NCBI RefSeq assembly: GCF_007752535.1
Contig: NZ_CP036426.1
Coordinates: 6,758,001-6,822,000 of the forward strand
From: Tautonia plasticadhaerens
GTDB lineage: Bacteria > Planctomycetota > Planctomycetia > Isosphaerales > Isosphaeraceae
Length of the DNA stretch: 64,000 bases
Direction: 5' to 3'
Below are positions 1-64,000 of this stretch, in pieces; positions within the stretch are counted from its first letter, which is position 1, and each line of letters opens with the position of its first letter. Under the pieces are notes generated by a model, which worked only from the letters and a program-made list of their open reading frames with translations, was not told where the DNA came from and ran no database searches. Both the position numbers and the translations under genes were made by a program.

Positions 1-3000
1 GTGGCCGGCGGGATCGGCGTCTGGGTCTCCGGCTTCTTCGGGTCGGGCAAGTCGCACTTCCTCAAGGTCCTGTCCTACTTGCTGGAGAACGCCCCCCACG
101 CGCACGACGGCGAGGATCGGCGGGCGGTCGAGTTCTTCGACGGCAAGATCAAGGACGCGATGCTCCTCGGCGACATCAAGCGGGCCGTCGCCTCGGACAC
201 GGATGTCATCCTCTTCAACATCGACAGCAAGGCCGACCACCGCGCCGGCCGGGACGCCATCCTGTACGTCTTCCTCAAGGTCCTCAACGAGATGCAGGGC
301 TACAGCGGGGACCACCCGCACATCGCCCACATGGAGCGCCACCTGGAGGCCAAGGGGCGGCTGGCGGCGTTCCACGACGCCTATCGCAGGCACACCGGCA
401 CCGAATGGGCCGACGAGCGGGACGCCTACCAGTTCAACCGGGATGAGGTCGTCAAGGCCCTGGCCGAGACGCTGGGCCAGAGCCAGCAGGCCGTCGAGAA
501 GTGGATCGACGGGGCCGAGGACAACTTCTCGATCACCGTCGAGAACTTCTCCAGGTGGGTCCGGGAGTACCTCGACTCCCGGGGGCCGGGACGCCGGATC
601 ATCTTCCTGGTCGATGAGGTCGGCCAGTTCATCGGCACCGACTCGCACCTGATGCTCAACTTGCAGACGATCACCGAGAACCTGGGCACGGCCTGCAAGG
701 GCCGGGCCTGGGTCGTGGTCACGTCGCAGGAGGACATCGACGCCGTGCTGGGGGAGATGAAGACCTCCAAGGCCAACGACTTCTCCAAGATTCAGGGCCG
801 GTTCAAGACCCGGCTGTCGCTCTCCAGCGCCAACGTCGATGAGGTGATCCAGGCCCGGCTCCTGGCCAAGGTGCCCGGGGCCGTGGGCGAACTGGAGGGG
901 CTGTACAAGACGCAGGGCGACATCCTCAAGAACCAACTGACGTTTAAGGACTGCGGGATGACCTTCCGGCCCTACCGGGACGGCGAGGATTTCGTCCGGA
1001 ACTACCCGTTCGCCCCGTACCAGTTCCAGCTTGTCCAGAAGATATTCGAGGCGATCCGCAAGGTCGGGGCCTCGGGGATGCACCTGGCGCGCGGCGAGCG
1101 GTCGATGCTCGACGCCTTCCAGACGGCGGCCAAGGCCGCCTCCATCGAGGAGGTCGGCGTCCTGGTGCCGCTCCACGACTTCTACCCGTCCATCGAGAGC
1201 TTCCTGGACACGGCGGTCAAGAAGACGATCGACCAGGCCGAGTCGAACCCGGGCCTGGAGCCGTTCGACATCCGCCTGCTCCAGGTCCTCTTCCTGATCC
1301 GCTACGTGGAGGAGATGAGGGGGAACGTGGACAACCTCGTGACCCTCTGCCTGGAGCGGATCGACGCCGACCGGCTGGGCCTGCGGCGGCGGATCGAGGA
1401 GGGCCTGGCGCGGCTGGAGAAGGAGACGCTGATCAGCCGCAACGGCGACCTCTACTCGTTCCTCACCAACGAGGAGCGGGACATCAACAAGGAGATCAAG
1501 CTCGTCGAGTTGTCGGGCGGCGCGGAGGCGAAGCTGCTCGGCGAACTGGTCTTCGACGAGGTGCTCCGTGGCCAGCGGAAGCACCGGTATTCCGCCAACA
1601 AGGTGGACTTCGACTTCAACCGCCGCTGCGACGGGCACCCGATCGGCAACCAGAAGGACGGGGCGCTGCTCGTCTCGGTCATCACGCCGATGGCCGACGA
1701 CTACGAATACTACCTGGACAAGGGCAAGTGCGTCCTGGACAGCAACGCCGAGGGGGGCATCGTCCTGATCCGCCTCGGCAACGAGGGAAGCCTGGGACGG
1801 GACATCCGCACGTATCTCCAGACGGAGCGGTATCTCACCCAGAAGAACGACGGCACCCAGGGAGACTCGACCAAACGCATCTTCCGGGGACTGGCCGACG
1901 AGAACCAGGAACGCCGGAAGCGGCTCGCTGCCCTGCTGGCCGAGATGGTCGCCGAAGCCGAGTATTTCGTGGCGGGCCAACCGCACAAGGTCAAGGCGAC
2001 GACGCCGCAGGCGGCCCTGGACGAGGCGATGGAGTACCTCGTCCAGAACACCTTCGGCAAGATGAGCCACCTGGAGCGCCTCACCGCCGAGCCGCTCAAG
2101 GAGGTCCAGGCCGTCCTCCGGAGCAACGACACCGCCAAGGAGGCGATGCTGTTCCAGACCGGGGAGAACAACCCCCAGGCCATCGAGGACGTGCGGGGCC
2201 ACGTCGCCCTCTGCGCCCAGGCCAGCCGGCAGGTCGTCCTGCACGACCTGATCGAGAAGCGGTATTCCGTCCGGCCCTACGGCTGGCCGGACGAGGAGGT
2301 GCTGCTGCTGGTGGCCCGGCTGCTGGTCCTGGGCGAGATCGGCCTGATGATGGACGGGGCGTTGCTGCCGATGGACCGGGCGTATGAGGCGATCACCTCC
2401 CCGGCCAAGCGGCGGAAGATCACGGTGATCAGGCGCCAAACCTCCGACCCGAAGGCCGTCCAGAACGCCCGGAACCTCGGCAAGGAGCTATTCGCCGAGA
2501 TGGGGCCGGACGGCGAGGACGCCCTGTTCTCGTTCCTCCGGGGCCGGCTGAAGGACTGGCAGGCGAACCTGAACACGTACAAGACCCTGGCCGAGACGGG
2601 GGGCTACCCCGGGGCCGAGGAGATCGCCGAGGGCCTGACGCTCGTCAACAAGCTGCTGACCGACATGGACAGCTACAAGTTCATCGAGCGGTTCAACACC
2701 CTGCGGGCTGACCTGCTCGACTTCGCCGACGACTACCACAACCTGGAGCACTTCTACGTCCACCAGAAGCCGACCTGGGAGAAGCTCCGCAAGGCCGGGG
2801 AGAAATTCGCCCTGAACCGGCTGGAACTGGAGCGGGATGCCCAGGCGGGCCCGGCGCTGAGGAGGATCGGGGAGATACTGGCGGCCCCGGCCCCCTACGA
2901 GATGATCAAGGACGCCGAGGGGCTCATCGGCGCGGTCGGGGCGGTCAACACGGCCCTGATCGCCGACCGCCGCAAGCAGGCCGTCGGGCGGGTCGACGAC

Positions 3001-3402
3001 CACTACGCCACCCTGACCGCCGACCTGGCCTCGATCCAGGCCGACCCGGGGCTCAAGGCGGCGTGCCTCAAGCCACTGGAGCGCCTGAAGGGGCAGGTGG
3101 AGCGGGAGGAGAGCCTGGCCCACATCACCCAGGCCGAGGCCGAGGCGGTCAGGGAGTTCGACGACGCAGTGGCCCGGATCGAGGAGTTCGCCCGCAAGGC
3201 GGCGGAACCGGGCGTCGACCGGGGGAACGGTGCCGTGGTGGTCACGCCCCCGACCGTCAAGAAGCTGCGGGTGGTCCGGCCCGCCGAGTTGGTGAAGTCG
3301 GCGTACCTGGAGACCGACGACGACGTGAACGGCTTCCTCGACTCTTTGCGGAGGGAGCTTGAAGCGGCCCTGGGCAAAGACGAACGCATCCAGATTCGGT
3401 GA
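1..3402 (+). CDS. brxC: BREX system P-loop protein BrxC (5' end outside window)
   Basis: This is the large AAA-type ATPase of BREX phage defence, a core component together with PglX, PglZ and BrxL. The visible part is 1,133 residues. A Walker A motif (GFFGSGKS) lies at residues 11-18, a Walker B stretch (FLVDE) ends at residues 205-206, and a following beta strand reads WVVVTSQED near 237. BrxC proteins are usually about 1,200 residues with the P-loop some tens of residues in, so the true start is upstream of base 1 and the GTG at base 1 is probably internal. The C-terminal half is helical and charged. brxA and brxB, which normally precede it, would lie left of the window. The next gene, pglX, starts 87 bp downstream on the same strand. 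The call rests on the P-loop type, the length and the strictly BREX neighbourhood. Confidence 0.93.
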   Translation: MAGGIGVWVSGFFGSGKSHFLKVLSYLLENAPHAHDGEDRRAVEFFDGKIKDAMLLGDIKRAVASDTDVILFNIDSKADHRAGRDAILYVFLKVLNEMQGYSGDHPHIAHMERHLEAKGRLAAFHDAYRRHTGTEWADERDAYQFNRDEVVKALAETLGQSQQAVEKWIDGAEDNFSITVENFSRWVREYLDSRGPGRRIIFLVDEVGQFIGTDSHLMLNLQTITENLGTACKGRAWVVVTSQEDIDAVLGEMKTSKANDFSKIQGRFKTRLSLSSANVDEVIQARLLAKVPGAVGELEGLYKTQGDILKNQLTFKDCGMTFRPYRDGEDFVRNYPFAPYQFQLVQKIFEAIRKVGASGMHLARGERSMLDAFQTAAKAASIEEVGVLVPLHDFYPSIESFLDTAVKKTIDQAESNPGLEPFDIRLLQVLFLIRYVEEMRGNVDNLVTLCLERIDADRLGLRRRIEEGLARLEKETLISRNGDLYSFLTNEERDINKEIKLVELSGGAEAKLLGELVFDEVLRGQRKHRYSANKVDFDFNRRCDGHPIGNQKDGALLVSVITPMADDYEYYLDKGKCVLDSNAEGGIVLIRLGNEGSLGRDIRTYLQTERYLTQKNDGTQGDSTKRIFRGLADENQERRKRLAALLAEMVAEAEYFVAGQPHKVKATTPQAALDEAMEYLVQNTFGKMSHLERLTAEPLKEVQAVLRSNDTAKEAMLFQTGENNPQAIEDVRGHVALCAQASRQVVLHDLIEKRYSVRPYGWPDEEVLLLVARLLVLGEIGLMMDGALLPMDRAYEAITSPAKRRKITVIRRQTSDPKAVQNARNLGKELFAEMGPDGEDALFSFLRGRLKDWQANLNTYKTLAETGGYPGAEEIAEGLTLVNKLLTDMDSYKFIERFNTLRADLLDFADDYHNLEHFYVHQKPTWEKLRKAGEKFALNRLELERDAQAGPALRRIGEILAAPAPYEMIKDAEGLIGAVGAVNTALIADRRKQAVGRVDDHYATLTADLASIQADPGLKAACLKPLERLKGQVEREESLAHITQAEAEAVREFDDAVARIEEFARKAAEPGVDRGNGAVVVTPPTVKKLRVVRPAELVKSAYLETDDDVNGFLDSLRRELEAALGKDERIQIR

Positions 3403-3489
3403 TTCGGTCCCAGCACGGGGGACATCGGTCCCCAATCCCCCTCATTCGTCGTGCCTGTTGAACGAGAGCCCCCCGTCGCAAGTAGGCCC

Positions 3490-6400
3490 ATGAACCGCAC
3501 GAAGCTGAAGAACTACGCCCCCCAGGCCCGCCGGGACTTCATCCGCATGGTGACGGACCGGGCGGCGTACTTCGGCCTGACCCCGAAGAAGGTCGAGCCG
3601 ATCGTCGAGCAGGGGGACGCCGTGGTGATCGCCGGTCGGGCCCATCCCCGGCGGGTGGCGGCCCAGCGCCGGGCGCTGGAGGAGCGGATCGGGCGGGACG
3701 GCTTCGACCGGACCATGGAGGCGCTGGCCTATACGTGGTTCAACCGGTTGGTCGCCATCCGGTTCATGGAGTTGCACGACTACCTGGAGAACGGCGAGGG
3801 CGGGGCAAGCTACCGGGTCCTGAGCCACCCCGAGGGCAAGGCGACCCCGGAGGTGCTCGAAAAGGCCGAGCATGTCGAGTTGCCGGGCCTGAAGCGGCAG
3901 CGGGTCATCGACCTGAAGCTGGAGGGGACGAAGGAGGGCGAACTCTACCGGCTGCTGCTGGTGGCCCAGTGCAACGCCCTGCACGACGCCATGCCGTTCC
4001 TGTTCGAGAAGATCGACGACGAGACGGAACTGGTCCTGCCGGAGGGCCTGCTGCACTCCGACTCGTCGATCCGCAAGCTCGTGGCCGGGATTGACGAGGA
4101 GGACTGGGGCGAGGTCGAGATCATCGGCTGGCTCTACGAGGCATACATCTCCGAGCGCTACGAGGAGGTCATCGGCAAGGTCGTCCCCAGCGCCGACATC
4201 CCGGCGGCCACGCAGCGGTTCACGCCCAAGTGGATCGTCCGCTACCTCGTCCAGAACACGCTTGGGCGGCTCTGGCTGGCGACCTATCCGCAGTCGCCGC
4301 TCAAGGGCGAGATGAGGTACTACATCGAGCCCGCCGAGCAGGCGCCCGAGGTCCAGGAGCAACTCCGGGAGATCACGCCGACGAGCCTCAACCCCGAGGA
4401 GATCACGTTCCTCGACCCGGCGTGCGGCTCGGCCCACATCCTGGTGGAGGCGTACGACCTATTCAGGGCGATCTACCAGGAGCGGGGCTACCGGGCCAGG
4501 GACATCCCCCGTCTGATCCTGGGCAAGAACCTCTTCGGCTTGGAGATCGACGACCGAGCCGCCCAGCTTGCAGCCTTCGCCCTGATGATGAAGGCACGGG
4601 CCGACGACCGCCGCATCTTCGACCAGAAGATTCAGCCGCAGGTCCGGGCACTGGTCCAGACCGACGGGATGGACGCCGAGGACATTGCGGCGGCCCTGAA
4701 CGTCTCGGCCTCGAAGGAGACGGCGCCGCCAGGCCAGCTTTTCGAGACGGAGGACGACCTATTCACCCGGGCTGCCTCGACGGCGACCCGCCCGCAGTAC
4801 ACCTCCCTGACGGACGTGACGGTCCTTGTGGACTTGTTCCAGCATGCCAAGACGTTCGGCTCGCTCATCCAGGTGCCCTCGGCAATGGCTGCTCGCCTGC
4901 CGCAGATCGAGCAGAGGTGCCGGGAGGTGGCTGGGCATACGAGTGAGATCGCAAGCCGGACGGCGGCCATCTTCCTTCCCGTCATCGAGCAAACCCGGAT
5001 GCTGGCCGGTTCGTACGATCTCGTGTTAGCAAATCCGCCTTATATGGGCAGCAAATACTACGATAGCACGCTCAAGGTGTTCATCAACAAGCAATACCAA
5101 GACGCCAAGGCTGATCTGTACGCTTGTTTCATTCGCAGGAACTCCGACTTTGTTGCCCCGAACGGATTCGTCGGGATGATCACGATTCCGAACTGGATGT
5201 TCCTTCCGAGCTTCGAGGATGTTCGAAAGCGTCTCTTGGCACTCCAAACGATCGACACCTTCATTCACAACGGACGTGGGGTGTTCGGGTCAGACTTTGG
5301 CAGTTGCAGCTTTGTTTATCGGAACGCCAGGCTGTCTGGATATCGAGGCACGTTCAGAAAACTCTTCGAGAGACAGGGTAGTGTTACAAGCAACGAGGAA
5401 CTGGAAGCCCGTTTCTTCATTACGCCAACCCACTCGCCAAGCAACACTGACTTCTCCCAAGTTCCAGGGAGTCCGCTGGCGTATTGGCTTACCAAGAGTA
5501 CCCTCGACATCTATGGCTCGGCAAAGCTACTAGGAACAATTGCCGAACCTCGTGTAGGTCTTCAGACTGGAAGCAACGAAGAATTTGTAAGAATCTGGTA
5601 TGAAGTTTCGTTCAAGAGAATCGGCCTGGGGCTTGTGGACAGCCAACAAGCGGAAGCCAGTAAGAAGAAGTGGTTCCCATACAACAAAGGAGGCGAATAC
5701 CGCAGATGGTTCGGGAACAACATCTGGGTTGTGAACTGGGAGGCTGACGGGAAGGCGATCCGAGCAAATACTCCCAGGTCTGTCGTGCGAAATCAGAACT
5801 ACTACTTCAGGGAAGGAGTTACATGGACGACTACCAGTTATGGTTACTTTGGAGTGCGCTACACAGACCCCGGATTTCTGTTTGATGTCAAGGGAGCAAG
5901 TTGCTTCTCCAGGAAGGACCAGCTTCACACCATCCTCGGCCTCCTTGCAAGCCCTGTTTCCAAGCACATACTGGATGCAACAAATCCTACGACAGAGAAT
6001 CAGGTCGGCAATATTAAAGACTTGCCAGTGCTGGAGATGGATACCAAGAGTCAGGCGACGACGGAGCATACAGTTCGTATCGCCATCGAACTGGCACGAG
6101 AAGATTGGGACTCATTCGAGACCTCTTGGAGCTTTCAGGTCCTCCCCGCACTTCGACACAGAGCGATCAAGGCACATCAGTCTCAAGAGGCCGCCGAGAA
6201 AGAATACTTGGGCCGCTTCCAACGCATGAAAATCTTGGAATTTGAGAATAGCCGCCTTTTCATCGAAGCCTATGGTCTTCGGGATGAGCTTTCCCCCGAG
6301 GTCCCCGACGACCAGATCACTCTCTACCGCCCCAACCGGGAAGAGGACATCAAGCGGCTGATCTCCTACGCCATCGGATGCGTCATGGGCCGCTACAGCC

Positions 6401-7095
6401 TCGACAAGCCGGGGCTGGTCTATGCCCAAGGCGGCAACGTCGGCTTCGACCCCGATCAGCACACGACCTTCCCCGCCGACGACGACGGCATCGTCCCCCT
6501 TCTCGAAGCCGACTGGGGCATCCCCGACGACGCGGCGAGCCGCATCGAGCAGTTTGTCGGCGCGGCCTGGCCCGGGGAGCACCTCGAAGAGAACCTGGCG
6601 TTCATCGCCGAAGCCCTCAACCCCTCCCGGGGCGAGCGGTCCCGGGACACGATCCGCCGCTACCTTGCCACGGGGTTCTACAAGGACCACCTCCGCTGGT
6701 ACAAACGGCGCCCCATCTACTGGCTGTTCTCCAGCGGCAGGCGTCGGGCCTTCCAGTGCCTCGTCTACCTGCACCGCTACCACGAGGGCACGCTCGCCCG
6801 GATGCGGACCGAGTACGTCATCCCGCTCCAGGGCCAGATCGCCGCCCGCATCGAGCGACTCGAAGGCGACAAGGCCCAGGCGCCCTCGACCTCCCGCCGC
6901 CACAAGCTCCAGAAGGAACAGGACGACCTCAAGAAGCAACAGGCCGAACTGCTCTCCTTCGACGAGGTGCTCAAGCACCACGCCGACCAGAGGATCACCC
7001 TCGACCTGGACGACGGCGTGAAGGTCAACTACGGCAAGTTCGGCACCCTGCTGGCTGAGGTCAAGGCGGTCACTGGGGGAGGTGGCGACGAATGA
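3490..7095 (+). CDS. pglX: BREX-1 adenine-specific DNA methyltransferase PglX
   Basis: PglX methylates adenine (N6) in a short BREX recognition site to mark self DNA and is needed for exclusion of unmarked phage DNA. The protein is about 1,201 residues. The SAM-binding motif DPACGS is at residues 309-314 and the catalytic NPPY motif is at 515-518. The ATG at 3490 is preferred over an upstream GTG at 3451 because the encoded N-terminus (MNRTKLKNYAPQARRDF) matches the usual PglX start. Roughly 5,020-6,290, covering the segment after NPPY, is much less GC-rich: 25 of 60 bases are G/C at 5041-5100 against 42 of 60 at 6541-6600. That segment corresponds to the target-recognition part of the enzyme. 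The stop overlaps the next gene by 4 bp (ATGA). Confidence 0.95.
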   Translation: MNRTKLKNYAPQARRDFIRMVTDRAAYFGLTPKKVEPIVEQGDAVVIAGRAHPRRVAAQRRALEERIGRDGFDRTMEALAYTWFNRLVAIRFMELHDYLENGEGGASYRVLSHPEGKATPEVLEKAEHVELPGLKRQRVIDLKLEGTKEGELYRLLLVAQCNALHDAMPFLFEKIDDETELVLPEGLLHSDSSIRKLVAGIDEEDWGEVEIIGWLYEAYISERYEEVIGKVVPSADIPAATQRFTPKWIVRYLVQNTLGRLWLATYPQSPLKGEMRYYIEPAEQAPEVQEQLREITPTSLNPEEITFLDPACGSAHILVEAYDLFRAIYQERGYRARDIPRLILGKNLFGLEIDDRAAQLAAFALMMKARADDRRIFDQKIQPQVRALVQTDGMDAEDIAAALNVSASKETAPPGQLFETEDDLFTRAASTATRPQYTSLTDVTVLVDLFQHAKTFGSLIQVPSAMAARLPQIEQRCREVAGHTSEIASRTAAIFLPVIEQTRMLAGSYDLVLANPPYMGSKYYDSTLKVFINKQYQDAKADLYACFIRRNSDFVAPNGFVGMITIPNWMFLPSFEDVRKRLLALQTIDTFIHNGRGVFGSDFGSCSFVYRNARLSGYRGTFRKLFERQGSVTSNEELEARFFITPTHSPSNTDFSQVPGSPLAYWLTKSTLDIYGSAKLLGTIAEPRVGLQTGSNEEFVRIWYEVSFKRIGLGLVDSQQAEASKKKWFPYNKGGEYRRWFGNNIWVVNWEADGKAIRANTPRSVVRNQNYYFREGVTWTTTSYGYFGVRYTDPGFLFDVKGASCFSRKDQLHTILGLLASPVSKHILDATNPTTENQVGNIKDLPVLEMDTKSQATTEHTVRIAIELAREDWDSFETSWSFQVLPALRHRAIKAHQSQEAAEKEYLGRFQRMKILEFENSRLFIEAYGLRDELSPEVPDDQITLYRPNREEDIKRLISYAIGCVMGRYSLDKPGLVYAQGGNVGFDPDQHTTFPADDDGIVPLLEADWGIPDDAASRIEQFVGAAWPGEHLEENLAFIAEALNPSRGERSRDTIRRYLATGFYKDHLRWYKRRPIYWLFSSGRRRAFQCLVYLHRYHEGTLARMRTEYVIPLQGQIAARIERLEGDKAQAPSTSRRHKLQKEQDDLKKQQAELLSFDEVLKHHADQRITLDLDDGVKVNYGKFGTLLAEVKAVTGGGGDE

Positions 7096-8081
7096 CTGCC
7101 CTCTCGTTCGAGCGTATCATCTCGATTGACTGGTCTGGAGCAGATATAGAGACCGAGGAGGTCGATCTCGGTGTCGCTCTCTACGACGCGACTGAGGACG
7201 CACTCTCCATTGTGGGCCTGGAGGACTTGGAGGATTGGTCTCGTAAGTCCTGTCGGAGATGGTTGGTGGAGCGTTTGAAAGAGCCTCGCCCAACTCTTGT
7301 GGCTGTAGACTTCGGGTTCGGCCTCCCGTGGAATTCAGATCTGGCGATATTCTCTGTTTCTGGATGGAGGAAGATGGTTAGTCGTCTTGGGGCCCTATAT
7401 CAATCATACAAGACCGCAAGGGCTACTGCATCTGCAATTAATGGAATGCCTCAATTCGGCGGTCACGGCCCCTATCGAATAGACTATGACCGTTCCGATC
7501 GCCATTTTTACATCGACCGCCAAGTCGGGTATTACCGTTTAGCGGAATTGGCTTCTCCTCAAGCAATTAGCCAATGGTACATGGGGTACGGGCCGGCGGT
7601 TGCCTTCCATACAATTACGGGGCTTTACTGTCTTGATCTTCTACTTGGCTTGAGAGACCAGGGAGTCATTGACTTCGAGATTTGGCCACACGAGACGATC
7701 AGCCCAGATTCATCGAAGCACGTTCTTGCGGAAAGTTATCCTGCATTGACTGTTCCTCTTCTATGCCCGCACTGCAACGCACCCTACCCTAAGTCAAAGG
7801 GCAAACAGCGAAAAAATTCGTCGGGCCAGCAAGCGGACAAGAAGAAAAAAGCCAAGAAGAAGTACGAGCCAAAGCAGTGCATGGGCTGTAATCAGCTAGG
7901 CCCCTGGATTGACCCTCATGACGAGGATGCTTGGCGTGTACTCGCCAGTCTCGTCAACGCGCAGCGAGCCGGCGAATTAGCTCACTTGTTTCGGATTACG
8001 CAGCATCCTTTTGGCCGCTACGACGGCATTGATTTTATTGATCAGGTCAAGTTCGAGGGATACATCCTTGGCCTGGGTTAG
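7092..8081 (+). CDS. DUF429-like protein with zinc ribbon, cargo gene inside BREX operon
   Basis: This 329-residue protein is not a standard BREX component. The N-terminus ISIDWSGA (Asp13), VAVDFGFGLP (Asp73) and a late acidic run DPHDED (274-279) resemble the spaced carboxylates of DUF429 proteins, which are thought to adopt an RNase H-like fold. A CxxC pair at Cys225/Cys228 and another at Cys263/Cys266 flank a lysine-rich loop, forming a likely zinc ribbon that could bind nucleic acid. It starts inside the pglX stop (ATGA overlap) and ends 11 bp before pglZ, so it is translationally coupled to the operon. Its GC is lower than its neighbours (29 of 60 at 7381-7440), which suggests separate acquisition. 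In the E. fergusonii BREX locus the same slot holds the type IV restriction gene brxU. A nuclease or second defence function is inference. Confidence 0.7.
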   Translation: MTALSFERIISIDWSGADIETEEVDLGVALYDATEDALSIVGLEDLEDWSRKSCRRWLVERLKEPRPTLVAVDFGFGLPWNSDLAIFSVSGWRKMVSRLGALYQSYKTARATASAINGMPQFGGHGPYRIDYDRSDRHFYIDRQVGYYRLAELASPQAISQWYMGYGPAVAFHTITGLYCLDLLLGLRDQGVIDFEIWPHETISPDSSKHVLAESYPALTVPLLCPHCNAPYPKSKGKQRKNSSGQQADKKKKAKKKYEPKQCMGCNQLGPWIDPHDEDAWRVLASLVNAQRAGELAHLFRITQHPFGRYDGIDFIDQVKFEGYILGLG

Positions 8082-8092
8082 CAGAGTAACCT

Positions 8093-10711
8093 ATGAGCGA
8101 CCTGGACCAGATCACCGCTGCCCTGGAGCGCCTCTTCGAGGAGGAGGGACACCGTGTCGTCTTCTGGAACGACCCCGAGGGAGAGTTCCAGACCACCCTC
8201 CGGCTGCTCGAACTCGACGGCGTGACCAAGCTGGAACTGGACCGGATCGGGGCGCTGGAGGCCAAGGTCCGCATCGAGCGGGAGGAACCCGAAGGCAAGT
8301 TCCTGCTCTACTCGCCCGCCGAGGAGCCCGACTACGAGGACGACTGGCTCCTCGACATCCGCCTCTACAGCCGCAGCTTCCGGGCCGACCGCCCCTCGAT
8401 CCTGCTCCAGCAACTCGGATTGCACAACCAGGGCCTCCGGCTCCACCTCGCCGAACGCCGCAAGTTCCTCGACAGCAAGGAGCGCCTCGGGCGCCTCAAG
8501 GCCCTCGTCGCCCCCGACGACACGGCCGCCGACCTCGACCGCAAGATGATGGCCGTCGTCGCCAGGGCCGACCAGCCCGAATTGTTCAACATCGTCCGCA
8601 CCGTCTTCCACGCCTGGACCGAGGCCGGCGACGACGTGGACCTCGACCGCCCGCCCGACTGCTGGGCCCAGATGGAGAAGTTCGACCTCGACGCCCCCTT
8701 CTGGCAGATGGTCCGGGCCACCTTCGGCTACCACGAGGAGGGCCCCAGCCCGAAGAACCTCCTGCTGCGATTGATGCTCACCGACTACGCCCACCGCCTC
8801 AAGGCCGACGTGCCCCAGGCCCTCCGTTCCCTCCTCCTCCCGAGCACGGGCTGGCCCAACGCCGTCGTCTGCCTGGCCCAGTGGCGCGACAGCAGCAGCC
8901 GGGGCAGCAGCTACGACCGGCTCTCGGCCGAGGCGGCGACGGTCCTGAAGGTCGAGGAGCACCTGCCGGGGCTGGATGTCGAGCATCTCGGCGACGTGAT
9001 GACCTTCCTCTGCGTGGAGAAACGCATCGCCAGTTGCCTGCGGGAGCGGGTCCAGTCCACCGCCGAGACCATCGACGCCGACGCGATCCGGGCCGTCGCC
9101 CGCCGCCGGCAGGCCGGGCACTGGGCCTCGACGGCGGTCGCCGGCTCCCCGGCCGCCCCCCGCCGGGCGCTGCACGCCGTCTACGACGCCCTGGTGGCCG
9201 CCGCCGAGTTCTTCGACCTCCGGAACCGCCACCAGGCCGGCTTCGACTACCCGGACGCCGGGGCCCTCTACCGGGCCTACGAGACGGAGCTTCACCGCTT
9301 CGACCAGCTTTACCGACTCTTCTGCGAGGCCGCCGACCTGGCCGAGTCCGAGGGCTGGAACATCCTCAAGGAACTGCGGGCGGCCCTGGAGTCCTGCTAC
9401 GTCAACTGGTACCTGACAGCCCTGGCCCTGGCCTGGGGCCGCTTCCTGGAGCCCCCCGGCGGCCTTCTCGGCAGGTGGCGGATCGACTTCCTCCCGAACC
9501 AGCACGAATTCTACGTCCGGCACGTCCTGCCCTGGGTCGAGGAGGCCGAGAACCGCCGGGCCTTCGTGATCATCAGCGATGCCTTCCGCTACGAGGCGGC
9601 CCGGGAACTGGCCGCCGAACTCAACGGCCGGTACCGCTTCGAGGCCACGCTTTCCTCCCAGCTTGGCGTCCTGCCGTCGTACACGGCCCTGGGCATGGCC
9701 GCCCTCCTGCCGCACGGGTCCCTGGCCTACAAGGACAAGGACGTGCTGGTGGACGGCAGGCCGAGCGGCGCCGGCGACCGGGACGCGATCCTCAAGGCCG
9801 TGGGCGGCATGGCGTGCAAGGCCGACGAACTGCTGGCCAAGAAGAAGGACGAGGGGCGGGAGTTCGTCCGGGACAGCCGGGTCGTCTACATCTACCACAA
9901 CAAGGTCGACGCCACCGGCGACGACGCCAAGACCGAGGGAGAGACCTTCCAGGCCGTGCGGCAGGCCATCGACGCGCTCGCCGCCCTGGTCGGCTACGTC
10001 GTCAACAACCTCAACGGCCACTACGTCGTCGTGACCGCCGACCACGGCTTCCTCTTCACCGAGACCATGCCCGGGGAGACCGACCGGAGCAAGCTCGGAG
10101 ACCGCCCCGAGGGCACGGTCCTCGCCAAGAAGCGGTACCTCCTGGGGAGGAATCTCCCCGACCAACCTGCGGTGTATCATGGTCGTACGCAGGCCACGGC
10201 GGGGGCCGAGGGCGACATGGAGTTCTGGGTGCCCAAGGGGGCCAACCGCTTCCATTTCGTCGGGGGCGCCCGGTTCATCCACGGCGGGGCCATGCCCCAG
10301 GAGGTCGTCGTCCCCGTGCTGACCGTCCGGCACGTCCGGGGCAAGGCGGCCCAGGAGACCAAGGCCCGGCCCGTCTCGGTGCAAGTCCTGGGCGGCAGCC
10401 ACCGGATCACCACCGCCCGGCACCGCTTCCAGTTGCTCCAGATGGAGCCGGTCGGCGATCGGGTCAGGCCGGTCACCCTGAAGGTGGCCGTCTACGAGGG
10501 CGAGGAGCCGGTGACCAACGTCGAGTCGGTGACCTTCGACAGTGCCTCCGGGGACATGGACGAGCGGAAGAAGTGGGTGCAACTGGTCTTGCAGGAGCGG
10601 CCCTACAATAAGAAGACGCCCTACCGGCTCGTGCTGCGGGACGCCGAGACGGGCATCGAGCAGCAGGGCGTGGGCGTGACCATCGACCGGGCCTTCACCG
10701 ATGACTTCTGA
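8093..10711 (+). CDS. pglZ: BREX-1 phosphatase PglZ (type A)
   Basis: PglZ is the alkaline-phosphatase-superfamily core protein of BREX and Pgl systems. The protein is 872 residues, in the usual size range. The phosphatase core has a metal-ligand segment VIISDAFRYEAARELA with Asp496 and a second, VVTADHGFLFTE, with Asp650-His651. A third segment near the end of the core contains PQEVVVPVLTV, typical of type A PglZ. The N-terminal third is helical and acidic and the C-terminus is beta-rich. The ATG at 8093 follows the cargo gene stop by 11 bp, and the last 11 bp overlap the start of brxL, so all of these genes are expressed as one operon. GC returns to the high level of brxC. The exact enzymatic role in BREX is not settled in the literature. 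Confidence 0.94.
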   Translation: MSDLDQITAALERLFEEEGHRVVFWNDPEGEFQTTLRLLELDGVTKLELDRIGALEAKVRIEREEPEGKFLLYSPAEEPDYEDDWLLDIRLYSRSFRADRPSILLQQLGLHNQGLRLHLAERRKFLDSKERLGRLKALVAPDDTAADLDRKMMAVVARADQPELFNIVRTVFHAWTEAGDDVDLDRPPDCWAQMEKFDLDAPFWQMVRATFGYHEEGPSPKNLLLRLMLTDYAHRLKADVPQALRSLLLPSTGWPNAVVCLAQWRDSSSRGSSYDRLSAEAATVLKVEEHLPGLDVEHLGDVMTFLCVEKRIASCLRERVQSTAETIDADAIRAVARRRQAGHWASTAVAGSPAAPRRALHAVYDALVAAAEFFDLRNRHQAGFDYPDAGALYRAYETELHRFDQLYRLFCEAADLAESEGWNILKELRAALESCYVNWYLTALALAWGRFLEPPGGLLGRWRIDFLPNQHEFYVRHVLPWVEEAENRRAFVIISDAFRYEAARELAAELNGRYRFEATLSSQLGVLPSYTALGMAALLPHGSLAYKDKDVLVDGRPSGAGDRDAILKAVGGMACKADELLAKKKDEGREFVRDSRVVYIYHNKVDATGDDAKTEGETFQAVRQAIDALAALVGYVVNNLNGHYVVVTADHGFLFTETMPGETDRSKLGDRPEGTVLAKKRYLLGRNLPDQPAVYHGRTQATAGAEGDMEFWVPKGANRFHFVGGARFIHGGAMPQEVVVPVLTVRHVRGKAAQETKARPVSVQVLGGSHRITTARHRFQLLQMEPVGDRVRPVTLKVAVYEGEEPVTNVESVTFDSASGDMDERKKWVQLVLQERPYNKKTPYRLVLRDAETGIEQQGVGVTIDRAFTDDF

Positions 10712-12755
10712 CGCCGACGACAGGGCGATCGGCCCCGACCTGGACGACCTGCTTACCCGGCACTTCCCGGGCAAGGTCGTCCGCAAGGACCTGACCAAGC
10801 TGGTCAAGGAGGGGGCCAACGTCCCCGTCTACGTCCTGGAGTACCTGCTCGGGTCGTATTGCGCCTCCAGCGACGAGGCGGTGATCGAGGACGGGCTCAG
10901 GACGGTCAAGCGGGTCCTGTCCGAGAACTACGTCCGGCCCGACGAGGCCGAGAAGGTCAAGTCGCTGATCCGGGAGCGGGGCAGCCTGAAGGTCATCGAC
11001 AAGGTGACCGTGGCGCTCAACGAGCGTCGGGACGTGTACGAGGCCCTGCTGAGCAACCTGGGCGTCAAGGGGATCGAGGTCGGCAGCGGCTACGTCAAGC
11101 AGTTCGAGAAGCTGCTGGTCGGCGGAATCTGGTGCATCGCCACGCTGGAGTACTTCTACGAGGAGGACCAGAAGGGCTCGCCGTTCCTGCTGCGTGACCT
11201 GAAGCCGATCCAGATGCCGAACATGGACATGGAGGAGTTGTTCGAGGCAAGGCGGGCCTTCACCGAGGGCCAGTGGATCGACGCGCTGCTCCGGTCGACC
11301 GGGATGGAGCCGGCGAACTTCGACGAGCGGGTGAAGTGGCACCTGCTGGCCCGGATGGTCCCGCTGATCGAGAACAACTACAACCTCTGCGAACTCGGCC
11401 CCCGGGGCACGGGCAAGAGCCACATCTACAAGGAGATCAGCCCGAACAGCATCCTGGTCTCCGGCGGGCAGACGACGGTGGCGAACCTGTTCTACAACAT
11501 GGCCCGGCGCTCGGTGGGGCTGGTCGGCCTGTGGGACGTGGTGGCCTTCGACGAGGTGGCGGGCATCTCGTTCAAGGACAAGGACGGCGTGCAGATCATG
11601 AAGGACTACATGGCGTCGGGCTCCTTCGCCCGGGGCCGGGACTCGATCAACGCCTACGCCTCGATGGTCTTCGTCGGCAACGTCAACCAGCCGGTGGACA
11701 CGCTGGTCAAGACCAGCCACCTGTTCGCCCCGTTCCCCGAGGCGATGATCGACTCGGCGTTCTTCGACCGCTTCCACGCCTACGTGCCGGGCTGGGAAAT
11801 CCCCAAGATGCGGCCCGAGTTCTTCACGGACCGCTACGGGCTGATCGTCGACTACCTGGCCGAGTTCCTGCGGGAGATGCGGAAGCGGAACTTCGGCGAT
11901 GCGATCAGCCGGCACTTCCGGCTGGGCCGGGACCTGAACCAGCGGGACACGATCGCCGTCCGGCACACCGCCTCGGGCCTCCTGAAGCTGCTCTACCCGC
12001 ACGAGGAGTACGACAAGGAGGCGGTCCGGCGCTGCCTGGAATACGCCCTGGAGGCCCGGAGGCGGGTCAAGGAGCAACTCAAGAAGATCGGCGGCATGGA
12101 GTTCTACGATGTCCACTTCAGCTACACCGACCAGGAGACGCTGGAGGAGCGGTTCATCGGCGTCCCCGAGCAGGGCGGCGGCTCGCTGATCCCCGACGGC
12201 CCGCTGAGCCCCGGGGTCATGCACACGGTCGCCACGGGGAGCGCCGGCCACCTGGGTCTGTACCGGATCGAGACGCAGGTGACGGCGGGGGGCGGGTCGC
12301 TGAAGACCTCGGGGCTGGGCTCCAGCACGGGGGCGAAGGAGGCGATCAAGGTCGGCTTCGACTACTTCAGGGCGAACGCCGGGCGGATCAGCGCCTCGAT
12401 CAAGGCGGGTGATCACGACTACCACCTGCACGTCGTCGAGTTGCACAACACCGGGGCGACGACGGCGATGACGCTGGCGGCCTTCGTCGCCCTCTGCTCC
12501 GGGGTGCTGGGCAGGCCGCTCCAGCCGCAGATGGTCGTCCTGGGCAGCATGAGCCTCGGTGGCAGCATCGTGCCGGTCGAGAACCTCGCCGAGTCGTTGC
12601 AGGTGGCCTTCGACGCCGGTGCAAAGCGGGTGCTGCTGCCGATGGCCAGCGTGCGGGACATCCCGACGATCCCCGGCGAGCTATTCGCCAAGTTCCAGAC
12701 CGGCTTCTACTCGGACCCGTCCGATGCGGTCTTCAAGGCGTTGGGCGTGCAGTGA
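10701..12755 (+). CDS. brxL: Lon-related BREX protein BrxL
   Basis: BrxL is the last conserved gene of type 1 BREX: an AAA+ protein fused to a Lon-protease-like C-terminal domain that forms DNA-binding multimers. The protein is 684 residues. Walker A (GPRGTGKS) is at 233-240 and the Walker B DE pair is at 284-285. The Lon-like C-terminus begins near residue 500 and ends with the conserved run GSMSLGGSIVPVENL followed by LPMASVRDIPTIP and FYSDPSDAVFKALGV. The gene overlaps pglZ by 11 bp, consistent with coupled translation. No further BREX gene follows. The intergenic DNA after it carries an independent promoter for the next small gene. Confidence 0.95.
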   Translation: MTSDADDRAIGPDLDDLLTRHFPGKVVRKDLTKLVKEGANVPVYVLEYLLGSYCASSDEAVIEDGLRTVKRVLSENYVRPDEAEKVKSLIRERGSLKVIDKVTVALNERRDVYEALLSNLGVKGIEVGSGYVKQFEKLLVGGIWCIATLEYFYEEDQKGSPFLLRDLKPIQMPNMDMEELFEARRAFTEGQWIDALLRSTGMEPANFDERVKWHLLARMVPLIENNYNLCELGPRGTGKSHIYKEISPNSILVSGGQTTVANLFYNMARRSVGLVGLWDVVAFDEVAGISFKDKDGVQIMKDYMASGSFARGRDSINAYASMVFVGNVNQPVDTLVKTSHLFAPFPEAMIDSAFFDRFHAYVPGWEIPKMRPEFFTDRYGLIVDYLAEFLREMRKRNFGDAISRHFRLGRDLNQRDTIAVRHTASGLLKLLYPHEEYDKEAVRRCLEYALEARRRVKEQLKKIGGMEFYDVHFSYTDQETLEERFIGVPEQGGGSLIPDGPLSPGVMHTVATGSAGHLGLYRIETQVTAGGGSLKTSGLGSSTGAKEAIKVGFDYFRANAGRISASIKAGDHDYHLHVVELHNTGATTAMTLAAFVALCSGVLGRPLQPQMVVLGSMSLGGSIVPVENLAESLQVAFDAGAKRVLLPMASVRDIPTIPGELFAKFQTGFYSDPSDAVFKALGVQ

Positions 12756-12815
12756 TCCCATCGGCAGGGGAACCTCGTGGCCCGAGACACGGGGCCCGGC
12801 CACTGAACATCCGCT

Positions 12816-12845
12816 TTGACCCGAATACCCGGCATGCCTTATAAT
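12816..12845 (+). promoter_or_regulatory. sigma-70-type promoter, near-consensus
   Basis: TTGACC (12816-12821) and a perfect TATAAT (12840-12845) are separated by 18 bp. Transcription would begin near 12852, leaving an untranslated leader of about 80 nt before the ATG at 12934. It lies just after brxL, so the small downstream gene can be expressed independently of the BREX operon. Confidence 0.6.
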
Positions 12846-12933
12846 GATCGGAGATGTGAGCCGGCGGCGTGGCCCACAGCGTCATCGGTCGATGTGGTGC
12901 AGCAGACCGGACCTGCACCAGGAAGGAGCGACA

Positions 12934-13188
12934 ATGGCCGAGGCCACCGAAGGCATCCGTCGTCAGATGCTCTCCGAGATCAACGCCAGGCCGGGGAGCC
13001 GGGAGGCGCTCGAAGCCGAGCACGGCCAGGTCTGGGACACCGGCCAACTGACGAGCGAGTTCGAGGTCATCGGGATCAAGGCGCCCTTCGCCAAGGTCCG
13101 TCGCCTGAGCGACGGCGTGGTCGGCAGCGTCATGTTCCAGCATTCGCCGAGGTACTTCTTCGGATTCGAGGAGCACAAGGGCCGGTAA
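12934..13188 (+). CDS. small hypothetical protein downstream of BREX
   Basis: An 84-residue soluble, acidic protein with no recognised domain. The ATG at 12934 is chosen because a strong ribosome-binding site (GGAAGGAG) lies 5-12 bases upstream; a longer reading from 12844 would start inside the TATAAT box and is unlikely. The C-terminal half (EFEVIGIKAPFAKVRR, then VMFQHSPRYFF) alternates hydrophobic and charged residues and looks like a small beta domain. A strong promoter precedes it. A decayed Lon-related fragment follows. No function is proposed; an accessory or regulatory role for the defence locus is only suggested by position. Confidence 0.6.
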   Translation: MAEATEGIRRQMLSEINARPGSREALEAEHGQVWDTGQLTSEFEVIGIKAPFAKVRRLSDGVVGSVMFQHSPRYFFGFEEHKGR

Positions 13189-13279
13189 TCATCCGGGAGG
13201 GGCCAACCCCAGGCCGGTTCAACTGGCACCAGCCGACCCTGCTCGACGCGCCGCCGATGGACTTCTACCTTGATGGTGA

Positions 13280-13546
13280 CCTCGGCGGCCCGGAGGTCTG
13301 TACGGTATCTCTGGGGCTATCGAGGCCGAGGAACTGCCCTCGCTGCCGGCCCTGGTGGTCCTGGGGAACATCAAGTCGGTGCATTCGCTGGCCGAGCCGC
13401 TCCAGATGGCGATGGACAACGGTGCGCGGCGGGCGCTGGTGCCGCTGGAGAACAAGCGGAACTTCCTGGAGATCATCGAGCGGGTCGACCCGGTGTTCTT
13501 CTCCGACCCGCTGATGGCGGCATTGAAGGCGCTGGGGATGACGTGA
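13280..13546 (+). pseudogene. C-terminal remnant of a second BrxL/Lon-related protein
   Basis: The frame is open from 13280 to the stop at 13544-13546 and encodes a stretch that parallels the last 75 residues of intact BrxL. LPALVVLGNI corresponds to PQMVVLGSM, EPLQMAMDNGARRALVPLEN corresponds to the BrxL run ESLQVAFDAGAKRVLLPMA, and VDPVFFSDPLMAALKALGM corresponds to the BrxL end FYSDPSDAVFKALGV. There is no start codon with a ribosome-binding site and no AAA domain upstream, and two in-frame stops precede it at 13271 and 13277. The wording differs enough from the neighbouring BrxL that it is not a recent tandem duplication. It looks like the tail of a different Lon-related BREX protein left behind by gene replacement. 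Confidence 0.65.
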
Positions 13547-13611
13547 CCTCTAGCAAGGCAAGCATTCAATCGAAGTAGCATGAATGGAACACCATTGAGG
13601 CAGAAAGACAA

Positions 13612-15018
13612 ATGAGCAAGAAGAAGTCCGAGTCCTACCGACGGATCGGAGCGATGATTGGATCGCCTGGCGATGCTACTGAGGAGCGTCAAGCAATCAC
13701 TGATACCATACTCAAGTGGAATGCGGCCAACAAAGCCCAAGGGTTATGGGTCGAACCGGTGAAGTGGGAAACGCATTCTACACCCGGCTTAGATGGCCGT
13801 CCCCAGGGAATGATCAATGAAGAACTGATCCCTCAGTCCGACTGTCTCATTGCAATCTTTCGGGCGAGAGCGGGAAGTCCGACCGGCAAGGAACTCTCTG
13901 GTACCATCGAAGAAATACGTGAGTTCATGAGAGTCGGAAAGTACGTCGTGGTGTACTTTTTCGAAGGCATGGTTCCAATCAAAGGAATTGACCCGGACCA
14001 GATTAAGCTGATCCATCAGTTCAAGGAGGAGATTCAGCAGAAGGGCTTGACGGAGAGTTATTCCACGGTCGACGAGTTACAAGCCAAGTTGTCGGTCCAG
14101 TTAAGTGGGATTGTCAAAAAGTTGACATCGAGGCCGGCGTCGTCTCGCAAATCCGGTTCGAGTCGGAAAGCCGCACCGACTTCCCAACTATCCATAGCCA
14201 ACAAGGGCAAGGGGCCGAATAAGACCAAACACTCCAAGGCGCCTAGCTCCTCCACAAGAACGAAAGTGGATTCTTCGGATCGCTGGGCGCTCCTCGGCGA
14301 TAGTTTCTTGGAGGCGAAAACGGTCCGGCAGAACCGTGATGGGACGATAACGGCCGAGGTTCCCTCTCAATCCGCCGAAGTGGATGCGGCAATGGCTTCG
14401 CTTCGCCCTCACCATTATGGAAGGAGCAAGCCCGTTCCCTTCGCACATGGGAATGACGCATGGATTGTTACCGTTCGAGAAGTCGAATCCGTTTCCGAAG
14501 GTGGTGAGCAACTCTGGACAGTCGTTCTTGCTCCCGAGCCGGTCGAATATGGCGGCGGGTCCATGGAGATGAGTGTACAAACACAAGGCAAATTATACAC
14601 GGCAGATGAAATTGCTCGGATGAGGGCCGGGAGAATCCTACTCAATGACCCTCCTCCCTTGGATGACAATAAGAGACCTTCGGGCGATATTGCTATGCTC
14701 GAAGAGGCATTTTTGGAGGCGCAGATACGGGGGGTTAGCACCCCCGTCACGGTCAATGACTGCATTATCCAGGTTATCTACAATGAGCAGAGAGGAAAAG
14801 GAGTAAACTTTCTGAAGCTCGCTCGTTTGGGAGCCATCTTCATGCTGAAGGCAGGGGGGGTGATCGAACACGTCAGAAAGCTGACGCTAGGTCCTGTCAG
14901 GAATGGGAAGGTCCATGTCGAGTTTGTCGGTGTAAGACGAAAGAAGTATGTCAATGCCGATCCAACAATCATCCAGCTTGAGGGAGACTGCGCTCTAGAA
15001 CAGGGTTCAAAAGATTGA
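13612..15018 (+). CDS. DUF4062-type N-terminal domain protein, candidate defence effector
   Basis: A 468-residue protein in two parts. Residues about 8-165 resemble the DUF4062 domain seen at the N-terminus of many signalling and NTPase proteins: IGSPGDATEERQAI, WETHSTPG, then a strand SDCLIAIFRARAGSPTG followed by an acidic helix GTIEEIREF and the strand YVVVYFF. A Lys/Ser-rich linker (about 170-225) connects to a C-terminal part of unknown family that contains two small beta-rich segments and a helix near 365-425. GC is low for the window (30 of 60 at 14641-14700), so it was probably acquired separately. It sits alone behind the BREX locus with 65 bp upstream and no obvious partner; the next gene begins beyond its stop. 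An anti-phage role is inferred only from domain type and location. Confidence 0.65.
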   Translation: MSKKKSESYRRIGAMIGSPGDATEERQAITDTILKWNAANKAQGLWVEPVKWETHSTPGLDGRPQGMINEELIPQSDCLIAIFRARAGSPTGKELSGTIEEIREFMRVGKYVVVYFFEGMVPIKGIDPDQIKLIHQFKEEIQQKGLTESYSTVDELQAKLSVQLSGIVKKLTSRPASSRKSGSSRKAAPTSQLSIANKGKGPNKTKHSKAPSSSTRTKVDSSDRWALLGDSFLEAKTVRQNRDGTITAEVPSQSAEVDAAMASLRPHHYGRSKPVPFAHGNDAWIVTVREVESVSEGGEQLWTVVLAPEPVEYGGGSMEMSVQTQGKLYTADEIARMRAGRILLNDPPPLDDNKRPSGDIAMLEEAFLEAQIRGVSTPVTVNDCIIQVIYNEQRGKGVNFLKLARLGAIFMLKAGGVIEHVRKLTLGPVRNGKVHVEFVGVRRKKYVNADPTIIQLEGDCALEQGSKD

Positions 15019-15059
15019 GCCCCGATTGCTCACCGGGCACTACTTTTTGTGATCATGCC

Positions 15060-15674
15060 ATGGGGCTCTACGCCCGCCACATCTTCCCCCGCCTCTGCGA
15101 CCGGGCGATGCGGCGCCCCGACATGGCGCGGCTCCGGGGCGAGGTCCTGGTCGGCGTGGGCGGGGACGTTCTGGAGATCGGCTTCGGCACGGGCCTGAAC
15201 CTGGCGTACTACCCCGAGCACGTCCGGCGGATCACCGCCGTCGATCCCAACCCCGGCATGACCGGGCTCGCCCGGCGGCGGATCGCCGGAGCCGGCATCG
15301 AGGTGGACCTGCGGGCGCTCGGCGGCGAGGCGTTGCCGTTCGAGGACGAGACATTTGACTGCGTGGTGAGCACCTGGACGCTGTGCAGCATCGCCGAGGT
15401 CGGGCGGGCGCTGGGCGAGGTCTACCGGGTACTCCGGCCCGGGGGCCGGTTCCTCTTCCTGGAGCACGGCCTGGGCGACGACCCCGGCGTCCGGCGCTGG
15501 CAGCGGCGGCTGACCCCCATCCAGCGGCGGTTGGCCGACGGCTGCCGCCTGGACCTGGATGTCGAGGCTGTGGTCCGGGGCCAGCCCTTCGGGCACGTCG
15601 AGGTGGACCGGTTCCTGCTGGAGCGGACACCCAGGCTGCTCGGCTCGATGTACCGGGGCGTGGCGACGAGGTGA
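15060..15674 (+). CDS. class I SAM-dependent methyltransferase
   Basis: A 204-residue Rossmann-fold methyltransferase. The SAM-binding motif I reads VLEIGFGTGLN, the acidic motif II is AVDPNPGM, and motif IV is FDCVVSTWTLCSI with the usual post-motif EVYRVLRPGGRFLFLEHG. This is the UbiE-like/Methyltransf_11 type, acting on an unknown small molecule or lipid. The start at ATG 15060 (MGLYARHIFPRL) is preferred over a TTG at 15015 that overlaps the preceding stop, because homologues begin with this helix. No clear ribosome-binding site is visible before 15060. GC jumps back to about 70% here, marking the right edge of the low-GC DUF4062 gene. Confidence 0.85.
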   Translation: MGLYARHIFPRLCDRAMRRPDMARLRGEVLVGVGGDVLEIGFGTGLNLAYYPEHVRRITAVDPNPGMTGLARRRIAGAGIEVDLRALGGEALPFEDETFDCVVSTWTLCSIAEVGRALGEVYRVLRPGGRFLFLEHGLGDDPGVRRWQRRLTPIQRRLADGCRLDLDVEAVVRGQPFGHVEVDRFLLERTPRLLGSMYRGVATR

Positions 15675-15882
15675 GCTGCGGCCTCCCCCCGGGAACGGCG
15701 AGGGCTTCGGCGATGAACCGGGGGCGTGCGATTGCGATGGGTTCGCCAACCGGACGGCCCTGACAAACCCGCCATGGCAGTTGCCACGACCGAGGCCGGG
15801 CGTGGGAGGCGAACCTCGGATCACCGACGCCTGTCCGATCCCCAAAGGGACCGACGCCGCCCGATGCCATGCCAAGGGGCCG

Positions 15883-17232
15883 ATGGGGAAAACCAAGCCG
15901 AGGCGAAAGTCATCCTGGGACCGGGCCCCCGCCCGCAGGGCCGCCGCCGAGGGCGTCCTCCGGCAGGCCAAGCGGCTGCTCAACGACCCGGAGGCGGCCC
16001 TCCGGATGCTCGAAGAGGGCCGGGCCGTCCACATGCCGCTCCGCTCCGAGGCGGGCATCGTCGCCGGCCTCTTCGGGGCGATCCGCCGGGGCGACTTCGA
16101 CCGCTCCCCGGCCCGGCCGGACGCCGAGGCCCTCCGGGACCTGCTGGCATTCTGCCGGCGGGAGACCGACCTGCTGGCCGACCAGGAGGCGTCCCGCTAC
16201 GCCGCCGCGCTGCTCGCCCTGTCCGCTCGCCGTCGGGACTGGCTGCGGCCCCTCGGGCGGTGGCGGGCACGCAGCCACAACGCCCTGCGGCAGTTCCGCT
16301 CGCTGCTCCGGCACCTGACGGCGGCCTATGAGGTCCCGCACTTCCTCGACTCCGCCTGGACGGCCGGGCTGACCCCCGATGCGGTCGTCCAGCAGGGCTG
16401 GTATCTGCACGTCGCCCGGGGAAAGAACATCCGGACGGCCGAGGGCCTGCCCTTCCCCCTGACGAAGAAGCAGGCCCACCACTTCCTCCAAGCCCCCGAC
16501 GACCTGGACATCTCCTCGGCCTTCCGCTGGGCGGTGGTCCGGGACCTCGGCGGCGACGAGCGGCTGGTCCGCTCGATCCTGGCCACGCCGATCGGGACGG
16601 ACTTCGGCGCCGAGGGGTTCTGGCGGGAGGTCTTGCGGTTCTTCGTCGCCCATCCCGGCCTCGACCCGGTTCACCACGGCCCGATCATCGACTACCTCCG
16701 GCACCAGAAGTTCCCGCCCACGAGCCCCGAACGACCGGGGCAGCCGGCCCCATCGCCGCCCAGGCCGAACCTCAGCATGAGGGGGAGGACGCCCGAGTCC
16801 CTGCTGCGGGCCGCCGGCGACTGGCACCGGTCGCTCGCCCAAGACCGGAGCATCACGGCCTCGTCCTGGGGGCCGTCCGGCATCCCGCCCTTTGCCTGCG
16901 ACGACGGCGAGGGCGAGGACATCAGACGGTTCGAGGTCGTCGAACTGCTCACCGCCGAGGACCTGCGGGAGGAGGGCCGGGCGATGCGCCACTGCGTCGG
17001 GTCCTATGCCGGGGCCTGCGCCACGGGGAGGTCCTCGATCTGGTCGCTGCGGGAGCGGGTCGAGCCGGGGCGGCTGGCCCGCCGGGCGACGATCGAGGTC
17101 GGCAACGAGCGTCGGGAGGTCGTCCAGGTGCGGAGGCGCCTCAACCGGTGGCCGACCGATCGGGAGGTGTCGATCCTGGCCCGGTGGGGGGATGCGGGCG
17201 GTCCCAGGCTCTCGGACCGGCTGGTTATCTGA
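15883..17232 (+). CDS. PcfJ-like protein
   Basis: A 449-residue protein with a C-terminal PcfJ-like domain: an acidic helix followed by EGRAMRHCVGSYAGAC, then a strand RATIEVGNERREVVQVR and the closing segment LNRWPTDREVSILARW. PcfJ-like proteins are named after a conjugative-plasmid gene; their biochemical role is unknown, and the invariant His-Cys pair may be catalytic. The N-terminal 300 residues are helical and Arg-rich. The ATG at 15883 has AAGGGG upstream; longer readings to 15559 run through the preceding methyltransferase gene and are rejected. It lies between a methyltransferase and small genes with no operon partner. Its plasmid association fits the mobile character of the region. 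Confidence 0.7.
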   Translation: MGKTKPRRKSSWDRAPARRAAAEGVLRQAKRLLNDPEAALRMLEEGRAVHMPLRSEAGIVAGLFGAIRRGDFDRSPARPDAEALRDLLAFCRRETDLLADQEASRYAAALLALSARRRDWLRPLGRWRARSHNALRQFRSLLRHLTAAYEVPHFLDSAWTAGLTPDAVVQQGWYLHVARGKNIRTAEGLPFPLTKKQAHHFLQAPDDLDISSAFRWAVVRDLGGDERLVRSILATPIGTDFGAEGFWREVLRFFVAHPGLDPVHHGPIIDYLRHQKFPPTSPERPGQPAPSPPRPNLSMRGRTPESLLRAAGDWHRSLAQDRSITASSWGPSGIPPFACDDGEGEDIRRFEVVELLTAEDLREEGRAMRHCVGSYAGACATGRSSIWSLRERVEPGRLARRATIEVGNERREVVQVRRRLNRWPTDREVSILARWGDAGGPRLSDRLVI

Positions 17233-17252
17233 GGATCGACCGGCTTCCGGCG

Positions 17253-17420
17253 TCACGCCGACTTGCCGTCGACCGGTGTGCCATCACGCCGGTCGACCAG
17301 TCCGGCGAGTCGTCCCCGCAGGTCCTTGGCCTCGGCCAGGGTCAGGTCCGGGGAACAGAGCCGCTCCAGCAGCCCGTTCAGGGCCTCGATCCGATTGTCT
17401 CGCTCCGACGCACTGCCCAT
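17253..17420 (-). CDS. possible small acidic protein
   Basis: A 55-residue reading on the - strand starting at ATG 17420. The sequence (MGSASERDNRIEALNGLLERL, then LTLAEAKDLRGRLAGLV) forms two amphipathic helices with a balanced composition unlike the Arg/Gly/Pro-rich noise of non-coding frames here. It lies in the gap between the PcfJ-like gene and the TfoX-N gene, on the opposite strand to both. No domain is recognised and no strong ribosome-binding site is visible, so it is a weak call. Confidence 0.4.
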   Translation of the reverse strand: MGSASERDNRIEALNGLLERLCSPDLTLAEAKDLRGRLAGLVDRRDGTPVDGKSA

Positions 17421-17639
17421 GTCCGCTTCTCGCTCGACCTCGCTCCTGGGCAACTTTGGCCACGGAGAGGAACCGTAGGCCGGCTTCCAGACGGAAGCAA
17501 CTCGCCGGCACAGGGTTCGCGCTCCCGACGCCTCTCTGGCCGCCCTTCCCCCGGCCGGTCGCATCGGATGGGCAATGGCCTCGGGCAGTCGGTACGATGG
17601 CGCCATGAGTCGGCGGGCGAGGCGATCGGGTGATGCACG

Positions 17640-17975
17640 ATGGACGGACACGACTTCAAGGACTTCATCCTGGAGCGCCTGAGCCCCCTGGGCGACCTCT
17701 CCCGCAGGGCGATGTTCGGCGGGCACGGGCTCTACTGGCGGGAGTTCATCTTCGGCATCGCCTTCCGGGACCGGCTCTACCTCAAGGTGGACGAGCAGTC
17801 GAAGCCTGACTACGTGGCCAGGGGCCTGGAACCGTTCCGGCCCAACGAGCGGCAGACGCTCAAGTCGTACTACGAGGTGCCCCCGGACGTGCTGGACGAT
17901 CCCGAAGCGTTGCTGTCGTGGGCCGGCGAGGCGATCCGGGCGGCCCAGGCGACCGCCGAAGGCCCCGGTCGGTGA
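17640..17975 (+). CDS. TfoX N-terminal domain protein
   Basis: A 111-residue protein that consists of a TfoX N-terminal domain alone: LSPLGDLSRRAMFGGHGLYWREFIFG, then FRDRLYLKVDEQ, then LKSYYEVPPDVLDDPEALLSWAGEAI. In gamma-proteobacteria TfoX/Sxy controls competence genes, but single-domain versions are widespread and their function is not established. The start codon ATG 17640 gives the standard N-terminus. It lies 68 bp before the pRiA4b ORF-3 gene in the same orientation; co-transcription is possible. Confidence 0.85.
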   Translation: MDGHDFKDFILERLSPLGDLSRRAMFGGHGLYWREFIFGIAFRDRLYLKVDEQSKPDYVARGLEPFRPNERQTLKSYYEVPPDVLDDPEALLSWAGEAIRAAQATAEGPGR

Positions 17976-18043
17976 TCCCGGCGGCAATTGCCTGAGTTGC
18001 AGCTTCGGCCCCCAGGAACCCCCTCGTACGATCGGAGGGATGC

Positions 18044-18826
18044 ATGGCCAGGAAGAAGGTCGAGAAACGGGTCACCAAGTCGGACTTCCTCCGCAAGGCC
18101 CTGGACAAGAACCCCGACCTCGACCTCGGGCAGATCAACCGCCGCTGGGCGAAGGCCGGTCACCCGGGCGAGATCAGCAGCGCCCTCTACTACAAGGTCC
18201 GGCGCGATCTCGACATCCGGACCGAGTGGACCTGGGCACCGAAGGAGGAGAAGCCGGCCGGGACGAAGTCCCCGCAGGTGACGGGCACCGTCTACCAACT
18301 CAAGGTCACGCTCCGGGACATCCGCCCGCCGGTCTGGCGGCGGCTCCAGGTCCCCGACTGCTCGCTGGCGAAGCTCCACGAGGCCATCCAGGTCGCCATG
18401 GGCTGGGCGAACTACCACCTCTACTCCTTCGAGGTCGGCGACGAGAGCTACACCGACCCGAGGGGCGCCGCCGAACTCGACATGGAGGACGCCGGCCGGG
18501 TGAGGCTCAGCGACATCATCCCCAGGGAGAAGGCCAGGTTTGGCTACACCTACGACTTCGGCGACAACTGGGACCACGAGGTCCTGGTCGAGAAGGTCCT
18601 GCCGCCGGGGGAGGGCCTGGCGTACCCGGCCTGCGTGGACGGCAAGCGGGCCTGCCCTCCGGAGGACGTGGGCGGGCCGTGGGGCTACGCCGAGTTTTTC
18701 GACGCGATCCGGGACCCGGGGCACGAGCAGCACGAGGAACTGCTGGAGTGGGCCGGCGGGGAGTTCGACCCTGAGGCGTTCGACCTCGAAGGCATCAACA
18801 AACAACTGCGGCGGCTGAAGTGCTGA
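18044..18826 (+). CDS. plasmid pRiA4b ORF-3 family protein
   Basis: A 260-residue protein. Residues about 85-255 match the PRiA4_ORF3 family: [19 protein letters not shown], then [19 protein letters not shown], then [18 protein letters not shown] and [18 protein letters not shown]. The family was named after an Agrobacterium plasmid gene, is frequent in planctomycetes, and has no known activity; conserved Trp, Asp and Cys residues suggest a binding site. The N-terminal 80 residues form a basic helical segment. The ATG at 18044 follows a good ribosome-binding site (GGAGG). The stop lies 12 bp before the ATG of the next gene, suggesting an operon. Confidence 0.88.
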
Positions 18827-18837
18827 GGGAACCGACC

Positions 18838-19425
18838 ATGAGCGAGCACCAGTCCCGCTGGGTCGAGGTCGAGGGCGGTCGGGTCCATTACCTCGTCGGC
18901 GGCCCCGAGGGCGGTCGCCCGGTCGTCCTGCTGCACGGGGCCAGCTTCTCCTCGGCGACCTGGGCCGAGATCGGCACCCTCGATACGCTGGCCGGGGCCG
19001 GATACCGGGCCAACGCCGTGGACCTGCCCGGCTACGGCAAGTCGTCGCCGAGCCTGGGCACGTACCGGACCTGGCTGCGTGTCCTGCTGGACCTGCTGAA
19101 GGTCGAGAAGCCCGTGGTCGTCTCGCCGTCGATGAGCGGGCGGTTCGCCCTGCCGCTGGTGACGGAAGACCCGGAGCGGGTCGCCGGCTTTGTGGCGGTC
19201 GCCCCGGTGGGCATCACGCAGCACCAGGAGATGCTGGATCGGATCACGGCCCCGGTGCTGGCGATCTGGGGCGAGCACGACACGACCGTCCCGCAGGAGC
19301 ATGCCGACCTGCTGGTCAACTCGGTGAAAAGGGGCCGCAAGGTCGTCATCCCCGGCGGCCTTCTACGCCGAATACATGTTGGTCAGGCGACGTGGAGGGA
19401 ATCTGGCGTCAACGCCGCCATGTGA
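18838..19425 (+). pseudogene. alpha/beta hydrolase with C-terminal deletion and frameshift
   Basis: The reading is 195 residues and begins at ATG 18838 behind GAGGG. The fold is clear: oxyanion segment [12 protein letters not shown] near residue 32, nucleophile elbow SPSMSG with Ser98, and the acid strand LAIWGEHD with Asp148. After VVIPGG (residue 174) the frame changes: the bases that follow encode AFYAEYML in a different frame, which is the helix normally found after the catalytic His. A deletion has therefore removed the His-containing loop and shifted the frame, so the enzyme lacks one member of its triad. The final 18 residues are out-of-frame sequence and overlap the convergent gene by 43 bp. 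It could still encode a folded but inactive protein; pseudogene is the better label. Confidence 0.65.
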
Positions 19426-20066
19426 CGGCGTGCCGACTCCCGGAGGTGGTGAAACATGGGGTCTCGGGCAACCACGGACCACGCCGACAGGCACGCCTCC
19501 ACGTCCGGCATGAAGTAGGCAAGCCCCTCGGCATGCCCGTCCTCGGTCCAGACAAAGGTGGGAGGCTCACCGGGGCGAGTCCAACGGATGCGGTCCTCGG
19601 TGCGGTCGATGACCCAGAGGGCGCCACCTCCCGGCAGGGTGATCGCATCGCTGACCGGGTTGACCTCGTTGACGTAGCGGCGGTAGTGGCGTGCGGCGAG
19701 GTCCACGACCTCGACGCGATGTCCGACTTGGCGGGCCAGCCAGGCGTGATATTCGCCCCGATCGAACCCGCCGTTGCTGGCGTCCATCCGGATCAGCCCG
19801 GCGCCGGCGGGGTTGGAGGGGTCGGCGACGATCGTCAGCGTTCCGGCCTGGATCATGTAACCGGCGTCCCCCAGGAGGGCGTACCCGGCGACGGCGTAGG
19901 CGAGGCACTTGCCGAAGCCGTCGGTCCCGGTGACCTCGCAGACGGCCCGATGGGCGGCCTCGGCGATCTGTGCTTGGTCTGCGGGATAAGGGATCGGGCT
20001 GAGGGATGGGATGTTCTTCGTGTGGGGACGCTTCCGGGCGTCCTTCTGAGCGCGGCGGCTCGACAT
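19383..20066 (-). CDS. hypothetical protein with a papain/transglutaminase-like Cys-His-Asp arrangement
   Basis: A 227-residue protein starting at ATG 20066, which has GGAG 9 bases upstream; the alternative ATG at 20102 has none. Cys54 heads a hydrophobic helix ([17 protein letters not shown]), His107 sits in GEYHAWLAR and Asp122 in [11 protein letters not shown]. This order and spacing matches transglutaminase-like and papain-like cysteine enzymes, including lasso-peptide leader proteases, but overall similarity to any named family is not apparent. The first 35 residues are basic and likely flexible. It converges with the damaged hydrolase. A long non-coding stretch lies upstream, so it probably has its own promoter. 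Activity is inference. Confidence 0.6.
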
Positions 20067-21169
20067 CGCTGTGACTCCGCAGTTGATGAATGTCAGTGGC
20101 ACCGGACCATCGTGGCCGGCTCGGTCGTTATGGGGGAAAGGAGTTCGAACCGAGGCGCCTTGTGAACGCGCAGAATCCCCTCGCCCCGGGATGGGCTCCG
20201 GTGAACGGCGCTCCGGGGCGGTACCCGGATCATTTCGAAATGACGGGAGGTCGATGAGTAATCCTCATCGACCTCGACGACGACCTCCATCCGCACCTCC
20301 ACCGGCTCCCCTCCCGGCCCGGTGGAGCCGGGTCGGCGGCCCCAGGGGTGGCTAGAATCCTCACGGTGCCGAAAGGCCGAGGAGATCGCAGGGAGGTGGT
20401 GCGGGATGCGGGTCGCCATCGGGTGGGACGCCTCAAGTCGGGTTCGTCTCATCGACGGAGCGAACTCCGGCGCCGTGCCCGGGGCGCTTGCCCCCGTCCT
20501 GGCCCCGGAGAAAACATCCTCTTCCTCACCTTCTCCCGGTGGCACTTGGCCTGTCAGGCAAGACCCATGGCGGCGAGGTCGAACTCCGGGCAGAGCCGGT
20601 CGGAGGGTCGCCCGGCCTACCCCACTTCGGCGGCACCGGGACCCCTGGAGGCCGGGGCGCCCGGAGGCAGCGAGCCCGGATACCCGTAGCTTGATAACGT
20701 GTACGACCGAGGGGACCCAACTTTCGTCGGTGCTAATACCAGGGAGGAGTTCTCGATTTTGCAACTCCTGCTGGGTTATCAAGACGGCCCGGTCGTCTGT
20801 TCCGCCCATCCCGGCCTGAGCCTCCTAGCCCTAATTGATTAGTGAAGAATTGTTCCATTCCGAATATTGCGGCAAGGATTCCGCCGGGATGGCGGCCTGG
20901 AGGAAAGGATTCCTGGCAGCGGGTACACAAAGTTACTACAACGAGACGAGCGTCCTTATCAACTGGTGATGCGGGGAACCCTTAAGTAGCGAACGACCCT
21001 CTGGGTTATGAACCACACCTGCCCCCCGAAGTAGCCAAAGCCCAGGGTCGACCGCCGGCCCCTCCGCTCGCATCCACACCGGTTATTAACCCAGCGGGAC
21101 GTACCCTCGTACCGGGCCGACCTCCAAGGCGAGGACATCAGCGAGTAGCCGGGCCAGTCGGCATTCCGC
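20067..21169. other. 1.1 kb without a credible gene
   Basis: Reading frames here have the Arg/Pro/Gly-rich composition of random high-GC DNA, no ribosome-binding sites and no family resemblance. The one notable structure is the perfect inverted repeat at 20247-20275. The stretch around 20,820-20,960 is unusually AT-rich for the window. It may be a junction between insertions or a decayed gene. Confidence 0.5.
20247..20275. repeat. perfect 12-bp inverted repeat
   Basis: GAGGTCGATGAG (20247-20258) and its exact reverse complement (20264-20275) flank a 5-nt loop, TAATC. There is no T-run on either side, so it is not a typical intrinsic terminator. It lies about 180 bp upstream of the 19383-20066 gene on the - strand and could be an operator or RNA hairpin. 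Confidence 0.5.
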
Positions 21170-21598
21170 TCACACCCGACTGATGCCTTTGCTTGAGTAC
21201 GCCTGCGACCTCCAGATCACCTCGATCCCCGCGCCCAGGCCGACACCGACGACATAGCAGGCCAGGTCGGACCAGAGGAAGCCGTGGCCCAGGGCGAGCC
21301 CGCCGAGGGTCGTCCGGCGGATCGTGTCGAGCCAGGGGGCGTGGTACAACTGGCCGACCTCGACCAGGAGCGAGACGAGCAGCGTCAGGGCGGCGACATG
21401 CCTCGTCGAGGCCCGGGGCAGGAGCAGGCCGATCCACAGGAACGCCGCCGTCGCCCAGAAGGTGTCCCCGGCGTAGGCCACCACGAAGTCCGGAAAATGG
21501 GCAGCGAAGCGCCGGGAGCCGATCCCAAGCACCACTGTCAGGCCGAGCAGGGCGAGACGGATCAGGATAGTTCGCCGATTTCGGGGAGCGGAGTTCAT
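21170..21598 (-). CDS. DUF2809 family membrane protein
   Basis: A 142-residue integral membrane protein with four predicted helices (about 10-28, 40-60, 66-84, 105-130). The family signature is visible: LGIGSRRF, YAGDTFWATAAFLWIGLLLP, VEVGQLYHAPWLDTIR and LGHGFLWSDLACYVVG. DUF2809 proteins have no known biochemical role; the conserved acidic and aromatic residues face the membrane. The start overlaps the stop of the upstream metallo-hydrolase by 4 bp (ATGA on the - strand), so the two are translationally coupled. Confidence 0.85.
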   Translation of the reverse strand: MNSAPRNRRTILIRLALLGLTVVLGIGSRRFAAHFPDFVVAYAGDTFWATAAFLWIGLLLPRASTRHVAALTLLVSLLVEVGQLYHAPWLDTIRRTTLGGLALGHGFLWSDLACYVVGVGLGAGIEVIWRSQAYSSKGISRV

Positions 21599-22419
21599 GC
21601 CCCGTCACCTTCGGCCCCGATCATCCGCAGGTAGCGATCCGCCGAGCGCCGCACCGCCTCCTTTGCCCCCTCGGGGATCGCCAGGTCGAACATGAACCCG
21701 TAGATGCGGTCGAAGGCGTAGGGCTCGACGGCGGCGACGGCCCTCCGGACTGCCCCGGCCGGCAGCGGGATGTAGTTGGGGTACGAGTACATGAAGCTGA
21801 CGTGGCGGCGGTCCATGCAGACCTGGAGGATGTCGCCCGCCAGCAGCGTCCCTTTGCCATCGGCCCCGGCGGGCCAGTGCAGGACCGTGCCGCCCTCGAA
21901 GTGCCCTCCGCAACGGATGAGGGTAATCCCGTCGTGCAACTCCTTGGTCTCCCCGCCCCAGAACTCGATCACCGGGTCGGGCCGCATGACCCACCGCCGG
22001 TCGGCGGCATGCAGGTAGATGGGGACGCCGCCGAAGGCCCGGCTCCACTCGACCATCGACGAGTAATAATGCGGGTGCGAGACGGCGATGGCGGCAAGGC
22101 CGCCGAGGTCGTTGACCGCCTGGATCGTCGCCTCGTCGACCAGCGGGATGCAGTCCCAGAGGACGTTACCGCCGGGGGATTGGACCAGCAGCGCCCGCTG
22201 GCCGATGCCGAACTTCGGCTGGGTGCCGATGCCCGTCAGGCCCGGCTCCTCGGGGCGAATCCGGTTGGTGTGGTCGGCCCGGAGTTGGTCGAGGGTCATC
22301 CATCGCTGGCCGTCCCAGCCGAGATACTGGCGCTCGTCCTCGCAGATGGGGCAGCGTTCGGGCTGCTCAGGGGACTCGGCATATTGGGTCCCGCAGGTCG
22401 TACAGATGAAGTGGGGCAT
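21595..22419 (-). CDS. MBL-fold metallo-hydrolase with N-terminal rubredoxin-like zinc site
   Basis: A 274-residue protein. The first 26 residues carry two CxxC pairs (Cys6/Cys9, Cys23/Cys26), a rubredoxin-like knuckle. The rest follows the metallo-beta-lactamase fold: AIAVSHPHYYSSMVEW, a downstream CGGHFEGGTVLHWPA, and GTLLAGDILQVC. The metal-binding HxHxDH motif is reduced to HPH followed by YYSS, so one metal site is altered compared with typical hydrolases. The ATG at 22419 (MPHFICTTCG) is preferred over an upstream ATG at 22461 because it begins at the domain. It is the first gene of a two-gene operon with the DUF2809 protein. Confidence 0.85.
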   Translation of the reverse strand: MPHFICTTCGTQYAESPEQPERCPICEDERQYLGWDGQRWMTLDQLRADHTNRIRPEEPGLTGIGTQPKFGIGQRALLVQSPGGNVLWDCIPLVDEATIQAVNDLGGLAAIAVSHPHYYSSMVEWSRAFGGVPIYLHAADRRWVMRPDPVIEFWGGETKELHDGITLIRCGGHFEGGTVLHWPAGADGKGTLLAGDILQVCMDRRHVSFMYSYPNYIPLPAGAVRRAVAAVEPYAFDRIYGFMFDLAIPEGAKEAVRRSADRYLRMIGAEGDGA

Positions 22420-22579
22420 GGGGCGAGGGCTCCGGGACACGATCCTGACCGGCGGGTCCATCGTCGAACGGGTCAGCGGGGCAAGTCAATCAGGGGCCGA
22501 CGAACCCGCTGAATCGGGGAACAATCGAGTCAGCCTCCCCGTAGAAGTGGTGTAGAAAGAGACACCACGGGAGGGACGC

Positions 22580-22825
22580 ATGACGACGACCAAGATGACC
22601 GACACGGCCCTCTGGCAGCGGAACCTGGCCTCCTTGATCCGCTCGGGCCTGTTCGTGCGGGCGGAAGTCGCCGAGTACCGGGGCCTGTACGCCGTCGTCG
22701 GGCTCTACTCCGACGGCTCCCATTCGGCCCCGCTGGCGAAGTATGCCGACCGTCGCCGGGCCGACGACGCCCTGGCGCTGGTCCATCGCATGGCCGACCC
22801 CGGCATCCCCGCCGAGGTCAACTGA
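22580..22825 (+). CDS. small hypothetical protein
   Basis: An 81-residue protein behind a clear ribosome-binding site (GGGAGG, 5 bases before ATG 22580). It has a helical N-terminus (WQRNLASLIRSGLFVRAEVA), a short beta hairpin (GLYAVVGLYSDGS) and a helical C-terminus. No domain is recognised. It is divergent from the metallo-hydrolase operon and 212 bp upstream of the OsmC-like gene. Confidence 0.55.
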   Translation: MTTTKMTDTALWQRNLASLIRSGLFVRAEVAEYRGLYAVVGLYSDGSHSAPLAKYADRRRADDALALVHRMADPGIPAEVN

Positions 22826-23037
22826 TCCGCCGGCAATCAACGAACTCCGACTCGCCCGCCCCGGTCATCCTGGTCCGGGGGCGGGCGTTCTTCGTTGCGC
22901 AGGGCCCTCGGGGCGATCGGCCTGCTTCTTGCTCGAAGGCTGCTCGATCATCATCCCCTCGGCGGCATCCACCGGGGGAGCGATCCCGAGGTGACGATCC
23001 TGGTCCCCCGGCCTCGACCACGAAGGGAGCGAGCACC

Positions 23038-23511
23038 ATGGGCGTGGTCCACACGAGCAAGCTGCGGGTCGAGAAGCACGAGGGGCCGCACCGCACCGCC
23101 CACCTGGAGGGCTTCGGCGAGCCGATCCCCTTCGGCATCCACGGCGGCATCAAGCACTTCTACGGCCGGAAGTACGGCCGGGAGATCACGGGGCCGGAGT
23201 ATCCCGCCACGCTGGACTACATCATCGCCGGGGTCGCCGGGTGACTGCTCGGCACCCTTGGGTCCGCACTGGACGTGCGGCAAGTGCCCTCGGCCGAGAA
23301 CCTGACGGCGGAAGTGGAGGGGGACATCGAGGACGTGAACGGCGTCCTGAAGATCACCGAGATTCGGCTTCGTTACCGGATCAAGGCCCCGGCGGGCAAG
23401 CGGGAGGCGATCGAGCGGCTGCTGGGGCAGTACGCCGAGGCGTGCCCGGCGTACCAGAGCGTCAAGGGATGCATCGACTGCTCCTGGACCGCCGAGATCG
23501 AGGAGGTCTGA
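23038..23511 (+). CDS. OsmC-family redox protein, probable selenoprotein (in-frame UGA = Sec69)
   Basis: Two segments in one reading frame, 23038-23241 and 23245-23511, are separated only by a TGA at 23242-23244. Together they make a 157-residue OsmC-like protein: GEPIPFGIHGGIKHFYG, then ATLDYIIAGVAG-[UGA]-LLGTLGSAL, then EVEGDIEDVNGVLKITEIRL and EACPAYQSVKGC. In OsmC/Ohr proteins the redox cysteine follows exactly such an AxxGxG helix start, so the UGA replaces that Cys; the second conserved Cys is present at 136. A SECIS-like hairpin begins 7 bases after the UGA. Sec-containing OsmC-like proteins are known from metagenomic surveys. The ATG at 23038 has AGGGAG upstream. The alternative is a nonsense mutation, but both halves show conserved, undamaged sequence. 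Confidence 0.72.
23251..23288 (+). promoter_or_regulatory. candidate bacterial SECIS element
   Basis: An outer stem GGCAC (23251-23255) pairs with GTGCC (23284-23288) and an inner 6-bp stem CCGCAC (23264-23269) pairs with GTGCGG (23275-23280). The apical loop is TGGAC. The loop begins 25 nt after the UGA and has G at its second position, both within the usual range for bacterial SECIS elements. The internal loop is asymmetric (8 and 3 nt). Confidence 0.55.
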
Positions 23512-24044
23512 GGGCATTGCTCCTTGGCAGCACCCGGGCTGCCACTACCTGCATGCCCCATCGTTCGGGAGGCGTGACGACCGACTGACCTCGGTTAGGA
23601 ATCGGGCATCAGCGGTGCGGATGGATGGGTTGCGGAACTCCACGGCGAGGGGGCGTTGGGTTCCAAGCTCCCGGTGCAGGATTCCCTCGCCGAGGTGCCT
23701 TCGAGGCCGAGGTCCGATGGGGAGCCATCTTCCCCGACAGGGCCGGCATCCTTCGGTAAATCCCAGACTTGACAGGGACTTCCGGGGCGGATTATCTATT
23801 TCGTAGACATCGGACGTTCGGACTTCGACGTGGCCCAAGCAGCCGCATGTGAGCGTCGAGAGGATATCGACGGCTGCCGGTATCCCCCGCCTCGGCGGGA
23901 ACGCTCGGACCAGCGAGACCCGTCAAGCCCGTATAGCCGCCCGTGAACGTCCCCGTCGCCTCCGCTTGCTCCCAGGGCCAAGACGGCTATCTCGGGTCCG
24001 GACAAGCCCAGGACCCGCATCCGTTCCGGGTGCGGAGGTGGGGC
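23512..24044. other. 533 bp without a credible gene
   Basis: No frame here has coding character. A possible weak promoter lies at 23769-23797 (TTGACA, 17 bp, TTATCT) on the + strand, about 250 bp before the helix-turn-helix gene. The rest is featureless by eye. Confidence 0.4.
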
Positions 24045-24659
24045 TTGCTTGGCATGTCCGGATCGAATTCTCCCGAGGTCCCGTCACGTCATCCTCGTTC
24101 GGATCGGTCTCCGGGCGCGTGGTCCGTTCTCTCCGAGCGCCACGACCATGAGGCACGGCGTCTCCTCGTTCGCTACCCCGAGTTGGCGCACATCGGGGCC
24201 GAGATCAAGGAGATGGGCCTCGATGCGGAGGTGGCCGTCGATCTCGCCCTTGCCTCCGTTGCCCGGTTCCTCGGGGATCGTTCCGGCCCGGTCCCGGAGC
24301 CCGAGGAAGGGACGCTGAAATCCATCGCCGAGTCGGTCGCCCGGATCGAGGACCGGCTTGCCTCGGGCCTGGAACGGCCCCTCGGAGATGCGATTGCACC
24401 GCTGGTCGAGCGGCTCTCGAAGATCGAGGGCGACCTCACGGCCCTGACCCAGCAACGAGCCGCCAAGGACTCCTACAGCACCGAGGAGGTTGCCAGGATC
24501 GTCGGGAGAAGCGACTACACCGTCAGGGAGTGGTGCCGATACGGTCGCCTCCGGGCCGTGAAGCGGAAATGCGGCCGGGGGCGGTCGGCGGAATGGTCGA
24601 TCCCCCACGAGGAATTGATGCGATACCGGAACGAGGGCCTCCTGCCCCTGCCCCGGTAA
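24045..24659 (+). CDS. helix-turn-helix DNA-binding protein, excisionase-like
   Basis: About 204 residues. The C-terminal 60 residues form a MerR/excisionase-type winged helix: YSTEEVARIVGRSDYTVREW, a Lys/Arg-rich wing and a closing IPHEELMRYRNEG. The middle (about 65-135) is a coiled-coil-like helical region (LKSIAESVARIEDRL, LVERLSKIEGDLTALTQQ). A TTG at 24045 with GGAGG six bases upstream is the best start; the ATG at 24054 lacks a ribosome-binding site. It converges on the tyrosine recombinase gene with a 65-bp gap, so it may be the recombination directionality factor or a regulator of the same island. Confidence 0.65.
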   Translation: MLGMSGSNSPEVPSRHPRSDRSPGAWSVLSERHDHEARRLLVRYPELAHIGAEIKEMGLDAEVAVDLALASVARFLGDRSGPVPEPEEGTLKSIAESVARIEDRLASGLERPLGDAIAPLVERLSKIEGDLTALTQQRAAKDSYSTEEVARIVGRSDYTVREWCRYGRLRAVKRKCGRGRSAEWSIPHEELMRYRNEGLLPLPR

Positions 24660-24724
24660 TCGGCCGTCGGGAGGACCTCCACGCGAATCGGCGGCCCCGT
24701 CGGGCCGGGCCGACCCGCCTCGGA

Positions 24725-25960
24725 TCAGGGCAGCAGCGTCAGGATCGCGCTCCGGAGCGTCGTCGGGAACATGTGGCGATATCGCCTCCGCATCTCCTCG
24801 GTCTGGTGCCCGACGAAAGAGTCGATCACCCGCTGATCGACCCCGTGGGACGCCAGGATGCTGATGAAACTGTGCCTGAACACATGCCAGCCCCGGATCG
24901 CCCGCCAGCGGCTCCCACGCAGGACGGATTCCAGGCGACCGTCCATCACATCCACGTCGATCGGCCCGCCGTCCGGCCGGCAGAGGGTGGACCGCCCGCC
25001 GGGATGCACCCGGAACCATTGGTGCATTGCCTCTGCCAGCCGTGGGTGGAGGTCGACGTGGCGGAAGGTGATCGACTTCCGCTTGTCCCGCTTCTTCTCC
25101 CGGACCTTGACCCGCTCGGCCTGGAAGTCGAAATCGTCCCGCTCCGACCGGATGATCTCCGATCGCCTCGCGCCGGTCAGGGCGGCGAACGCGACGGCGG
25201 GATAGACCCAGGGTTCGGCATCCTGGCGTCGTACGTGGTCCAGGACGGCGAGCAATTCCGTATCCGTCAGGAAGACCCGGGACCAGAGCGGGCGTGCCTC
25301 GTCCTCGGACAGGCCATCCCGCTCGATCCGGGCGGCGATGTCCGCATACGGCAACCACTCCCCGGCGTCCTCCTCCTTCGGCATGTCCACGTCGCCGGGC
25401 TTCCACGCCGGGGGCGTCGAGACGGCCCCCAGCTTGACCGCCCACCGCCAGACGTGGCAGAGCGTCTTGAGTTCCTTGCCGACTGTATAGGGCTTGGGCG
25501 CCTTCCCGTTCCTCGTCTCGGACAGCCGCTTCTTCGCGTACAGCCGGGCGGCGGGCAGGTCGATGGCGTCGAGGGACTTCTCCCCGCCCAAGACCCGCTC
25601 GACGTTGCGGAGGTAGGATCGCTCGACCTTGAGCGTCCCGGCCTCCTTGTTGGCGGGCGGGCTGGCCAGGTAGTCCTCGACGAGCCTCCCGAGGGTCGGT
25701 GCGGCGGGGGGAGGGGCTGCGATCCTGGGCTTGGCGGTCAACTTGCCATCGGACAGGACGAACGCGCCGACATCCGCCCCGTCGGGGATCGAGATGCGGC
25801 CCCGCTGCAACAGGGCCAGGGTCTCCTCGATCCGCCCGAGGAGGGCGGTGGCCTCCCGCTCATCCCGGGTCTTCAGGCTGCGGTTGAACCGGCGACCGCC
25901 GTAGCGGAATTCGACCCGGAAGAATCCCGACCCATCCCGGTCCAGGTAGATCGACGCCAA
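24725..25960 (-). CDS. tyrosine recombinase (site-specific integrase)
   Basis: A 411-residue integrase. The N-terminus is an arm-type domain with a beta strand pattern (YLDRDGSGFFRVEFRYGGRRF), residues about 90-190 form the SAM-like core-binding domain, and the catalytic domain contains the first Arg (ALTGARRSEI), HxxR (HVFRHSF), the second His (VGHQT) and the nucleophile Tyr (MRRRYRHMF). All catalytic residues are present. The gene begins 134 bp from the 3' end of tRNA-Arg and is transcribed away from it, the usual arrangement for an element integrated at a tRNA 3' end. The element would extend to the left, towards the BREX locus. Confidence 0.92.
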   Translation of the reverse strand: MASIYLDRDGSGFFRVEFRYGGRRFNRSLKTRDEREATALLGRIEETLALLQRGRISIPDGADVGAFVLSDGKLTAKPRIAAPPPAAPTLGRLVEDYLASPPANKEAGTLKVERSYLRNVERVLGGEKSLDAIDLPAARLYAKKRLSETRNGKAPKPYTVGKELKTLCHVWRWAVKLGAVSTPPAWKPGDVDMPKEEDAGEWLPYADIAARIERDGLSEDEARPLWSRVFLTDTELLAVLDHVRRQDAEPWVYPAVAFAALTGARRSEIIRSERDDFDFQAERVKVREKKRDKRKSITFRHVDLHPRLAEAMHQWFRVHPGGRSTLCRPDGGPIDVDVMDGRLESVLRGSRWRAIRGWHVFRHSFISILASHGVDQRVIDSFVGHQTEEMRRRYRHMFPTTLRSAILTLLP

Positions 25961-26031
25961 CGTCGTCCCCTCCCATGCGACTGCCCTGCAACGTCCCTAT
26001 TGTCGCAGAAAGATCGCAGGTGGAAAGGGAC

Positions 26032-26064
26032 AGGGCCCCGACCTCCGAAGAGTGTCGGGGCCCT
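26032..26064. terminator. strong hairpin between integrase and tRNA-Arg
   Basis: An 11-bp perfect stem (AGGGCCCCGAC at 26032-26042 with GTCGGGGCCCT at 26054-26064) encloses an 11-nt loop. TTCTTCT follows nearby on the + strand. It lies just downstream of the tRNA on the - strand and probably ends tRNA transcription before the integrase gene. Confidence 0.6.
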
Positions 26065-26094
26065 TAGTTCTTCTGATTCCTGGAGTTAGGTCAG

Positions 26095-26168
26095 TATGCC
26101 CGGCAGGATTTGAACCTGCAACCTTTAGCTCCGGAGGCTAACGCTCTATCCAATTGAGCTACGGGCAC
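26095..26168 (-). tRNA. tRNA-Arg (anticodon CCG)
   Basis: Read on the - strand, a 74-nt cloverleaf is complete: acceptor GTGCCCG/CGGGCAT (first pair G-U), D-stem GCTC/GAGC, anticodon stem TTAGC/GCTAA with loop CTCCGGA (anticodon CCG), T-stem GCAGG/CCTGC with loop TTCAAAT, and discriminator A. CCA is not encoded. The 3' end faces the integrase gene and is the likely attachment site. Confidence 0.95.
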
Positions 26169-26310
26169 CTCGAACTTGTTCTATTGTTCCGATCCGGGAC
26201 GCCGTGTCAAGGAGTTGCTCGGGAGGTCGGGCGCATTCGGTATCGGCCTGATCGGATGGGTAACGGGCCTGACGGCTCGGTCGGGATGGACGGCCTCGGC
26301 CGGGGGTGGG

Positions 26311-27591
26311 TCAGGGGTTTGAGGCGAGGTCGAGGAAGACGATGCAGGAAGGGTTGCCGACGGGGGCGTAGTGGCCGGAGAATTCCAGGAGCCCGGTCGG
26401 GCGATCGATGCGGAAGACGGCGACGGCGTCTCCCCGCTGGTTGCAGCTGTAGAGGAACCGGCCGGTGGGGTCGGTGGAGAGGCTGCGAGGGTAGTCTCCC
26501 CGCGTCCACTCCTCACCGAGGTGGGTAAGTTCGCCCGTGGGTCCGACGGAAAAGATGCCGATGCTGTCGTGCAGTCGGTTGCCGGCGTAGACGAATCGGC
26601 CGTCGCCGGAGACGAGGATGCCGGAGCAGAAGTTGCTGCCGGCGAACCCGGGGGGGAGGGAGGAGATGGTCTGACGGGAAGCGAGTCGGCCGGTCTCGGC
26701 GTCGTAGTCGAACAGGACGATCGTCGAGGCTTCTTCCTGGATGGAGTAGAGCCAGCGGCCCTCGGGGTGGAAGTCGAAGTGCCTCGGCCCATCGCCGGGG
26801 GGCAGGGAGGTCGCGTGCGGCTCGTTCGGGATCAGCACGCCCCGGCGGTCGTCGAACCTCCAGGCGAAGATCCGGTCCAGCCCCAGGTCGACGTGGAGCA
26901 CGAACGCCCCGGAGGGGTCGGGCCGGATCATGTGCGCGTGGGTCTGGTCGTGGCCGCTGAAGGCGAAGCTGCCCGACGGGGCGTTCGTCGCCCGAGTCGG
27001 CCCGACCTCCCCGGCGTCCTCCCGGACGTCCGTCGCCTCACCGAGGCGGCCGTCGTCCAGCACCGAGAAGACCGCGACCGAACCGCCGAAGTAGTTGGCC
27101 ACCAGGAGGAAGCGGCCGGAAGGGTGCAGGCTGACGTAGGTCGGGCCGGCGCCGCCGGAGGGGACCGTGTTCAGGGGCGTCAGGTGCCCGTCGACCGGGT
27201 CGATGGAGAAGGCGCTGACCGTGCCTTGACGGTCGTCTCCCACGCGGTCGGTCTCGTTGGCGGAATAGAGGCGGGAGCCGTCGGCGTTCAGCGCGAGGTG
27301 GCTGGGGCTGGTCCCCAGCTCGAACACGCCGTCGGGGGTCATCGCGCCGGTTTCGCGATCGACCCGGAAGATGTGGATGCCCCGGCCGTTGCCGGGGGGG
27401 AGGTCGACCTGGGTCGGCAGGACGTCCCGCAGGGGGGAGCTGAAGGTGCCGACGTAGGCCATCAGCGGCCCCTCGGCCTCGCCTTGCCCCTGGGCCCGGG
27501 CCGGCGAGGGACGGAGGCGAGAGGCCCCCGCCATCGCGAGGCCGGAGACCAGGAACGAGCGTCGGGAAGGCTTCGCGGGGAATTGGATCAT
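26311..27591 (-). CDS. lactonase-family (6-phosphogluconolactonase-like) beta-propeller protein, exported
   Basis: A 426-residue protein with a twin-arginine signal (PSRRSFLVSGLAMAG, cleavage after ARAQG near residue 36) followed by a seven-bladed propeller of the lactonase family (PF10282). Repeating blade motifs are visible: GTSPSHLALNADGSRLYSAN, PTYVSLHPSGRFLLVANYFGG, GPRHFDFHPEGRWLYSIQE and YPRSLSTDPTGRFLYSCNQ. The family includes YbhE/Pgl, but many planctomycete members are periplasmic and their substrates unknown. The ATG at 27591 begins the Tat signal. The neighbours are the tRNA upstream of its stop and a 450-bp gap before its start, so it is probably monocistronic. Confidence 0.88.
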   Translation of the reverse strand: MIQFPAKPSRRSFLVSGLAMAGASRLRPSPARAQGQGEAEGPLMAYVGTFSSPLRDVLPTQVDLPPGNGRGIHIFRVDRETGAMTPDGVFELGTSPSHLALNADGSRLYSANETDRVGDDRQGTVSAFSIDPVDGHLTPLNTVPSGGAGPTYVSLHPSGRFLLVANYFGGSVAVFSVLDDGRLGEATDVREDAGEVGPTRATNAPSGSFAFSGHDQTHAHMIRPDPSGAFVLHVDLGLDRIFAWRFDDRRGVLIPNEPHATSLPPGDGPRHFDFHPEGRWLYSIQEEASTIVLFDYDAETGRLASRQTISSLPPGFAGSNFCSGILVSGDGRFVYAGNRLHDSIGIFSVGPTGELTHLGEEWTRGDYPRSLSTDPTGRFLYSCNQRGDAVAVFRIDRPTGLLEFSGHYAPVGNPSCIVFLDLASNP

Positions 27592-28040
27592 CGGTTCGTC
27601 CTCGGACTCGCTCTCGGGGAATCCCCCGCCGCCTGCCCGGCCTCGACCGGCACGAACACACTCGATTCGGGTCGGCAGGCCGGGCGACCCGCCGGATGGC
27701 CCGGCCTCGAATTCATCGGGCCCGGGGGTCCTCCCCGTCGCCCTCCCGAGATCCCAACGGCTCCCGGTCCGCCGCCGGGGCCCTCGACGACGGTGGTCGG
27801 GGCGGGTCGCCCCGGTCCGAAGGCCGGTTGCAATTCGGATGGAAATCGGCCACCGCACCCTCGTCCCTGGATCGACTCCGGGGTCCGGGTCACCGTTCGG
27901 CCCGAATGGCCCGCGCCGGCGGACCTCTCCCCGCCCCGTCGTGCGTTGCGCGACGGGTTCGGATGAGGGTGGCCATCGTAGGGGGGTGCCGGGGTGCTCG
28001 CAAGCCTCCGGGGCGAGGGGAGGGACGCGGGGGACGGCCC
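27592..28040. other. 449 bp intergenic
   Basis: No convincing gene. Frames are Arg/Pro/Gly-rich without ribosome-binding sites. It should contain the promoter of the lactonase-family gene on the - strand and the 3' end of the mtfA transcript, but I see no clear -35/-10 pair or terminator. Confidence 0.4.
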
Positions 28041-28841
28041 TCAACGGGCCGCCGGCCTGGGTTCGGTGCCGAGGAACCGGTCGGGATCCTGCCGGTAGTA
28101 GCCCTTTAGCTCCTCGAAGAGTTCGGGGTGCTCGCGCCTCAGCCGGGCCGGACGCTCGAAGAAGCATTCCGTCGCCACGGCGAAGAACTCGGCGGGGTTG
28201 GTCGCGCCGTAGGCGTCCAGGACGCTGGGGACGCCTCTCCCGGCCTCTTGCCGGAGTCGATCGTACTCCGCGCCGAGGACCCGGGCCCAGGTGACATACC
28301 GGCTCCGCTGGCCGAGGATCGGGGCGCCGTTGGCCTCGCCGTCCTCCTGGTCGAGCTGATGGGCGAACTCGTGGAGCACGACGTTGTGGCCGTCGTGCAG
28401 GTCCAGGGCGCCGGCGAGCACGTCATCCCAGGCGAGCACGACGACTCCGTCCCGCCACGCCTCCCCGAGCCGGGACACCTCCCCCTCCAGCACCATCCCG
28501 CCGCCGATCGGTTGCCGGGCGTGGGCGACGTAGGCGCTCGGGTAGACCAGGATCGTCACCAGCCGGTGATACGCCTCGACCTCCCGGTGGAGCAGCAGCA
28601 CGCAGGCCTGGGCGGCGATCGTGACCCGGATCTCGTCTGTCGGCTCCAGGCCGGCACACCCCTCGAACCGCTTCTCGTCGAGGAAGACCCGGATGAGCCC
28701 GCGCAGCTCCCGGCGGTCCTCCTCGGGGAGCCTCGAATCGAGCGGGACGTTCTTGCGGAGGATCGCCTCCCAGGCCTCGGGAAAGGGCTCGGCTCGGAGC
28801 CGATCCCGTCGTCGGCTCCGGGACTCGAAGAGGCCGAACAT
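28041..28841 (-). CDS. mtfA: MtfA-type zinc peptidase
   Basis: A 266-residue member of the MtfA/DUF980 peptidase family. In E. coli, MtfA binds the glucose regulator Mlc and is an aminopeptidase. The zinc signature HEFAHQLD is at His157-Glu158-His161, followed by the downstream acidic ligand region NPAEFFAVATECFFERP. The N-terminus (MFGLFESRSRRRDRLR) and the helix ILRKNVPLDSRLPEEDRREL are typical. ATG 28841 has GGAGG at the right distance. The gene is in line with the small protein gene at 28957-29244, 116 bp apart. Confidence 0.92.
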   Translation of the reverse strand: MFGLFESRSRRRDRLRAEPFPEAWEAILRKNVPLDSRLPEEDRRELRGLIRVFLDEKRFEGCAGLEPTDEIRVTIAAQACVLLLHREVEAYHRLVTILVYPSAYVAHARQPIGGGMVLEGEVSRLGEAWRDGVVVLAWDDVLAGALDLHDGHNVVLHEFAHQLDQEDGEANGAPILGQRSRYVTWARVLGAEYDRLRQEAGRGVPSVLDAYGATNPAEFFAVATECFFERPARLRREHPELFEELKGYYRQDPDRFLGTEPRPAAR

Positions 28842-28956
28842 GGCGTTCCTCCGGTGGAAGGGCGGTCGGGCGGGCGGCGGGCCGGCCCGTCGCCTGGCCG
28901 ATTGTACTCCCATCGACCCCAACCCCGGAGTGGCCGACGGGGCAGGAGGCCCCGGT

Positions 28957-29244
28957 TCAGGCGGCCCCCCGATCCGCCTCCGGCTCGGCCGAGTAGGCGA
29001 GCAGCTCGAGCCTCCGGAACGCCTCGTGCGTCACCTCGAACGGCGAGCCGTTGATCTCCCAGAGCTGCTCGACCACCTCGTCGACGTCCCCCTCGGGTTC
29101 CTCCCAGGTGGCGACGAACCGGCCCCCTCCCCGGGGGGTCACCTCCAGGCCGAGGTCGACCAGGAGGCGTTCAATCTCGGCCGACTTGGCCGGGTCGGCG
29201 GTGAAGGTCCAGCGGATCATGTCGACGGTCCGGTCCTCGCTCAT
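28957..29244 (-). CDS. small hypothetical protein
   Basis: A 95-residue acidic protein with a strong ribosome-binding site (AGGAGGAG) before ATG 29244. The sequence suggests a compact alpha/beta domain: MIRWTFTADPAKSAEIERLL, a Gly-rich turn, GRFVATWEEPEGDVDEVVEQLW and a C-terminal helix. No family is recognised. It is upstream of mtfA on the same strand and may be co-transcribed with it. Confidence 0.65.
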   Translation of the reverse strand: MSEDRTVDMIRWTFTADPAKSAEIERLLVDLGLEVTPRGGGRFVATWEEPEGDVDEVVEQLWEINGSPFEVTHEAFRRLELLAYSAEPEADRGAA

Positions 29245-29450
29245 CGCCCCGCTCCTCCTGCCCCGGGCCGGGGCGAGGGTCGACCGGCCCCCGCCCGGCA
29301 TCCGGCTTGAAAATGAATCGGCCGGGCCGGGGGGCGACTTCAATCGGGGCCCCGGCCGCTCTCCGGTCGCGGACCTTGCCAAGTCCGGCCGGGGCCGGTA
29401 TCAACGGTGGTTTCCCCCCTCGCGTCGCCGGAAGGCGAAGGAGTTCAGAG

Positions 29451-31277
29451 ATGCACCCGTCCCTCATCCGATCGGCGTGGCTCGGCCTGGCGATCCTCTC
29501 GGCCGCCGCCGAGTCCCCCGCCGACTGGGAGCCGGCCGAGGCCCCGCTGATGACCCGATGGGCCTCGGACGTGGGCCCGGATTCGGCGCTTCCGGAGTAT
29601 CCCCGCCCCCAAATGGTCCGTGAGCGCTGGCAGAACCTCAACGGGCTCTGGCAGTACGCCATCCGGCCGGGGTCCGAGCCCAGGCCCGAGCGGTTCGACG
29701 GCGAGATCCTCGTCCCCTATCCCGTCGAGTCGGCCCTCTCCGGCGTGATGAAGCGCGTCTCCCCGGACGAGGCCCTCTGGTATCTCAGCTCGTTCACCCT
29801 GCCGGAAGGCTGGTCGGGGGACCGCGTCCTGCTCCACTTCGGCGCCGCCGACTGGGAGGCCCGGGTCTGGGTCAACGGCGAGCTCGCCGGCGAACACCGG
29901 GGTGGCTACGACCCCTTCTCCTTCGAGGTCACCCCCCTGCTCCGGGCGGGGGAGAACGAGCTGGTCGTCCGCGTCTGGGACCCGACGGACCGGGGCTACC
30001 AGCCCCGGGGCAAGCAGGTGCTCCAGCCGGAGAGCATCTGGTACACCCCCGTGACCGGCCTCTGGCAGACCGTCTGGCTGGAGCCGGTGGCCGAGGAATT
30101 CATCGGTTCCCTGCGGATCGAGCCGGACCTCGACTCCTCGTCGGTCCTCGTCCACGTCGACGCCTCGGAGGAGGGGACCGTCCGCGTCGAGGCGAAGGAC
30201 GGCGACCGGGTCGTTGGCCAGGGTGAGGGGCGCGTCGGCCGCCCGGTGACGATCGCGATGGAGGACGTGACGCCGTGGTCGCCGGACAACCCGCACCTCT
30301 ATGACCTGGCCGTCACCCTGGAGCGGGACGGGCGGCCGGTCGATCGGGTCGCCTCCTACTTCGGGATGCGGAAGATCGAGCTGAAGGCGGATGACCAGGG
30401 CGTGAACCGACTGTTCCTGAACGACGAGCCGTTGTTCCAGTACGGCCCGCTCGACCAGGGCTGGTGGCCCGACGGGCTCTACACCGCCCCCACCGACGAG
30501 GCCCTGAAGTACGACGTGGAGGTGACCAAGCGCCTCGGCTTCAACATGACCCGCAAGCACGTCAAGGTGGAGCCGAGCCGCTGGTATTACTGGTGCGACA
30601 AACTCGGCCTGCTCGTCTGGCAGGACATGCCCAGCGGCGACGCCCACCCGGACTGGGTCCGGGAGGTCGACGAGGAGGGGCCCGAGCTGCGACGGTCGGC
30701 CGAGTCGGCCCAGGACTTCCGCGTCGAACTGGAGGCGCTGGTCACCGACTTCTTCAACCACCCGTCGATCGTCGTCTGGGTCCCCTTCAACGAGCGCTGG
30801 GGCCAGTCCGACACCGCCGAGGCCGTGGCCCAGATCCGTCGACTCGACCCGACCCGGCTGGTCAACAGCGCCAGCGGGGGGAACTTCCTCGGCGTGGGGG
30901 ACATCCTCGATGTCCACTCCTATCCCGACCCCTCGATGCCCCGGCTCGACCCGTCCATGGCCGTCGTCTGCGGCGAGTTCGGCGGGCTCGGCCTGCCGCT
31001 GGAGGGCAACACCTGGCTCGACAAGGGGAACTGGGGCTACCGGACCTTCGAGACGGCCGAGGCCCTGACCGAGGCCTACCTGGAAAAACTGGAGATGCTC
31101 CGGCCGATGATCGGACGGGGGCTGGCCGCGGCAGTCTACACGCAGATCACCGACGTGGAGATCGAGGTCAACGGCCTGCTGACCTACGACCGCGCCGTCA
31201 TCAAGATCGACCCCGACACCCTCGCCGAGGCCAACCGGAGCCTCTACGAGCCCGGCTCCCAGGCCGGAGGGGACTGA
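29451..31277 (+). CDS. glycoside hydrolase family 2 protein (beta-galactosidase/glucuronidase-like), probably exported
   Basis: A 608-residue protein starting at ATG 29451 with AAGGAG upstream. A short signal peptide (SAWLGLAILSAAAES) is followed by a GH2 sugar-binding jelly roll (LNGLWQYAIRPG, VPYPVESALSG, FGAADWEARVWVNGE), an immunoglobulin-like domain and a TIM barrel. The acid/base Glu448 is in VPFNERWGQ and the nucleophile Glu509 in VVCGEFGG. Planctomycetes carry many such enzymes for polysaccharide breakdown; the exact linkage cannot be told. It is divergent from the mtfA pair and followed by a hairpin terminator. Confidence 0.92.
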   Translation: MHPSLIRSAWLGLAILSAAAESPADWEPAEAPLMTRWASDVGPDSALPEYPRPQMVRERWQNLNGLWQYAIRPGSEPRPERFDGEILVPYPVESALSGVMKRVSPDEALWYLSSFTLPEGWSGDRVLLHFGAADWEARVWVNGELAGEHRGGYDPFSFEVTPLLRAGENELVVRVWDPTDRGYQPRGKQVLQPESIWYTPVTGLWQTVWLEPVAEEFIGSLRIEPDLDSSSVLVHVDASEEGTVRVEAKDGDRVVGQGEGRVGRPVTIAMEDVTPWSPDNPHLYDLAVTLERDGRPVDRVASYFGMRKIELKADDQGVNRLFLNDEPLFQYGPLDQGWWPDGLYTAPTDEALKYDVEVTKRLGFNMTRKHVKVEPSRWYYWCDKLGLLVWQDMPSGDAHPDWVREVDEEGPELRRSAESAQDFRVELEALVTDFFNHPSIVVWVPFNERWGQSDTAEAVAQIRRLDPTRLVNSASGGNFLGVGDILDVHSYPDPSMPRLDPSMAVVCGEFGGLGLPLEGNTWLDKGNWGYRTFETAEALTEAYLEKLEMLRPMIGRGLAAAVYTQITDVEIEVNGLLTYDRAVIKIDPDTLAEANRSLYEPGSQAGGD

Positions 31278-31296
31278 TCCCGGGGCCCCCGGGATC
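31276..31296 (+). terminator. hairpin directly after the GH2 gene
   Basis: GATCCCGGG (31276-31284) pairs with CCCGGGATC (31288-31296), overlapping the GH2 stop codon. No T-run follows, so it is terminator-like rather than a classic intrinsic terminator. Confidence 0.4.
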
Positions 31297-31517
31297 GCCA
31301 GGCACCTCGGGTCCTCCCCGAGGGCCCGCGATCCCTCGGCTGTCCTCGGCTTGCCACCCCGCCCGTCCCGGGTGGCGACGATCCCCGGAGGACGCGTCCC
31401 CGATGCCCCCGCGCGACGCCCATCGGCCGTCCGATCGGGGCAGGCCCCGGGGCGGCCATCCCGTCGGCCATCGAGTCCCCGGCCGGTCTCGGCTCGGACG
31501 AGTTCCTCGGAGGTCGC

Positions 31518-31784
31518 TCACTCGGCGACCCGGAGGCGCCCGGAGCAATTCAGCCAGTCCCAGATGTCGTTGCCGTTGGGGATGGCCCAGGCGCCCGGAT
31601 CGATCGGGATCTCGCCGATCGTCCCGACATCGGGAACGCCCCCGGGGCCTGGGGGTGCGGGGATCGTTGGGGCCTCCATCGCATGGACCAGGAGGGAGGC
31701 CGCGGGCCAGATCGCCATCCCGAGCACGGTGAGTGCGGCGAACAGCGGGGGCGACGGTGCGTACCAGGCGATTCGACGGGACAT
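31518..31784 (-). CDS. small membrane protein
   Basis: An 88-residue protein with one predicted transmembrane helix near the N-terminus (PLFAALTVLGMAIWPAASLL) and a Pro/Gly-rich exterior segment ending in DIWDWLNCSGRLRVAE. ATG 31784 is preceded by GGAGGGTCGAGG. No family is recognised. It is divergent from the thioredoxin-like pseudogene. Confidence 0.55.
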   Translation of the reverse strand: MSRRIAWYAPSPPLFAALTVLGMAIWPAASLLVHAMEAPTIPAPPGPGGVPDVGTIGEIPIDPGAWAIPNGNDIWDWLNCSGRLRVAE

Positions 31785-32046
31785 CCTCGACCCTCCGGCG
31801 TGCTCGAGACCGATCCATCCACCGCTCGCAGTTCCCGGTTGATTCATGACGGGACACGAGTCCGGCGTGCCGGCCGAGGTTGAAAATCGACGACGATCCC
31901 CTCGTCACGGCGGTCAACCAGCACCGGATCGGGCGATCGGGTGGCCGCCTCGGGGATGCGGGAGTACGATAGAGGCTCGACCCGGAGGGCTCGAAGGCGA
32001 TCCAGAGGCCCCCCGAAGGACTCCCCCGAGGACTCGCGTCTGCGTC

Positions 32047-32858
32047 GTGCTCGGCCTGCTCGGCTCCCTCGGGGCGCTGGGCCTCTCCCAGGATCGAGGG
32101 CCGCAGGGCCCTGAAGTCGAGGTGAAGGATCCGGCTTCGTTCGACGACGGGCGGGGGCGCCCGCTCTACTCGGGCCCGCAGCCCGGCGAGCCCCTCCCCC
32201 CCTTCGAGGCGATCGGCGTCCGGGGAGATCGTGACCGCGAGGCGTTCGACCCGACCTCGACGGGGAGGACGCCCCCCAGATCCTCGTCTTCCAGGGGGGC
32301 ACCGTGGGGCTTCGGGCCGTCCTGGCCCTCACCCGGGCCCTGCCGAGGATCATCGAGCAATCCGGGAGCCCGCTGACATTCTCGGTCATCCTCCTGGACG
32401 ACGATCGGGACGCCTCCGAGAACCTGGCCAGGCGGATCTCCCCACACCTCGGCGAGGGGGTCGGGCTCGGCTACTCGGCCGAAGGCCGGGACGGCCCCGG
32501 CATCTACGGCCTGAACCGCAACGTCCCCCAGACGATCCTCTTCGCCCGGGACGGCGTCGTCACCCGCAGCTTCGCCTTCCAGCAAGGGGCCGCCTACGCC
32601 GACCCCCACGTCCTCGGCGCCCTGGCCGAGTTGGTCGGGGCCGACCGGGACACCTTCGCCGCCTGGATGGCCCGGATCCAGGCCGAAGACGCTCGCCCGC
32701 AACGCCTGCCCCGCGCCAACCGACCCGGCGAACGCCCCGAATTCGAGGATCGTCCCGGACCAACCCCCGCCCCTCCGCCCGAGGCGCCGGGGGGTTTAGC
32801 CGATTCCCCCGATCGAGGCCACCCGGAGAGTTCACCGACGCGGTGGAGATCGATCATG
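32047..32858 (+). pseudogene. thioredoxin-fold (AhpC/TSA-like) exported protein, frameshifted and cut by an IS
   Basis: The N-terminal part, with a hydrophobic leader (VLGLLGSLGALGLSQ) and the domain start PGEPLPPFEAIGVRG, is in one frame up to about 32,265. The rest (DGEDAPQILVFQGGTVGLRA, then FSVILLDDDRDASENLARRI, then YGLNRNVPQTILFARDGVV) continues in another frame, so a single-base shift lies near 32,260-32,275. The usual CxxC redox pair is absent in what remains. The 3' end runs into the IS3-like element at 32859. The sequence just before the IS (GTGGAGATCGATC then ATG) would be a ribosome-binding site and start codon for a following gene, which fits the DUF1549 gene now at 56,701. Confidence 0.6.
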
Positions 32859-32898
32859 TGTATCGCCCTGAGTTCTCTGGACGGGGACTTGAGGCTAC

Positions 32899-33858
32899 TC
32901 ACGCCGCTGTCGGGACGCCACCGTTCCGGTCCCGTCGGACCTGGCTCGGCGGCCTGTGGCCGTGGCGACCGATCTGCCATCGCTCGTCGTACGTCCGCTC
33001 GAACTCGCCCAACGCCTCGACCAACTCGGCCACCGGGGCGAACGTCCGGACCCAGAGCAGCTGCCCCTTGGGCGTGCGGATGAACCGCTCGGCGCGGCCG
33101 TCCCCCTGCGGCTCCCGCACGAAGCCCGGCGCGCTGGCCATCCCCAGCAAGGCCGGCTCCCGCCGGAAGTCGTCGCCGAGGTAGTTGCTCCCGTGGTCGT
33201 GGCGGGTGGTCAGCCCACGGGCGACCCCGGCCCCGAAGCCGCCGAAGTGCCCCCGCACCCCCTGCCGCAGCGGCCCCAACGCCTCGAACCGGTCGCCCCG
33301 CTTGGCGGCGTGCAGGCCGACGCACTCGCAGGTGCGGTGGTCCACCGCCACGAAGACGTGCACCGCGCCCTCGCCGGTGGTGACGGTCGTGGTCCTGTCG
33401 GTGCCCCACAGCGCGTCCGGCTCCTCGGCCGTGATCGTGCCGTCGTGGGCCTTCGGGCCGCGGGCGTGGCCGCCCCGGCGGGGGGCCCGGAGGTGGTGCC
33501 CCCGCATCGGCCGCCGCACCCGCCCGGACGCCGCGCGGATGCCCTGAGGCCGCAGGCGGGCCCAGGCCTTGCGGTAGCCCTCGCCGGTGAACGGGCTCTC
33601 GGCCGGCACCCGGCGGACGTGGACCACCAGCCCCTCGTCGGTGGCCGCCCCGGCCGGCCCCCGCTTCCCGGGGGCCGGCCGCTGCTCCGGCGGGACGGCC
33701 TCCCGGGCCTTGAGGTCGTCGGCCGTCGCGCGGGCCAGGCCGAAGATGCGGCAGGCCCGCTGCATGCCGTACCGCTTGCCGGTCGAGGGGGAGGCGGACC
33801 GGCTCAGGTGCTCCGCCTCCCCGACGCGAAAGGGCGGCCGCCCTCCAGGTGCCGGCAC
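32899..33858 (-). CDS. IS3-like transposase OrfB (DDE integrase core)
   Basis: A 319-codon reading in the -1 frame relative to orfA. It has the retroviral-integrase-type catalytic core: first Asp in DALWGTDRTTT, second Asp in TTRHDHGSNYLG and Glu in DGRAERFIRT. It is made as an OrfAB fusion by ribosomal slippage in the overlap 33804-33858. The GTG at the listed start lies inside orfA and is probably not used. Sequence is the same as copy 2. Confidence 0.85.
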   Translation of the reverse strand: MPAPGGRPPFRVGEAEHLSRSASPSTGKRYGMQRACRIFGLARATADDLKAREAVPPEQRPAPGKRGPAGAATDEGLVVHVRRVPAESPFTGEGYRKAWARLRPQGIRAASGRVRRPMRGHHLRAPRRGGHARGPKAHDGTITAEEPDALWGTDRTTTVTTGEGAVHVFVAVDHRTCECVGLHAAKRGDRFEALGPLRQGVRGHFGGFGAGVARGLTTRHDHGSNYLGDDFRREPALLGMASAPGFVREPQGDGRAERFIRTPKGQLLWVRTFAPVAELVEALGEFERTYDERWQIGRHGHRPPSQVRRDRNGGVPTAA

Positions 33859-34166
33859 CTCATGCCGAGCGGCTGGCGATCCATCGTCAGCTGGCCGCCC
33901 TCGGCCTGGAGCCGGGCGACCAGCTCGTCCCGGCCGTCGGCCGGCCGGCCCTCGAGGGCCGCCGTGCCGCCGTCGAGGAAGCCGTCCCGCCAGGAGGAGA
34001 GGGTGGCGGCGGTGACGCCCAGCTCCCGGGAGAGGGTGTCGAGGTCCTCGCCCCGCAGCAGGCGGACGACGGCCTCGGCCTTCCGCCTGGCGGGGAAGCG
34101 GCCCCGATCGGGCGACTCAGGTGTGCTGCGATTCTGGGTCACCTCGGGCACTCCTTGCTGGGCCAT
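33804..34166 (-). CDS. IS3-like transposase OrfA (helix-turn-helix)
   Basis: 120 residues with a transposase helix-turn-helix: ARRKAEAVVRLLRGEDLDTL then LGVTAATLSSWRDGFLDGG. It recognises the element ends. A slippery heptamer C-CCT-TTC lies in the overlap with orfB at 33828-33834, in the correct phase for -1 slippage. ATG 34166 gives the standard N-terminus. Confidence 0.82.
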   Translation of the reverse strand: MAQQGVPEVTQNRSTPESPDRGRFPARRKAEAVVRLLRGEDLDTLSRELGVTAATLSSWRDGFLDGGTAALEGRPADGRDELVARLQAEGGQLTMDRQPLGMRCRHLEGGRPFASGRRST

Positions 34167-34209
34167 TATGGCCCATGAGAGTGCCCTGAGAAAATCTCAG
34201 GCGAAGGAC

Positions 34210-34690
34210 TCGGAACAACTGACCCATGCCGGGCACGGCCTCTGGATGGCGAGATACAGCCAACTCACGGGTCTGTCACCCCGAGAGGCCGAGGCCACCA
34301 TCAAGTGATGCCTCGGTCACCACGACGTAGGTCCGACCGACGACGCATCGCCTTCAGTCGTGGCGGGGCTTCGTGAGCCGGTCGTCGAATCCCACCGGCG
34401 TTATGCCGCTTTCGGGGAGGAGCGGGAAGAACGACCCGTCCGCCGAGATCTCGGCCCGGAGCACGATGAATTGACCCACGAGGACGAGGAGCGGCCGGGA
34501 GATGATGAAGAGAAGGAGCGATGGAAGGACGAGGAAGAAGAGCGGATGGAGTGACAGCGGAAAATGGCGAAGAGATGGAAGAGGTGGCGGATTAACGCAT
34601 TAAAAGGAGCATTCTGACACCGGCGGAATGGGTCGTGAGGAGGGCACCCAGCCCTGATCGCAATCCATTCAACATCAGGAGGTTAGATCA
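34210..34690. other. 481 bp without an intact gene
   Basis: A short clean frame runs from the IS edge (34210) to a stop at 34308 and encodes 32 residues ending in LTGLSPREAEATIK; it looks like the C-terminus of an unknown gene cut by the IS. The following 34,360-34,560 is Glu/Arg-rich low-complexity sequence with no family resemblance. Confidence 0.35.
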
Positions 34691-35665
34691 ATGGACAATG
34701 CTGTCGGCGTAATCGGCGGCGGTCAAGGGGCGGTCTCCGAAGACTCCATCAAGAATCGTGAGGACGCCGGCCAGTAGGGCCTGAGCCTGGAAAAGCTGTC
34801 GGTCCTCGCCAGCTAGGAAATCGGCGAGGCACGCCAGCTCCAGGCCGAGGCGGTGGGCCTCGCCTGCCGCTCGACGGTCACCTTCTACCGGATTGGGCGG
34901 ACGCTCTGGTGCGGCCGCAAGAAGCTCAAGGGCAAGGGCAGGCATGCCTGGACCCGCTGGCAGAAGGAGAACGGCATCCCGATCACTTCGGCCTGGCAGG
35001 CGATCCGCCAGTACCAGGAGGCCGAGGGCGAGACGGCGGTTGCCGACCGGCCCCGTACCCAGGCCCTCCGAGCATCGAAGAGGTTCGGTGCAATCATGGC
35101 CGACCCGCCCAGGCCCTATCGATCAACCAGAGCGGTCCTCGGCAACGGCGGCAGGGGAGCGCAAGGTGGGCGGGCGGCCAATATCGTCCTGGTCAGTGCC
35201 AAAGCCCACTACATGGCGATGCCCCTGGGCGAGATCAAAGCCCTGCCGGTGTGAGAGATCGCCGCCAAGGACTCGCACCTCTACCTCTGGACGACCAATT
35301 CCTTCCTGGCGGAGGCCCACGAGGTCGCTCGGGCCTGGGGGTTCGTGCCGAAGACCGTGATCACCTGGGGCAAGGTGCGGCGCAGCGACCCGGCTACTCC
35401 CTCGATGAAGACAGGCCACTGGATTCGCTCGGCCACGGAGCACGTCCTCTCCGCCGTGAGGGGGAGGCAGCGGCTCCTGGGTCCGACGATGCCGACACTG
35501 GTCCTCCACCGCGGGCTGCCGCACAGCGTCAAGCCCGAGTGCTTCTACCAGATGGTCGAGGAGCAGACCCCCGGTCCGTACCTGGAGCTGTTCGCCCGGC
35601 GGCGCCGTGCCGGGTGGGACGACTGGGGCGATGAGGTCGAATCGACCGTTCGCCTGGGATCGTGA
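34691..35665 (+). pseudogene. MT-A70 family adenine methyltransferase, three in-frame stops
   Basis: One frame encodes an MT-A70-type methyltransferase: the catalytic motif appears as MADPPRPYRS (normally DPPW), then the family segments YMAMPLGEIKALPV, SHLYLWTTNSFLAEA, VPKTVITWGKV and FYQMVEEQTPGPYLELFARR. The N-terminal part (VTFYRIGRTLWCGRKKL) resembles the helical DUF3102-type region often fused to it. Stops interrupt it: TAG twice between 34,770 and 34,830 and TGA at 35252-35254. The Trp of DPPW is also changed to Arg. All parts are in the same frame, so the damage is by point mutation. It belongs to a decayed phage- or plasmid-like module with the ATPase that follows. Confidence 0.7.
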
Positions 35666-35857
35666 CGACACCGGTCAAACCTGCACCGGCACGATCCCGC
35701 AGATGAGGCGTCCCGGCGGATGGCCGCCTTGCAAGGGACGCAAGCGAAGGAGGACGACCGGCCCACCGGGGCGTTCTGCGTCCGTGTGCGCTTAGCGGGG
35801 CCACCGGCGGGGACGGGACGAGGGTCATTTGCGCACCAACACCAGATTGGAGGGACG

Positions 35858-36408
35858 ATGAGCACGACGACGGACATCGAAATATCCACCCAGGGCGACC
35901 GGAGCCCGATCCTCGACAAGTCGGACCAGGCCGACCTCGACTAGTTCCAGGCCATGCCGGACCTGATCCGAGACCGCACCCGGAGCATGGCTGAACGCTA
36001 TCAGGTCGGCGCCTACCTCGTCGGCAGGCCGGGGTCGTCGAAGACCCACACGGTGCAGGAGACGCTGGAGCGGCTGGATACGCCCTGGACGTACCGCAAC
36101 AGCCGGATGAGCCCGATGGGCCTCTACTGCCTGCTGGAGGAGCACCCGGAATACACCGTCGCCCTCGACGACATCCACACCATGTTCGGCCAAGACGCCG
36201 CCCTCCAGATCCTCATGGGAGCCCTCGGCGGCAGGCCCGGCCAGGTCCGCACCGTTGCCATCACGACCAAGGACGAGCGGAAGTCTTCCGAGTTCAGCGG
36301 CGGCATCATCGCCATCTCGAACCTGCTGCTGGGACGAGACCCGCTGGCCGACGCCGTGGCCAGCCGGGTCGCCCGGCTGGAGCACGAGCCGAGCGACGAG
36401 ATGATCGC
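35858..36408 (+). pseudogene. P-loop ATPase, stop codon and IS256 insertion
   Basis: The reading begins at ATG 35858 behind GGAGGG. A TAG at 35942-35944 interrupts it after 28 codons; the same frame then continues through AMPDLIRDRTRSMAERYQVG, a Walker A-like VGRPGSSKTHTV, TVALDDIHTMFGQDAALQIL (Walker B) and KSSEFSGGIIAISNLLLGRD. The C-terminus is cut at about 36,409 by an IS256-like element. It is probably a transposition-helper or plasmid ATPase, but the family name is not recognised. It sits directly after the MT-A70 pseudogene and shares its fate. Confidence 0.6.
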
Positions 36409-37740
36409 GATAGTGCATCCTGGTTTCTGGAAATTCCCCGCCCGCCTGGGCGAGGGCTCGGCTTGAAGCGGCGGGTCACCGCCGGTCCCCCCGGAAAGTG
36501 CCGACCGACCCCAGGGAGGCCGCCGCCGATGACCCACCAGGATCAACCTGCCGCCATCGACGAGGTCATGGAACTGCTGGCCGAGCATGGCTCCGACGGC
36601 CTGGCCCAGGCCATCGGCGTCCTGCGCGACGAGCTCATGGAGCGGGAGCGGACCCAGGCCCTCGGGGCCGCCCCCCACCGGCGATCCGAGGCACGCAAGG
36701 GCTCCGCCAACGGCTCCAAGCCCCAGACGCGGCACACCCCGATGGGGCCGATCGCCGTCCGGGTGCCGCAGGCCCGAGGCCTCGACTCCTATGCCTCGGC
36801 GTTGGAGAGGGGCGTCCGCAGCGAGCGGGCGTCGAAGCCGGCCGTCGCCGAGAGGGACGGGCCGGGCGTCTCGACCGGCAAGGGGGCCGCCATCGCCGAG
36901 CGGCCCCGCGGGTCGGAGGTCACCGGCAGTCAGGTCAGCCGGGCCGCCGGGGCCCTCGACGAGGGGCCGGAGGGGTGGCGGGGCCGCCCGCCGGGGGAGA
37001 CGCCGTACCCGATCCCGGATGCCCGCGACGAGGAGGTCCGCCTCGGCGGCTCGATCGCCTCGTGTGCGGTGCTGACGGCCATCGGCATCGATCCCGAGGG
37101 CCGGCGGTCGATCCCCGGGGTCGGCGTCTCGATGGCGGAGGCGGAGGTCCACTGGCGGGGCTTCCCGGCCTCGCTGCAGGCCCGTGGGCCGCACGGGGTC
37201 GAGATGCCCACCGGCGACGCCCACGCCGGCCGGGAGCAGGCCCTGGCCGCCCGGCTGACCGGCGTGCCGCGGCGGCGGGGCCAGTCCCCCCCGGCGGAGG
37301 ACGCCCCGGCCTACGTGCCGAGGCCGTCGCTGCCGCCGGAGGTCGCCGCCGGCCCGCGGGCGGTCTTCGACGCCCCGGATCGCGGCGAGGCCGAGCGGCG
37401 CCTGGGCCTGGCGGCGAAGAGGTGCCGGGCCGTGGCCCCGAAGCCGGCCGAGTGGCCGGAGCAGGACGTGCCGGAGGGGCTGACCATCTTGACGCTGCCG
37501 CCGGGCCGCCGGCGGCGGCTGCGGACGAGCGACATGCCGGAGCGGCTGAACGAGGAGGTGAGCCGGCGGACGCAGGTGGCGGGGTTGTCCCCGAACGAGG
37601 GATCAGTCCTGCGGCTGGTCAGTGCGGTGGCGATGGGGATCAGCGAGGGCTGGGAGACAGGGCGGAGACGTATGGCGATGGGACCGGGGTGACCTGTCCG
37701 CCTTCAGGCCGGGAATTTACAGAAAGGGGGTTGCACGATC
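36409..37740 (+). mobile_element. IS256-family insertion sequence
   Basis: About 1,332 bp. The left end (GATAGTGCATCC..TTTCTGGAAATTCCC) and the right end, read as reverse complement (GATCGTGCAACC..TTTCTGTAAATTCCC), form terminal inverted repeats of about 30 bp. It contains a single transposase gene and interrupts the ATPase pseudogene. The downstream flank is a different methyltransferase gene. Confidence 0.75.
36529..37692 (+). CDS. IS256-family (Mutator-type) transposase, probably inactive
   Basis: 387 residues from ATG 36529 with GGGAGG upstream. The Mutator layout is plain: the N-terminal MTHQDQPAAIDEVMELLAEH, AVLTAIGIDPEGRRSI, SMAEAEVHWRGF, GVEMPTGDAHAG and ERLNEEVSRRTQVAG. The frame is fully open, yet many family-conserved positions are changed, nearly all by substitutions that raise GC. 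The conserved W-Q-R-C-x-F-H segment reads RRRGQSP, and Leu-to-Pro changes appear at several sites. Such changes cannot create stop codons, which explains the open frame. It is likely dead protein from a decaying copy. The comparison is with my knowledge of the family, not an alignment. Confidence 0.75.
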   Translation: MTHQDQPAAIDEVMELLAEHGSDGLAQAIGVLRDELMERERTQALGAAPHRRSEARKGSANGSKPQTRHTPMGPIAVRVPQARGLDSYASALERGVRSERASKPAVAERDGPGVSTGKGAAIAERPRGSEVTGSQVSRAAGALDEGPEGWRGRPPGETPYPIPDARDEEVRLGGSIASCAVLTAIGIDPEGRRSIPGVGVSMAEAEVHWRGFPASLQARGPHGVEMPTGDAHAGREQALAARLTGVPRRRGQSPPAEDAPAYVPRPSLPPEVAAGPRAVFDAPDRGEAERRLGLAAKRCRAVAPKPAEWPEQDVPEGLTILTLPPGRRRRLRTSDMPERLNEEVSRRTQVAGLSPNEGSVLRLVSAVAMGISEGWETGRRRMAMGPG

Positions 37741-38094
37741 CGAGTTCCAGCAGAAGCTCGTCTGGCACACACCCAACGACATGCAGCCCAAGAGCCGGCG
37801 GATGTTCAAGCAGACCTGGGAGCCCATCTTCGTGTACCGCCGCTCGGGCTGCGACCTGCTCGTCCACGACCACGAGAAATCCTGGTCCGGTGAGCTGCAC
37901 GACAAGGACTGCCATATCGCCCCCGTGCCGCAGTCGAACTATTCCGGGGAAGATTTGAAGCGGCACCCGTGCCAGAAACCGGTCTCGGTCATGCGCTGGC
38001 TGATCTACGCCCTGACCCGCCCTGGCGAGCGGGTGATCTCCCTCTTCAGCGGCGTCTCGCCCTGCGGGGTGGCCGCCCTCCAGCTCGGACGCAA
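37741..38094 (+). pseudogene. C-terminal fragment of a site-specific DNA methyltransferase
   Basis: The frame contains LVWHTPNDMQPKSRRMF, a conserved HPCQKPVSVMRWLIYAL and RPGERVISLFSGVSPCGVAA, corresponding to the C-terminal half of an N6-adenine or N4-cytosine DNA methyltransferase (HxxQKP and SAM-binding FxG motifs). The catalytic DPPY part is missing on the left, where the IS256-like element lies, and the C-terminus is cut by the IS66-like element at 38095. It is a relic of the same decayed module as the MT-A70 gene. Confidence 0.6.
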
Positions 38095-39591
38095 TAGGCG
38101 TTCAAGGGTCGGGTGTTGAATGAGCCGGGGGTATTCCCTATACCTGGGGCCATGAGTGATTCGCCTCCGATCCCGGAACCCCTGTGGCGATCCGTGCCAC
38201 CCGAGGCCCAGGCCGCCGTCCGGGCCCGGTTGGGGTCGTTGGAGCGGCGGGTCGCCGAGTCGGAGCGGCGGCTCGACACCAACTCCGCCAGCTCCTCCAG
38301 GCCGTCGTCCGCCGATCCCCCCTCGGCCAAGCGTCGGCCCCCGGCCCTCGCCTCGGGCAGGTAGAGGGGCGGCCCGCCCGGCCATCGCCACCAACGCCGG
38401 GCCCCGGTCCCACCCGAGGCACTCCGGCAGGTCATCGAGTGCAAGCCCCCGGAGTGCCGTCGCTGCGGTCAGGCTCGCGCTGGCGATGATCCCGCACCGC
38501 TGCGACGTCAAGTCGCCGAGGTGCCGCCGATCCAGCCGGTCGCGGGCGAATACCGGCTGCATCGCCTTAGGTGCCCCCGTGGCCGCACCTCGACCCGTGC
38601 CCCCTCGCCGCCGGGCGTGCCCCCCGGGGCCTTCGGTCCCCGGCTGCGGGCCAACCTCGGCGTCCTGGCCGGGGGCTACCGCCTGGGCAAGCGACCGGTC
38701 CGGCAGATGGCCTCCGACATGCTCGGGCTGTCGCTCTCCACCGGCATGACCTGCCGGCTCGGGCGTCAGGGGGCCGCCGAGTTGCGGGCCCCGGTCGAGG
38801 AGCTTCGGGAGCATGTCCGGGGGGCCGACTCGGGCCACATCGACGAGGCGGTCCGAGAGCAGGGCCAGGCCGATGTGTGGCCGTGGGCGGCCGTGACGAA
38901 GATGGCCGCCGTTTTCACCATCGCCCCGGGTCGGGGGGCCGATGTGGCCAGGGCCATGCTCGGGACCGCCGCCCGGAAGGTCGTCATCAGCGACCGGCTC
39001 GAGAGCTACAACCGGATCAAGCGATGGCAGTCCTGCTGGGCCCGCCCCCGGCGGGACTCCCAGGCGATGATCGACCGCGGGGGCGAGGCCGGCGAGGTCG
39101 GCCGGCGGTTGATGGAGCACTCCGACGCCCGGTTCGGGTGGTGGTACCGGGTGCGGGATGGGACGCTGTCCCGGTCGAGCTTCCGGCTGTCCGTGTCGTG
39201 GCCGCGGGCCCGCCCGGTAGATGACCTGGGGTGGGGGGCGGCGTGCTCCTGCCCCAGGACGGCGGGGACGTGCCGGGAGTTGCTCCCCGGTGAGACGCAC
39301 CTGTGGACCTTCGCCCGAGTCGAAGGGATCGAGCCGACGGGCAACGACGCCGAGCGGGAGTTGCGACATGCGGTGATCTGTCGCAAGGCCAGCGGCGGCA
39401 CCGACAGCGAATCCGGGAGCCGGTTCGTGGAGCGGATGCTCTCGGCGGTGGCGACGTGCCGCCAGCAAGGCCTCGGCGTGCTGGATTACCTGACCCACTG
39501 CTATCAGGCCCACCTCGACGGACATCCTGCCCCCTCGCTCCTCCCAGCCACCTCCGACGCTCAAGCCGCCTGATCAGGGCGTGAACACCTA
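38095..39591 (+). mobile_element. IS66-family insertion sequence (decayed)
   Basis: About 1,497 bp. The ends read TAGGCGTTCA at 38095 and, on the other strand, TAGGTGTTCA ending at 39591, giving short terminal repeats. It carries only the tnpC-type transposase, interrupted by one stop; the accessory IS66 genes are absent, as in the smaller subgroup. Confidence 0.65.
38152..39573 (+). pseudogene. IS66 transposase with one in-frame TAG
   Basis: One frame from ATG 38152 to 39573. The N-terminal leucine-rich region and SSRPSSADPPSAKRRPP precede a TAG at 38362-38364, located where the family reads GRKRGGQPGH. The frame then continues through PPECRRCGQA, FGPRLRANLGVLAGGYRLGK, HIDEAV, KVVISDRLESYNRIK and EGIEPTGNDAERELRHAV. 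Conserved positions show Trp-to-Arg, Phe-to-Ser, Leu-to-Pro and Lys-to-Glu changes, again mostly AT to GC. The DDE acidic residues are largely retained, but the protein cannot be made in full. Confidence 0.7.
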
Positions 39592-39596
39592 CGTTC

Positions 39597-40271
39597 GTGC
39601 TGACGACCGGGGCCCGCTGGGAGGCCATCCCGCCGGAGCCCGGCTGCTCCGGACGCACGGCCCGCCGCCGGCTGCGGGCCTGGGAGGGGGTCGGCATCCG
39701 GGACCGCCTCCACGCCGACCTGCTGGGCACGCTCAAACGGGCCGGCAAGCCCGATGTCGGCATCGTGATCGTCGACGGCGTGACGGTCAAGGCCTCCGGC
39801 GGGGGCGAGGCGACCGGCCCCAGCCCCGTCGACCGCAGGAAATCCTGCACGAAGCACACCCTCCTGGTGAATCGCCACGGCGTGCCGCTGGCGACCCGCA
39901 CCGCCGGGGCGTTTGCCAGCGACCACACGCAGATCATCCCGGTGGTGCTCGACTTCCCGAGGGTCAAGGGGACGCCGTGCCGCCCGAAGGGGTTGCCGGA
40001 CGACCTGTACGCCGACCGGGGCTATGACAGCGAGGGGACCAGGGGGTTCCCGCGGTGGCTGGGCATCGAGCCGCACATCGCCACGCGGGAGACGCCGCAC
40101 GGCAGTCGGCTCGGGGTGATCCGCTGGGTGGTGGAGCGGACGACCGCCTGGCTGAAGGGGCTGCGCCGGCTGCGGGTGCGATACGACCGGCTGGGGGTGA
40201 TCATCGATGCCTGGACGACGCCGGCGGCGAGCGTCCTCTGCTTCCGCATCCTGCACCATGACGCCATGTGA
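39597..40271 (+). pseudogene. IS5-like transposase, 5'-truncated
   Basis: A 224-codon frame with the IS5 catalytic core: VIVDGVTVKASGGGEATGPS (first Asp), LPDDLYADRGYDSEGTR (second Asp) and IRWVVERTTAWLKGLRRLRV (Glu). The normal N-terminal 30-40 residues are missing: the reading begins at GTG 39597 within LTTGARWEAIPPE, directly after the IS66-like end at 39591. Presumably the IS66-like element inserted into or deleted the 5' part. The catalytic residues are intact. Confidence 0.65.
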
Positions 40272-40360
40272 AAAAGCAGGGTCTTGTCAGAGCTTGTAAG
40301 CGAGGGGAACCACGCTACCTGCACGAGCTCGTCCGGCCCTCAAGCCAGGGAAATGTCACG

Positions 40361-40904
40361 TTATTTCATGCCTTGAGCAGGGCGTTCCACTGATACTCCT
40401 CGCCCAAGGCATACTTCAGGCGTCTGGCCTAGATCCCCCGTCGGCACCCGGTCTTGCCCCTCAATAAACCAAGGGCCAACCGCCGGATCACACTCAAGTT
40501 CGCCGCCGCGTGGCCCGTCCGAACCCGAGACGCATCCACCCGGAAGCTCACATCTAGTTACCAATGCGGTTGATTCTCGATCCCACACTGACCCCGCACC
40601 GCGGCGGCGAACTCCTACGCGGATCGCTGACGGATCGGGTCGTAGGATCGCCCCTCCAGGCCGGTCCGCCCCCGTGAAGCCGTCCGCTCCGAGAACGCCA
40701 AGCCCACGGCACGCAGGTCCTGGCACAAGCCCTCCAGATCGAACCCCGTGGGGCCGGGAAGACCATCGGTGCGGACTTCCCGGCGATCTTAATTGGGGGG
40801 TGCCTGCGGGGCCGTTCGGTGCGGGGGTCGGTGTGGTCCCGGAAGGGGTCGTGGAGGGCGGCGGGTCCGTCGCTGGACATGAGCGTGTCCGTCGGGGTGA
40901 GAGA
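40361..40904 (-). pseudogene. ISAs1-like transposase remnant
   Basis: On the - strand the N-terminal motif HDPFRDHTDPRTERPRRHPP lies near 40,800-40,860 in one frame. The C-terminal sequence CGIENQPHW, LDVSFRVDASRVRTGHAAAN and LKYALGEEYQWNALLKA lies in 40,361-40,590 in another frame with several stops. These are the two ends of an ISAs1-family transposase with the catalytic middle deleted. It is too damaged for function. Confidence 0.55.
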
Positions 40905-41109
40905 TGACCCACGTGAAGAGCCCCGATTGTACGCCCACAGACTTTCTCCAAGCAGCGTCAGATCGCTTTCTTCATGCGTCGGTCCTTGTTTGGGCCGAGC
41001 AATCGGGCGTCGGGACGGTCAGGTGGCCAGGCCCTATACTTGGTGGGAGCCGCCCCGCCTCGCGTGCGAGCGGGCCCGAATCGAATCGATCCTCGGCCTG
41101 GATGGGGTC

Positions 41110-42102
41110 ATGTTGACGCGCAGCCTCCTGTTCCGGATCGCGGGTCCGACGTTGTTCGTGGGCCTGCTGTTCCTCGGATCGTGTCTCGTCGCGGGCGTCT
41201 CCCTGTACCACCGGCAGGCCGCCGCGCTGCGGGATCTCCGAGACCACATCACGGACGACAGGTCCGTTGCCGATGACCTGCCGGCGGATCTGGCCGAGTC
41301 GGAGGTGACGCTGCGGCGGGCGGCGGCCTGGGCGACCGGGGGCCTGGCCGGGGTCGCGGCGGCCGGGATGCTGGCCGCGCTGCTGGCCGGCTTCTCGACG
41401 GCCCGCGGCCTGGGCCGCGCCGTGCTACGGGCCGAGGAGCTGGCCGAAGTCGGCCAGATCGCCGCCGGGCTGGCCCACGAGCTGCGCAACCCCTTGACCT
41501 CCATCAAGATGCTCGTGCAGATCGACCGCGAGAAGGCCGAGGCCCATGGCCTGCCGTCGGACGACCTCCATGCCATCGAGCAGGAGATCCAGCGGATGGA
41601 GGGCCGGCTCAACGCCTTCATGGACTTCGCCCGGCCCCCCCGGCCCGAGCGCCGGAGGCTCGACCTGGCGGTGGTCGTCGACCAGACCCTCGCCCTGGTC
41701 CGGGGGAGGGCGGCCAAGCAGCGGGTGGCTCTGCGATTCGACCGCCCCGGCACGCCGATCCTGGTGGAGGCCGACGGCGAGCAGATCCGGCAGTTGCTGG
41801 TCAACCTGGCCCTCAACGCCCTGGATGTCATGCCCCGCGGCGGCATCCTCGAGATCACGTTGCTCGAGCCGGCCGGAGGCGAGGCCGAGCTGCGCGTGCT
41901 GGACACCGGGCCGGGCATCCCGGCGCGGCACCTCGGGCGGCTCTACGAGCCCTTCTTCACCAGCAAGGAGACGGGCCTGGGCCTGGGCCTGGTCGTCTCG
42001 CAGCGGATCGCCAGGGACCACGGCGGCAGCCTCCGGGCGGAGAACCGGACAGAGGGCGGGGCCTGTTTCGCCCTCCGGCTGCCGGCCAGACACGACCTAT
42101 GA
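41110..42102 (+). CDS. membrane sensor histidine kinase (NtrB/AtoS-like)
   Basis: A 330-residue kinase. Two transmembrane helices (about 7-30 and 65-90) enclose a short periplasmic loop of some 35 residues, too small for a classical ligand domain. The HisKA dimerisation helix carries the phosphoacceptor His123 in GLAHELRNPLTSIK, followed by the N box LLVNLALNALDVMP, G1 VLDTGPGIP and G2 TGLGLGLVV of the ATPase domain. ATG 41110 is chosen because it begins the first membrane helix. The stop overlaps the regulator gene region (ATGA at 42099), so kinase and regulator are co-expressed. Confidence 0.92.
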   Translation: MLTRSLLFRIAGPTLFVGLLFLGSCLVAGVSLYHRQAAALRDLRDHITDDRSVADDLPADLAESEVTLRRAAAWATGGLAGVAAAGMLAALLAGFSTARGLGRAVLRAEELAEVGQIAAGLAHELRNPLTSIKMLVQIDREKAEAHGLPSDDLHAIEQEIQRMEGRLNAFMDFARPPRPERRRLDLAVVVDQTLALVRGRAAKQRVALRFDRPGTPILVEADGEQIRQLLVNLALNALDVMPRGGILEITLLEPAGGEAELRVLDTGPGIPARHLGRLYEPFFTSKETGLGLGLVVSQRIARDHGGSLRAENRTEGGACFALRLPARHDL

Positions 42103-42116
42103 TGCGAGGCACCCCC

Positions 42117-43565
42117 ATGACCGACGTCCTGGTGATCGACGACGAGCCGTTCATCCGCCACGCCTTCCGCAAGGCCTTCGAGGACACCGAGCTGGACGTG
42201 CGGACGGCCGGCGATGCGGCCGAGGGGATGGCGTTCCTCGCCCGAGAACGCCCTTACGCGGTGGTCCTGGACATCAACCTGCCCGACCGCTCGGGCCTGG
42301 ACGTCTTCGGCGACATCCGCCGGCTCGACGCCCGGATCCCGGTGATCTTCATCACCGGCCACGGGACCACCGAGACGGCGATCGAGGCCATGAAGTTGGG
42401 CGCCTTCGACTACCTGCTCAAGCCCCTGGACGTGCCCCAGGTCCGGGAGCTGGTCACTCGGGCTTGCGAGGTCGGCCGCCTGGCTCGCGTCCCGGCCCTG
42501 ACGCCCGACGAGCCGCCGGCGCCCGGGCCCGCCGACGTGCTCGTCGGCCGCAGCCCGGCCATGCAGGAGGTCTACAAGGCCATCGGACGGGTGGCGCCTC
42601 AGGACGTCACGGCGCTGATCCTGGGCGAGAGCGGCACGGGCAAGGAGCTGGTGGCGCGGGCCATCTATCAGCACGGCCGACGAGCCGCCGGCCCGTTCCT
42701 GGCCGTCAACTGCGCCGCCATCCCCGAGACGCTGCTGGAGAGCGAGTTGTTCGGCCACGAGAAGGGGGCGTTCACCGGTGCCGACCGCACGCGGATCGGT
42801 GTCTTCGAGCAGTGCCACGGCGGGACGCTGTTCCTGGACGAGATCGGCGACATGACGCCGCTGACCCAGGCGAAGATCCTGCGGGTCCTGCAGGACGGCC
42901 GCTTCGAGCGGGTCGGCGGCAACGAGACGATCCGGGCGGACGTGCGGATCATCGCCGCCACGAACCGGGACCTGCCGGAGATGGTCGCCGCCGGGGAGTT
43001 CCGCGGCGACCTGTACTACCGCCTGGGGGTCTTCACGATCACCCTACCTCCCCTGAGGGAGCGGCTGGAAGACCTGCCGGGCCTGGTCGATCACTTCCTG
43101 TCGCGGTTCAGCCCCGAGCTGGGGAAGGAGGCCTATCGGGCGTCGCCCGAGGCAATGGAACTACTGCGAGGCCACCCCTGGCCGGGCAACCTCCGAGAGC
43201 TGCAGGGGGTGCTGAAGCAGGCGCTGCTGCGGGCCCAGGGGCCGGTGCTGCTGCCCGAGTTCCTGCCGGGGTCGATCCGAGGCGGCGCGGCCCCCGGCGG
43301 GGGCGACCCGCCGCCGGAGTCCGTCGACTGGGAGGGGTTCTTGGAGGAACGGCTCCGCGCCGGCACGCAGGACCTCTACGCCGAGGCGCTGGGGCTGATC
43401 GAGCGGTCGCTGGTGACGCGGGTGCTGCGTCGGACCGGGGGCAACCAGGCGCAGGCGGCGAAGATCCTGGGGATCACGCGGGGCAGCCTGCGGACCAAGA
43501 TCCGCACCCTCGGCGTCCGGATCGAGCGGGCGGTGTGGTCGCCCGACGACCCGTCGGGCCGCTAG
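42117..43565 (+). CDS. sigma-54-dependent response regulator (NtrC family)
   Basis: A 482-residue regulator. The receiver domain (1-120) has the phosphoacceptor Asp52 in VVLDINLPDRSG. The AAA+ domain has Walker A GESGTGKE from residue 170 and the sigma-54 contact loop GAFTGA at 217-222, followed by GTLFLDEIGDM. The C-terminus carries a Fis-type helix-turn-helix (GNQAQAAKILGITRGSLRTK). ATG 42117 has GAGG 7 bases upstream and encodes MTDVLVIDDEP, the normal start; an ATG at 42099 overlapping the kinase stop is the alternative. It probably activates a sigma-54 promoter, and a candidate lies 180 bp downstream of its stop. Confidence 0.93.
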   Translation: MTDVLVIDDEPFIRHAFRKAFEDTELDVRTAGDAAEGMAFLARERPYAVVLDINLPDRSGLDVFGDIRRLDARIPVIFITGHGTTETAIEAMKLGAFDYLLKPLDVPQVRELVTRACEVGRLARVPALTPDEPPAPGPADVLVGRSPAMQEVYKAIGRVAPQDVTALILGESGTGKELVARAIYQHGRRAAGPFLAVNCAAIPETLLESELFGHEKGAFTGADRTRIGVFEQCHGGTLFLDEIGDMTPLTQAKILRVLQDGRFERVGGNETIRADVRIIAATNRDLPEMVAAGEFRGDLYYRLGVFTITLPPLRERLEDLPGLVDHFLSRFSPELGKEAYRASPEAMELLRGHPWPGNLRELQGVLKQALLRAQGPVLLPEFLPGSIRGGAAPGGGDPPPESVDWEGFLEERLRAGTQDLYAEALGLIERSLVTRVLRRTGGNQAQAAKILGITRGSLRTKIRTLGVRIERAVWSPDDPSGR

Positions 43566-43746
43566 GCGACCCCGCAGATCGCCCGGCGACCCTGGGGGCA
43601 GTCCGACGGCCCGAAGACCCCGACGACGACGCGTGCCCGACGATGCCCGGGCCTGCGGTGTCGCCGAAGTGAAATTTGACACAAATCGATTCGAGCGAGT
43701 GGTTTGCGTTGTAGGGGGCGAGGGGAAAACTCCGGCGGACGCGTTT

Positions 43747-43762
43747 GGGCACGGTTCTTGAT
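43747..43762 (+). promoter_or_regulatory. candidate sigma-54 promoter
   Basis: GGGCACGGTTCTTGAT matches the -24/-12 consensus TGGCACG-N4-TTGCW except at the first T and at the C of TTGC. It lies between the NtrC-type regulator gene and the WD40 gene, about 200 bp before the latter's ATG. The pairing with the adjacent activator is the main argument. Confidence 0.45.
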
Positions 43763-43972
43763 TAAGTGTTCTCACGTCCTGCGGCAACTCCGGTCGAAGG
43801 TCGACCGGGGCCGCACGATCGTCGCAACGGACCGGGCCGGTCACGGCGGGGCTTACCGCCGGCGGGCGGATGATCTCCGTCCGCGCCGGGCACGGGGGTA
43901 GCCAACCGCGGTCACCGACCGGGGCGATCGCCTCGACGGATTGCCGCCGCGTTAATACTCGGAAATGATGAC

Positions 43973-45001
43973 ATGAAAAACACACTCGCCCATTCGCCGC
44001 GTCCCCTCCGCCGGGCCAGCCACGGCAACGTCGTCACCTCGGTCGCCTTCGCGCCCGACGGAGAGACCCTGGCCAGCGGCAGCTGGGACGGGACCATCAA
44101 GCTCTGGGACGTCCGAGGCGGGAAGCTGGCCCCGCGTCGTACCCTGCGCGGGGAGTGGGACGAGGTCGAGGCGATCGCCTTCGCGCCCGACGGCTCGGTC
44201 GCGGGCCTGGGCACCGGCTGGGACGGCACCCCCTTCGGCGCCGTGACGGTGTGGGCCCCGGGGGCGTCCCGGGGGCTGCCGCTGCTCCGGGTGGCCGACA
44301 AGCTCGACGCGATCGCCTTCGCGCCCGACGGGGCGACGCTGGCGACGGCGAGCGCCGACTCGCGCACGGTGACGCTCTGGGACGTGGCGACGGGCCGGGA
44401 GCGGGAGACCCTGCCGGATCACCGGGGGCCGGTCTGGTCGGTGGCGTTCTCCCCCGACGGGAGGACATTCGCGGCGGCCTCCGGGGCGGTGCCGGCGGTC
44501 GCTGACCGGGATGGCGACCCCCAGCCCGGCGCAATCCGCCTATGGGATCTCGCCGGACCCGGGCCCAGGCGTCGCGTCGACCTGGTCGGCCACGCGTACG
44601 GGATCGTCTCGGTGGCCTTCGCACCGGGCGGGGCGACGCTGGCCTCGGGCGGATTCGACTGCGCCGCGAAGCTCTGGGACGTGGCCGCCGCCCACGAACG
44701 GGCGACGCTCGAAGGGCACGGGGCCTGGGTCGCCTCGGTGGCGTTCTCGCCCGACGGCTCGGCCCTGGCGACAGGCAGTCACGACCAGGCGATCAAGCTC
44801 TGGGACGCGGCGACCGGGCGGGAGTTGGCGACCCTCGAGGGGCACACCGGCAACGTCTACTCCGTGGCCTTCTCGCCGGACGGGACGCTGCTGGCCTCGG
44901 GCAGCCTCGACGGGAGCGTGAAGATCTGGGACGTGGAGGCTCATCGGGCCGGGCGCCCCCCGGACCCCCAATCCATCGACCTCGAGGAGGCAGCACGATG
45001 A
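43973..45001 (+). CDS. WD40 repeat protein
   Basis: A 342-residue protein made almost entirely of WD40 repeats, about seven blades with the pattern VxSVAFxPDGxxLASGSxDGTIKLWD; the final three (residues about 215-330) are nearly regular. No signal peptide or membrane helix is seen, so it is a cytoplasmic scaffold or stand-alone propeller. Planctomycetes have many such proteins, often with kinases; no catalytic domain is present here. The stop overlaps the next small gene (ATGA). A sigma-54-like site precedes it. Confidence 0.85.
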   Translation: MKNTLAHSPRPLRRASHGNVVTSVAFAPDGETLASGSWDGTIKLWDVRGGKLAPRRTLRGEWDEVEAIAFAPDGSVAGLGTGWDGTPFGAVTVWAPGASRGLPLLRVADKLDAIAFAPDGATLATASADSRTVTLWDVATGRERETLPDHRGPVWSVAFSPDGRTFAAASGAVPAVADRDGDPQPGAIRLWDLAGPGPRRRVDLVGHAYGIVSVAFAPGGATLASGGFDCAAKLWDVAAAHERATLEGHGAWVASVAFSPDGSALATGSHDQAIKLWDAATGRELATLEGHTGNVYSVAFSPDGTLLASGSLDGSVKIWDVEAHRAGRPPDPQSIDLEEAAR

Positions 45002-45234
45002 CTCATGCATTGAAGGCTTCCATTGTGTTCTCCCTGGGCACCTGGTGGCACGTCCGTCAGGTCAGGGCCCACCACCGCCGATACCCGGAAATCCGGGGCG
45101 AGGGCCGCTCGCGCCGCGCCGCGCTCGATCAGCTGGCCCACCAGCTCAACCGAGCCCTCGATTCCGCCCCCGGCCGCGGATATCGCACCGGGATCGAACG
45201 TGCCCTCGACGAGATCCGGTCGCTCAGGCGGTAG
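44998..45234 (+). CDS. small protein coupled to the WD40 gene
   Basis: A 78-residue basic helical protein (MTHALKASIVFSLGTWWHVR; RRAALDQLAHQLNRALDS; ERALDEIRSLRR). Its ATG overlaps the WD40 stop by 4 bp, which argues that it is real and co-translated. No family is recognised. Confidence 0.55.
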   Translation: MTHALKASIVFSLGTWWHVRQVRAHHRRYPEIRGEGRSRRAALDQLAHQLNRALDSAPGRGYRTGIERALDEIRSLRR

Positions 45235-45321
45235 GCCGGCCGCCGCCAGTCGCCTCGCCACCGCGGGACGGACACCATCCCCGGATTGACCGCCGGCCTT
45301 CGGCGCCAGACGGAGTGAATC

Positions 45322-45632
45322 ATGACCGAGACGAACCGACTCCGAGCCGGTCGGCGGCGGGCCGCCGACCGCATACGACCCCGTGCCCTCGCCCTGCTCC
45401 GAGGGCGATGGCGACCGTTCGTCGACCTGTCGCGCCCCGACCGGTCCATCGCCGAGGCCGCGGCGACCTCACCCTGCAAGGATTCTGGCGCAACTCCCGG
45501 CGAAGGGAAGCGGAGTACGCCAGGCGGTTGGCCGCCCGGCTGGGCCGCGGATCGGCACCTTACCCCGCGGCGGGCGGGGGATCGCCGATGGCGGGGCAAC
45601 CGGAGGCCCCGGAGGAGGTGCGATATGCATGA
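45322..45632 (+). pseudogene. small basic protein with apparent frameshift
   Basis: ATG 45322 has GGAG upstream and starts a sensible helix (RPRALALLRGRWRPFVDLSR, then DRSIAEAA). Near 45,463 the coding character moves to another frame, which reads DLTLQGFWRNSRRREAEYARR and ends at 45630-45632, overlapping the next gene's start. Either a single-base indel or a frameshifting event separates the halves. No family is recognised. Confidence 0.4.
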
Positions 45633-45996
45633 CCTCTTCGATCGGAGGACGAGACGGGTAGCGACCGGCCTGGTCGAGCGTCGCCCCGAGGGCGGTACGC
45701 CGGTCGAGGTCGTCATGCACCGGGGAAAGGCCTACCTCCGGTCGGTCGGCGGCACCGGCCCCGCCTCGAAGGCGGCCTGGGCCCAACAGCCCGAGATCGG
45801 GTACCTGGCGCCGCTGGCGATCGGATCCGCCCTCCTGGCCGTCGTCGTCGTCGCGACCCTCGCCTTCATGGCCGCCTTCGCGGCGACGTTCGAGGCCGCC
45901 ACGCGGGCCCTCCCCGAGGGGGGGCTCACGGCACCGCGACCGGATGCGGCCGGGGCGTTGGAGATCGAAGGGGACCGGAGGCGTGAGGCCCTCTGA
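45625..45996 (+). CDS. small membrane protein
   Basis: A 123-residue protein starting at ATG 45625, preceded by GGAGGAGG. Residues 1-45 are polar, about 53-85 form a hydrophobic helix (PLAIGSALLAVVVVATLAFMA) and the C-terminus is polar and Pro-rich. No family is recognised. It sits in a run of small + strand genes that leads to phoU. Confidence 0.55.
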   Translation: MHDLFDRRTRRVATGLVERRPEGGTPVEVVMHRGKAYLRSVGGTGPASKAAWAQQPEIGYLAPLAIGSALLAVVVVATLAFMAAFAATFEAATRALPEGGLTAPRPDAAGALEIEGDRRREAL

Positions 45997-46157
45997 TCGC
46001 CCACGAACGCCACATCGCGAGCGCCTCGGGCGATCCGAACCTCCGGGAGGCCTGGCGTGACCTCGGGCGGCGCGAGGCCGAGACGGCGGATCGACTGGGG
46101 CGACACCTGGATTCCGTCCGCCGCCGGCCACCGGACCCGGGCGACGGCGACCCTTGA
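45993..46157 (+). other. possible 54-codon coding stretch
   Basis: The frame reads AHERHIASASGDPNLREAW then DLGRREAETADRLGRHLDSV, a charged helix of normal composition. It has no ATG, GTG or TTG start after the preceding in-frame TGA; a CTG at 45993 would be needed. It is perhaps the tail of a damaged gene. Confidence 0.25.
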
Positions 46158-46200
46158 AGGGGAAAAATAGATAATGAATATTTGCAACGGGAGGAGCATC

Positions 46201-46917
46201 ATGAGGGCATTCGAGCAGGAGCTGGAGCGAATCACGGCGTCGCTCCTCCGGCTGGCCGCCCTCGCGGAGGAGCGGGTCGCCGACGCCATCCGGTCGCTCT
46301 GCGACCGCAGTCCCGACCTGGCCGACGCGGTGATCCGCGGCGACGAGGTCATCGACTGGCTGGAGGTCCGCATCGAGCTGGACTGCCTGCAGTTCCTGGC
46401 GAGGCACGACCCGATCGCCGGCGACCTGCGTCGCGTCGCCGCGGCCCTGAAGGTCAACCACGAGTTGGAGCGGATGGCCGACGAGGCGGTCAGCATCGCC
46501 CGGCGTGCCCGGACGCTCTGCGACCTCTCACCGGTCGTCCCGATCCCCCGGGAGCTGGGGGCGATGGCCGATGCGGCCATGGCGATGATGCGCGCCAGCC
46601 TCGACGCGTTCGTCGCCGCCGACGCCGGGCGGGCCAGGGCCGTCGTCGCCCGGGATGACGAGGTCGATCGGCTCCACCGCCGGGTCATCGCGGCACTCAA
46701 GGGCACGATGCGGGGCCATCCCGATGCGATCGACGCGGGCCTACCCCTGTACTCCGCGGCCAGTCATCTGGAGCGAATCGCCGACCACGCGACCAACATT
46801 GCCGAGGAGGCGGTCTACCTCACCGAGGGGGCGATCATCCGTCATCGCTTCGACCAGGCGTATGGGGGCCGCCGACTCGCAGACCGGTGTCGGCTCGCCC
46901 GGAGTCGCTCGACCTGA
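46201..46917 (+). CDS. phoU: PhoU-family phosphate regulator
   Basis: A 238-residue, all-helical protein with two tandem PhoU domains. Each has the E/DxxxD metal-binding pattern: AVIRGDEVIDWLEVRIELDC in the first and AVVARDDEVDRLHRRVIAAL in the second, with the conserved HLERIADHATNIAEEAVYL near the end. PhoU modulates Pst phosphate transport and PhoR signalling. No pst or phoB/R genes are adjacent. ATG 46201 has GGGAGG at the correct distance; an upstream ATG at 46174 does not. It may act in the stress-related cluster with the hibernation-factor gene downstream. Confidence 0.9.
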   Translation: MRAFEQELERITASLLRLAALAEERVADAIRSLCDRSPDLADAVIRGDEVIDWLEVRIELDCLQFLARHDPIAGDLRRVAAALKVNHELERMADEAVSIARRARTLCDLSPVVPIPRELGAMADAAMAMMRASLDAFVAADAGRARAVVARDDEVDRLHRRVIAALKGTMRGHPDAIDAGLPLYSAASHLERIADHATNIAEEAVYLTEGAIIRHRFDQAYGGRRLADRCRLARSRST

Positions 46918-47028
46918 GCGGACCGACTGCGCGGGTCCCCTTCGGATCGGCGAGACGGGGCGATTGGCCGCGATTCGACTCAACCTCATGGCATCCGCCG
47001 GAATCACCCCTCACCTTGGAGCAGAGCG

Positions 47029-47361
47029 ATGCGACTGGAGATGCACGGACTGAAGTACGAACTGGACGACCCGCTGAAGGATCACATCGAGCGGCGGCTT
47101 CGGTCCGCCCTGGGGCGCCTCGAGGGGCGGATCGACAGGGTGACGGTCACCCTGACCGACGTCAATGGGCCCCGAGGCGGCCCCGATAAACGATGCCGGA
47201 TCGCCGTCTCCCTTGCTCCCCGGGGCGGGGTCATCGTCACCGGCGTGGGCAGCGACCCGTTCGCCCTCGTCTCCCGCGCGGCGAGCCGGGCCGGGCGGGC
47301 CACCCGACGTGCCCTGGATCGTCGGCGCCGGACCTCTGCCCGAACGGTATGCCTCAGCTAA
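47029..47361 (+). CDS. HPF/RaiA-type (S30AE) ribosome-associated protein
   Basis: A 110-residue protein with the single-domain S30AE fold: MRLEMHGLKYELDDPLKDHI, a helix RRLRSALGRLEGRIDRVTV, TLTDVNGPRGGPDKRCRIAV and a second helix that ends in RATRRALDRRRR. Such factors bind the 30S subunit and inhibit translation in stationary phase or stress. The loop GPRGGPDKRC is characteristic of a planctomycete/proteobacterial subgroup. ATG 47029 has GGAG 8 bases upstream. It follows phoU by 111 bp. Confidence 0.75.
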   Translation: MRLEMHGLKYELDDPLKDHIERRLRSALGRLEGRIDRVTVTLTDVNGPRGGPDKRCRIAVSLAPRGGVIVTGVGSDPFALVSRAASRAGRATRRALDRRRRTSARTVCLS

Positions 47362-47410
47362 TCCTCGGGATGGGAGCGTCCGCGACCGGACCGGCCTGTT
47401 CAGCCGTGGC

Positions 47411-47436
47411 GTGGAGCGACGGGCCCGTCGCTCCAC
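47411..47436 (+). terminator. 13-bp perfect palindrome after the hibernation-factor gene
   Basis: GTGGAGCGACGGG and its exact reverse complement CCCGTCGCTCCAC are adjacent (47411-47436), 50 bp after the stop at 47361. The GC-rich hairpin lacks a T-run. It probably ends transcription of the phoU/hpf-type genes. Confidence 0.45.
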
Positions 47437-47731
47437 GAATCGCTGACGACGGAGCTCACCCCGATGCGAGAGCACTATCTCTCCGACCTCACCGGCGATC
47501 GGGAGGCCCTCCTCGTAGCGCTGGACCCCGTCGACGAGGTCGGACGTCGATCGCGGAGCGAAGCTCGTCGGTGTGTACGGGCCGATGGGTCGCTCGACGG
47601 GCTCTCGGGTCGTCATGGCCATGAGCCTCCCGCTCCGAGCATCCCGTAAGCCGACCGGGGCTGGGAGGTGAGCATGGCGTCTCCAACGAGGCCTCCTCGG
47701 AGATCCTCGTCGGAGACGCCCGCGAAGAGGT
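47437..47731. other. 295 bp with no secure gene
   Basis: Two opposed short frames occur here. The - strand one begins at 47616 behind GGGAGG and reads MTTREPVERPIGPYTPTSFA, but its frame runs on beneath the hibernation-factor gene to 47011 with declining coding character. I cannot decide whether it is a real, frameshifted small gene. Confidence 0.3.
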
Positions 47732-50056
47732 TCAGGCGCCGGCAGAGACTTCCTCGTCCCTCGGCTGCATGATCGACTCGGGGGACCGGTGGTATTCGTC
47801 CTCCCGGCCCGAACCCGGGCGGATCGACCAGCCGGTCCTCAGCCCCAGGACGAACCAGCCCAGGGCCACGATGCCGGCGGCGAAGATCGTGTCGCCGACC
47901 ACCCGCATCCAGCGGAGCACCTCCATGGGGCCGGTCTGCATGAACTCGGCCGACCGGGCGTACCACGTGCCCTTGTCCACGCTGGCGACCGTCTGGAGCA
48001 GCCCCACCGGCAGGACGCTCAGCAGGACCATCAGGGCCAGCCCGACGTTGATCGACCAGAAGGCGAAGCTCAGCGGCCCGGTCTTCCAGTCGTGACCCGA
48101 GGTCAGCCCCTTCAGGCAGAACAGCATCAGGCCGATGCCGAGCATCCCGTAGACGCCGAAGAGCGCCGTGTGGGCGTGCACCGGGGTCGTGTTCAGCCCC
48201 TGCATGTAGTACAGGGCGATCGGCGGGTTGATCAGGAACCCGAACAGCCCGGCGCCGACGAGGTTCCAGAAGGCCACCGCCACGAAGAAGTAGATCGGCC
48301 ACTTGTACGACCGGACCCATGACCTCGCCCTGCCGAGCGACAGGTTCTCATACGCCTCGAAGCCGATCAGCGTCAGCGGCACGACCTCCAGGGCGCTGAA
48401 GACCGCCCCCAGCGCCATGACCGACGTCGTCGTGCCGGAGAAGTAGAGGTGGTGGAAGGTGCCGATGATGCCCCCGGAGAGGAAGATGCTCGTCGCGAAG
48501 AGCACGGCGGCCGTCGCCGTCGCGGTCCTCAGCAGGCCCATCCGGGTGAACAGGAAGGCGATCACCACGGTGGCGAAGACCTCGAAGAAGCCCTCCACCC
48601 AGAGGTGCACGACCCACCATCGCCAGTACTCGGCGATGGCCAGGTTGGTGTGGCGCTGCCAGATCAGGCCGGGGACGTAGAACAGCGGGATGGCCGCTGA
48701 GGCCAGCAGGAACAGGGCGAGGAGGTGCCGGTGGTCCCCCTTCTGCCGAAACGCCGGCCAGATCGCCCGCCCCATCAGTCCCAGCCAGAGGAACAGGCCG
48801 ACGGCCAGGAAGAGCTGCCAGAACCGGCCGAGGTCCACATATTCATACCCCTGGTGACCGAACCAGAAGTTCGTCTCGTTGCCCAGCCGCTGCTGCACCG
48901 CCATCCACTGGCCGGCCATCGAGCCGACGACGATGATCAGCGTGCAGGCGAAGAGGAAGTTCACCCCCAGTCGCTGGAACCTCGGCTCGTGGCCCGAGAC
49001 GGCCGGGGCCATGAACAGGCCGGTGGCCAGCCAGGCCGTGGCGATCCAGAAGATGCCGAGCTGCTGGTGCCAGGTCCGCGTGACGCTGTAGGGCAGCCAC
49101 TCCGCCAGCGGGAAGCCGTAGAACCCCGAGCCCTCGACGCCGTAGTGCGCCGTGACGGCCCCCAGGCCGACCTGCGCCACGATCAGCGCGGCGACGACCC
49201 AGAAGTACTTGAGCGTCGCCCGCATCGAGGGCGTGGGCGTGTGCGACTTGGTCGGGTCGACCTCCGGCGGGTCGTGCGGGGCCTCCTCGCGGTGCTTCAG
49301 GACGGCGTAGTACCAGGCCAGGGCGCCGATGCCCGCCAGGAGCACCACGAAGCTGACGACCGACCAGATGACGACCTGCCCGCTCGGCCGGTTGTCGATC
49401 AGCGGCTCGTGCGGCCAGTTGTTCGTGTAGGTCACCTCGCCCCCCGGCCGCTCGGTGGCGCAGACCCACGCCGCCCAGAAGAAGAAGGCGTTGAGCTGCG
49501 CCAGCCGCTCGGGCGTCTTGATCGACCCGGCCGGGATGGCGTAGGCGTCCCGCAGTTGGTCCATGGCGGGGTCGTCCCCGAACAGGGCGGTGAAGTGGGC
49601 GCCGACCGCGTCGATCGCCTCGGCCCTCCGGGACGAGACGACCAGGTCGCCCGTCTCGGGGTCGTAGGAATTCGTCCGCAACTCCCGCTTCAGCCGCGCC
49701 CGCAGGGCCGCCTGCTCCTCGTCCCCCAGTTCGTCGAATGACCGACCGGACCGCTCGGCCGCCCAGTCGTCGAGGAGCCAGGTCGCCTCGCGATGGAGCC
49801 AGTCGGCCGACCAGTCCGGCGCGACATAGGCCCCGTGCCCCCAGACGCTGCCGACCTCCTGGCCGCCCATCGATTGCCAGACGTTTTGGCCCTCGCGGAT
49901 GTCGTCGCCCGCGAAGAGCACCTCGCCGTCGGTCGTCACCACCCGCTCGGGGACCGGCGGCGCCTGCCGGTAAATCTCCCTGCCGTAATAGCCGAGCACC
50001 GCGAAGGACCCGATCAGCACGGCCCCCAGGCCGAGCCATAATCGTCCGTATCGCAT
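47732..50056 (-). CDS. norZ: quinol-dependent nitric oxide reductase (qNOR)
   Basis: A 774-residue, single-subunit NO reductase that reduces nitric oxide to nitrous oxide with electrons from quinol. The N-terminal extension (about 1-230) is a periplasmic cytochrome-c-like domain without a haem-binding CXXCH, as expected for qNOR, followed by about 12 membrane helices of the haem-copper oxidase type. Conserved elements include TRTWHQQLGIFWIATAWL, VVHLWVEGFFEVFATVV, IGTFHHLYFSGTTTSVMALG and GLNTTPVHAHTALFG with the haem and Fe ligand histidines. ATG 50056 has GAGG at 7 bases. It is divergent from the CXXCH protein gene, with two matching operators between. Used for NO detoxification or denitrification. 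Confidence 0.94.
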   Translation of the reverse strand: MRYGRLWLGLGAVLIGSFAVLGYYGREIYRQAPPVPERVVTTDGEVLFAGDDIREGQNVWQSMGGQEVGSVWGHGAYVAPDWSADWLHREATWLLDDWAAERSGRSFDELGDEEQAALRARLKRELRTNSYDPETGDLVVSSRRAEAIDAVGAHFTALFGDDPAMDQLRDAYAIPAGSIKTPERLAQLNAFFFWAAWVCATERPGGEVTYTNNWPHEPLIDNRPSGQVVIWSVVSFVVLLAGIGALAWYYAVLKHREEAPHDPPEVDPTKSHTPTPSMRATLKYFWVVAALIVAQVGLGAVTAHYGVEGSGFYGFPLAEWLPYSVTRTWHQQLGIFWIATAWLATGLFMAPAVSGHEPRFQRLGVNFLFACTLIIVVGSMAGQWMAVQQRLGNETNFWFGHQGYEYVDLGRFWQLFLAVGLFLWLGLMGRAIWPAFRQKGDHRHLLALFLLASAAIPLFYVPGLIWQRHTNLAIAEYWRWWVVHLWVEGFFEVFATVVIAFLFTRMGLLRTATATAAVLFATSIFLSGGIIGTFHHLYFSGTTTSVMALGAVFSALEVVPLTLIGFEAYENLSLGRARSWVRSYKWPIYFFVAVAFWNLVGAGLFGFLINPPIALYYMQGLNTTPVHAHTALFGVYGMLGIGLMLFCLKGLTSGHDWKTGPLSFAFWSINVGLALMVLLSVLPVGLLQTVASVDKGTWYARSAEFMQTGPMEVLRWMRVVGDTIFAAGIVALGWFVLGLRTGWSIRPGSGREDEYHRSPESIMQPRDEEVSAGA

Positions 50057-50166
50057 GGAGTTCCTCAGGTTCTGGAACCGTTTCCGAGCCCGTCGCGGCC
50101 GCCCGGACCCGACGCGATCGACCCGCCTCGGGGCGATCAACCTCACCAGCCGATTATCCCCGACCG

Positions 50167-50190
50167 AAATTGGATGTCAATATCCAATTT
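50167..50190. promoter_or_regulatory. palindromic operator, site 1 (qNOR side)
   Basis: A perfect 9-bp inverted repeat, AAATTGGAT and ATCCAATTT, with a 6-bp spacer, 111 bp upstream of the qNOR start. The half-site and length are repeated at 50337-50360. Dyads of this size are typical of Rrf2-family NO sensors such as NsrR; that assignment is inference. Confidence 0.65.
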
Positions 50191-50336
50191 GACCTCCTGG
50201 GGGACGGATCGGCGGACCGAGCGATCGGACGCCCGCCGTCGAGCGCCCGATTTCCGGCCCAGCGGTCGACCTCGCGAGAGCGACCCGTCGCAGGACGACT
50301 CGGGAACTCGGCACGTCGAGGAGGCGACACCCCATT

Positions 50337-50360
50337 AAATTGGACCTTGAAATCCAAAAT
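50337..50360. promoter_or_regulatory. palindromic operator, site 2 (cytochrome side)
   Basis: AAATTGGA and ATCCAAAAT in the same 24-bp arrangement as site 1, with a few mismatches in one arm. It lies about 50 bp before the CXXCH protein start. Shared operators suggest co-regulation of both divergent genes by one NO- or redox-responsive factor. Confidence 0.6.
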
Positions 50361-50411
50361 GGTGGCCGGTAGGATGGAGCCGGTTTTTTGCTCGCGAGCG
50401 GCCCGGATGAA

Positions 50412-51746
50412 ATGGGGGTGGGCATCGTGCGATTCGGCCAACGAGTGATCCTACGAGCTGCCCGCCGGTGGGTCGTCGGCCTCGCGATCGCGGTTGCCGG
50501 CGTGTCCGGGACGTCGGCGTGGGGCCAGTTGCCCTACGAGGGCCCGCCGATCGATTACCTGGAGGCGCCGGTCGACGACCCGGTCGCTCGGCTCCAGCGG
50601 AGACTCGATCGCGGCGAGGAGGGACTCGGGTACGACGAACGGCTCGGGTACCTACCGGCCGTGCTCGAGCAATTGGGGGTGTCGGAGACGTCGCAGGTGC
50701 TGGTCTTCAGCAAGACGAGCTTCCAACACACCCGGATCTCGCCGCGATCGCCGCGGGCCCTGTACTTCGGCGACGACGCCTACGTCGGCTGGGTCCGGGA
50801 CGGCGACGTGCTGGAGATCTCCGCGGTGGACCCGCAGCAGGGGGCGGTCTACTACCTGCTCGACCAGCGGCGTTCGGCGCGGCCGACGTTCGAGCGGCAG
50901 ACCTACGACTGCCTGTCCTGCCACGCCTCGGGGCGGACCCAGGGGGTGCCCGGCCACCTCGTCCGGTCGGTCTTCGCCGGGCCCGACGGTCAGCCGGCGT
51001 ACAATGCCGGCACGTTCGTCACCGACCACACGAGCCCGATGGAGGAACGCTGGGGGGGCTGGTACGTCACCGGGACGCACGGCGACCAGCAGCACATGGG
51101 GAACGTCTTCGTCCGGGACCGGAGGGACCCCGAGCGGCTCGACACGTCCGCCGGCGCCAACGTCACCGACCTGTCGGGCCGGTTCGCCTCGTCGTCCTAC
51201 CTGACGGGGCACAGCGACATCGTGGCGTTGATGGTTCTGGAGCATCAGACGCAGATGCACAACCGGATCACCGCCGCCGGCTACCAGGCCCGACTGGCCC
51301 TGCACCACGAGGCGGGGATCAACGAGGCCCTCGGCCGACCGGCCGGCTCGATGTCGGACTCCACCCGACGCCGGATCGAGGGGCCCGCCGAGGAACTGCT
51401 GCGGTACATGCTCTTCGTGGGGGAGGCGGAGCTGACGTCCCCGGTCGCCGGGACGTCCGGGTTCGCCGAGCACTTCGCCTCCACGGGGCGTCGCGACCGC
51501 CGAGGCCGATCGCTCCGGGACCTCGACCTGGAGACCCGGCTCTTCCGCTACCCGTGCAGCTATTTGATCCACTCCGAGGCCTTCGACGCATTACCCCTCC
51601 AGGTGAAGGACCACGTCGAGCGACGCCTCCACGAAGTCCTGACCAGCGCGGACCAGGCCCCCGAATTCGACCACCTCAGCCCCGGTGACCGGCGGGCCAT
51701 TCTGGAGATCCTTCGGGACACTCGGGTCGACCCGCCCTCGGGGTGA
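50412..51746 (+). CDS. exported single-CXXCH protein divergent from qNOR
   Basis: About 444 residues. A signal peptide (VVGLAIAVAGVSGTSAWG) is followed by a mature part beginning LPYEGPPIDYLEAPVDDPVA. One haem-binding motif, CLSCH, lies near residue 170 in TYDCLSCHASGRTQG. The rest is rich in His and aromatic residues (SPMEERWGGWYVTGTHGD, LTGHSDIVALMVLEHQTQMH), suggesting further metal or haem ligation. I do not recognise a named family, but such proteins recur beside planctomycete qNOR genes and may pass electrons or sense NO. The start is uncertain: ATG 50412 is taken over a TTG at 50388. Operator site 2 lies just upstream. Confidence 0.75.
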   Translation: MGVGIVRFGQRVILRAARRWVVGLAIAVAGVSGTSAWGQLPYEGPPIDYLEAPVDDPVARLQRRLDRGEEGLGYDERLGYLPAVLEQLGVSETSQVLVFSKTSFQHTRISPRSPRALYFGDDAYVGWVRDGDVLEISAVDPQQGAVYYLLDQRRSARPTFERQTYDCLSCHASGRTQGVPGHLVRSVFAGPDGQPAYNAGTFVTDHTSPMEERWGGWYVTGTHGDQQHMGNVFVRDRRDPERLDTSAGANVTDLSGRFASSSYLTGHSDIVALMVLEHQTQMHNRITAAGYQARLALHHEAGINEALGRPAGSMSDSTRRRIEGPAEELLRYMLFVGEAELTSPVAGTSGFAEHFASTGRRDRRGRSLRDLDLETRLFRYPCSYLIHSEAFDALPLQVKDHVERRLHEVLTSADQAPEFDHLSPGDRRAILEILRDTRVDPPSG

Positions 51747-52000
51747 GCGCCATCCGGGGGCCGTCACCGTCCCGGCAGGGTCGCCCGAGGCGAGAGCCCG
51801 GGCCTCGGGCGGGCCATGCCTGAGGTCGTCGCCGAGGGGCCGACTCCCCCCGACCCACTCCCATCGGGCGGGCTGTCCCCCGGGGGGCTGACGCCCACGT
51901 CACGGCCGGAAGGGCCGCCGCCCACCGTCTCGACGCATCGGGCACGACCGAGGCGGCCGCGCGGGTGGGGCTGTTGCCATCGCCGGGACACGTTCGAGCT

Positions 52001-53026
52001 TCATGGGGGCGGGAGCGATTGGTCGCGGAGATCGATCCGGAGGATTCGCCCATCCGGGCCGCCGACGACTAGCCCGTCCCCGGTCGGGTGCACGGCGATC
52101 GCGTACGCCCAACCATCGAGCGCGGGGATGTCGGAGATGACCTCGACGGTCGTCGGGTCGATGAGGCGGACGTGGCCGTCGACGCAACAGGCGGCGACCC
52201 GGGAGCCGTCGGGGAGCCAGCAGAGGTCCAGGGCGGGGGAGTCGAGGCGGCAGGTGCGGACCATCCGCCCGATGCTCGGCTGCCAGAACCGGTCGGTTCG
52301 GTCGTCGCTCGCCGTGGCGACCAGGGCCGGGTCGACCCCCCCGGGGCGGGGCTCGACGGAATGGACCGGCCCCGTGTGCTGATCCAGCGAGTGGATTAGC
52401 CCCCCCGAGTCGAGATTCCAGACCCGGAGGCTCCGGTCCAGGCCGACGCTGACGAGCGTCCCCTCGTCCGGCAGGGTCGCCAGGGACGAGACGCCCCGGG
52501 AATGGCCCTCCAGGCGGCAGACCACCGCGCCGGAATCGACGTCCAGCAGGACGATGCTGCGGTCGAGGCTCGCGGCGACGATCGTCCGCCCGTCCCTCCA
52601 GGCGAGGTCGAGGACCGAGTCGTCATGGCAAGAGGCGCCGAGGAGCGATTCGAGGCCGGGCCAGGCCCGGATCTCGACGGTCCCCTCCGAGGCGGGGGAG
52701 CCCCCCCCGACCGCCAGGCGATTGCCGGAGGGGGAGAAGGCCAGCGCGTGCGGGTTCGGGGAGGCCGTTTCGAAGGTCGCACGCTCGGTGAGCCCGGGCC
52801 AGTCGAGGACGAGGAGCCCGCGCTGGGACGCGGCCACCACCGCCGACCCGTCCGGGGAGAATGCCAGGGCGGTGATCGGCGGCTCCTCGCCGAGTACGGG
52901 GCGGGCGGCGACGGCGACGCAGCCGAGCAAGGAGGCGAGGGCGGCGATCAGGAGCCGCCCCGGCCGATCTCCGGCCGTTCGCTGGCCGGGCCGGGCCCGG
53001 TCGGCCGTCGGGGGGTGGGGCCTCAT
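52001..53026 (-). CDS. exported WD40 repeat protein
   Basis: A 341-residue protein with a signal peptide (RLLIAALASLLGCVAVAARPVLG) and about seven WD40-like blades: PITALAFSPDGSAVVAASQ, NPHALAFSPSGNRLAVGG, SVLDLAWRDGRTIVAASLD and GVSSLATLPDEGTLVSVGLD. It starts at ATG 53026, which overlaps the DUF1501 stop by 4 bp, and is the last gene of the DUF1549/1553-DUF1501-WD40 operon. This three-gene arrangement is typical for planctomycetes; the WD40 partner is thought to be periplasmic, but its role is unknown. It is the only intact gene of this operon. Confidence 0.85.
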   Translation of the reverse strand: MRPHPPTADRARPGQRTAGDRPGRLLIAALASLLGCVAVAARPVLGEEPPITALAFSPDGSAVVAASQRGLLVLDWPGLTERATFETASPNPHALAFSPSGNRLAVGGGSPASEGTVEIRAWPGLESLLGASCHDDSVLDLAWRDGRTIVAASLDRSIVLLDVDSGAVVCRLEGHSRGVSSLATLPDEGTLVSVGLDRSLRVWNLDSGGLIHSLDQHTGPVHSVEPRPGGVDPALVATASDDRTDRFWQPSIGRMVRTCRLDSPALDLCWLPDGSRVAACCVDGHVRLIDPTTVEVISDIPALDGWAYAIAVHPTGDGLVVGGPDGRILRIDLRDQSLPPP

Positions 53027-54354
53027 GCGATTAGCTCCCGGATGACCCTGGACCCCTCGGGGGCGACCCGGACCGGGCGGCCGTCCGGGGTGTGCAGCAC
53101 CGTGGTCGGGTCGATCCCCAGCAGGGTGTAGATGGTCGCGGCGAGGTCGGACGGGGTGGCGGGCGAGTGGTCGGGGTATTCGGCCAGGGGGTCGCTGCCC
53201 CCGATCACCTGGCCTCCCGGGACGCCCCCGCCCGCGAGGGCGACGCTGAAGACGTTGGGCCAGTGGTCCCGGCCCCCGTCCGGGTTGACCTTCGGCGAGC
53301 GGCCGAATTCCCCCATGACCACGACCTGGGTCCGGTCGAGCATCCCCCGCTCGTCCAGGTCGCCGATCAGAGCCGAGAGCGCCCGGTCGAGCGCGGGGAG
53401 CAGGGCGCCCCGGTCGCCGGGGTAACGCCGCTTCAACCGGAGGAGGTCGGCGTGGGTGTCCCAGCCGGCGCTGTTGACGGTGACGAAGGGGACGCCCCGC
53501 TCGACGAGCCGACGGGCCAGCAGGCAGGCCTGGCCGACTCCGTGGCCACCCCCCCGGCCGTAGCTCCCGGACCCGGTCGCCCTCCCGGTCGAGGTCGAAC
53601 GCCCCCTTGGCCTCCGGGGAGGTGATCAGGTCGAAGGCACGGGACAGATCCGGATCGGCGGGGGAGGGCGGCGAGGCATCCCGGGCCCGGCTGAGGGCGT
53701 CGACGGCGTCGGCGAACTCGCGGCGGCGGGCCAGCCGGCCGAGGTCCAGGCCGTCGCGATTTCCAGGTCCTGGACCCGGAAGTCCGGGCGGCCCGGGTCG
53801 CCGCCGACTTCGAAGGGGAGCGTAGCTTCGGGCAGGTAGCCGTTGCCCGAGAAGGCGCCCGGGAAACGGGGGACGGCGACGTTTGGGGGCAGGATGCCCG
53901 GCTTCGGCCCGAGGTGGGCCAGCGTCGCCCCGAACGACGGAGGGTCCAGCGCCGGGGTCGGCGAGTGGTTTGTCAGGACGTAGCGCGTGCCCAGGTCGTG
54001 CTCGCCGAGCGGCGAGGTCAGCGACCGGACGATCGCCATCCGGTCGAGGGTCGTCGCCGTCCGCTCCAGGCACTCGCCGAGCCGGACGCCGGGGATCGCC
54101 GAGGCGATCGTCGAGAAGGGGCCCCGGATCTCCTCGGGGGCGTCGGGTGTGGGGTCGAACGTCTCCAGGTGGCTGGGGCCCCCGTCGAGCCAGACCAGGA
54201 TGCAAGAGTCCGCGCTCGGCCCCCGGTGTCCGGCGGCGGCCGAGGCCCGACGGGCCCGGAGCGACCCCCCGAGCCCGAGCCCTAGGGCCGTCAGGCCCCC
54301 GACCCGGACGAAGTCGCGCCGGGTCACGCCATCGCATCGAGTTCGGGGATTCAT
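53023..54354 (-). pseudogene. DUF1501 protein with two frameshifts
   Basis: The reading begins at ATG 54354 behind GAGGAG with a Tat-type signal (VTRRDFVRVGGLTALGLG) and continues through CILVWLDGGPSHLETFDP and RFPGAFSGNGYLPEATLPF. Near 53,760 the family sequence moves to another frame (LDLGRLARRREFADAVDAL, SRAFDLITSPEAKGAFDL). Near 53,560 it moves back (GQACLLARRLVERGVPFV, then VVVMGEFGRSPKVNPDGGRD). DUF1501 proteins belong to the alkaline-phosphatase/sulfatase superfamily and pair with DUF1549/1553 proteins. The two shifts compensate each other but scramble about 65 codons in between. A sequencing error cannot be excluded. Confidence 0.75.
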
Positions 54355-54410
54355 CCGCCTCTCCTCCCGGGTCGGATCCGGCGGTTCGAACCCCTCCCGG
54401 GGCAGGCCGG

Positions 54411-56701
54411 TCAGTGGTTCGATCGGAACTCGGCCGAGGCCAGCAGGCCCCAGACGATGTCTTCGAGGGTCGCCCGCTGCTCGGCGTCGGGCCGATGCTC
54501 GTCGAGGTGTTCGGCCCAGAACCGACGCTCCTCGGCCGAGAGATGGCGGCCGAGGGCGGCGACGTAGGAGGCGTCGACGACCTGCACGGGCACCGAACCG
54601 GAGGAGATCAGCCGGTCGAGCCGGCCACCGGTGGCGCCGATCCGGGCATTGAGCAGGGGCCCGTTGACCAGGTGGAGCGAGCGGGGGAGGCCGGCGGCCC
54701 CCTCGCCCGGGCCCTCGCAGGGATCGACCCGGCCTCTGCGGCCCAGCACGTCGAGCGACCGGGACATCGCCTCGGGGTCGACCAGGTCGACCGACCTGGT
54801 CCCGATCGGCTCCGCTCCGTACGGCTCGGGGACCCCAAGGGCGTCCGAGAATGCGTCGGCCAGCACCTCGGGCTCGAGGGGTCGGCGGAGACGGTGTGCG
54901 TAGAACTTCGAGCCGAGTTCGTCGACTCCCGTCGCCGAGGACTCCCGGGCGTAAGTGGCGCTGGTGGCGATCAGCCGGAGCGTGTGCCGGATGCGATGGC
55001 CGTGCTCCTCGAAGTCCTCGGCGAGTGCGTCGAGCAGTTCGGGGTGGGTGGGCGGGTTGGTGGCCCGGAAGTCGTCGACCGGATCCACGAGGCCCCGTCC
55101 CATGAGCCGGGACCAGAGGCGATTGACGATCGTCCGGGAGAAGTGGGGGTTGTCCCGGTCGGTCAGCCACTCGGCCAGGACGGCCCGCCCGCCTTCGGTG
55201 GGGGGGAGGTCCGCCTCGCCGGGGATCCGAGGGATGGCGGGTTCCAGGGTCGCCGGGTGGATCACGTCGCCGTCGGGGTCGGGCTCGATGACCCGGTCGC
55301 CCTTCACCGTTGCGATGATGGCGGCCAGGCCGTGGTAGTCGTCCTGCGTCCAGCGATCGAGCGGGTGGTCGTGGCAGTTCGCGCACCGGATTCGGCTGCC
55401 GAGGAACAGCTCGCCGGTGAACTCGGCCAGCCCCCCCGGCCCGTCGGCGGCCCGATAGAAATTCGCCGGGCCGACGAGGTGGGTGTCGCCGTCGGCCAGG
55501 AGGACGGCCCGGGCGATCTCGTCATAGCCGGCGTCGGTCCGGATCTGATCGGCGAGCCAGACGCGGTAGGCGATCGCCCCGGCGAGTTCCCGGTCCGGTC
55601 CCATTCCCCTGGCACGGACCCCGAAGGGCCCGGCCAGCTGGTAGGTCCAGTACGAGGTGAATTCGTCGGATCGGAGCAGGCGGTCGACCAGCATCGCCCT
55701 CCTGGCCGGGTCCGGGTCCCCGAGGAAGGCGTCGACGGCCTCCGGGGTCGGGAGCCTCCCCGAGAGGTCGAGCGTCGCCCGTCGCAGGAAGGTGGCGTCG
55801 TCCGACGGCGGGGATGGGGGGATGCGCAGCGTCTCCAGCGCCTCCAGGACGAAGCCGTCGATCAGGTTGGCCCGGGGTTCGGCCGAGAGGTCGACGGCGG
55901 CCCCGGCCGGTGGCACGATGAACTCGATCGGCTCGACGTGGCCGAGGAATCGGGCGATCACGAGATGTCGGCCCGGCCGGGCGACCCGGGCGGTCGCGGT
56001 CCCGACGTCGATCTCGACCGCCGAAAGATCCTCGGCCGAGAAGACGGCCCGGCTCGTCACGTCGGCCGACTCGCCGTCGTCGAAGTGGGCGATCGCCCGG
56101 AGCGGGATCGTCACGCCCGACGACTCGCCGACGTGCCGGTCGGGAGAGACCTCGACCCGCTCCAGTCGTCGGCTCGAGCCCGCTCCGGCCCCCGGGCGAT
56201 CCAATCGCGCAGCAATCCGGCGGCCTCGGAATCGGCCTCGTATCGCAGGCCGCCGCCGTGGTCGAGGGCGAAGGTCGGCTCGGCCAGCAAGAGGCTGTCA
56301 TCCGGGCTCGCCAGGTTGATCCAACGCCCTTCGAGCTGCCGGACGATCGCCCGATGGTCGGCCCGGGGATCGCCGCCGTAGAGGGAGAGTTTGAAGCCTC
56401 CCCGCCCGGCGGCGGCGCCGTGGCAGGACCCGGCGTTGCAGCCGAAGAGGGTGAACACGGGCATGACCTCGAGCTCGAAGTCGACCCGGTCGGGAGGCGT
56501 TGCCCTCTCCCCGATGTCGGCTCCGGCTCGCATCGGGGACAGGGCAAGCACCGCCGCCATCGTGATCGTGGCCGATTGCGGCAACCGACGCCGCCGTCGA
56601 CCAACCACGGCGGCCGGGGGAGAAGGATCAAATCGATTGGCCCCCGGCCCGCATCCGCCGGGCCCGGTCGCCCTGCTCGATCCGGGGTCGGGGCGTCGCA
56701 T
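54411..56701 (-). pseudogene. PSCyt1/DUF1549/DUF1553 planctomycete cytochrome-type protein, frameshifted
   Basis: The 5' part, in one frame from ATG 56701, has a leader (TITMAAVLALSPMRAGA) and the PSCyt1 haem-type motif CNAGSCHG, then FKLSLYGGDPRADHRAIV and AGLLRDWIARG. Near 56,200 the reading moves to a second frame that continues to 54411 with VEVSPDRHVGESSGVTIPLR (DUF1549 region), CANCHDHPLDRWTQDDYHG, FSRTIVNRLWSRLMGRGLVD and HLVNGPLLNARIG (DUF1553). The ATG abuts the IS3-like copy 2, so its promoter and ribosome-binding site have been removed. It is the first gene of the operon with DUF1501 and WD40. One or more base changes make it non-functional as read. Confidence 0.75.
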
Positions 56702-56744
56702 GTCCTTCGCCTGAGGTTTTCTCTGGGCACTCTCATGGGCCATA

Positions 56745-57107
56745 ATGGCCCAGCAAGGAGTGCCCGAGGTGACCCAGAATCGCAGCACACCTGAGTCGCC
56801 CGATCGGGGCCGCTTCCCCGCCAGGCGGAAGGCCGAGGCCGTCGTCCGCCTGCTGCGGGGCGAGGACCTCGACACCCTCTCCCGGGAGCTGGGCGTCACC
56901 GCCGCCACCCTCTCCTCCTGGCGGGACGGCTTCCTCGACGGCGGCACGGCGGCCCTCGAGGGCCGGCCGGCCGACGGCCGGGACGAGCTGGTCGCCCGGC
57001 TCCAGGCCGAGGGCGGCCAGCTGACGATGGATCGCCAGCCGCTCGGCATGAGGTGCCGGCACCTGGAGGGCGGCCGCCCTTTCGCGTCGGGGAGGCGGAG
57101 CACCTGA
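56745..57107 (+). CDS. IS3-like transposase OrfA, copy 2
   Basis: 120 residues, same sequence as in copy 1, with the helix-turn-helix LGVTAATLSSWRDGFL. The heptamer C-CCT-TTC at 57077-57083 is in the zero frame of orfA (codons CCT, TTC) and allows -1 slippage into orfB just before the orfA stop at 57107. This is the standard way IS3-family elements make the OrfAB transposase. Confidence 0.82.
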   Translation: MAQQGVPEVTQNRSTPESPDRGRFPARRKAEAVVRLLRGEDLDTLSRELGVTAATLSSWRDGFLDGGTAALEGRPADGRDELVARLQAEGGQLTMDRQPLGMRCRHLEGGRPFASGRRST

Positions 57108-58012
57108 GCCGGTCCGCCTCCCCCTCGACCGGCAAGCGGTACGGCATGCAGCGGGCCTGCCGCATCTTCGGCCTGGCCCGCGCGACGGCCGACGACCTCA
57201 AGGCCCGGGAGGCCGTCCCGCCGGAGCAGCGGCCGGCCCCCGGGAAGCGGGGGCCGGCCGGGGCGGCCACCGACGAGGGGCTGGTGGTCCACGTCCGCCG
57301 GGTGCCGGCCGAGAGCCCGTTCACCGGCGAGGGCTACCGCAAGGCCTGGGCCCGCCTGCGGCCTCAGGGCATCCGCGCGGCGTCCGGGCGGGTGCGGCGG
57401 CCGATGCGGGGGCACCACCTCCGGGCCCCCCGCCGGGGCGGCCACGCCCGCGGCCCGAAGGCCCACGACGGCACGATCACGGCCGAGGAGCCGGACGCGC
57501 TGTGGGGCACCGACAGGACCACGACCGTCACCACCGGCGAGGGCGCGGTGCACGTCTTCGTGGCGGTGGACCACCGCACCTGCGAGTGCGTCGGCCTGCA
57601 CGCCGCCAAGCGGGGCGACCGGTTCGAGGCGTTGGGGCCGCTGCGGCAGGGGGTGCGGGGGCACTTCGGCGGCTTCGGGGCCGGGGTCGCCCGTGGGCTG
57701 ACCACCCGCCACGACCACGGGAGCAACTACCTCGGCGACGACTTCCGGCGGGAGCCGGCCTTGCTGGGGATGGCCAGCGCGCCGGGCTTCGTGCGGGAGC
57801 CGCAGGGGGACGGCCGCGCCGAGCGGTTCATCCGCACGCCCAAGGGGCAGCTGCTCTGGGTCCGGACGTTCGCCCCGGTGGCCGAGTTGGTCGAGGCGTT
57901 GGGCGAGTTCGAGCGGACGTACGACGAGCGATGGCAGATCGGTCGCCACGGCCACAGGCCGCCGAGCCAGGTCCGACGGGACCGGAACGGTGGCGTCCCG
58001 ACAGCGGCGTGA
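57053..58012 (+). CDS. IS3-like transposase OrfB, copy 2
   Basis: 319 codons with the DDE core (WGTDRTTT, RHDHGSNYLG, GRAERFIRT). It is in the -1 frame to orfA and overlaps it by 55 bp. The open, undamaged frames of both copies suggest recent activity. Confidence 0.85.
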   Translation: MPAPGGRPPFRVGEAEHLSRSASPSTGKRYGMQRACRIFGLARATADDLKAREAVPPEQRPAPGKRGPAGAATDEGLVVHVRRVPAESPFTGEGYRKAWARLRPQGIRAASGRVRRPMRGHHLRAPRRGGHARGPKAHDGTITAEEPDALWGTDRTTTVTTGEGAVHVFVAVDHRTCECVGLHAAKRGDRFEALGPLRQGVRGHFGGFGAGVARGLTTRHDHGSNYLGDDFRREPALLGMASAPGFVREPQGDGRAERFIRTPKGQLLWVRTFAPVAELVEALGEFERTYDERWQIGRHGHRPPSQVRRDRNGGVPTAA

Positions 58013-58130
58013 GTAGCCTCAAGTCCCCGTCCAGAGAACTCAGGGCGATACAGCCAGCAGGTTCGTCAGCCGCTCGGCCGTGCGCAGCTTCGACTGCTCG
58101 GCCCGGCAGCCGGACTTCAGCACCTTGTGA

Positions 58131-59275
58131 TACGGGATTGCCTGGATAACTAACCATTGAGGGCGACCGCCCAGTGGAAGCCGACCGCCCCGCGGACGAC
58201 CTCGGGGTGGTCGATCAGCCAGCGGCATCGACCGATCAAGGGGCGCTCCAACGCTTCCAGGTCGTCGAAGCCCTCGTTGGCCACCACCGCGCGCAGCGGC
58301 GGCCAGAGCGGCTCGGCCGGCTGCAAGTCCGGCGTGCGGGGCGGCAGCCGGTGCCGCACCACGTCCGGCGGCACCGCCAGGCGCCTGGCCACGTGCCAGC
58401 CGGCGTTGTCGACCGGCACCACCAGCAGCCTCTCGCCCGCGGGGCCCGCCCACCGGGCGAACTCGCCGAGCGCTGCGGCCATCCGGTCGGTATCCGCCGC
58501 CGGCAGGATCGGCTCCAGGTCGCGGCCGCTGGCCGGGTGGACGAAGCCGTAGACGTAGAGCCACTGACACCCGGTGCGGCCGTTGGCCGTCGGTCGTCGC
58601 CCCTTGACGGCCCAGACCCGCCGGGCGACGGGCTTGAGCCCCGGCCGGGCCTCGTCCTCGGCCCACAGCTCGGCGGCCTTGCCCGGGTGCTCGGCCCTCA
58701 GCCCGGCCAGCCGGTCGGCCAGGTCGCCTTTGCCACCTCCGCTGCTCGTCGGCCGTCGCCGCCCCCGGGTCGCGGGGCCGGGGGACCTGGAGGCTCAGGC
58801 CCAGGCGCCGCAGCCGGCGCCAGCCGGCCTCGACGCGGACGGCCACGCCCCACCGGTCGCGGACGTAGGCGGCCACCTTCGGCCCGGCCCACAGCCCGCC
58901 GTCGTCGGGGCGGCCCTGCAACGCCTCGAACAGGACGGCCTGCTGCTCGTCCGGGGGCTTATGCCGGCCGCCGTCGCGGGCGGCCCGGCGGTCGGCCCGG
59001 CCGGCGGGCCCCTGGGCGTCCCACCGCTTCAGGATGGCCCGGACCCAGGCGGGGGTGAGGCCGACCTCGGCGGGGGCGGGCGGGTCGGTGGAGCGGGTCA
59101 GCAGCCGGAGGACCTGCCCGTGGGTCTTCTCGACGCCGGAACGGCAGGCGCGGTAGCGGCGGGCGATCTCGCCGGGGTCCAGGAGCGGGGCGATCGGCAG
59201 TCGGTCGCGGGCCATGGTGCTGCCCTCCATGCGGGCGATCCCCGCATGAAGGATAGCGATCCAGGCAATTCCGTA
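58131..59275 (-). mobile_element. IS630-like insertion sequence nested in the IS4-like gene
   Basis: 1,145 bp with matching ends: TACGGGATTGCCTGGATAAC at 58131 and, read from the other strand, TACGGAATTGCCTGGATCGC ending at 59275. It contains one transposase in two frames. Its insertion breaks the IS4-like transposase between IET and YHKVLK. Confidence 0.8.
58150..59215 (-). CDS. IS630-family transposase in two frames
   Basis: The N-terminal part from ATG 59215 (GGAGGG upstream) has a helix-turn-helix region (GLTPAWVRAILKRWDAQG) and WGVAVRVEAGWRRLRRLGLS. Near 58,745 the coding frame shifts by +1 and the catalytic part follows: ELWAEDEARPGLKPV, LVVPVDNAGWHVARRLAV and LPPRTPDLQPAEPLWPPL. IS630 elements are often organised as two frames joined by frameshifting, so this may be functional; a simple indel is equally possible. 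Its stop is at 58150-58152. Confidence 0.7.
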
Positions 59276-60279
59276 TGAGAGGTCTCGATCTTGAACCGCT
59301 TCGCGTACCAGCCCAACTTCCCGGTCGCGGCCTCGAGGTCATCCACCGCCAGGTCCGTCAGCAGCCGCCACCGGACCGGCTCCCGGCCCGCGGGGGCCGC
59401 GCGCTCATCGGCGTGGATGGCCGTCAGCTCCAGCGTCGGGTAGCGGCGCTGCTTGCCGATCGGCGGGCGCACCGTCATCCGGCGGAAGCGCACGTCGAGC
59501 TCGGCCGTCGAGGCCCGCCCTCGGTCGTCGCGGACCTCGACCTCGTGGACGCCCCGGACCGGCTCGCGTCCCATCACCTCGGAGATGGTCGTGCCGCCGC
59601 CCTCGGCCAGCCGGCCGACGCAGGTGCGGACCAGGAAGTGGGTCCTCGCCTCCCGGGCGGCGCGGAACAGCTCGTAGATGTCGCTCTCGCGGTCGCCGAC
59701 GTGGACGCACCGGGCCGGCTCACCGAGCAGCTCCGTGGAACGCTTCAGGTTCTCCGGCCAGCGGACGCTCTCCTCCTGCTCGATGGGGATGCGGGTGGCG
59801 TTCACCTTTCCCCTCAGGGCGTTGGCCCCCTTGAACTTCTTGCGGGTCCAGAACTTGACGGCCGCCAGGCCGAGCGGGTCTCCCTGGGGGGTGAGGACGA
59901 GGCTGGAGTGCATCAGCAGCCCGCAGAGGGTGACGGTGGCGTGTCGGGTCTTCAGGAGCGAGAGCCGGCCGATCGCCTCGGGATTGTCGCGACGGGAGCT
60001 GAACTCGGTGGTGTCGTGCAGGACCAGGATCGGTCCGGCGGTCGCGGCGAACCGGGCCCGGGGGGCGGCGAAGTGCCCGGTGAGGATGACGCCCTCGTCG
60101 ACGCGGGGGTTGCCGAAGAAGCGGTAGGCGGCCTCGGTGGCGGCCCAGTCCTGGCAGGCCATCGGCGTCGGGGCGCCGATCCGCTGCCCGAGGTCGCCGA
60201 GGGGCTTGCCCAGCCTCGCCCTCAGCCGCCGGTCGGGGAAGCTGCCGCCGGCCAGCTCCTGACCCACCCAGGCGTCCAT

Positions 60280-60798
60280 GACCGCGGCCCCGGTGTGAAG
60301 CGCTATCCTCGAAGACGGATCCTCCAGGACGTGACTCTAGCCCGGGCCTGCCGCCCGGACCGGCGGGAGTTGTGGGTAAAAGAAAGCTCCCGCACGCCGA
60401 AGCAACGCGGCCACAACCCCGTTTCCGCGGTCCTGGATGCCGTCCGGGTCTCGCTGTAGACCGGCCAATTACCACCCTTGCCGCCGAAAGTGCTGAAATC
60501 GATCGAAAGTTTGCACATTTGAAAACTTCTACCGTTAAAGATTAATTGGGACACAGCCGAGCGGGGATTGGCTCTTGTCGATCGGCGGACCGTCCGTTAC
60601 GATAATCCCCATCCTTTGAGAGATTTCGGACGATTCGAGGGGACCGCCGCCGGGAGACGTTATGCTCCGGCGAGGACTTGGCTCGGTGCCTTGATGGCGG
60701 GCTCGCGAAACACGCTCAAACTCCTCGGTTTCCGTCGCGTTCCGCTCGATCGACCTGTCCTGAGACCACGCCGGTCGGCGTCGAGGGAGACATCCCGC
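60280..60798. other. 519 bp without a credible gene
   Basis: This contains the outer end of the IS4-like element, not precisely located. GGGAGTTGTGGGTAAAAG near 60,367 and an AT-rich stretch at 60,490-60,550 stand out from the GC-rich surroundings. The latter could hold the promoter of the small membrane protein gene at 60799, but no -35/-10 pair is clear. Confidence 0.4.
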
Positions 60799-60972
60799 AT
60801 GCTCCTCGCCTACTTCACGCCGGAAGTCGTCCTGCCGATGGCCTCGCTCGTGGCGTCCGTCGTCGGCTTCGTCATGATGGTCGGTCGGGCACCGTTCCGC
60901 CTCGCCGCGCGGGGCGTGCGGGCCGTTCTGGGTGGCGAGAAAAGAGCTCGTTCGTCGACGGGGAAACCGTGA
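60799..60972 (+). CDS. small membrane protein upstream of phosphodiesterase gene
   Basis: A 57-residue protein starting at ATG 60799 with GGGAG upstream. One transmembrane helix (VVLPMASLVASVVGFVMMVG) is followed by a basic C-terminus (RAPFRLAARGVRAVLGGEKR). Short proteins of this design often sit next to phosphodiesterase/nucleotide-sugar genes in planctomycetes. No function is known. Confidence 0.6.
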   Translation: MLLAYFTPEVVLPMASLVASVVGFVMMVGRAPFRLAARGVRAVLGGEKRARSSTGKP

Positions 60973-61044
60973 GCGCGCAACCCTCGATCGCCGGTACTCA
61001 GCGGCTGTGAAGGGTCCGCCACGGTCGCGGGGACGTCGCCGCTC

Positions 61045-62961
61045 GTGGGGCCTTACTGTCCCCACATGGGCCGGTCGCCGAAGGCGGTTGGTGGAGGAGG
61101 CATTACGATTGACCGGAAGGTGATCGTGATCGGCTTGGATGGGCTCGAGCCGAGCCTCGTCGGGGCACTGCTCGCGGCCGGCGAGCTCCCGAACCTGGCC
61201 AGATTGGTCTCCGGGGGGGGGCTGGCACGCGTCGCGACGACCTACCCTGCCCAGACGCCGGTGGCCTGGTCGACCTTCGCGACGGGCACGAACCCGGGCG
61301 GCCACGGCATCTTCGACTTCCTCCGGCGCGACCCTCGGACGTACCTGCCCGACAGCGGCCTGAATCGCTACGAGCAGAAGAACCCGCTGCTGCCCCCCAG
61401 GGCGGTGAATCAGCGACGCGGGACGCCGGTCTGGGAGCGGCTCTCGGAGGCGGGGGTCACCTCGACCGTGCTCCGGTGCCCGTGCACCTATCCGCCCGAC
61501 CGCCCCCGCGGGCGGATGCTCTCGGGCATGGGTGTGCCCGACCTGCGCGGGGGGTTCGGTACCGGCACGTTCTATAGCTCGGACGAGTCCGTCGCCGCCC
61601 GCGAGAGCGAGAATGTCGTGCGGGTCCAGGGCGAAGGCGATGGCTCGGTCGCAACATACCTGGTCGGGCCTCGCCACCCTCGGACCCGGGCCGACTGCCG
61701 GTTTGACATCACACTCAGCCCTGACCCCGCCCGGCGCATGCTGATCGCCCGCTCAGGCGGATCGCCAAGGGAGTTCGAGGTCAGGGAGGGTGAATGGAGC
61801 GGCTGGTTGAGGGTGAATTTCAGGCTCGGGCCGCTCCAGTCGGTCCATGGGATCGTGCGGTTCTTTCTGGTCCGGATCGAGCCGACGCTGGAATTTTACG
61901 CCTCTCCGATCAACTTCGACCCCGAGACCCCGCTGTTCCCGATCAGCTCCCCGCCGGACTACGCCCGACAACTGTCCGGCACCCTGGGCCCGTTCTACAC
62001 AGCGGGCATGGTCGAGGATCACAACGGGCTGATGAATGAACGATTCGGAGAGGACGCCTTCCTGGCGCAATGCGACGACGCATGGCGCGAGCGCGAGGCG
62101 ATGATGCTCCACGAGCTGGACCGCTTCGACGAGGGCCTGTTCTACTGCCTCTTCGACACGCCCGACCGCGTCCAGCACATGCTCTGGCGGTTCCGCGAAC
62201 CGGAGCACCCGGCCAACCGCGGGCGGGCACCGGACCCGGCCTTCCGGCGGGCCATCGAGGAACATTACCGCCGCGGGGACGAGGTCGTCGGGCGAGTCCT
62301 CGAATCGGTCGACGATCGGACGCTGCTAATCGTCCTGAGCGATCACGGGTTCGGCAGCTTCCGGCGCGGGTTCCATCTCAACAAGTGGCTCCTCGACCGC
62401 GGGCTCCTGGCCCTGAAGGCCGGGCTCGAGCCCGGCCCGGATTCGGGCGACCTGCTGCGGGGCGTGGACTGGGACCGGACCCGGGCCTACGCGATCGGGC
62501 TGAGCGGCCTCTACCTCAACCTGCAAGGACGCGAAGGGCGCGGCGCGGTCCGGCCCGAGGATGCGGAGGAGTTGAAAACGACCATTGCCCGAGAGTTGAA
62601 CCGCCTCGAAGATCCCCAGGAGGGCGTCGTCGCCGTGCGCAGCGCGCTGACGCGCGAGCAGGTCTACGCCGGGCCGTTCGTCCACGAGGCCCCGGACCTG
62701 ATCCTCAACTACGCCCGGGGTTATCGCGTCTCGTGGAGCTCGTCGCTGGGTGGCGTGGCCGCCGGGGGCCCGTTCGAGGACAACACGCGCAAGTGGTCTG
62801 GCGACCATATCATCGACCCGGCCCTGGTCCCCGGCGTCCTCCTCATGAATCGCCCGTTCCGCGGGGAAGGGCCGCGGCTGGTCGACCTTGCGCCGACCAT
62901 CCTCGCCGCCCTCGGCCTCCCGATCGGAGACACGTGGGAGGGGAGGTCGCTGTTGTCCTGA
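61045..62961 (+). CDS. type I phosphodiesterase/alkaline phosphatase superfamily protein
   Basis: Up to 638 residues. The metal-binding core of the nucleotide pyrophosphatase/phosphodiesterase family is visible: VIGLDGLEPSLV (first Asp), the nucleophile region TYPAQTPVAWSTFATGTNP, FDTPDRVQHMLWRF, IVLSDHGFGSF and a final metal ligand region near the C-terminus (PRLVDLAPTILAALGLP). The substrate cannot be told. The frame is open from a GTG at 61045, but the family start corresponds to about 61,105, where ATT follows GGAGGAGG; GTG 61123 is the nearest standard start further in. It is followed by a long palindrome and a second gene of the same family. Confidence 0.85.
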   Translation: MGPYCPHMGRSPKAVGGGGITIDRKVIVIGLDGLEPSLVGALLAAGELPNLARLVSGGGLARVATTYPAQTPVAWSTFATGTNPGGHGIFDFLRRDPRTYLPDSGLNRYEQKNPLLPPRAVNQRRGTPVWERLSEAGVTSTVLRCPCTYPPDRPRGRMLSGMGVPDLRGGFGTGTFYSSDESVAARESENVVRVQGEGDGSVATYLVGPRHPRTRADCRFDITLSPDPARRMLIARSGGSPREFEVREGEWSGWLRVNFRLGPLQSVHGIVRFFLVRIEPTLEFYASPINFDPETPLFPISSPPDYARQLSGTLGPFYTAGMVEDHNGLMNERFGEDAFLAQCDDAWREREAMMLHELDRFDEGLFYCLFDTPDRVQHMLWRFREPEHPANRGRAPDPAFRRAIEEHYRRGDEVVGRVLESVDDRTLLIVLSDHGFGSFRRGFHLNKWLLDRGLLALKAGLEPGPDSGDLLRGVDWDRTRAYAIGLSGLYLNLQGREGRGAVRPEDAEELKTTIARELNRLEDPQEGVVAVRSALTREQVYAGPFVHEAPDLILNYARGYRVSWSSSLGGVAAGGPFEDNTRKWSGDHIIDPALVPGVLLMNRPFRGEGPRLVDLAPTILAALGLPIGDTWEGRSLLS

Positions 62962-63097
62962 TCCACGGACCCGCTGATGCGGTCCGATCCGGGCGTGTGG
63001 GACAACCGCCCCCGGCTGTCCTCCGGTCGGGACAGCCGGGGGCGGCTGTCCCACACCGGACCTGCCCGAATCGGGCCGCATCAGCGGGTCCGTGGAT
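62961..63097. repeat. 137-nt near-perfect palindrome
   Basis: The outer arms are exact for 22 bp (62961-62982 with 63076-63097), beginning ATCCACGGACCCGC. The inner arms are 26 bp with one mismatch, built on TGTGGGACA..CCCCCGGCTGTCC, around a loop of 8 nt. The middle of the stem has a small asymmetric bulge. It overlaps the last base of the phosphodiesterase stop and fills most of the gap to the next gene. Confidence 0.85.
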
Positions 63098-63365
63098 GAG
63101 GAGGTGCCTTCGCCGATCGTCATGTCGGCCCTTCGCCATCCCCTCGGGCAGGGCGAGCAACGTCGCGACTCGGGGGAGCCGCCCGTCGACCGTCGGCCCA
63201 GCCCGCTCGCAGCCGGTGACTTGTTCGGTAAGGGGTCGCCGGATAACCTCGAATCCCAGCCGGATCACGACACTCCCCATTCACGGAAAACATCCTCACC
63301 CACTGGTTTTTTCATCAGATGTGGATCCGGTACCAAACCGAAGCTCTGGGCCACGGGCACTCGCC

Positions 63366-64000
63366 ATGAAGATCCTGGTCGTCGGCCTCGACTGCGCCGC
63401 CCCCGAATTGCTGCTGGGGGATGAGCGTCTGGTCAACATCCGCCGCCTGATGGATGCGGGCTGCTACGGCCGGCTGGAGAGCGTGATCCCGCCGATCACC
63501 GTCCCGGCCTGGATGTGCATGGCGACGAGCCAGGACCCCGGCTCGCTCGGCGTCTACGGGTCCCGCGACCGGGTCGGCCGCTCCTACGACGGCCTCGGCC
63601 TCGTCGATTCCCGGTCGATCCAGGAGCTGGCCATCTGGGACCAGGTGGCGCGCGAGGGGGGGAAGTCGGTCATCATCGGAGTCCCCCCCGGATACCCGCC
63701 GCGCGAGGTCAACGGCCTCTCGGTCGGCTGCTTCCTGACCCCCGACACAACCCGGGGCGCCTACACCCACCCGGCCGGCGTGGCCGGGCGGATCGAGCGG
63801 CTCGTGGGCCACTATCCGGTCGATGTGAAGGACTTCCGGACCCGCGACAAGGATCGGCTCCGGGACGAGATCGACGTGATGACCCGGAAGCACTTCGCGG
63901 TCGTGCGTCACTTCCTGGAGCATGAGGAGTGGGACTACTTCCAATTCGTCGAGATCGGCCTGGATCGCGTGCAGCACGGCTTCTGGAAGTATCACGACCC
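63366..64000 (+). CDS. type I phosphodiesterase/alkaline phosphatase superfamily protein (3' end outside window)
   Basis: The visible 211 residues begin at ATG 63366 with MKILVVGLDCAAPELLL, which carries the first metal-binding Asp, followed by the nucleophile region VIPPITVPAWMCMATSQDPG and the family segment FQFVEIGLDRVQHGFWKYHDP. This is the same superfamily as the preceding gene, but the two differ in detail and are probably ancient paralogues. The start codon gives the standard N-terminus. The two genes are in the same orientation but separated by a strong hairpin. Confidence 0.88.
   Translation, partial: MKILVVGLDCAAPELLLGDERLVNIRRLMDAGCYGRLESVIPPITVPAWMCMATSQDPGSLGVYGSRDRVGRSYDGLGLVDSRSIQELAIWDQVAREGGKSVIIGVPPGYPPREVNGLSVGCFLTPDTTRGAYTHPAGVAGRIERLVGHYPVDVKDFRTRDKDRLRDEIDVMTRKHFAVVRHFLEHEEWDYFQFVEIGLDRVQHGFWKYHD

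What the first reader, a model, noticed from the sequence alone, without database searches (positions are those of the whole stretch)
23038..23511. OsmC-family gene with an in-frame UGA at the redox cysteine and a SECIS-like hairpin
The two halves are in the same frame and separated only by TGA at 23242-23244. Family knowledge places the peroxidatic Cys at this point (after the ATLDYIIAGVAG helix start), and the second family Cys is present at residue 136. Immediately downstream is a two-part stem-loop (23251-23288) with loop TGGAC starting 25 nt after the UGA. Seen: frame, UGA, hairpin. Known: Sec-containing OsmC-like proteins exist. Inferred: UGA is read as selenocysteine here.
Basis: partly seen in the sequence, partly recalled or inferred. 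Interest (0 to 1): 0.82.

Follow-up and report, generated by a model that had tools for sequence, protein, structure and literature searches.

The report
Selenocysteine OsmC-type peroxidase on genomic island
A planctomycete bacterium carries a gene for an OsmC-type peroxide-detoxifying protein whose active-site amino acid is very probably selenocysteine, read from an internal UGA codon with the help of an RNA hairpin; such proteins are known as a class, but this branch is little described and the gene appears to lie on mobile DNA.

Summary
Window 23038-23511 is one OsmC-family (PF02566) gene with a single internal in-frame TGA at codon 69, aligned with the peroxidatic cysteine. The same genome has selA, selB, selD and tRNA-Sec(UCA); its selD and a SelW-like gene beside it also contain in-frame TGA. 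Of 38 related loci found (43-74% identity), 37 have TGA at this codon; the other has a frame-disrupting deletion there; none has Cys. selA is over its cut-off in 32 of 34 genomes of relatives tested. After the TGA lies a hairpin whose apical stem is conserved with compensatory changes in three of six pairs, each coupling an amino-acid-changing site with a synonymous one. Sec-containing OsmC-like proteins have been known since 2005, so this is a new member of a known kind; but the clade appears fixed on Sec and its scores stay far below the NCBIfam OsmC cut-offs. The gene lies inside a probable 90-kb tRNA-Arg island (integrase, 49-bp direct repeat, BREX genes) that also holds a decayed second copy. 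Decoding of the UGA and peroxidase activity are inferred. Calls: 2, 8, 20, 21, 32, 42, 62, 67, 72.

The parts
23038..23511 (+). OsmC-family selenoprotein gene, 157 aa when codon 69 (TGA) is read through; own stop codon 23509-23511
   Evidence: Reading frame; PF02566 47.6 bits against cut-off 27.5; 35 of 35 aligned members match PF02566 at E 0.01 or better; predicted fold matches solved OsmC/Ohr structures
23242..23244 (+). in-frame TGA, inferred selenocysteine codon (Sec69), at the peroxidatic Cys position of OsmC/Ohr
   Evidence: TGA in 37 of 38 related loci; aligned with a Cys of 4mh4, 1ukk and 1n2f in weak-scoring alignments
23264..23280 (+). apical SECIS-like hairpin: stem 23264-23269/23275-23280, loop TGGAC 23270-23274 with G in loop positions 2 and 3
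   Evidence: covariation in 18 distinct sequences, 99.1% of cells paired, 3 of 6 pairs changed on both sides
23443..23445 (+). codon of Cys136, the second (resolving) family cysteine, in the CP motif
   Evidence: same residue in 35 of 35 rows; aligned with CP of 4mh4, 1ukk, 1n2f
23470..23481 (+). CIDC (residues 145-148), a C-terminal CxxC seen in 11 of the 13 rows of the nearest clade and in none of the other 22 rows (two of those, L062 and L063, are cut off before the second position)
23943..24659 (+). excisionase-like / helix-turn-helix ORF beside the gene (context, mobile element)
   Evidence: TIGR01764 20.5 bits, below its cut-off of 28.8: weak
24725..25960 (-). tyrosine integrase of the probable island (context)
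   Evidence: PF00589 63.7 bits against cut-off 27.1
26093..26141 (+). probable attachment repeat: 3' part of tRNA-Arg(CCG), repeated 47/49 at G000:C1:6693483-6693531, about 90.6 kb to the left (outside the window)

Best explanation
The gene encodes an OsmC/Ohr-type thiol peroxidase in which the peroxidatic residue is selenocysteine (Sec69). During translation the UGA at codon 69 is decoded by Sec-tRNA(UCA) brought by SelB, which binds the small hairpin lying 20-36 nt downstream in the coding sequence. The selenolate of Sec69 attacks an organic hydroperoxide, perhaps activated by the invariant Arg19; the selenenic acid formed is resolved by Cys136, and a thiol reductant restores it. In the window's own clade a C-terminal CxxC (145/148) may pass electrons on. 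Shown by sequence: frame, TGA, fold family, conserved partner residues, covarying hairpin, complete Sec machinery. Inferred: UGA decoding, catalysis, substrate, roles of Arg19 and of the CxxC.
For: Single internal TGA in an otherwise open OsmC frame. Sec machinery in the same genome: selA 513.2 bits (cut-off 267.9) beside selB 348.5 bits (cut-off 242.25); tRNA-Sec with anticodon tca; selD 351.8 bits (cut-off 125) with one in-frame TGA of its own; and a SelW-like ORF beside it reading CALU (TIGR02174 50 bits, cut-off 34.2). TGA in 37 of 38 relatives, whose titles name Planctomycetota, Deltaproteobacteria/Desulfobacteraceae, Acidobacteria and KSB1. selA over cut-off in 32 of 34 genomes of relatives. 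Hairpin: 99.1% of cells paired against 85.9% in shuffles, covariation score 0.405 against 0.160, 0 of 500 shuffles as high. Protein-level constraint on both sides of the TGA: pN below pS in 7 of 7 comparisons on each side. Residue 69 aligns with the active-site Cys of solved OsmC/Ohr proteins; best fold matches are OsmC/Ohr proteins (first rank E 2.8e-9, TM 0.72/0.80).
Against: No protein or translation evidence. The hairpin beats synonymous recodings at the 5% level in 25 of 38 sequences and 9 of the 13 of the nearest clade, so not in all; L029 has a mismatch in the stem and the scan found no hairpin there, L051, L054 and L057 have only a 4-bp stem, and L063 a 6-bp one that 20% of recodings equal. 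In one search one of the measures (further pair types, 4 against 5.1) is not above the shuffles, and the count of pairs changed on both sides is reached by 91 of 500. Rfam gave no match. Two genomes of relatives lack a selA over the cut-off: one has a fragment at a contig start, one (G455, a MAG) has none. Relative L065 has lost the TGA region by a frame-disrupting deletion. Sequence similarity to solved peroxidases is weak (best E 0.042), so enzyme activity rests on family and fold.
Confidence: 0.94

Rival explanations
1. A nonsense mutation or sequencing error has split an ordinary Cys-type OsmC gene, which is now a pseudogene.
For: A decayed copy of the same gene exists in this genome (L024), so loss happens; the gene sits in probable mobile DNA.
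Against: TGA in 37 of 38 public loci (some of them near-identical to each other); constraint on the half after the TGA; hairpin covariation; Sec genes present.
Confidence: 0.02
2. The UGA is decoded by ordinary read-through, as Trp or another residue, without selenium, or UGA is reassigned in this organism.
For: UGA followed by C is generally a leaky context (recalled, no call).
Against: The gene's own stop is TGA; selA, selB and tRNA-Sec(tca) are present; the residue aligns with the catalytic Cys, where Trp would be expected to abolish the chemistry; relatives lie in genomes with selA (32 of 34).
Confidence: 0.02
3. Two separate polypeptides are made, the second from an internal start after the UGA.
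For: In-frame GTG codons lie at residues 80, 83, 93 and 100.
Against: The same script found no in-frame ATG or TTG after the TGA; the predicted helix 58-80 spans the TGA and would be cut; residues 69, 72 and 73 of the motif UxxGT are the same in 35 of 35 rows.
Confidence: 0.02

Closest known systems
OsmC-like selenoprotein family (Sargasso Sea and GOS selenoproteomes, COG1765/PF02566; PMC1088965, PMC2398784; tables of PMC9312934 and PMC13188914)
   Same: OsmC domain with Sec at a redox Cys position and a predicted bacterial SECIS element (legend seen)
   Different: Those papers give the motif UxxT (passages seen); here it is UxxGT in 35 of 35 rows. Whether the Sargasso sequences belong to this clade was not tested.
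NCBIfam NF041052 OsmC_like_Se, 'OsmC-related (seleno)protein'
   Same: Best-scoring NCBIfam model for the window protein (28.9 bits); L066, one of the two Planctomycetota matches over its cut-off, shows the same local pattern with Cys, CFIGT
   Different: Cut-off is 95 bits; among 35 clade members the best E-value to this model is 9e-7, that of the window itself (bits are shown for the window only)
Ohr / OsmC organic hydroperoxide reductases (for example P. aeruginosa Ohr 1n2f, C. violaceum Ohr 6ebg, E. coli OsmC 1nye)
   Same: Predicted fold, catalytic position and second Cys in a CP motif
   Different: Sec for Cys; 10-20% identity in the 50 fold matches listed; the window protein is below the cut-offs of TIGR03561, TIGR03562 and TIGR03563

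Membership tests
OsmC superfamily (PF02566) | Domain match over Pfam gathering score | tested here: met
   47.6 bits against 27.5 for the window; 35 of 35 members match at E 0.01 or better
OsmC superfamily (PF02566) | OsmC/Ohr fold | tested here: met
   Model pLDDT 89.7; the 50 PDB matches listed have probability 1.00 and nearly all are named OsmC, Ohr or organic hydroperoxide resistance protein, a few only hypothetical or putative
OsmC superfamily (PF02566) | Two redox residues: peroxidatic Cys (here Sec69) and resolving Cys (136) | tested here: met
   Aligned with cysteines of 4mh4, 1ukk, 1n2f (E 0.042-0.083); both the same in 35 of 35 rows
OsmC superfamily (PF02566) | Hydroperoxide reductase activity | not testable with these tools
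   needs an enzyme assay
Bacterial selenoprotein | In-frame UGA at a catalytic Cys position, conserved in relatives | tested here: met
   37 of 38 relatives
Bacterial selenoprotein | selA, selB, selC (tRNA-Sec), selD in the genome | tested here: met
Bacterial selenoprotein | SECIS hairpin directly downstream, small apical loop with a G | tested here: met
   small apical loop with a G as described in PMC1088965 (passage). No bacterial SECIS predictor was run.
Bacterial selenoprotein | Selenium in the protein | not testable with these tools
   needs 75Se labelling or mass spectrometry
NCBIfam NF041052 OsmC_like_Se | Score over the curated cut-off (95 bits) | tested here: not met
   28.9 bits; no E-value better than 9e-7 among 35 members
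Published OsmC-like selenoprotein family, motif UxxT | UxxT at the Sec site | tested here: not met
   UxxGT in 35 of 35 rows: the Thr is one residue further on. A small difference, which by itself does not separate the families.

The most novel reading that the evidence does not exclude
This is a separate OsmC lineage that has become fixed on selenocysteine (no close Cys form found), moves between Planctomycetota, Desulfobacterota/Myxococcota and others on mobile elements into Sec-decoding hosts, and in its planctomycete-deltaproteobacterial branch has gained a C-terminal CxxC giving a Sec-Cys-CxxC relay; its coding sequence keeps three alternative SECIS hairpin registers in different clades.
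Probability: 0.4. Interest if true: 0.55.

Novelty: new member of a known kind. Interest (0 to 1): 0.42.

Why it matters
It adds a well-supported selenoprotein that standard annotation would be expected to cut at the UGA, in a clade that scores far below the NCBIfam OsmC cut-offs, so members may be annotated as broken or truncated genes (not checked). The clade also gives a natural series in which synonymous sites track amino-acid changes to keep a SECIS stem, and a case of a selenoprotein gene on a probable mobile island, whose use depends on the host having Sec machinery.

Tried and rejected
Rfam gave no match here (window 22951-23600, E up to 5: 0 matches), so the hairpin rests. The outer stem was first tested one column out of register, then correctly: not conserved either way. 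One search used a mistaken Rfam accession (alpha tmRNA); it bears on nothing. In one search the selD protein was given one base out of frame, so its empty row says nothing; selD rests and the in-frame reading. A search for conserved neighbours (ORFs of 80 codons or more, up to 3 kb each side of the relatives where held, window 18000-29000, blastp E 1e-8) found no match for any window ORF and none among the 12 nearest loci with each other; the same comparison does find shared neighbours within other clades, for example among the Bryobacterales loci, so it works. So no operon partner suggests a substrate. A profile search of 392 Planctomycetota genomes for Cys forms found the window, its decayed copy, one Sec relative (G364, the same locus as L033) and three remote OsmC proteins at 24-30 bits, which have Cys there. 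No close Cys form was seen; the genome-contig scan uses short peptide patterns and finds close relatives only. The tree mixes Planctomycetota and deltaproteobacterial records in the nearest clade, but with weak inner support, so transfer is suggested, not shown.

Selection to bear in mind: alignment A1 holds the window and 34 of the 38 relatives (left out: L041, L043, L044, near-copies of L042, and L065, broken). One search tested 34 of the 38 loci (left out L041, L043, L044, L054). The hairpin alignment A2 holds 19 of 38 sequences (the window and 37 relatives with TGA): the 13 of the nearest clade without choice, plus six others picked because one search showed the same register, which favours the structure for those six; two of the three covarying pairs (columns 23/39 and 27/35) also vary within the 13 alone (read by eye). 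Recodings used codon counts from two long ORFs per locus, for the window from the selA/selB locus. L030 and L023, and L033 and L025, are the same loci seen through two tools; L051 and L054 come from one isolate.

Full report
Observation. Read with TGA as an amino acid, window 23038-23511 (+) gives 157 residues with one internal TGA, at codon 69 (23242-23244), and the gene's own TGA stop. The protein matches Pfam OsmC (47.6 bits, cut-off 27.5). Local alignments with solved OsmC and Ohr proteins, weak in score (E 0.042-0.083), put residue 69 on a cysteine and Cys136 on the cysteine of the CP motif; that these are the peroxidatic and resolving cysteines is family knowledge (recalled). An AlphaFold2 model (pLDDT 89.7, pTM 0.80) has OsmC/Ohr proteins as its best solved matches (Thermoplasma 2onf E 2.8e-9; E. 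coli OsmC and C. violaceum OhrB among the 50 listed). Residue 69 lies in the predicted helix 58-80.

Machinery. The window lies in a 9.4-Mb genome of 6 contigs. That genome has selA (513.2 bits, cut-off 267.9) beside selB (348.5 bits, cut-off 242.25), a tRNA-Sec with anticodon tca (65.9 bits, cut-off 47; ARAGORN) and selD (351.8 bits, cut-off 125). In one search three further matches over the cut-off proved to be tRNA-Ser and tRNA-Leu. The selD frame itself contains one TGA, and just upstream on the same strand is a SelW-like ORF reading EYCALUGYEP (TIGR02174 50 bits, cut-off 34.2). So two other genes of this genome show the same use of UGA. In the family, 30 of 45 genomes have selA over the cut-off, but the OsmC gene was found in only 2 of 45, and in none of the three other genomes of the genus.

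Relatives. A scan of one genome per species (84,980 species by the tool's description) gave 38 related loci. In 37 of 38 the codon aligned with residue 69 is TGA; in the remaining one, L065, the match breaks there by a deletion that shifts the frame. None of the 38 has Cys there; the remote OsmC proteins L027 and L100-L102 have Cys. The query was searched as the Cys form, with patterns from six stretches that do not include residue 69, so the scan did not favour TGA; but it reaches close relatives only. In 35 aligned rows R19, residue 69 and C136 are the same throughout, and the local motif is U-[LM]-[TLM]-G-T in all 35. Of 34 genomes of relatives tested, 32 have selA over the cut-off, one a fragment at a contig start, one none. 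The proportion of amino-acid-changing differences is below that of synonymous ones on both sides of the TGA in 7 of 7 comparisons (7 of the 12 nearest loci were taken), so the part after the TGA is under constraint as protein.

Hairpin. The apical stem is six perfect pairs (23264-23269 with 23275-23280) with loop UGGAC; the loop begins 26 nt after the A of the UGA. Longer folds of the window put this stem in different outer structures depending on the length folded. Among 1000 recodings that keep the protein, 0.5% have an equally stable stem of this type. Over all 38 sequences, 25 are at 5% or below. Three clade-specific forms occur: the window's register (loop first base 26-27 nt after the UGA), a Bryobacterales form at 21 nt with an 8-bp stem, and a deltaproteobacterial form at 20 nt with a 7-8-bp stem. 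Exceptions are L029 (mismatch, none found), L051, L054, L057 (4 bp) and L063 (6 bp, 20% of recodings as good). In the shared register, 18 distinct sequences pair in 99.1% of cells; columns 23/39, 26/36 and 27/35 change on both sides, and in each pair one side is a synonymous third position that follows an amino-acid-changing position on the other (the codon reading is mine). Slid versions pair in 61.1% at most. Two of the five measures do not stand out: pairs changed on both sides (91 of 500 shuffles as high) and further pair types (499 of 500). The outer arm is not supported (47.8%, shuffles 47.7%).

What is known. The Sargasso Sea paper lists 3 OsmC-like selenoproteins with motif UxxT and a figure of predicted SECIS elements includes one (PMC1088965, passages). 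The GOS paper has a table row for the family with UxxT (PMC2398784, passage; column headings not seen), and reviews of 2022 and 2026 repeat the family with UxxT (PMC9312934, PMC13188914, passages). NCBIfam has a model, OsmC_like_Se, but the window protein scores 28.9 against 95, and no E-value among 35 clade members is better than 9e-7. Full sets of Sec-insertion genes in planctomycetes, I. pallida among them, were reported in PMC4807772 (passages). Two searches for OsmC-like with selenoprotein and OsmC with selenocysteine (5 and 10 papers) list no title about this clade; I saw passages of four of these papers. So the kind is known; the clade was not met as such in what I could search.

Context. 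The gene lies 1.2 kb from a tyrosine integrase (24725-25960, PF00589), and 134 bp beyond that is a tRNA-Arg(CCG) at 26094-26168. A 49-bp stretch with that tRNA's 3' part recurs at 47/49 identity, in the same orientation, at G000:C1:6693483-6693531, about 90.6 kb to the left, where ARAGORN finds no tRNA. Other tRNA-like matches of 74-86% lie elsewhere in the genome. This is what an integrated island looks like; G+C is 65.6% to the left of the repeat's right edge in the window and 71.3% to the right. The stretch holds BREX genes (brxC, pglX, pglZ, brxL) and, near its far end, a decayed copy of the same OsmC gene with its TGA and an internal deletion (G000:C1:6697291). Together with the absence of the gene in sibling genomes and the mixed tree this suggests arrival by horizontal transfer; the empty site was not checked.

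Mechanism. From the family (recalled): OsmC and Ohr reduce organic hydroperoxides by attack of the peroxidatic thiolate, disulphide formation with the second cysteine and reduction by lipoyl or other thiols, with a conserved Arg near the reactive thiol. Here Sec replaces the peroxidatic Cys, which should speed the first step and resist over-oxidation. The invariant Arg19 is a candidate for that Arg, but its place beside residue 69 was not measured. The CxxC at 145/148 (11 of 13 in the nearest clade, 0 of the other 22, two of which are cut short by the match) is a candidate for the reducing end; this is a guess.

Verdict. Sec incorporation at codon 69: 0.94. Peroxidase function: likely, by family. 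Novelty: new member of a known kind.

Noticed in passing
window 1-26141 and G000:C1:6693483-6693531: Probable 90.6-kb genomic island at tRNA-Arg(CCG): integrase beside the tRNA, 49-bp direct repeat of the tRNA 3' part (47/49) at the far end, lower G+C than the right flank.
   Followed up: partly
window 1-12755: BREX phage-defence genes: BrxC (1290 bits), PglX (1450), PglZ (989), BrxL (1130) on one strand, with a 329-aa ORF between pglX and pglZ that has no PADLOC match. brxC seems to begin before the window.
   Followed up: partly
L024 / G000:C1:6697291 (outside the window): Decayed second copy of the same OsmC gene, keeping the region around the TGA and the C-terminal end but lacking the middle; it lies inside the same probable island near its other end.
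   Followed up: partly
L018 (G000:C1:1191590-1195528): SelW-like gene (CxxU) directly upstream of a selD gene that itself carries an in-frame TGA; both are likely selenoproteins.
   Followed up: partly
L065 1084-1537: Uncultured Pirellulaceae relative whose OsmC gene has lost the region around the TGA by a frame-shifting deletion although its genome has selA: decay or assembly error.
   Followed up: partly
window 13612-15018: 468-aa ORF with a weak match (61 bits over residues 15-184) to the candidate defence family PDC-S60, downstream of the BREX genes.
   Followed up: no
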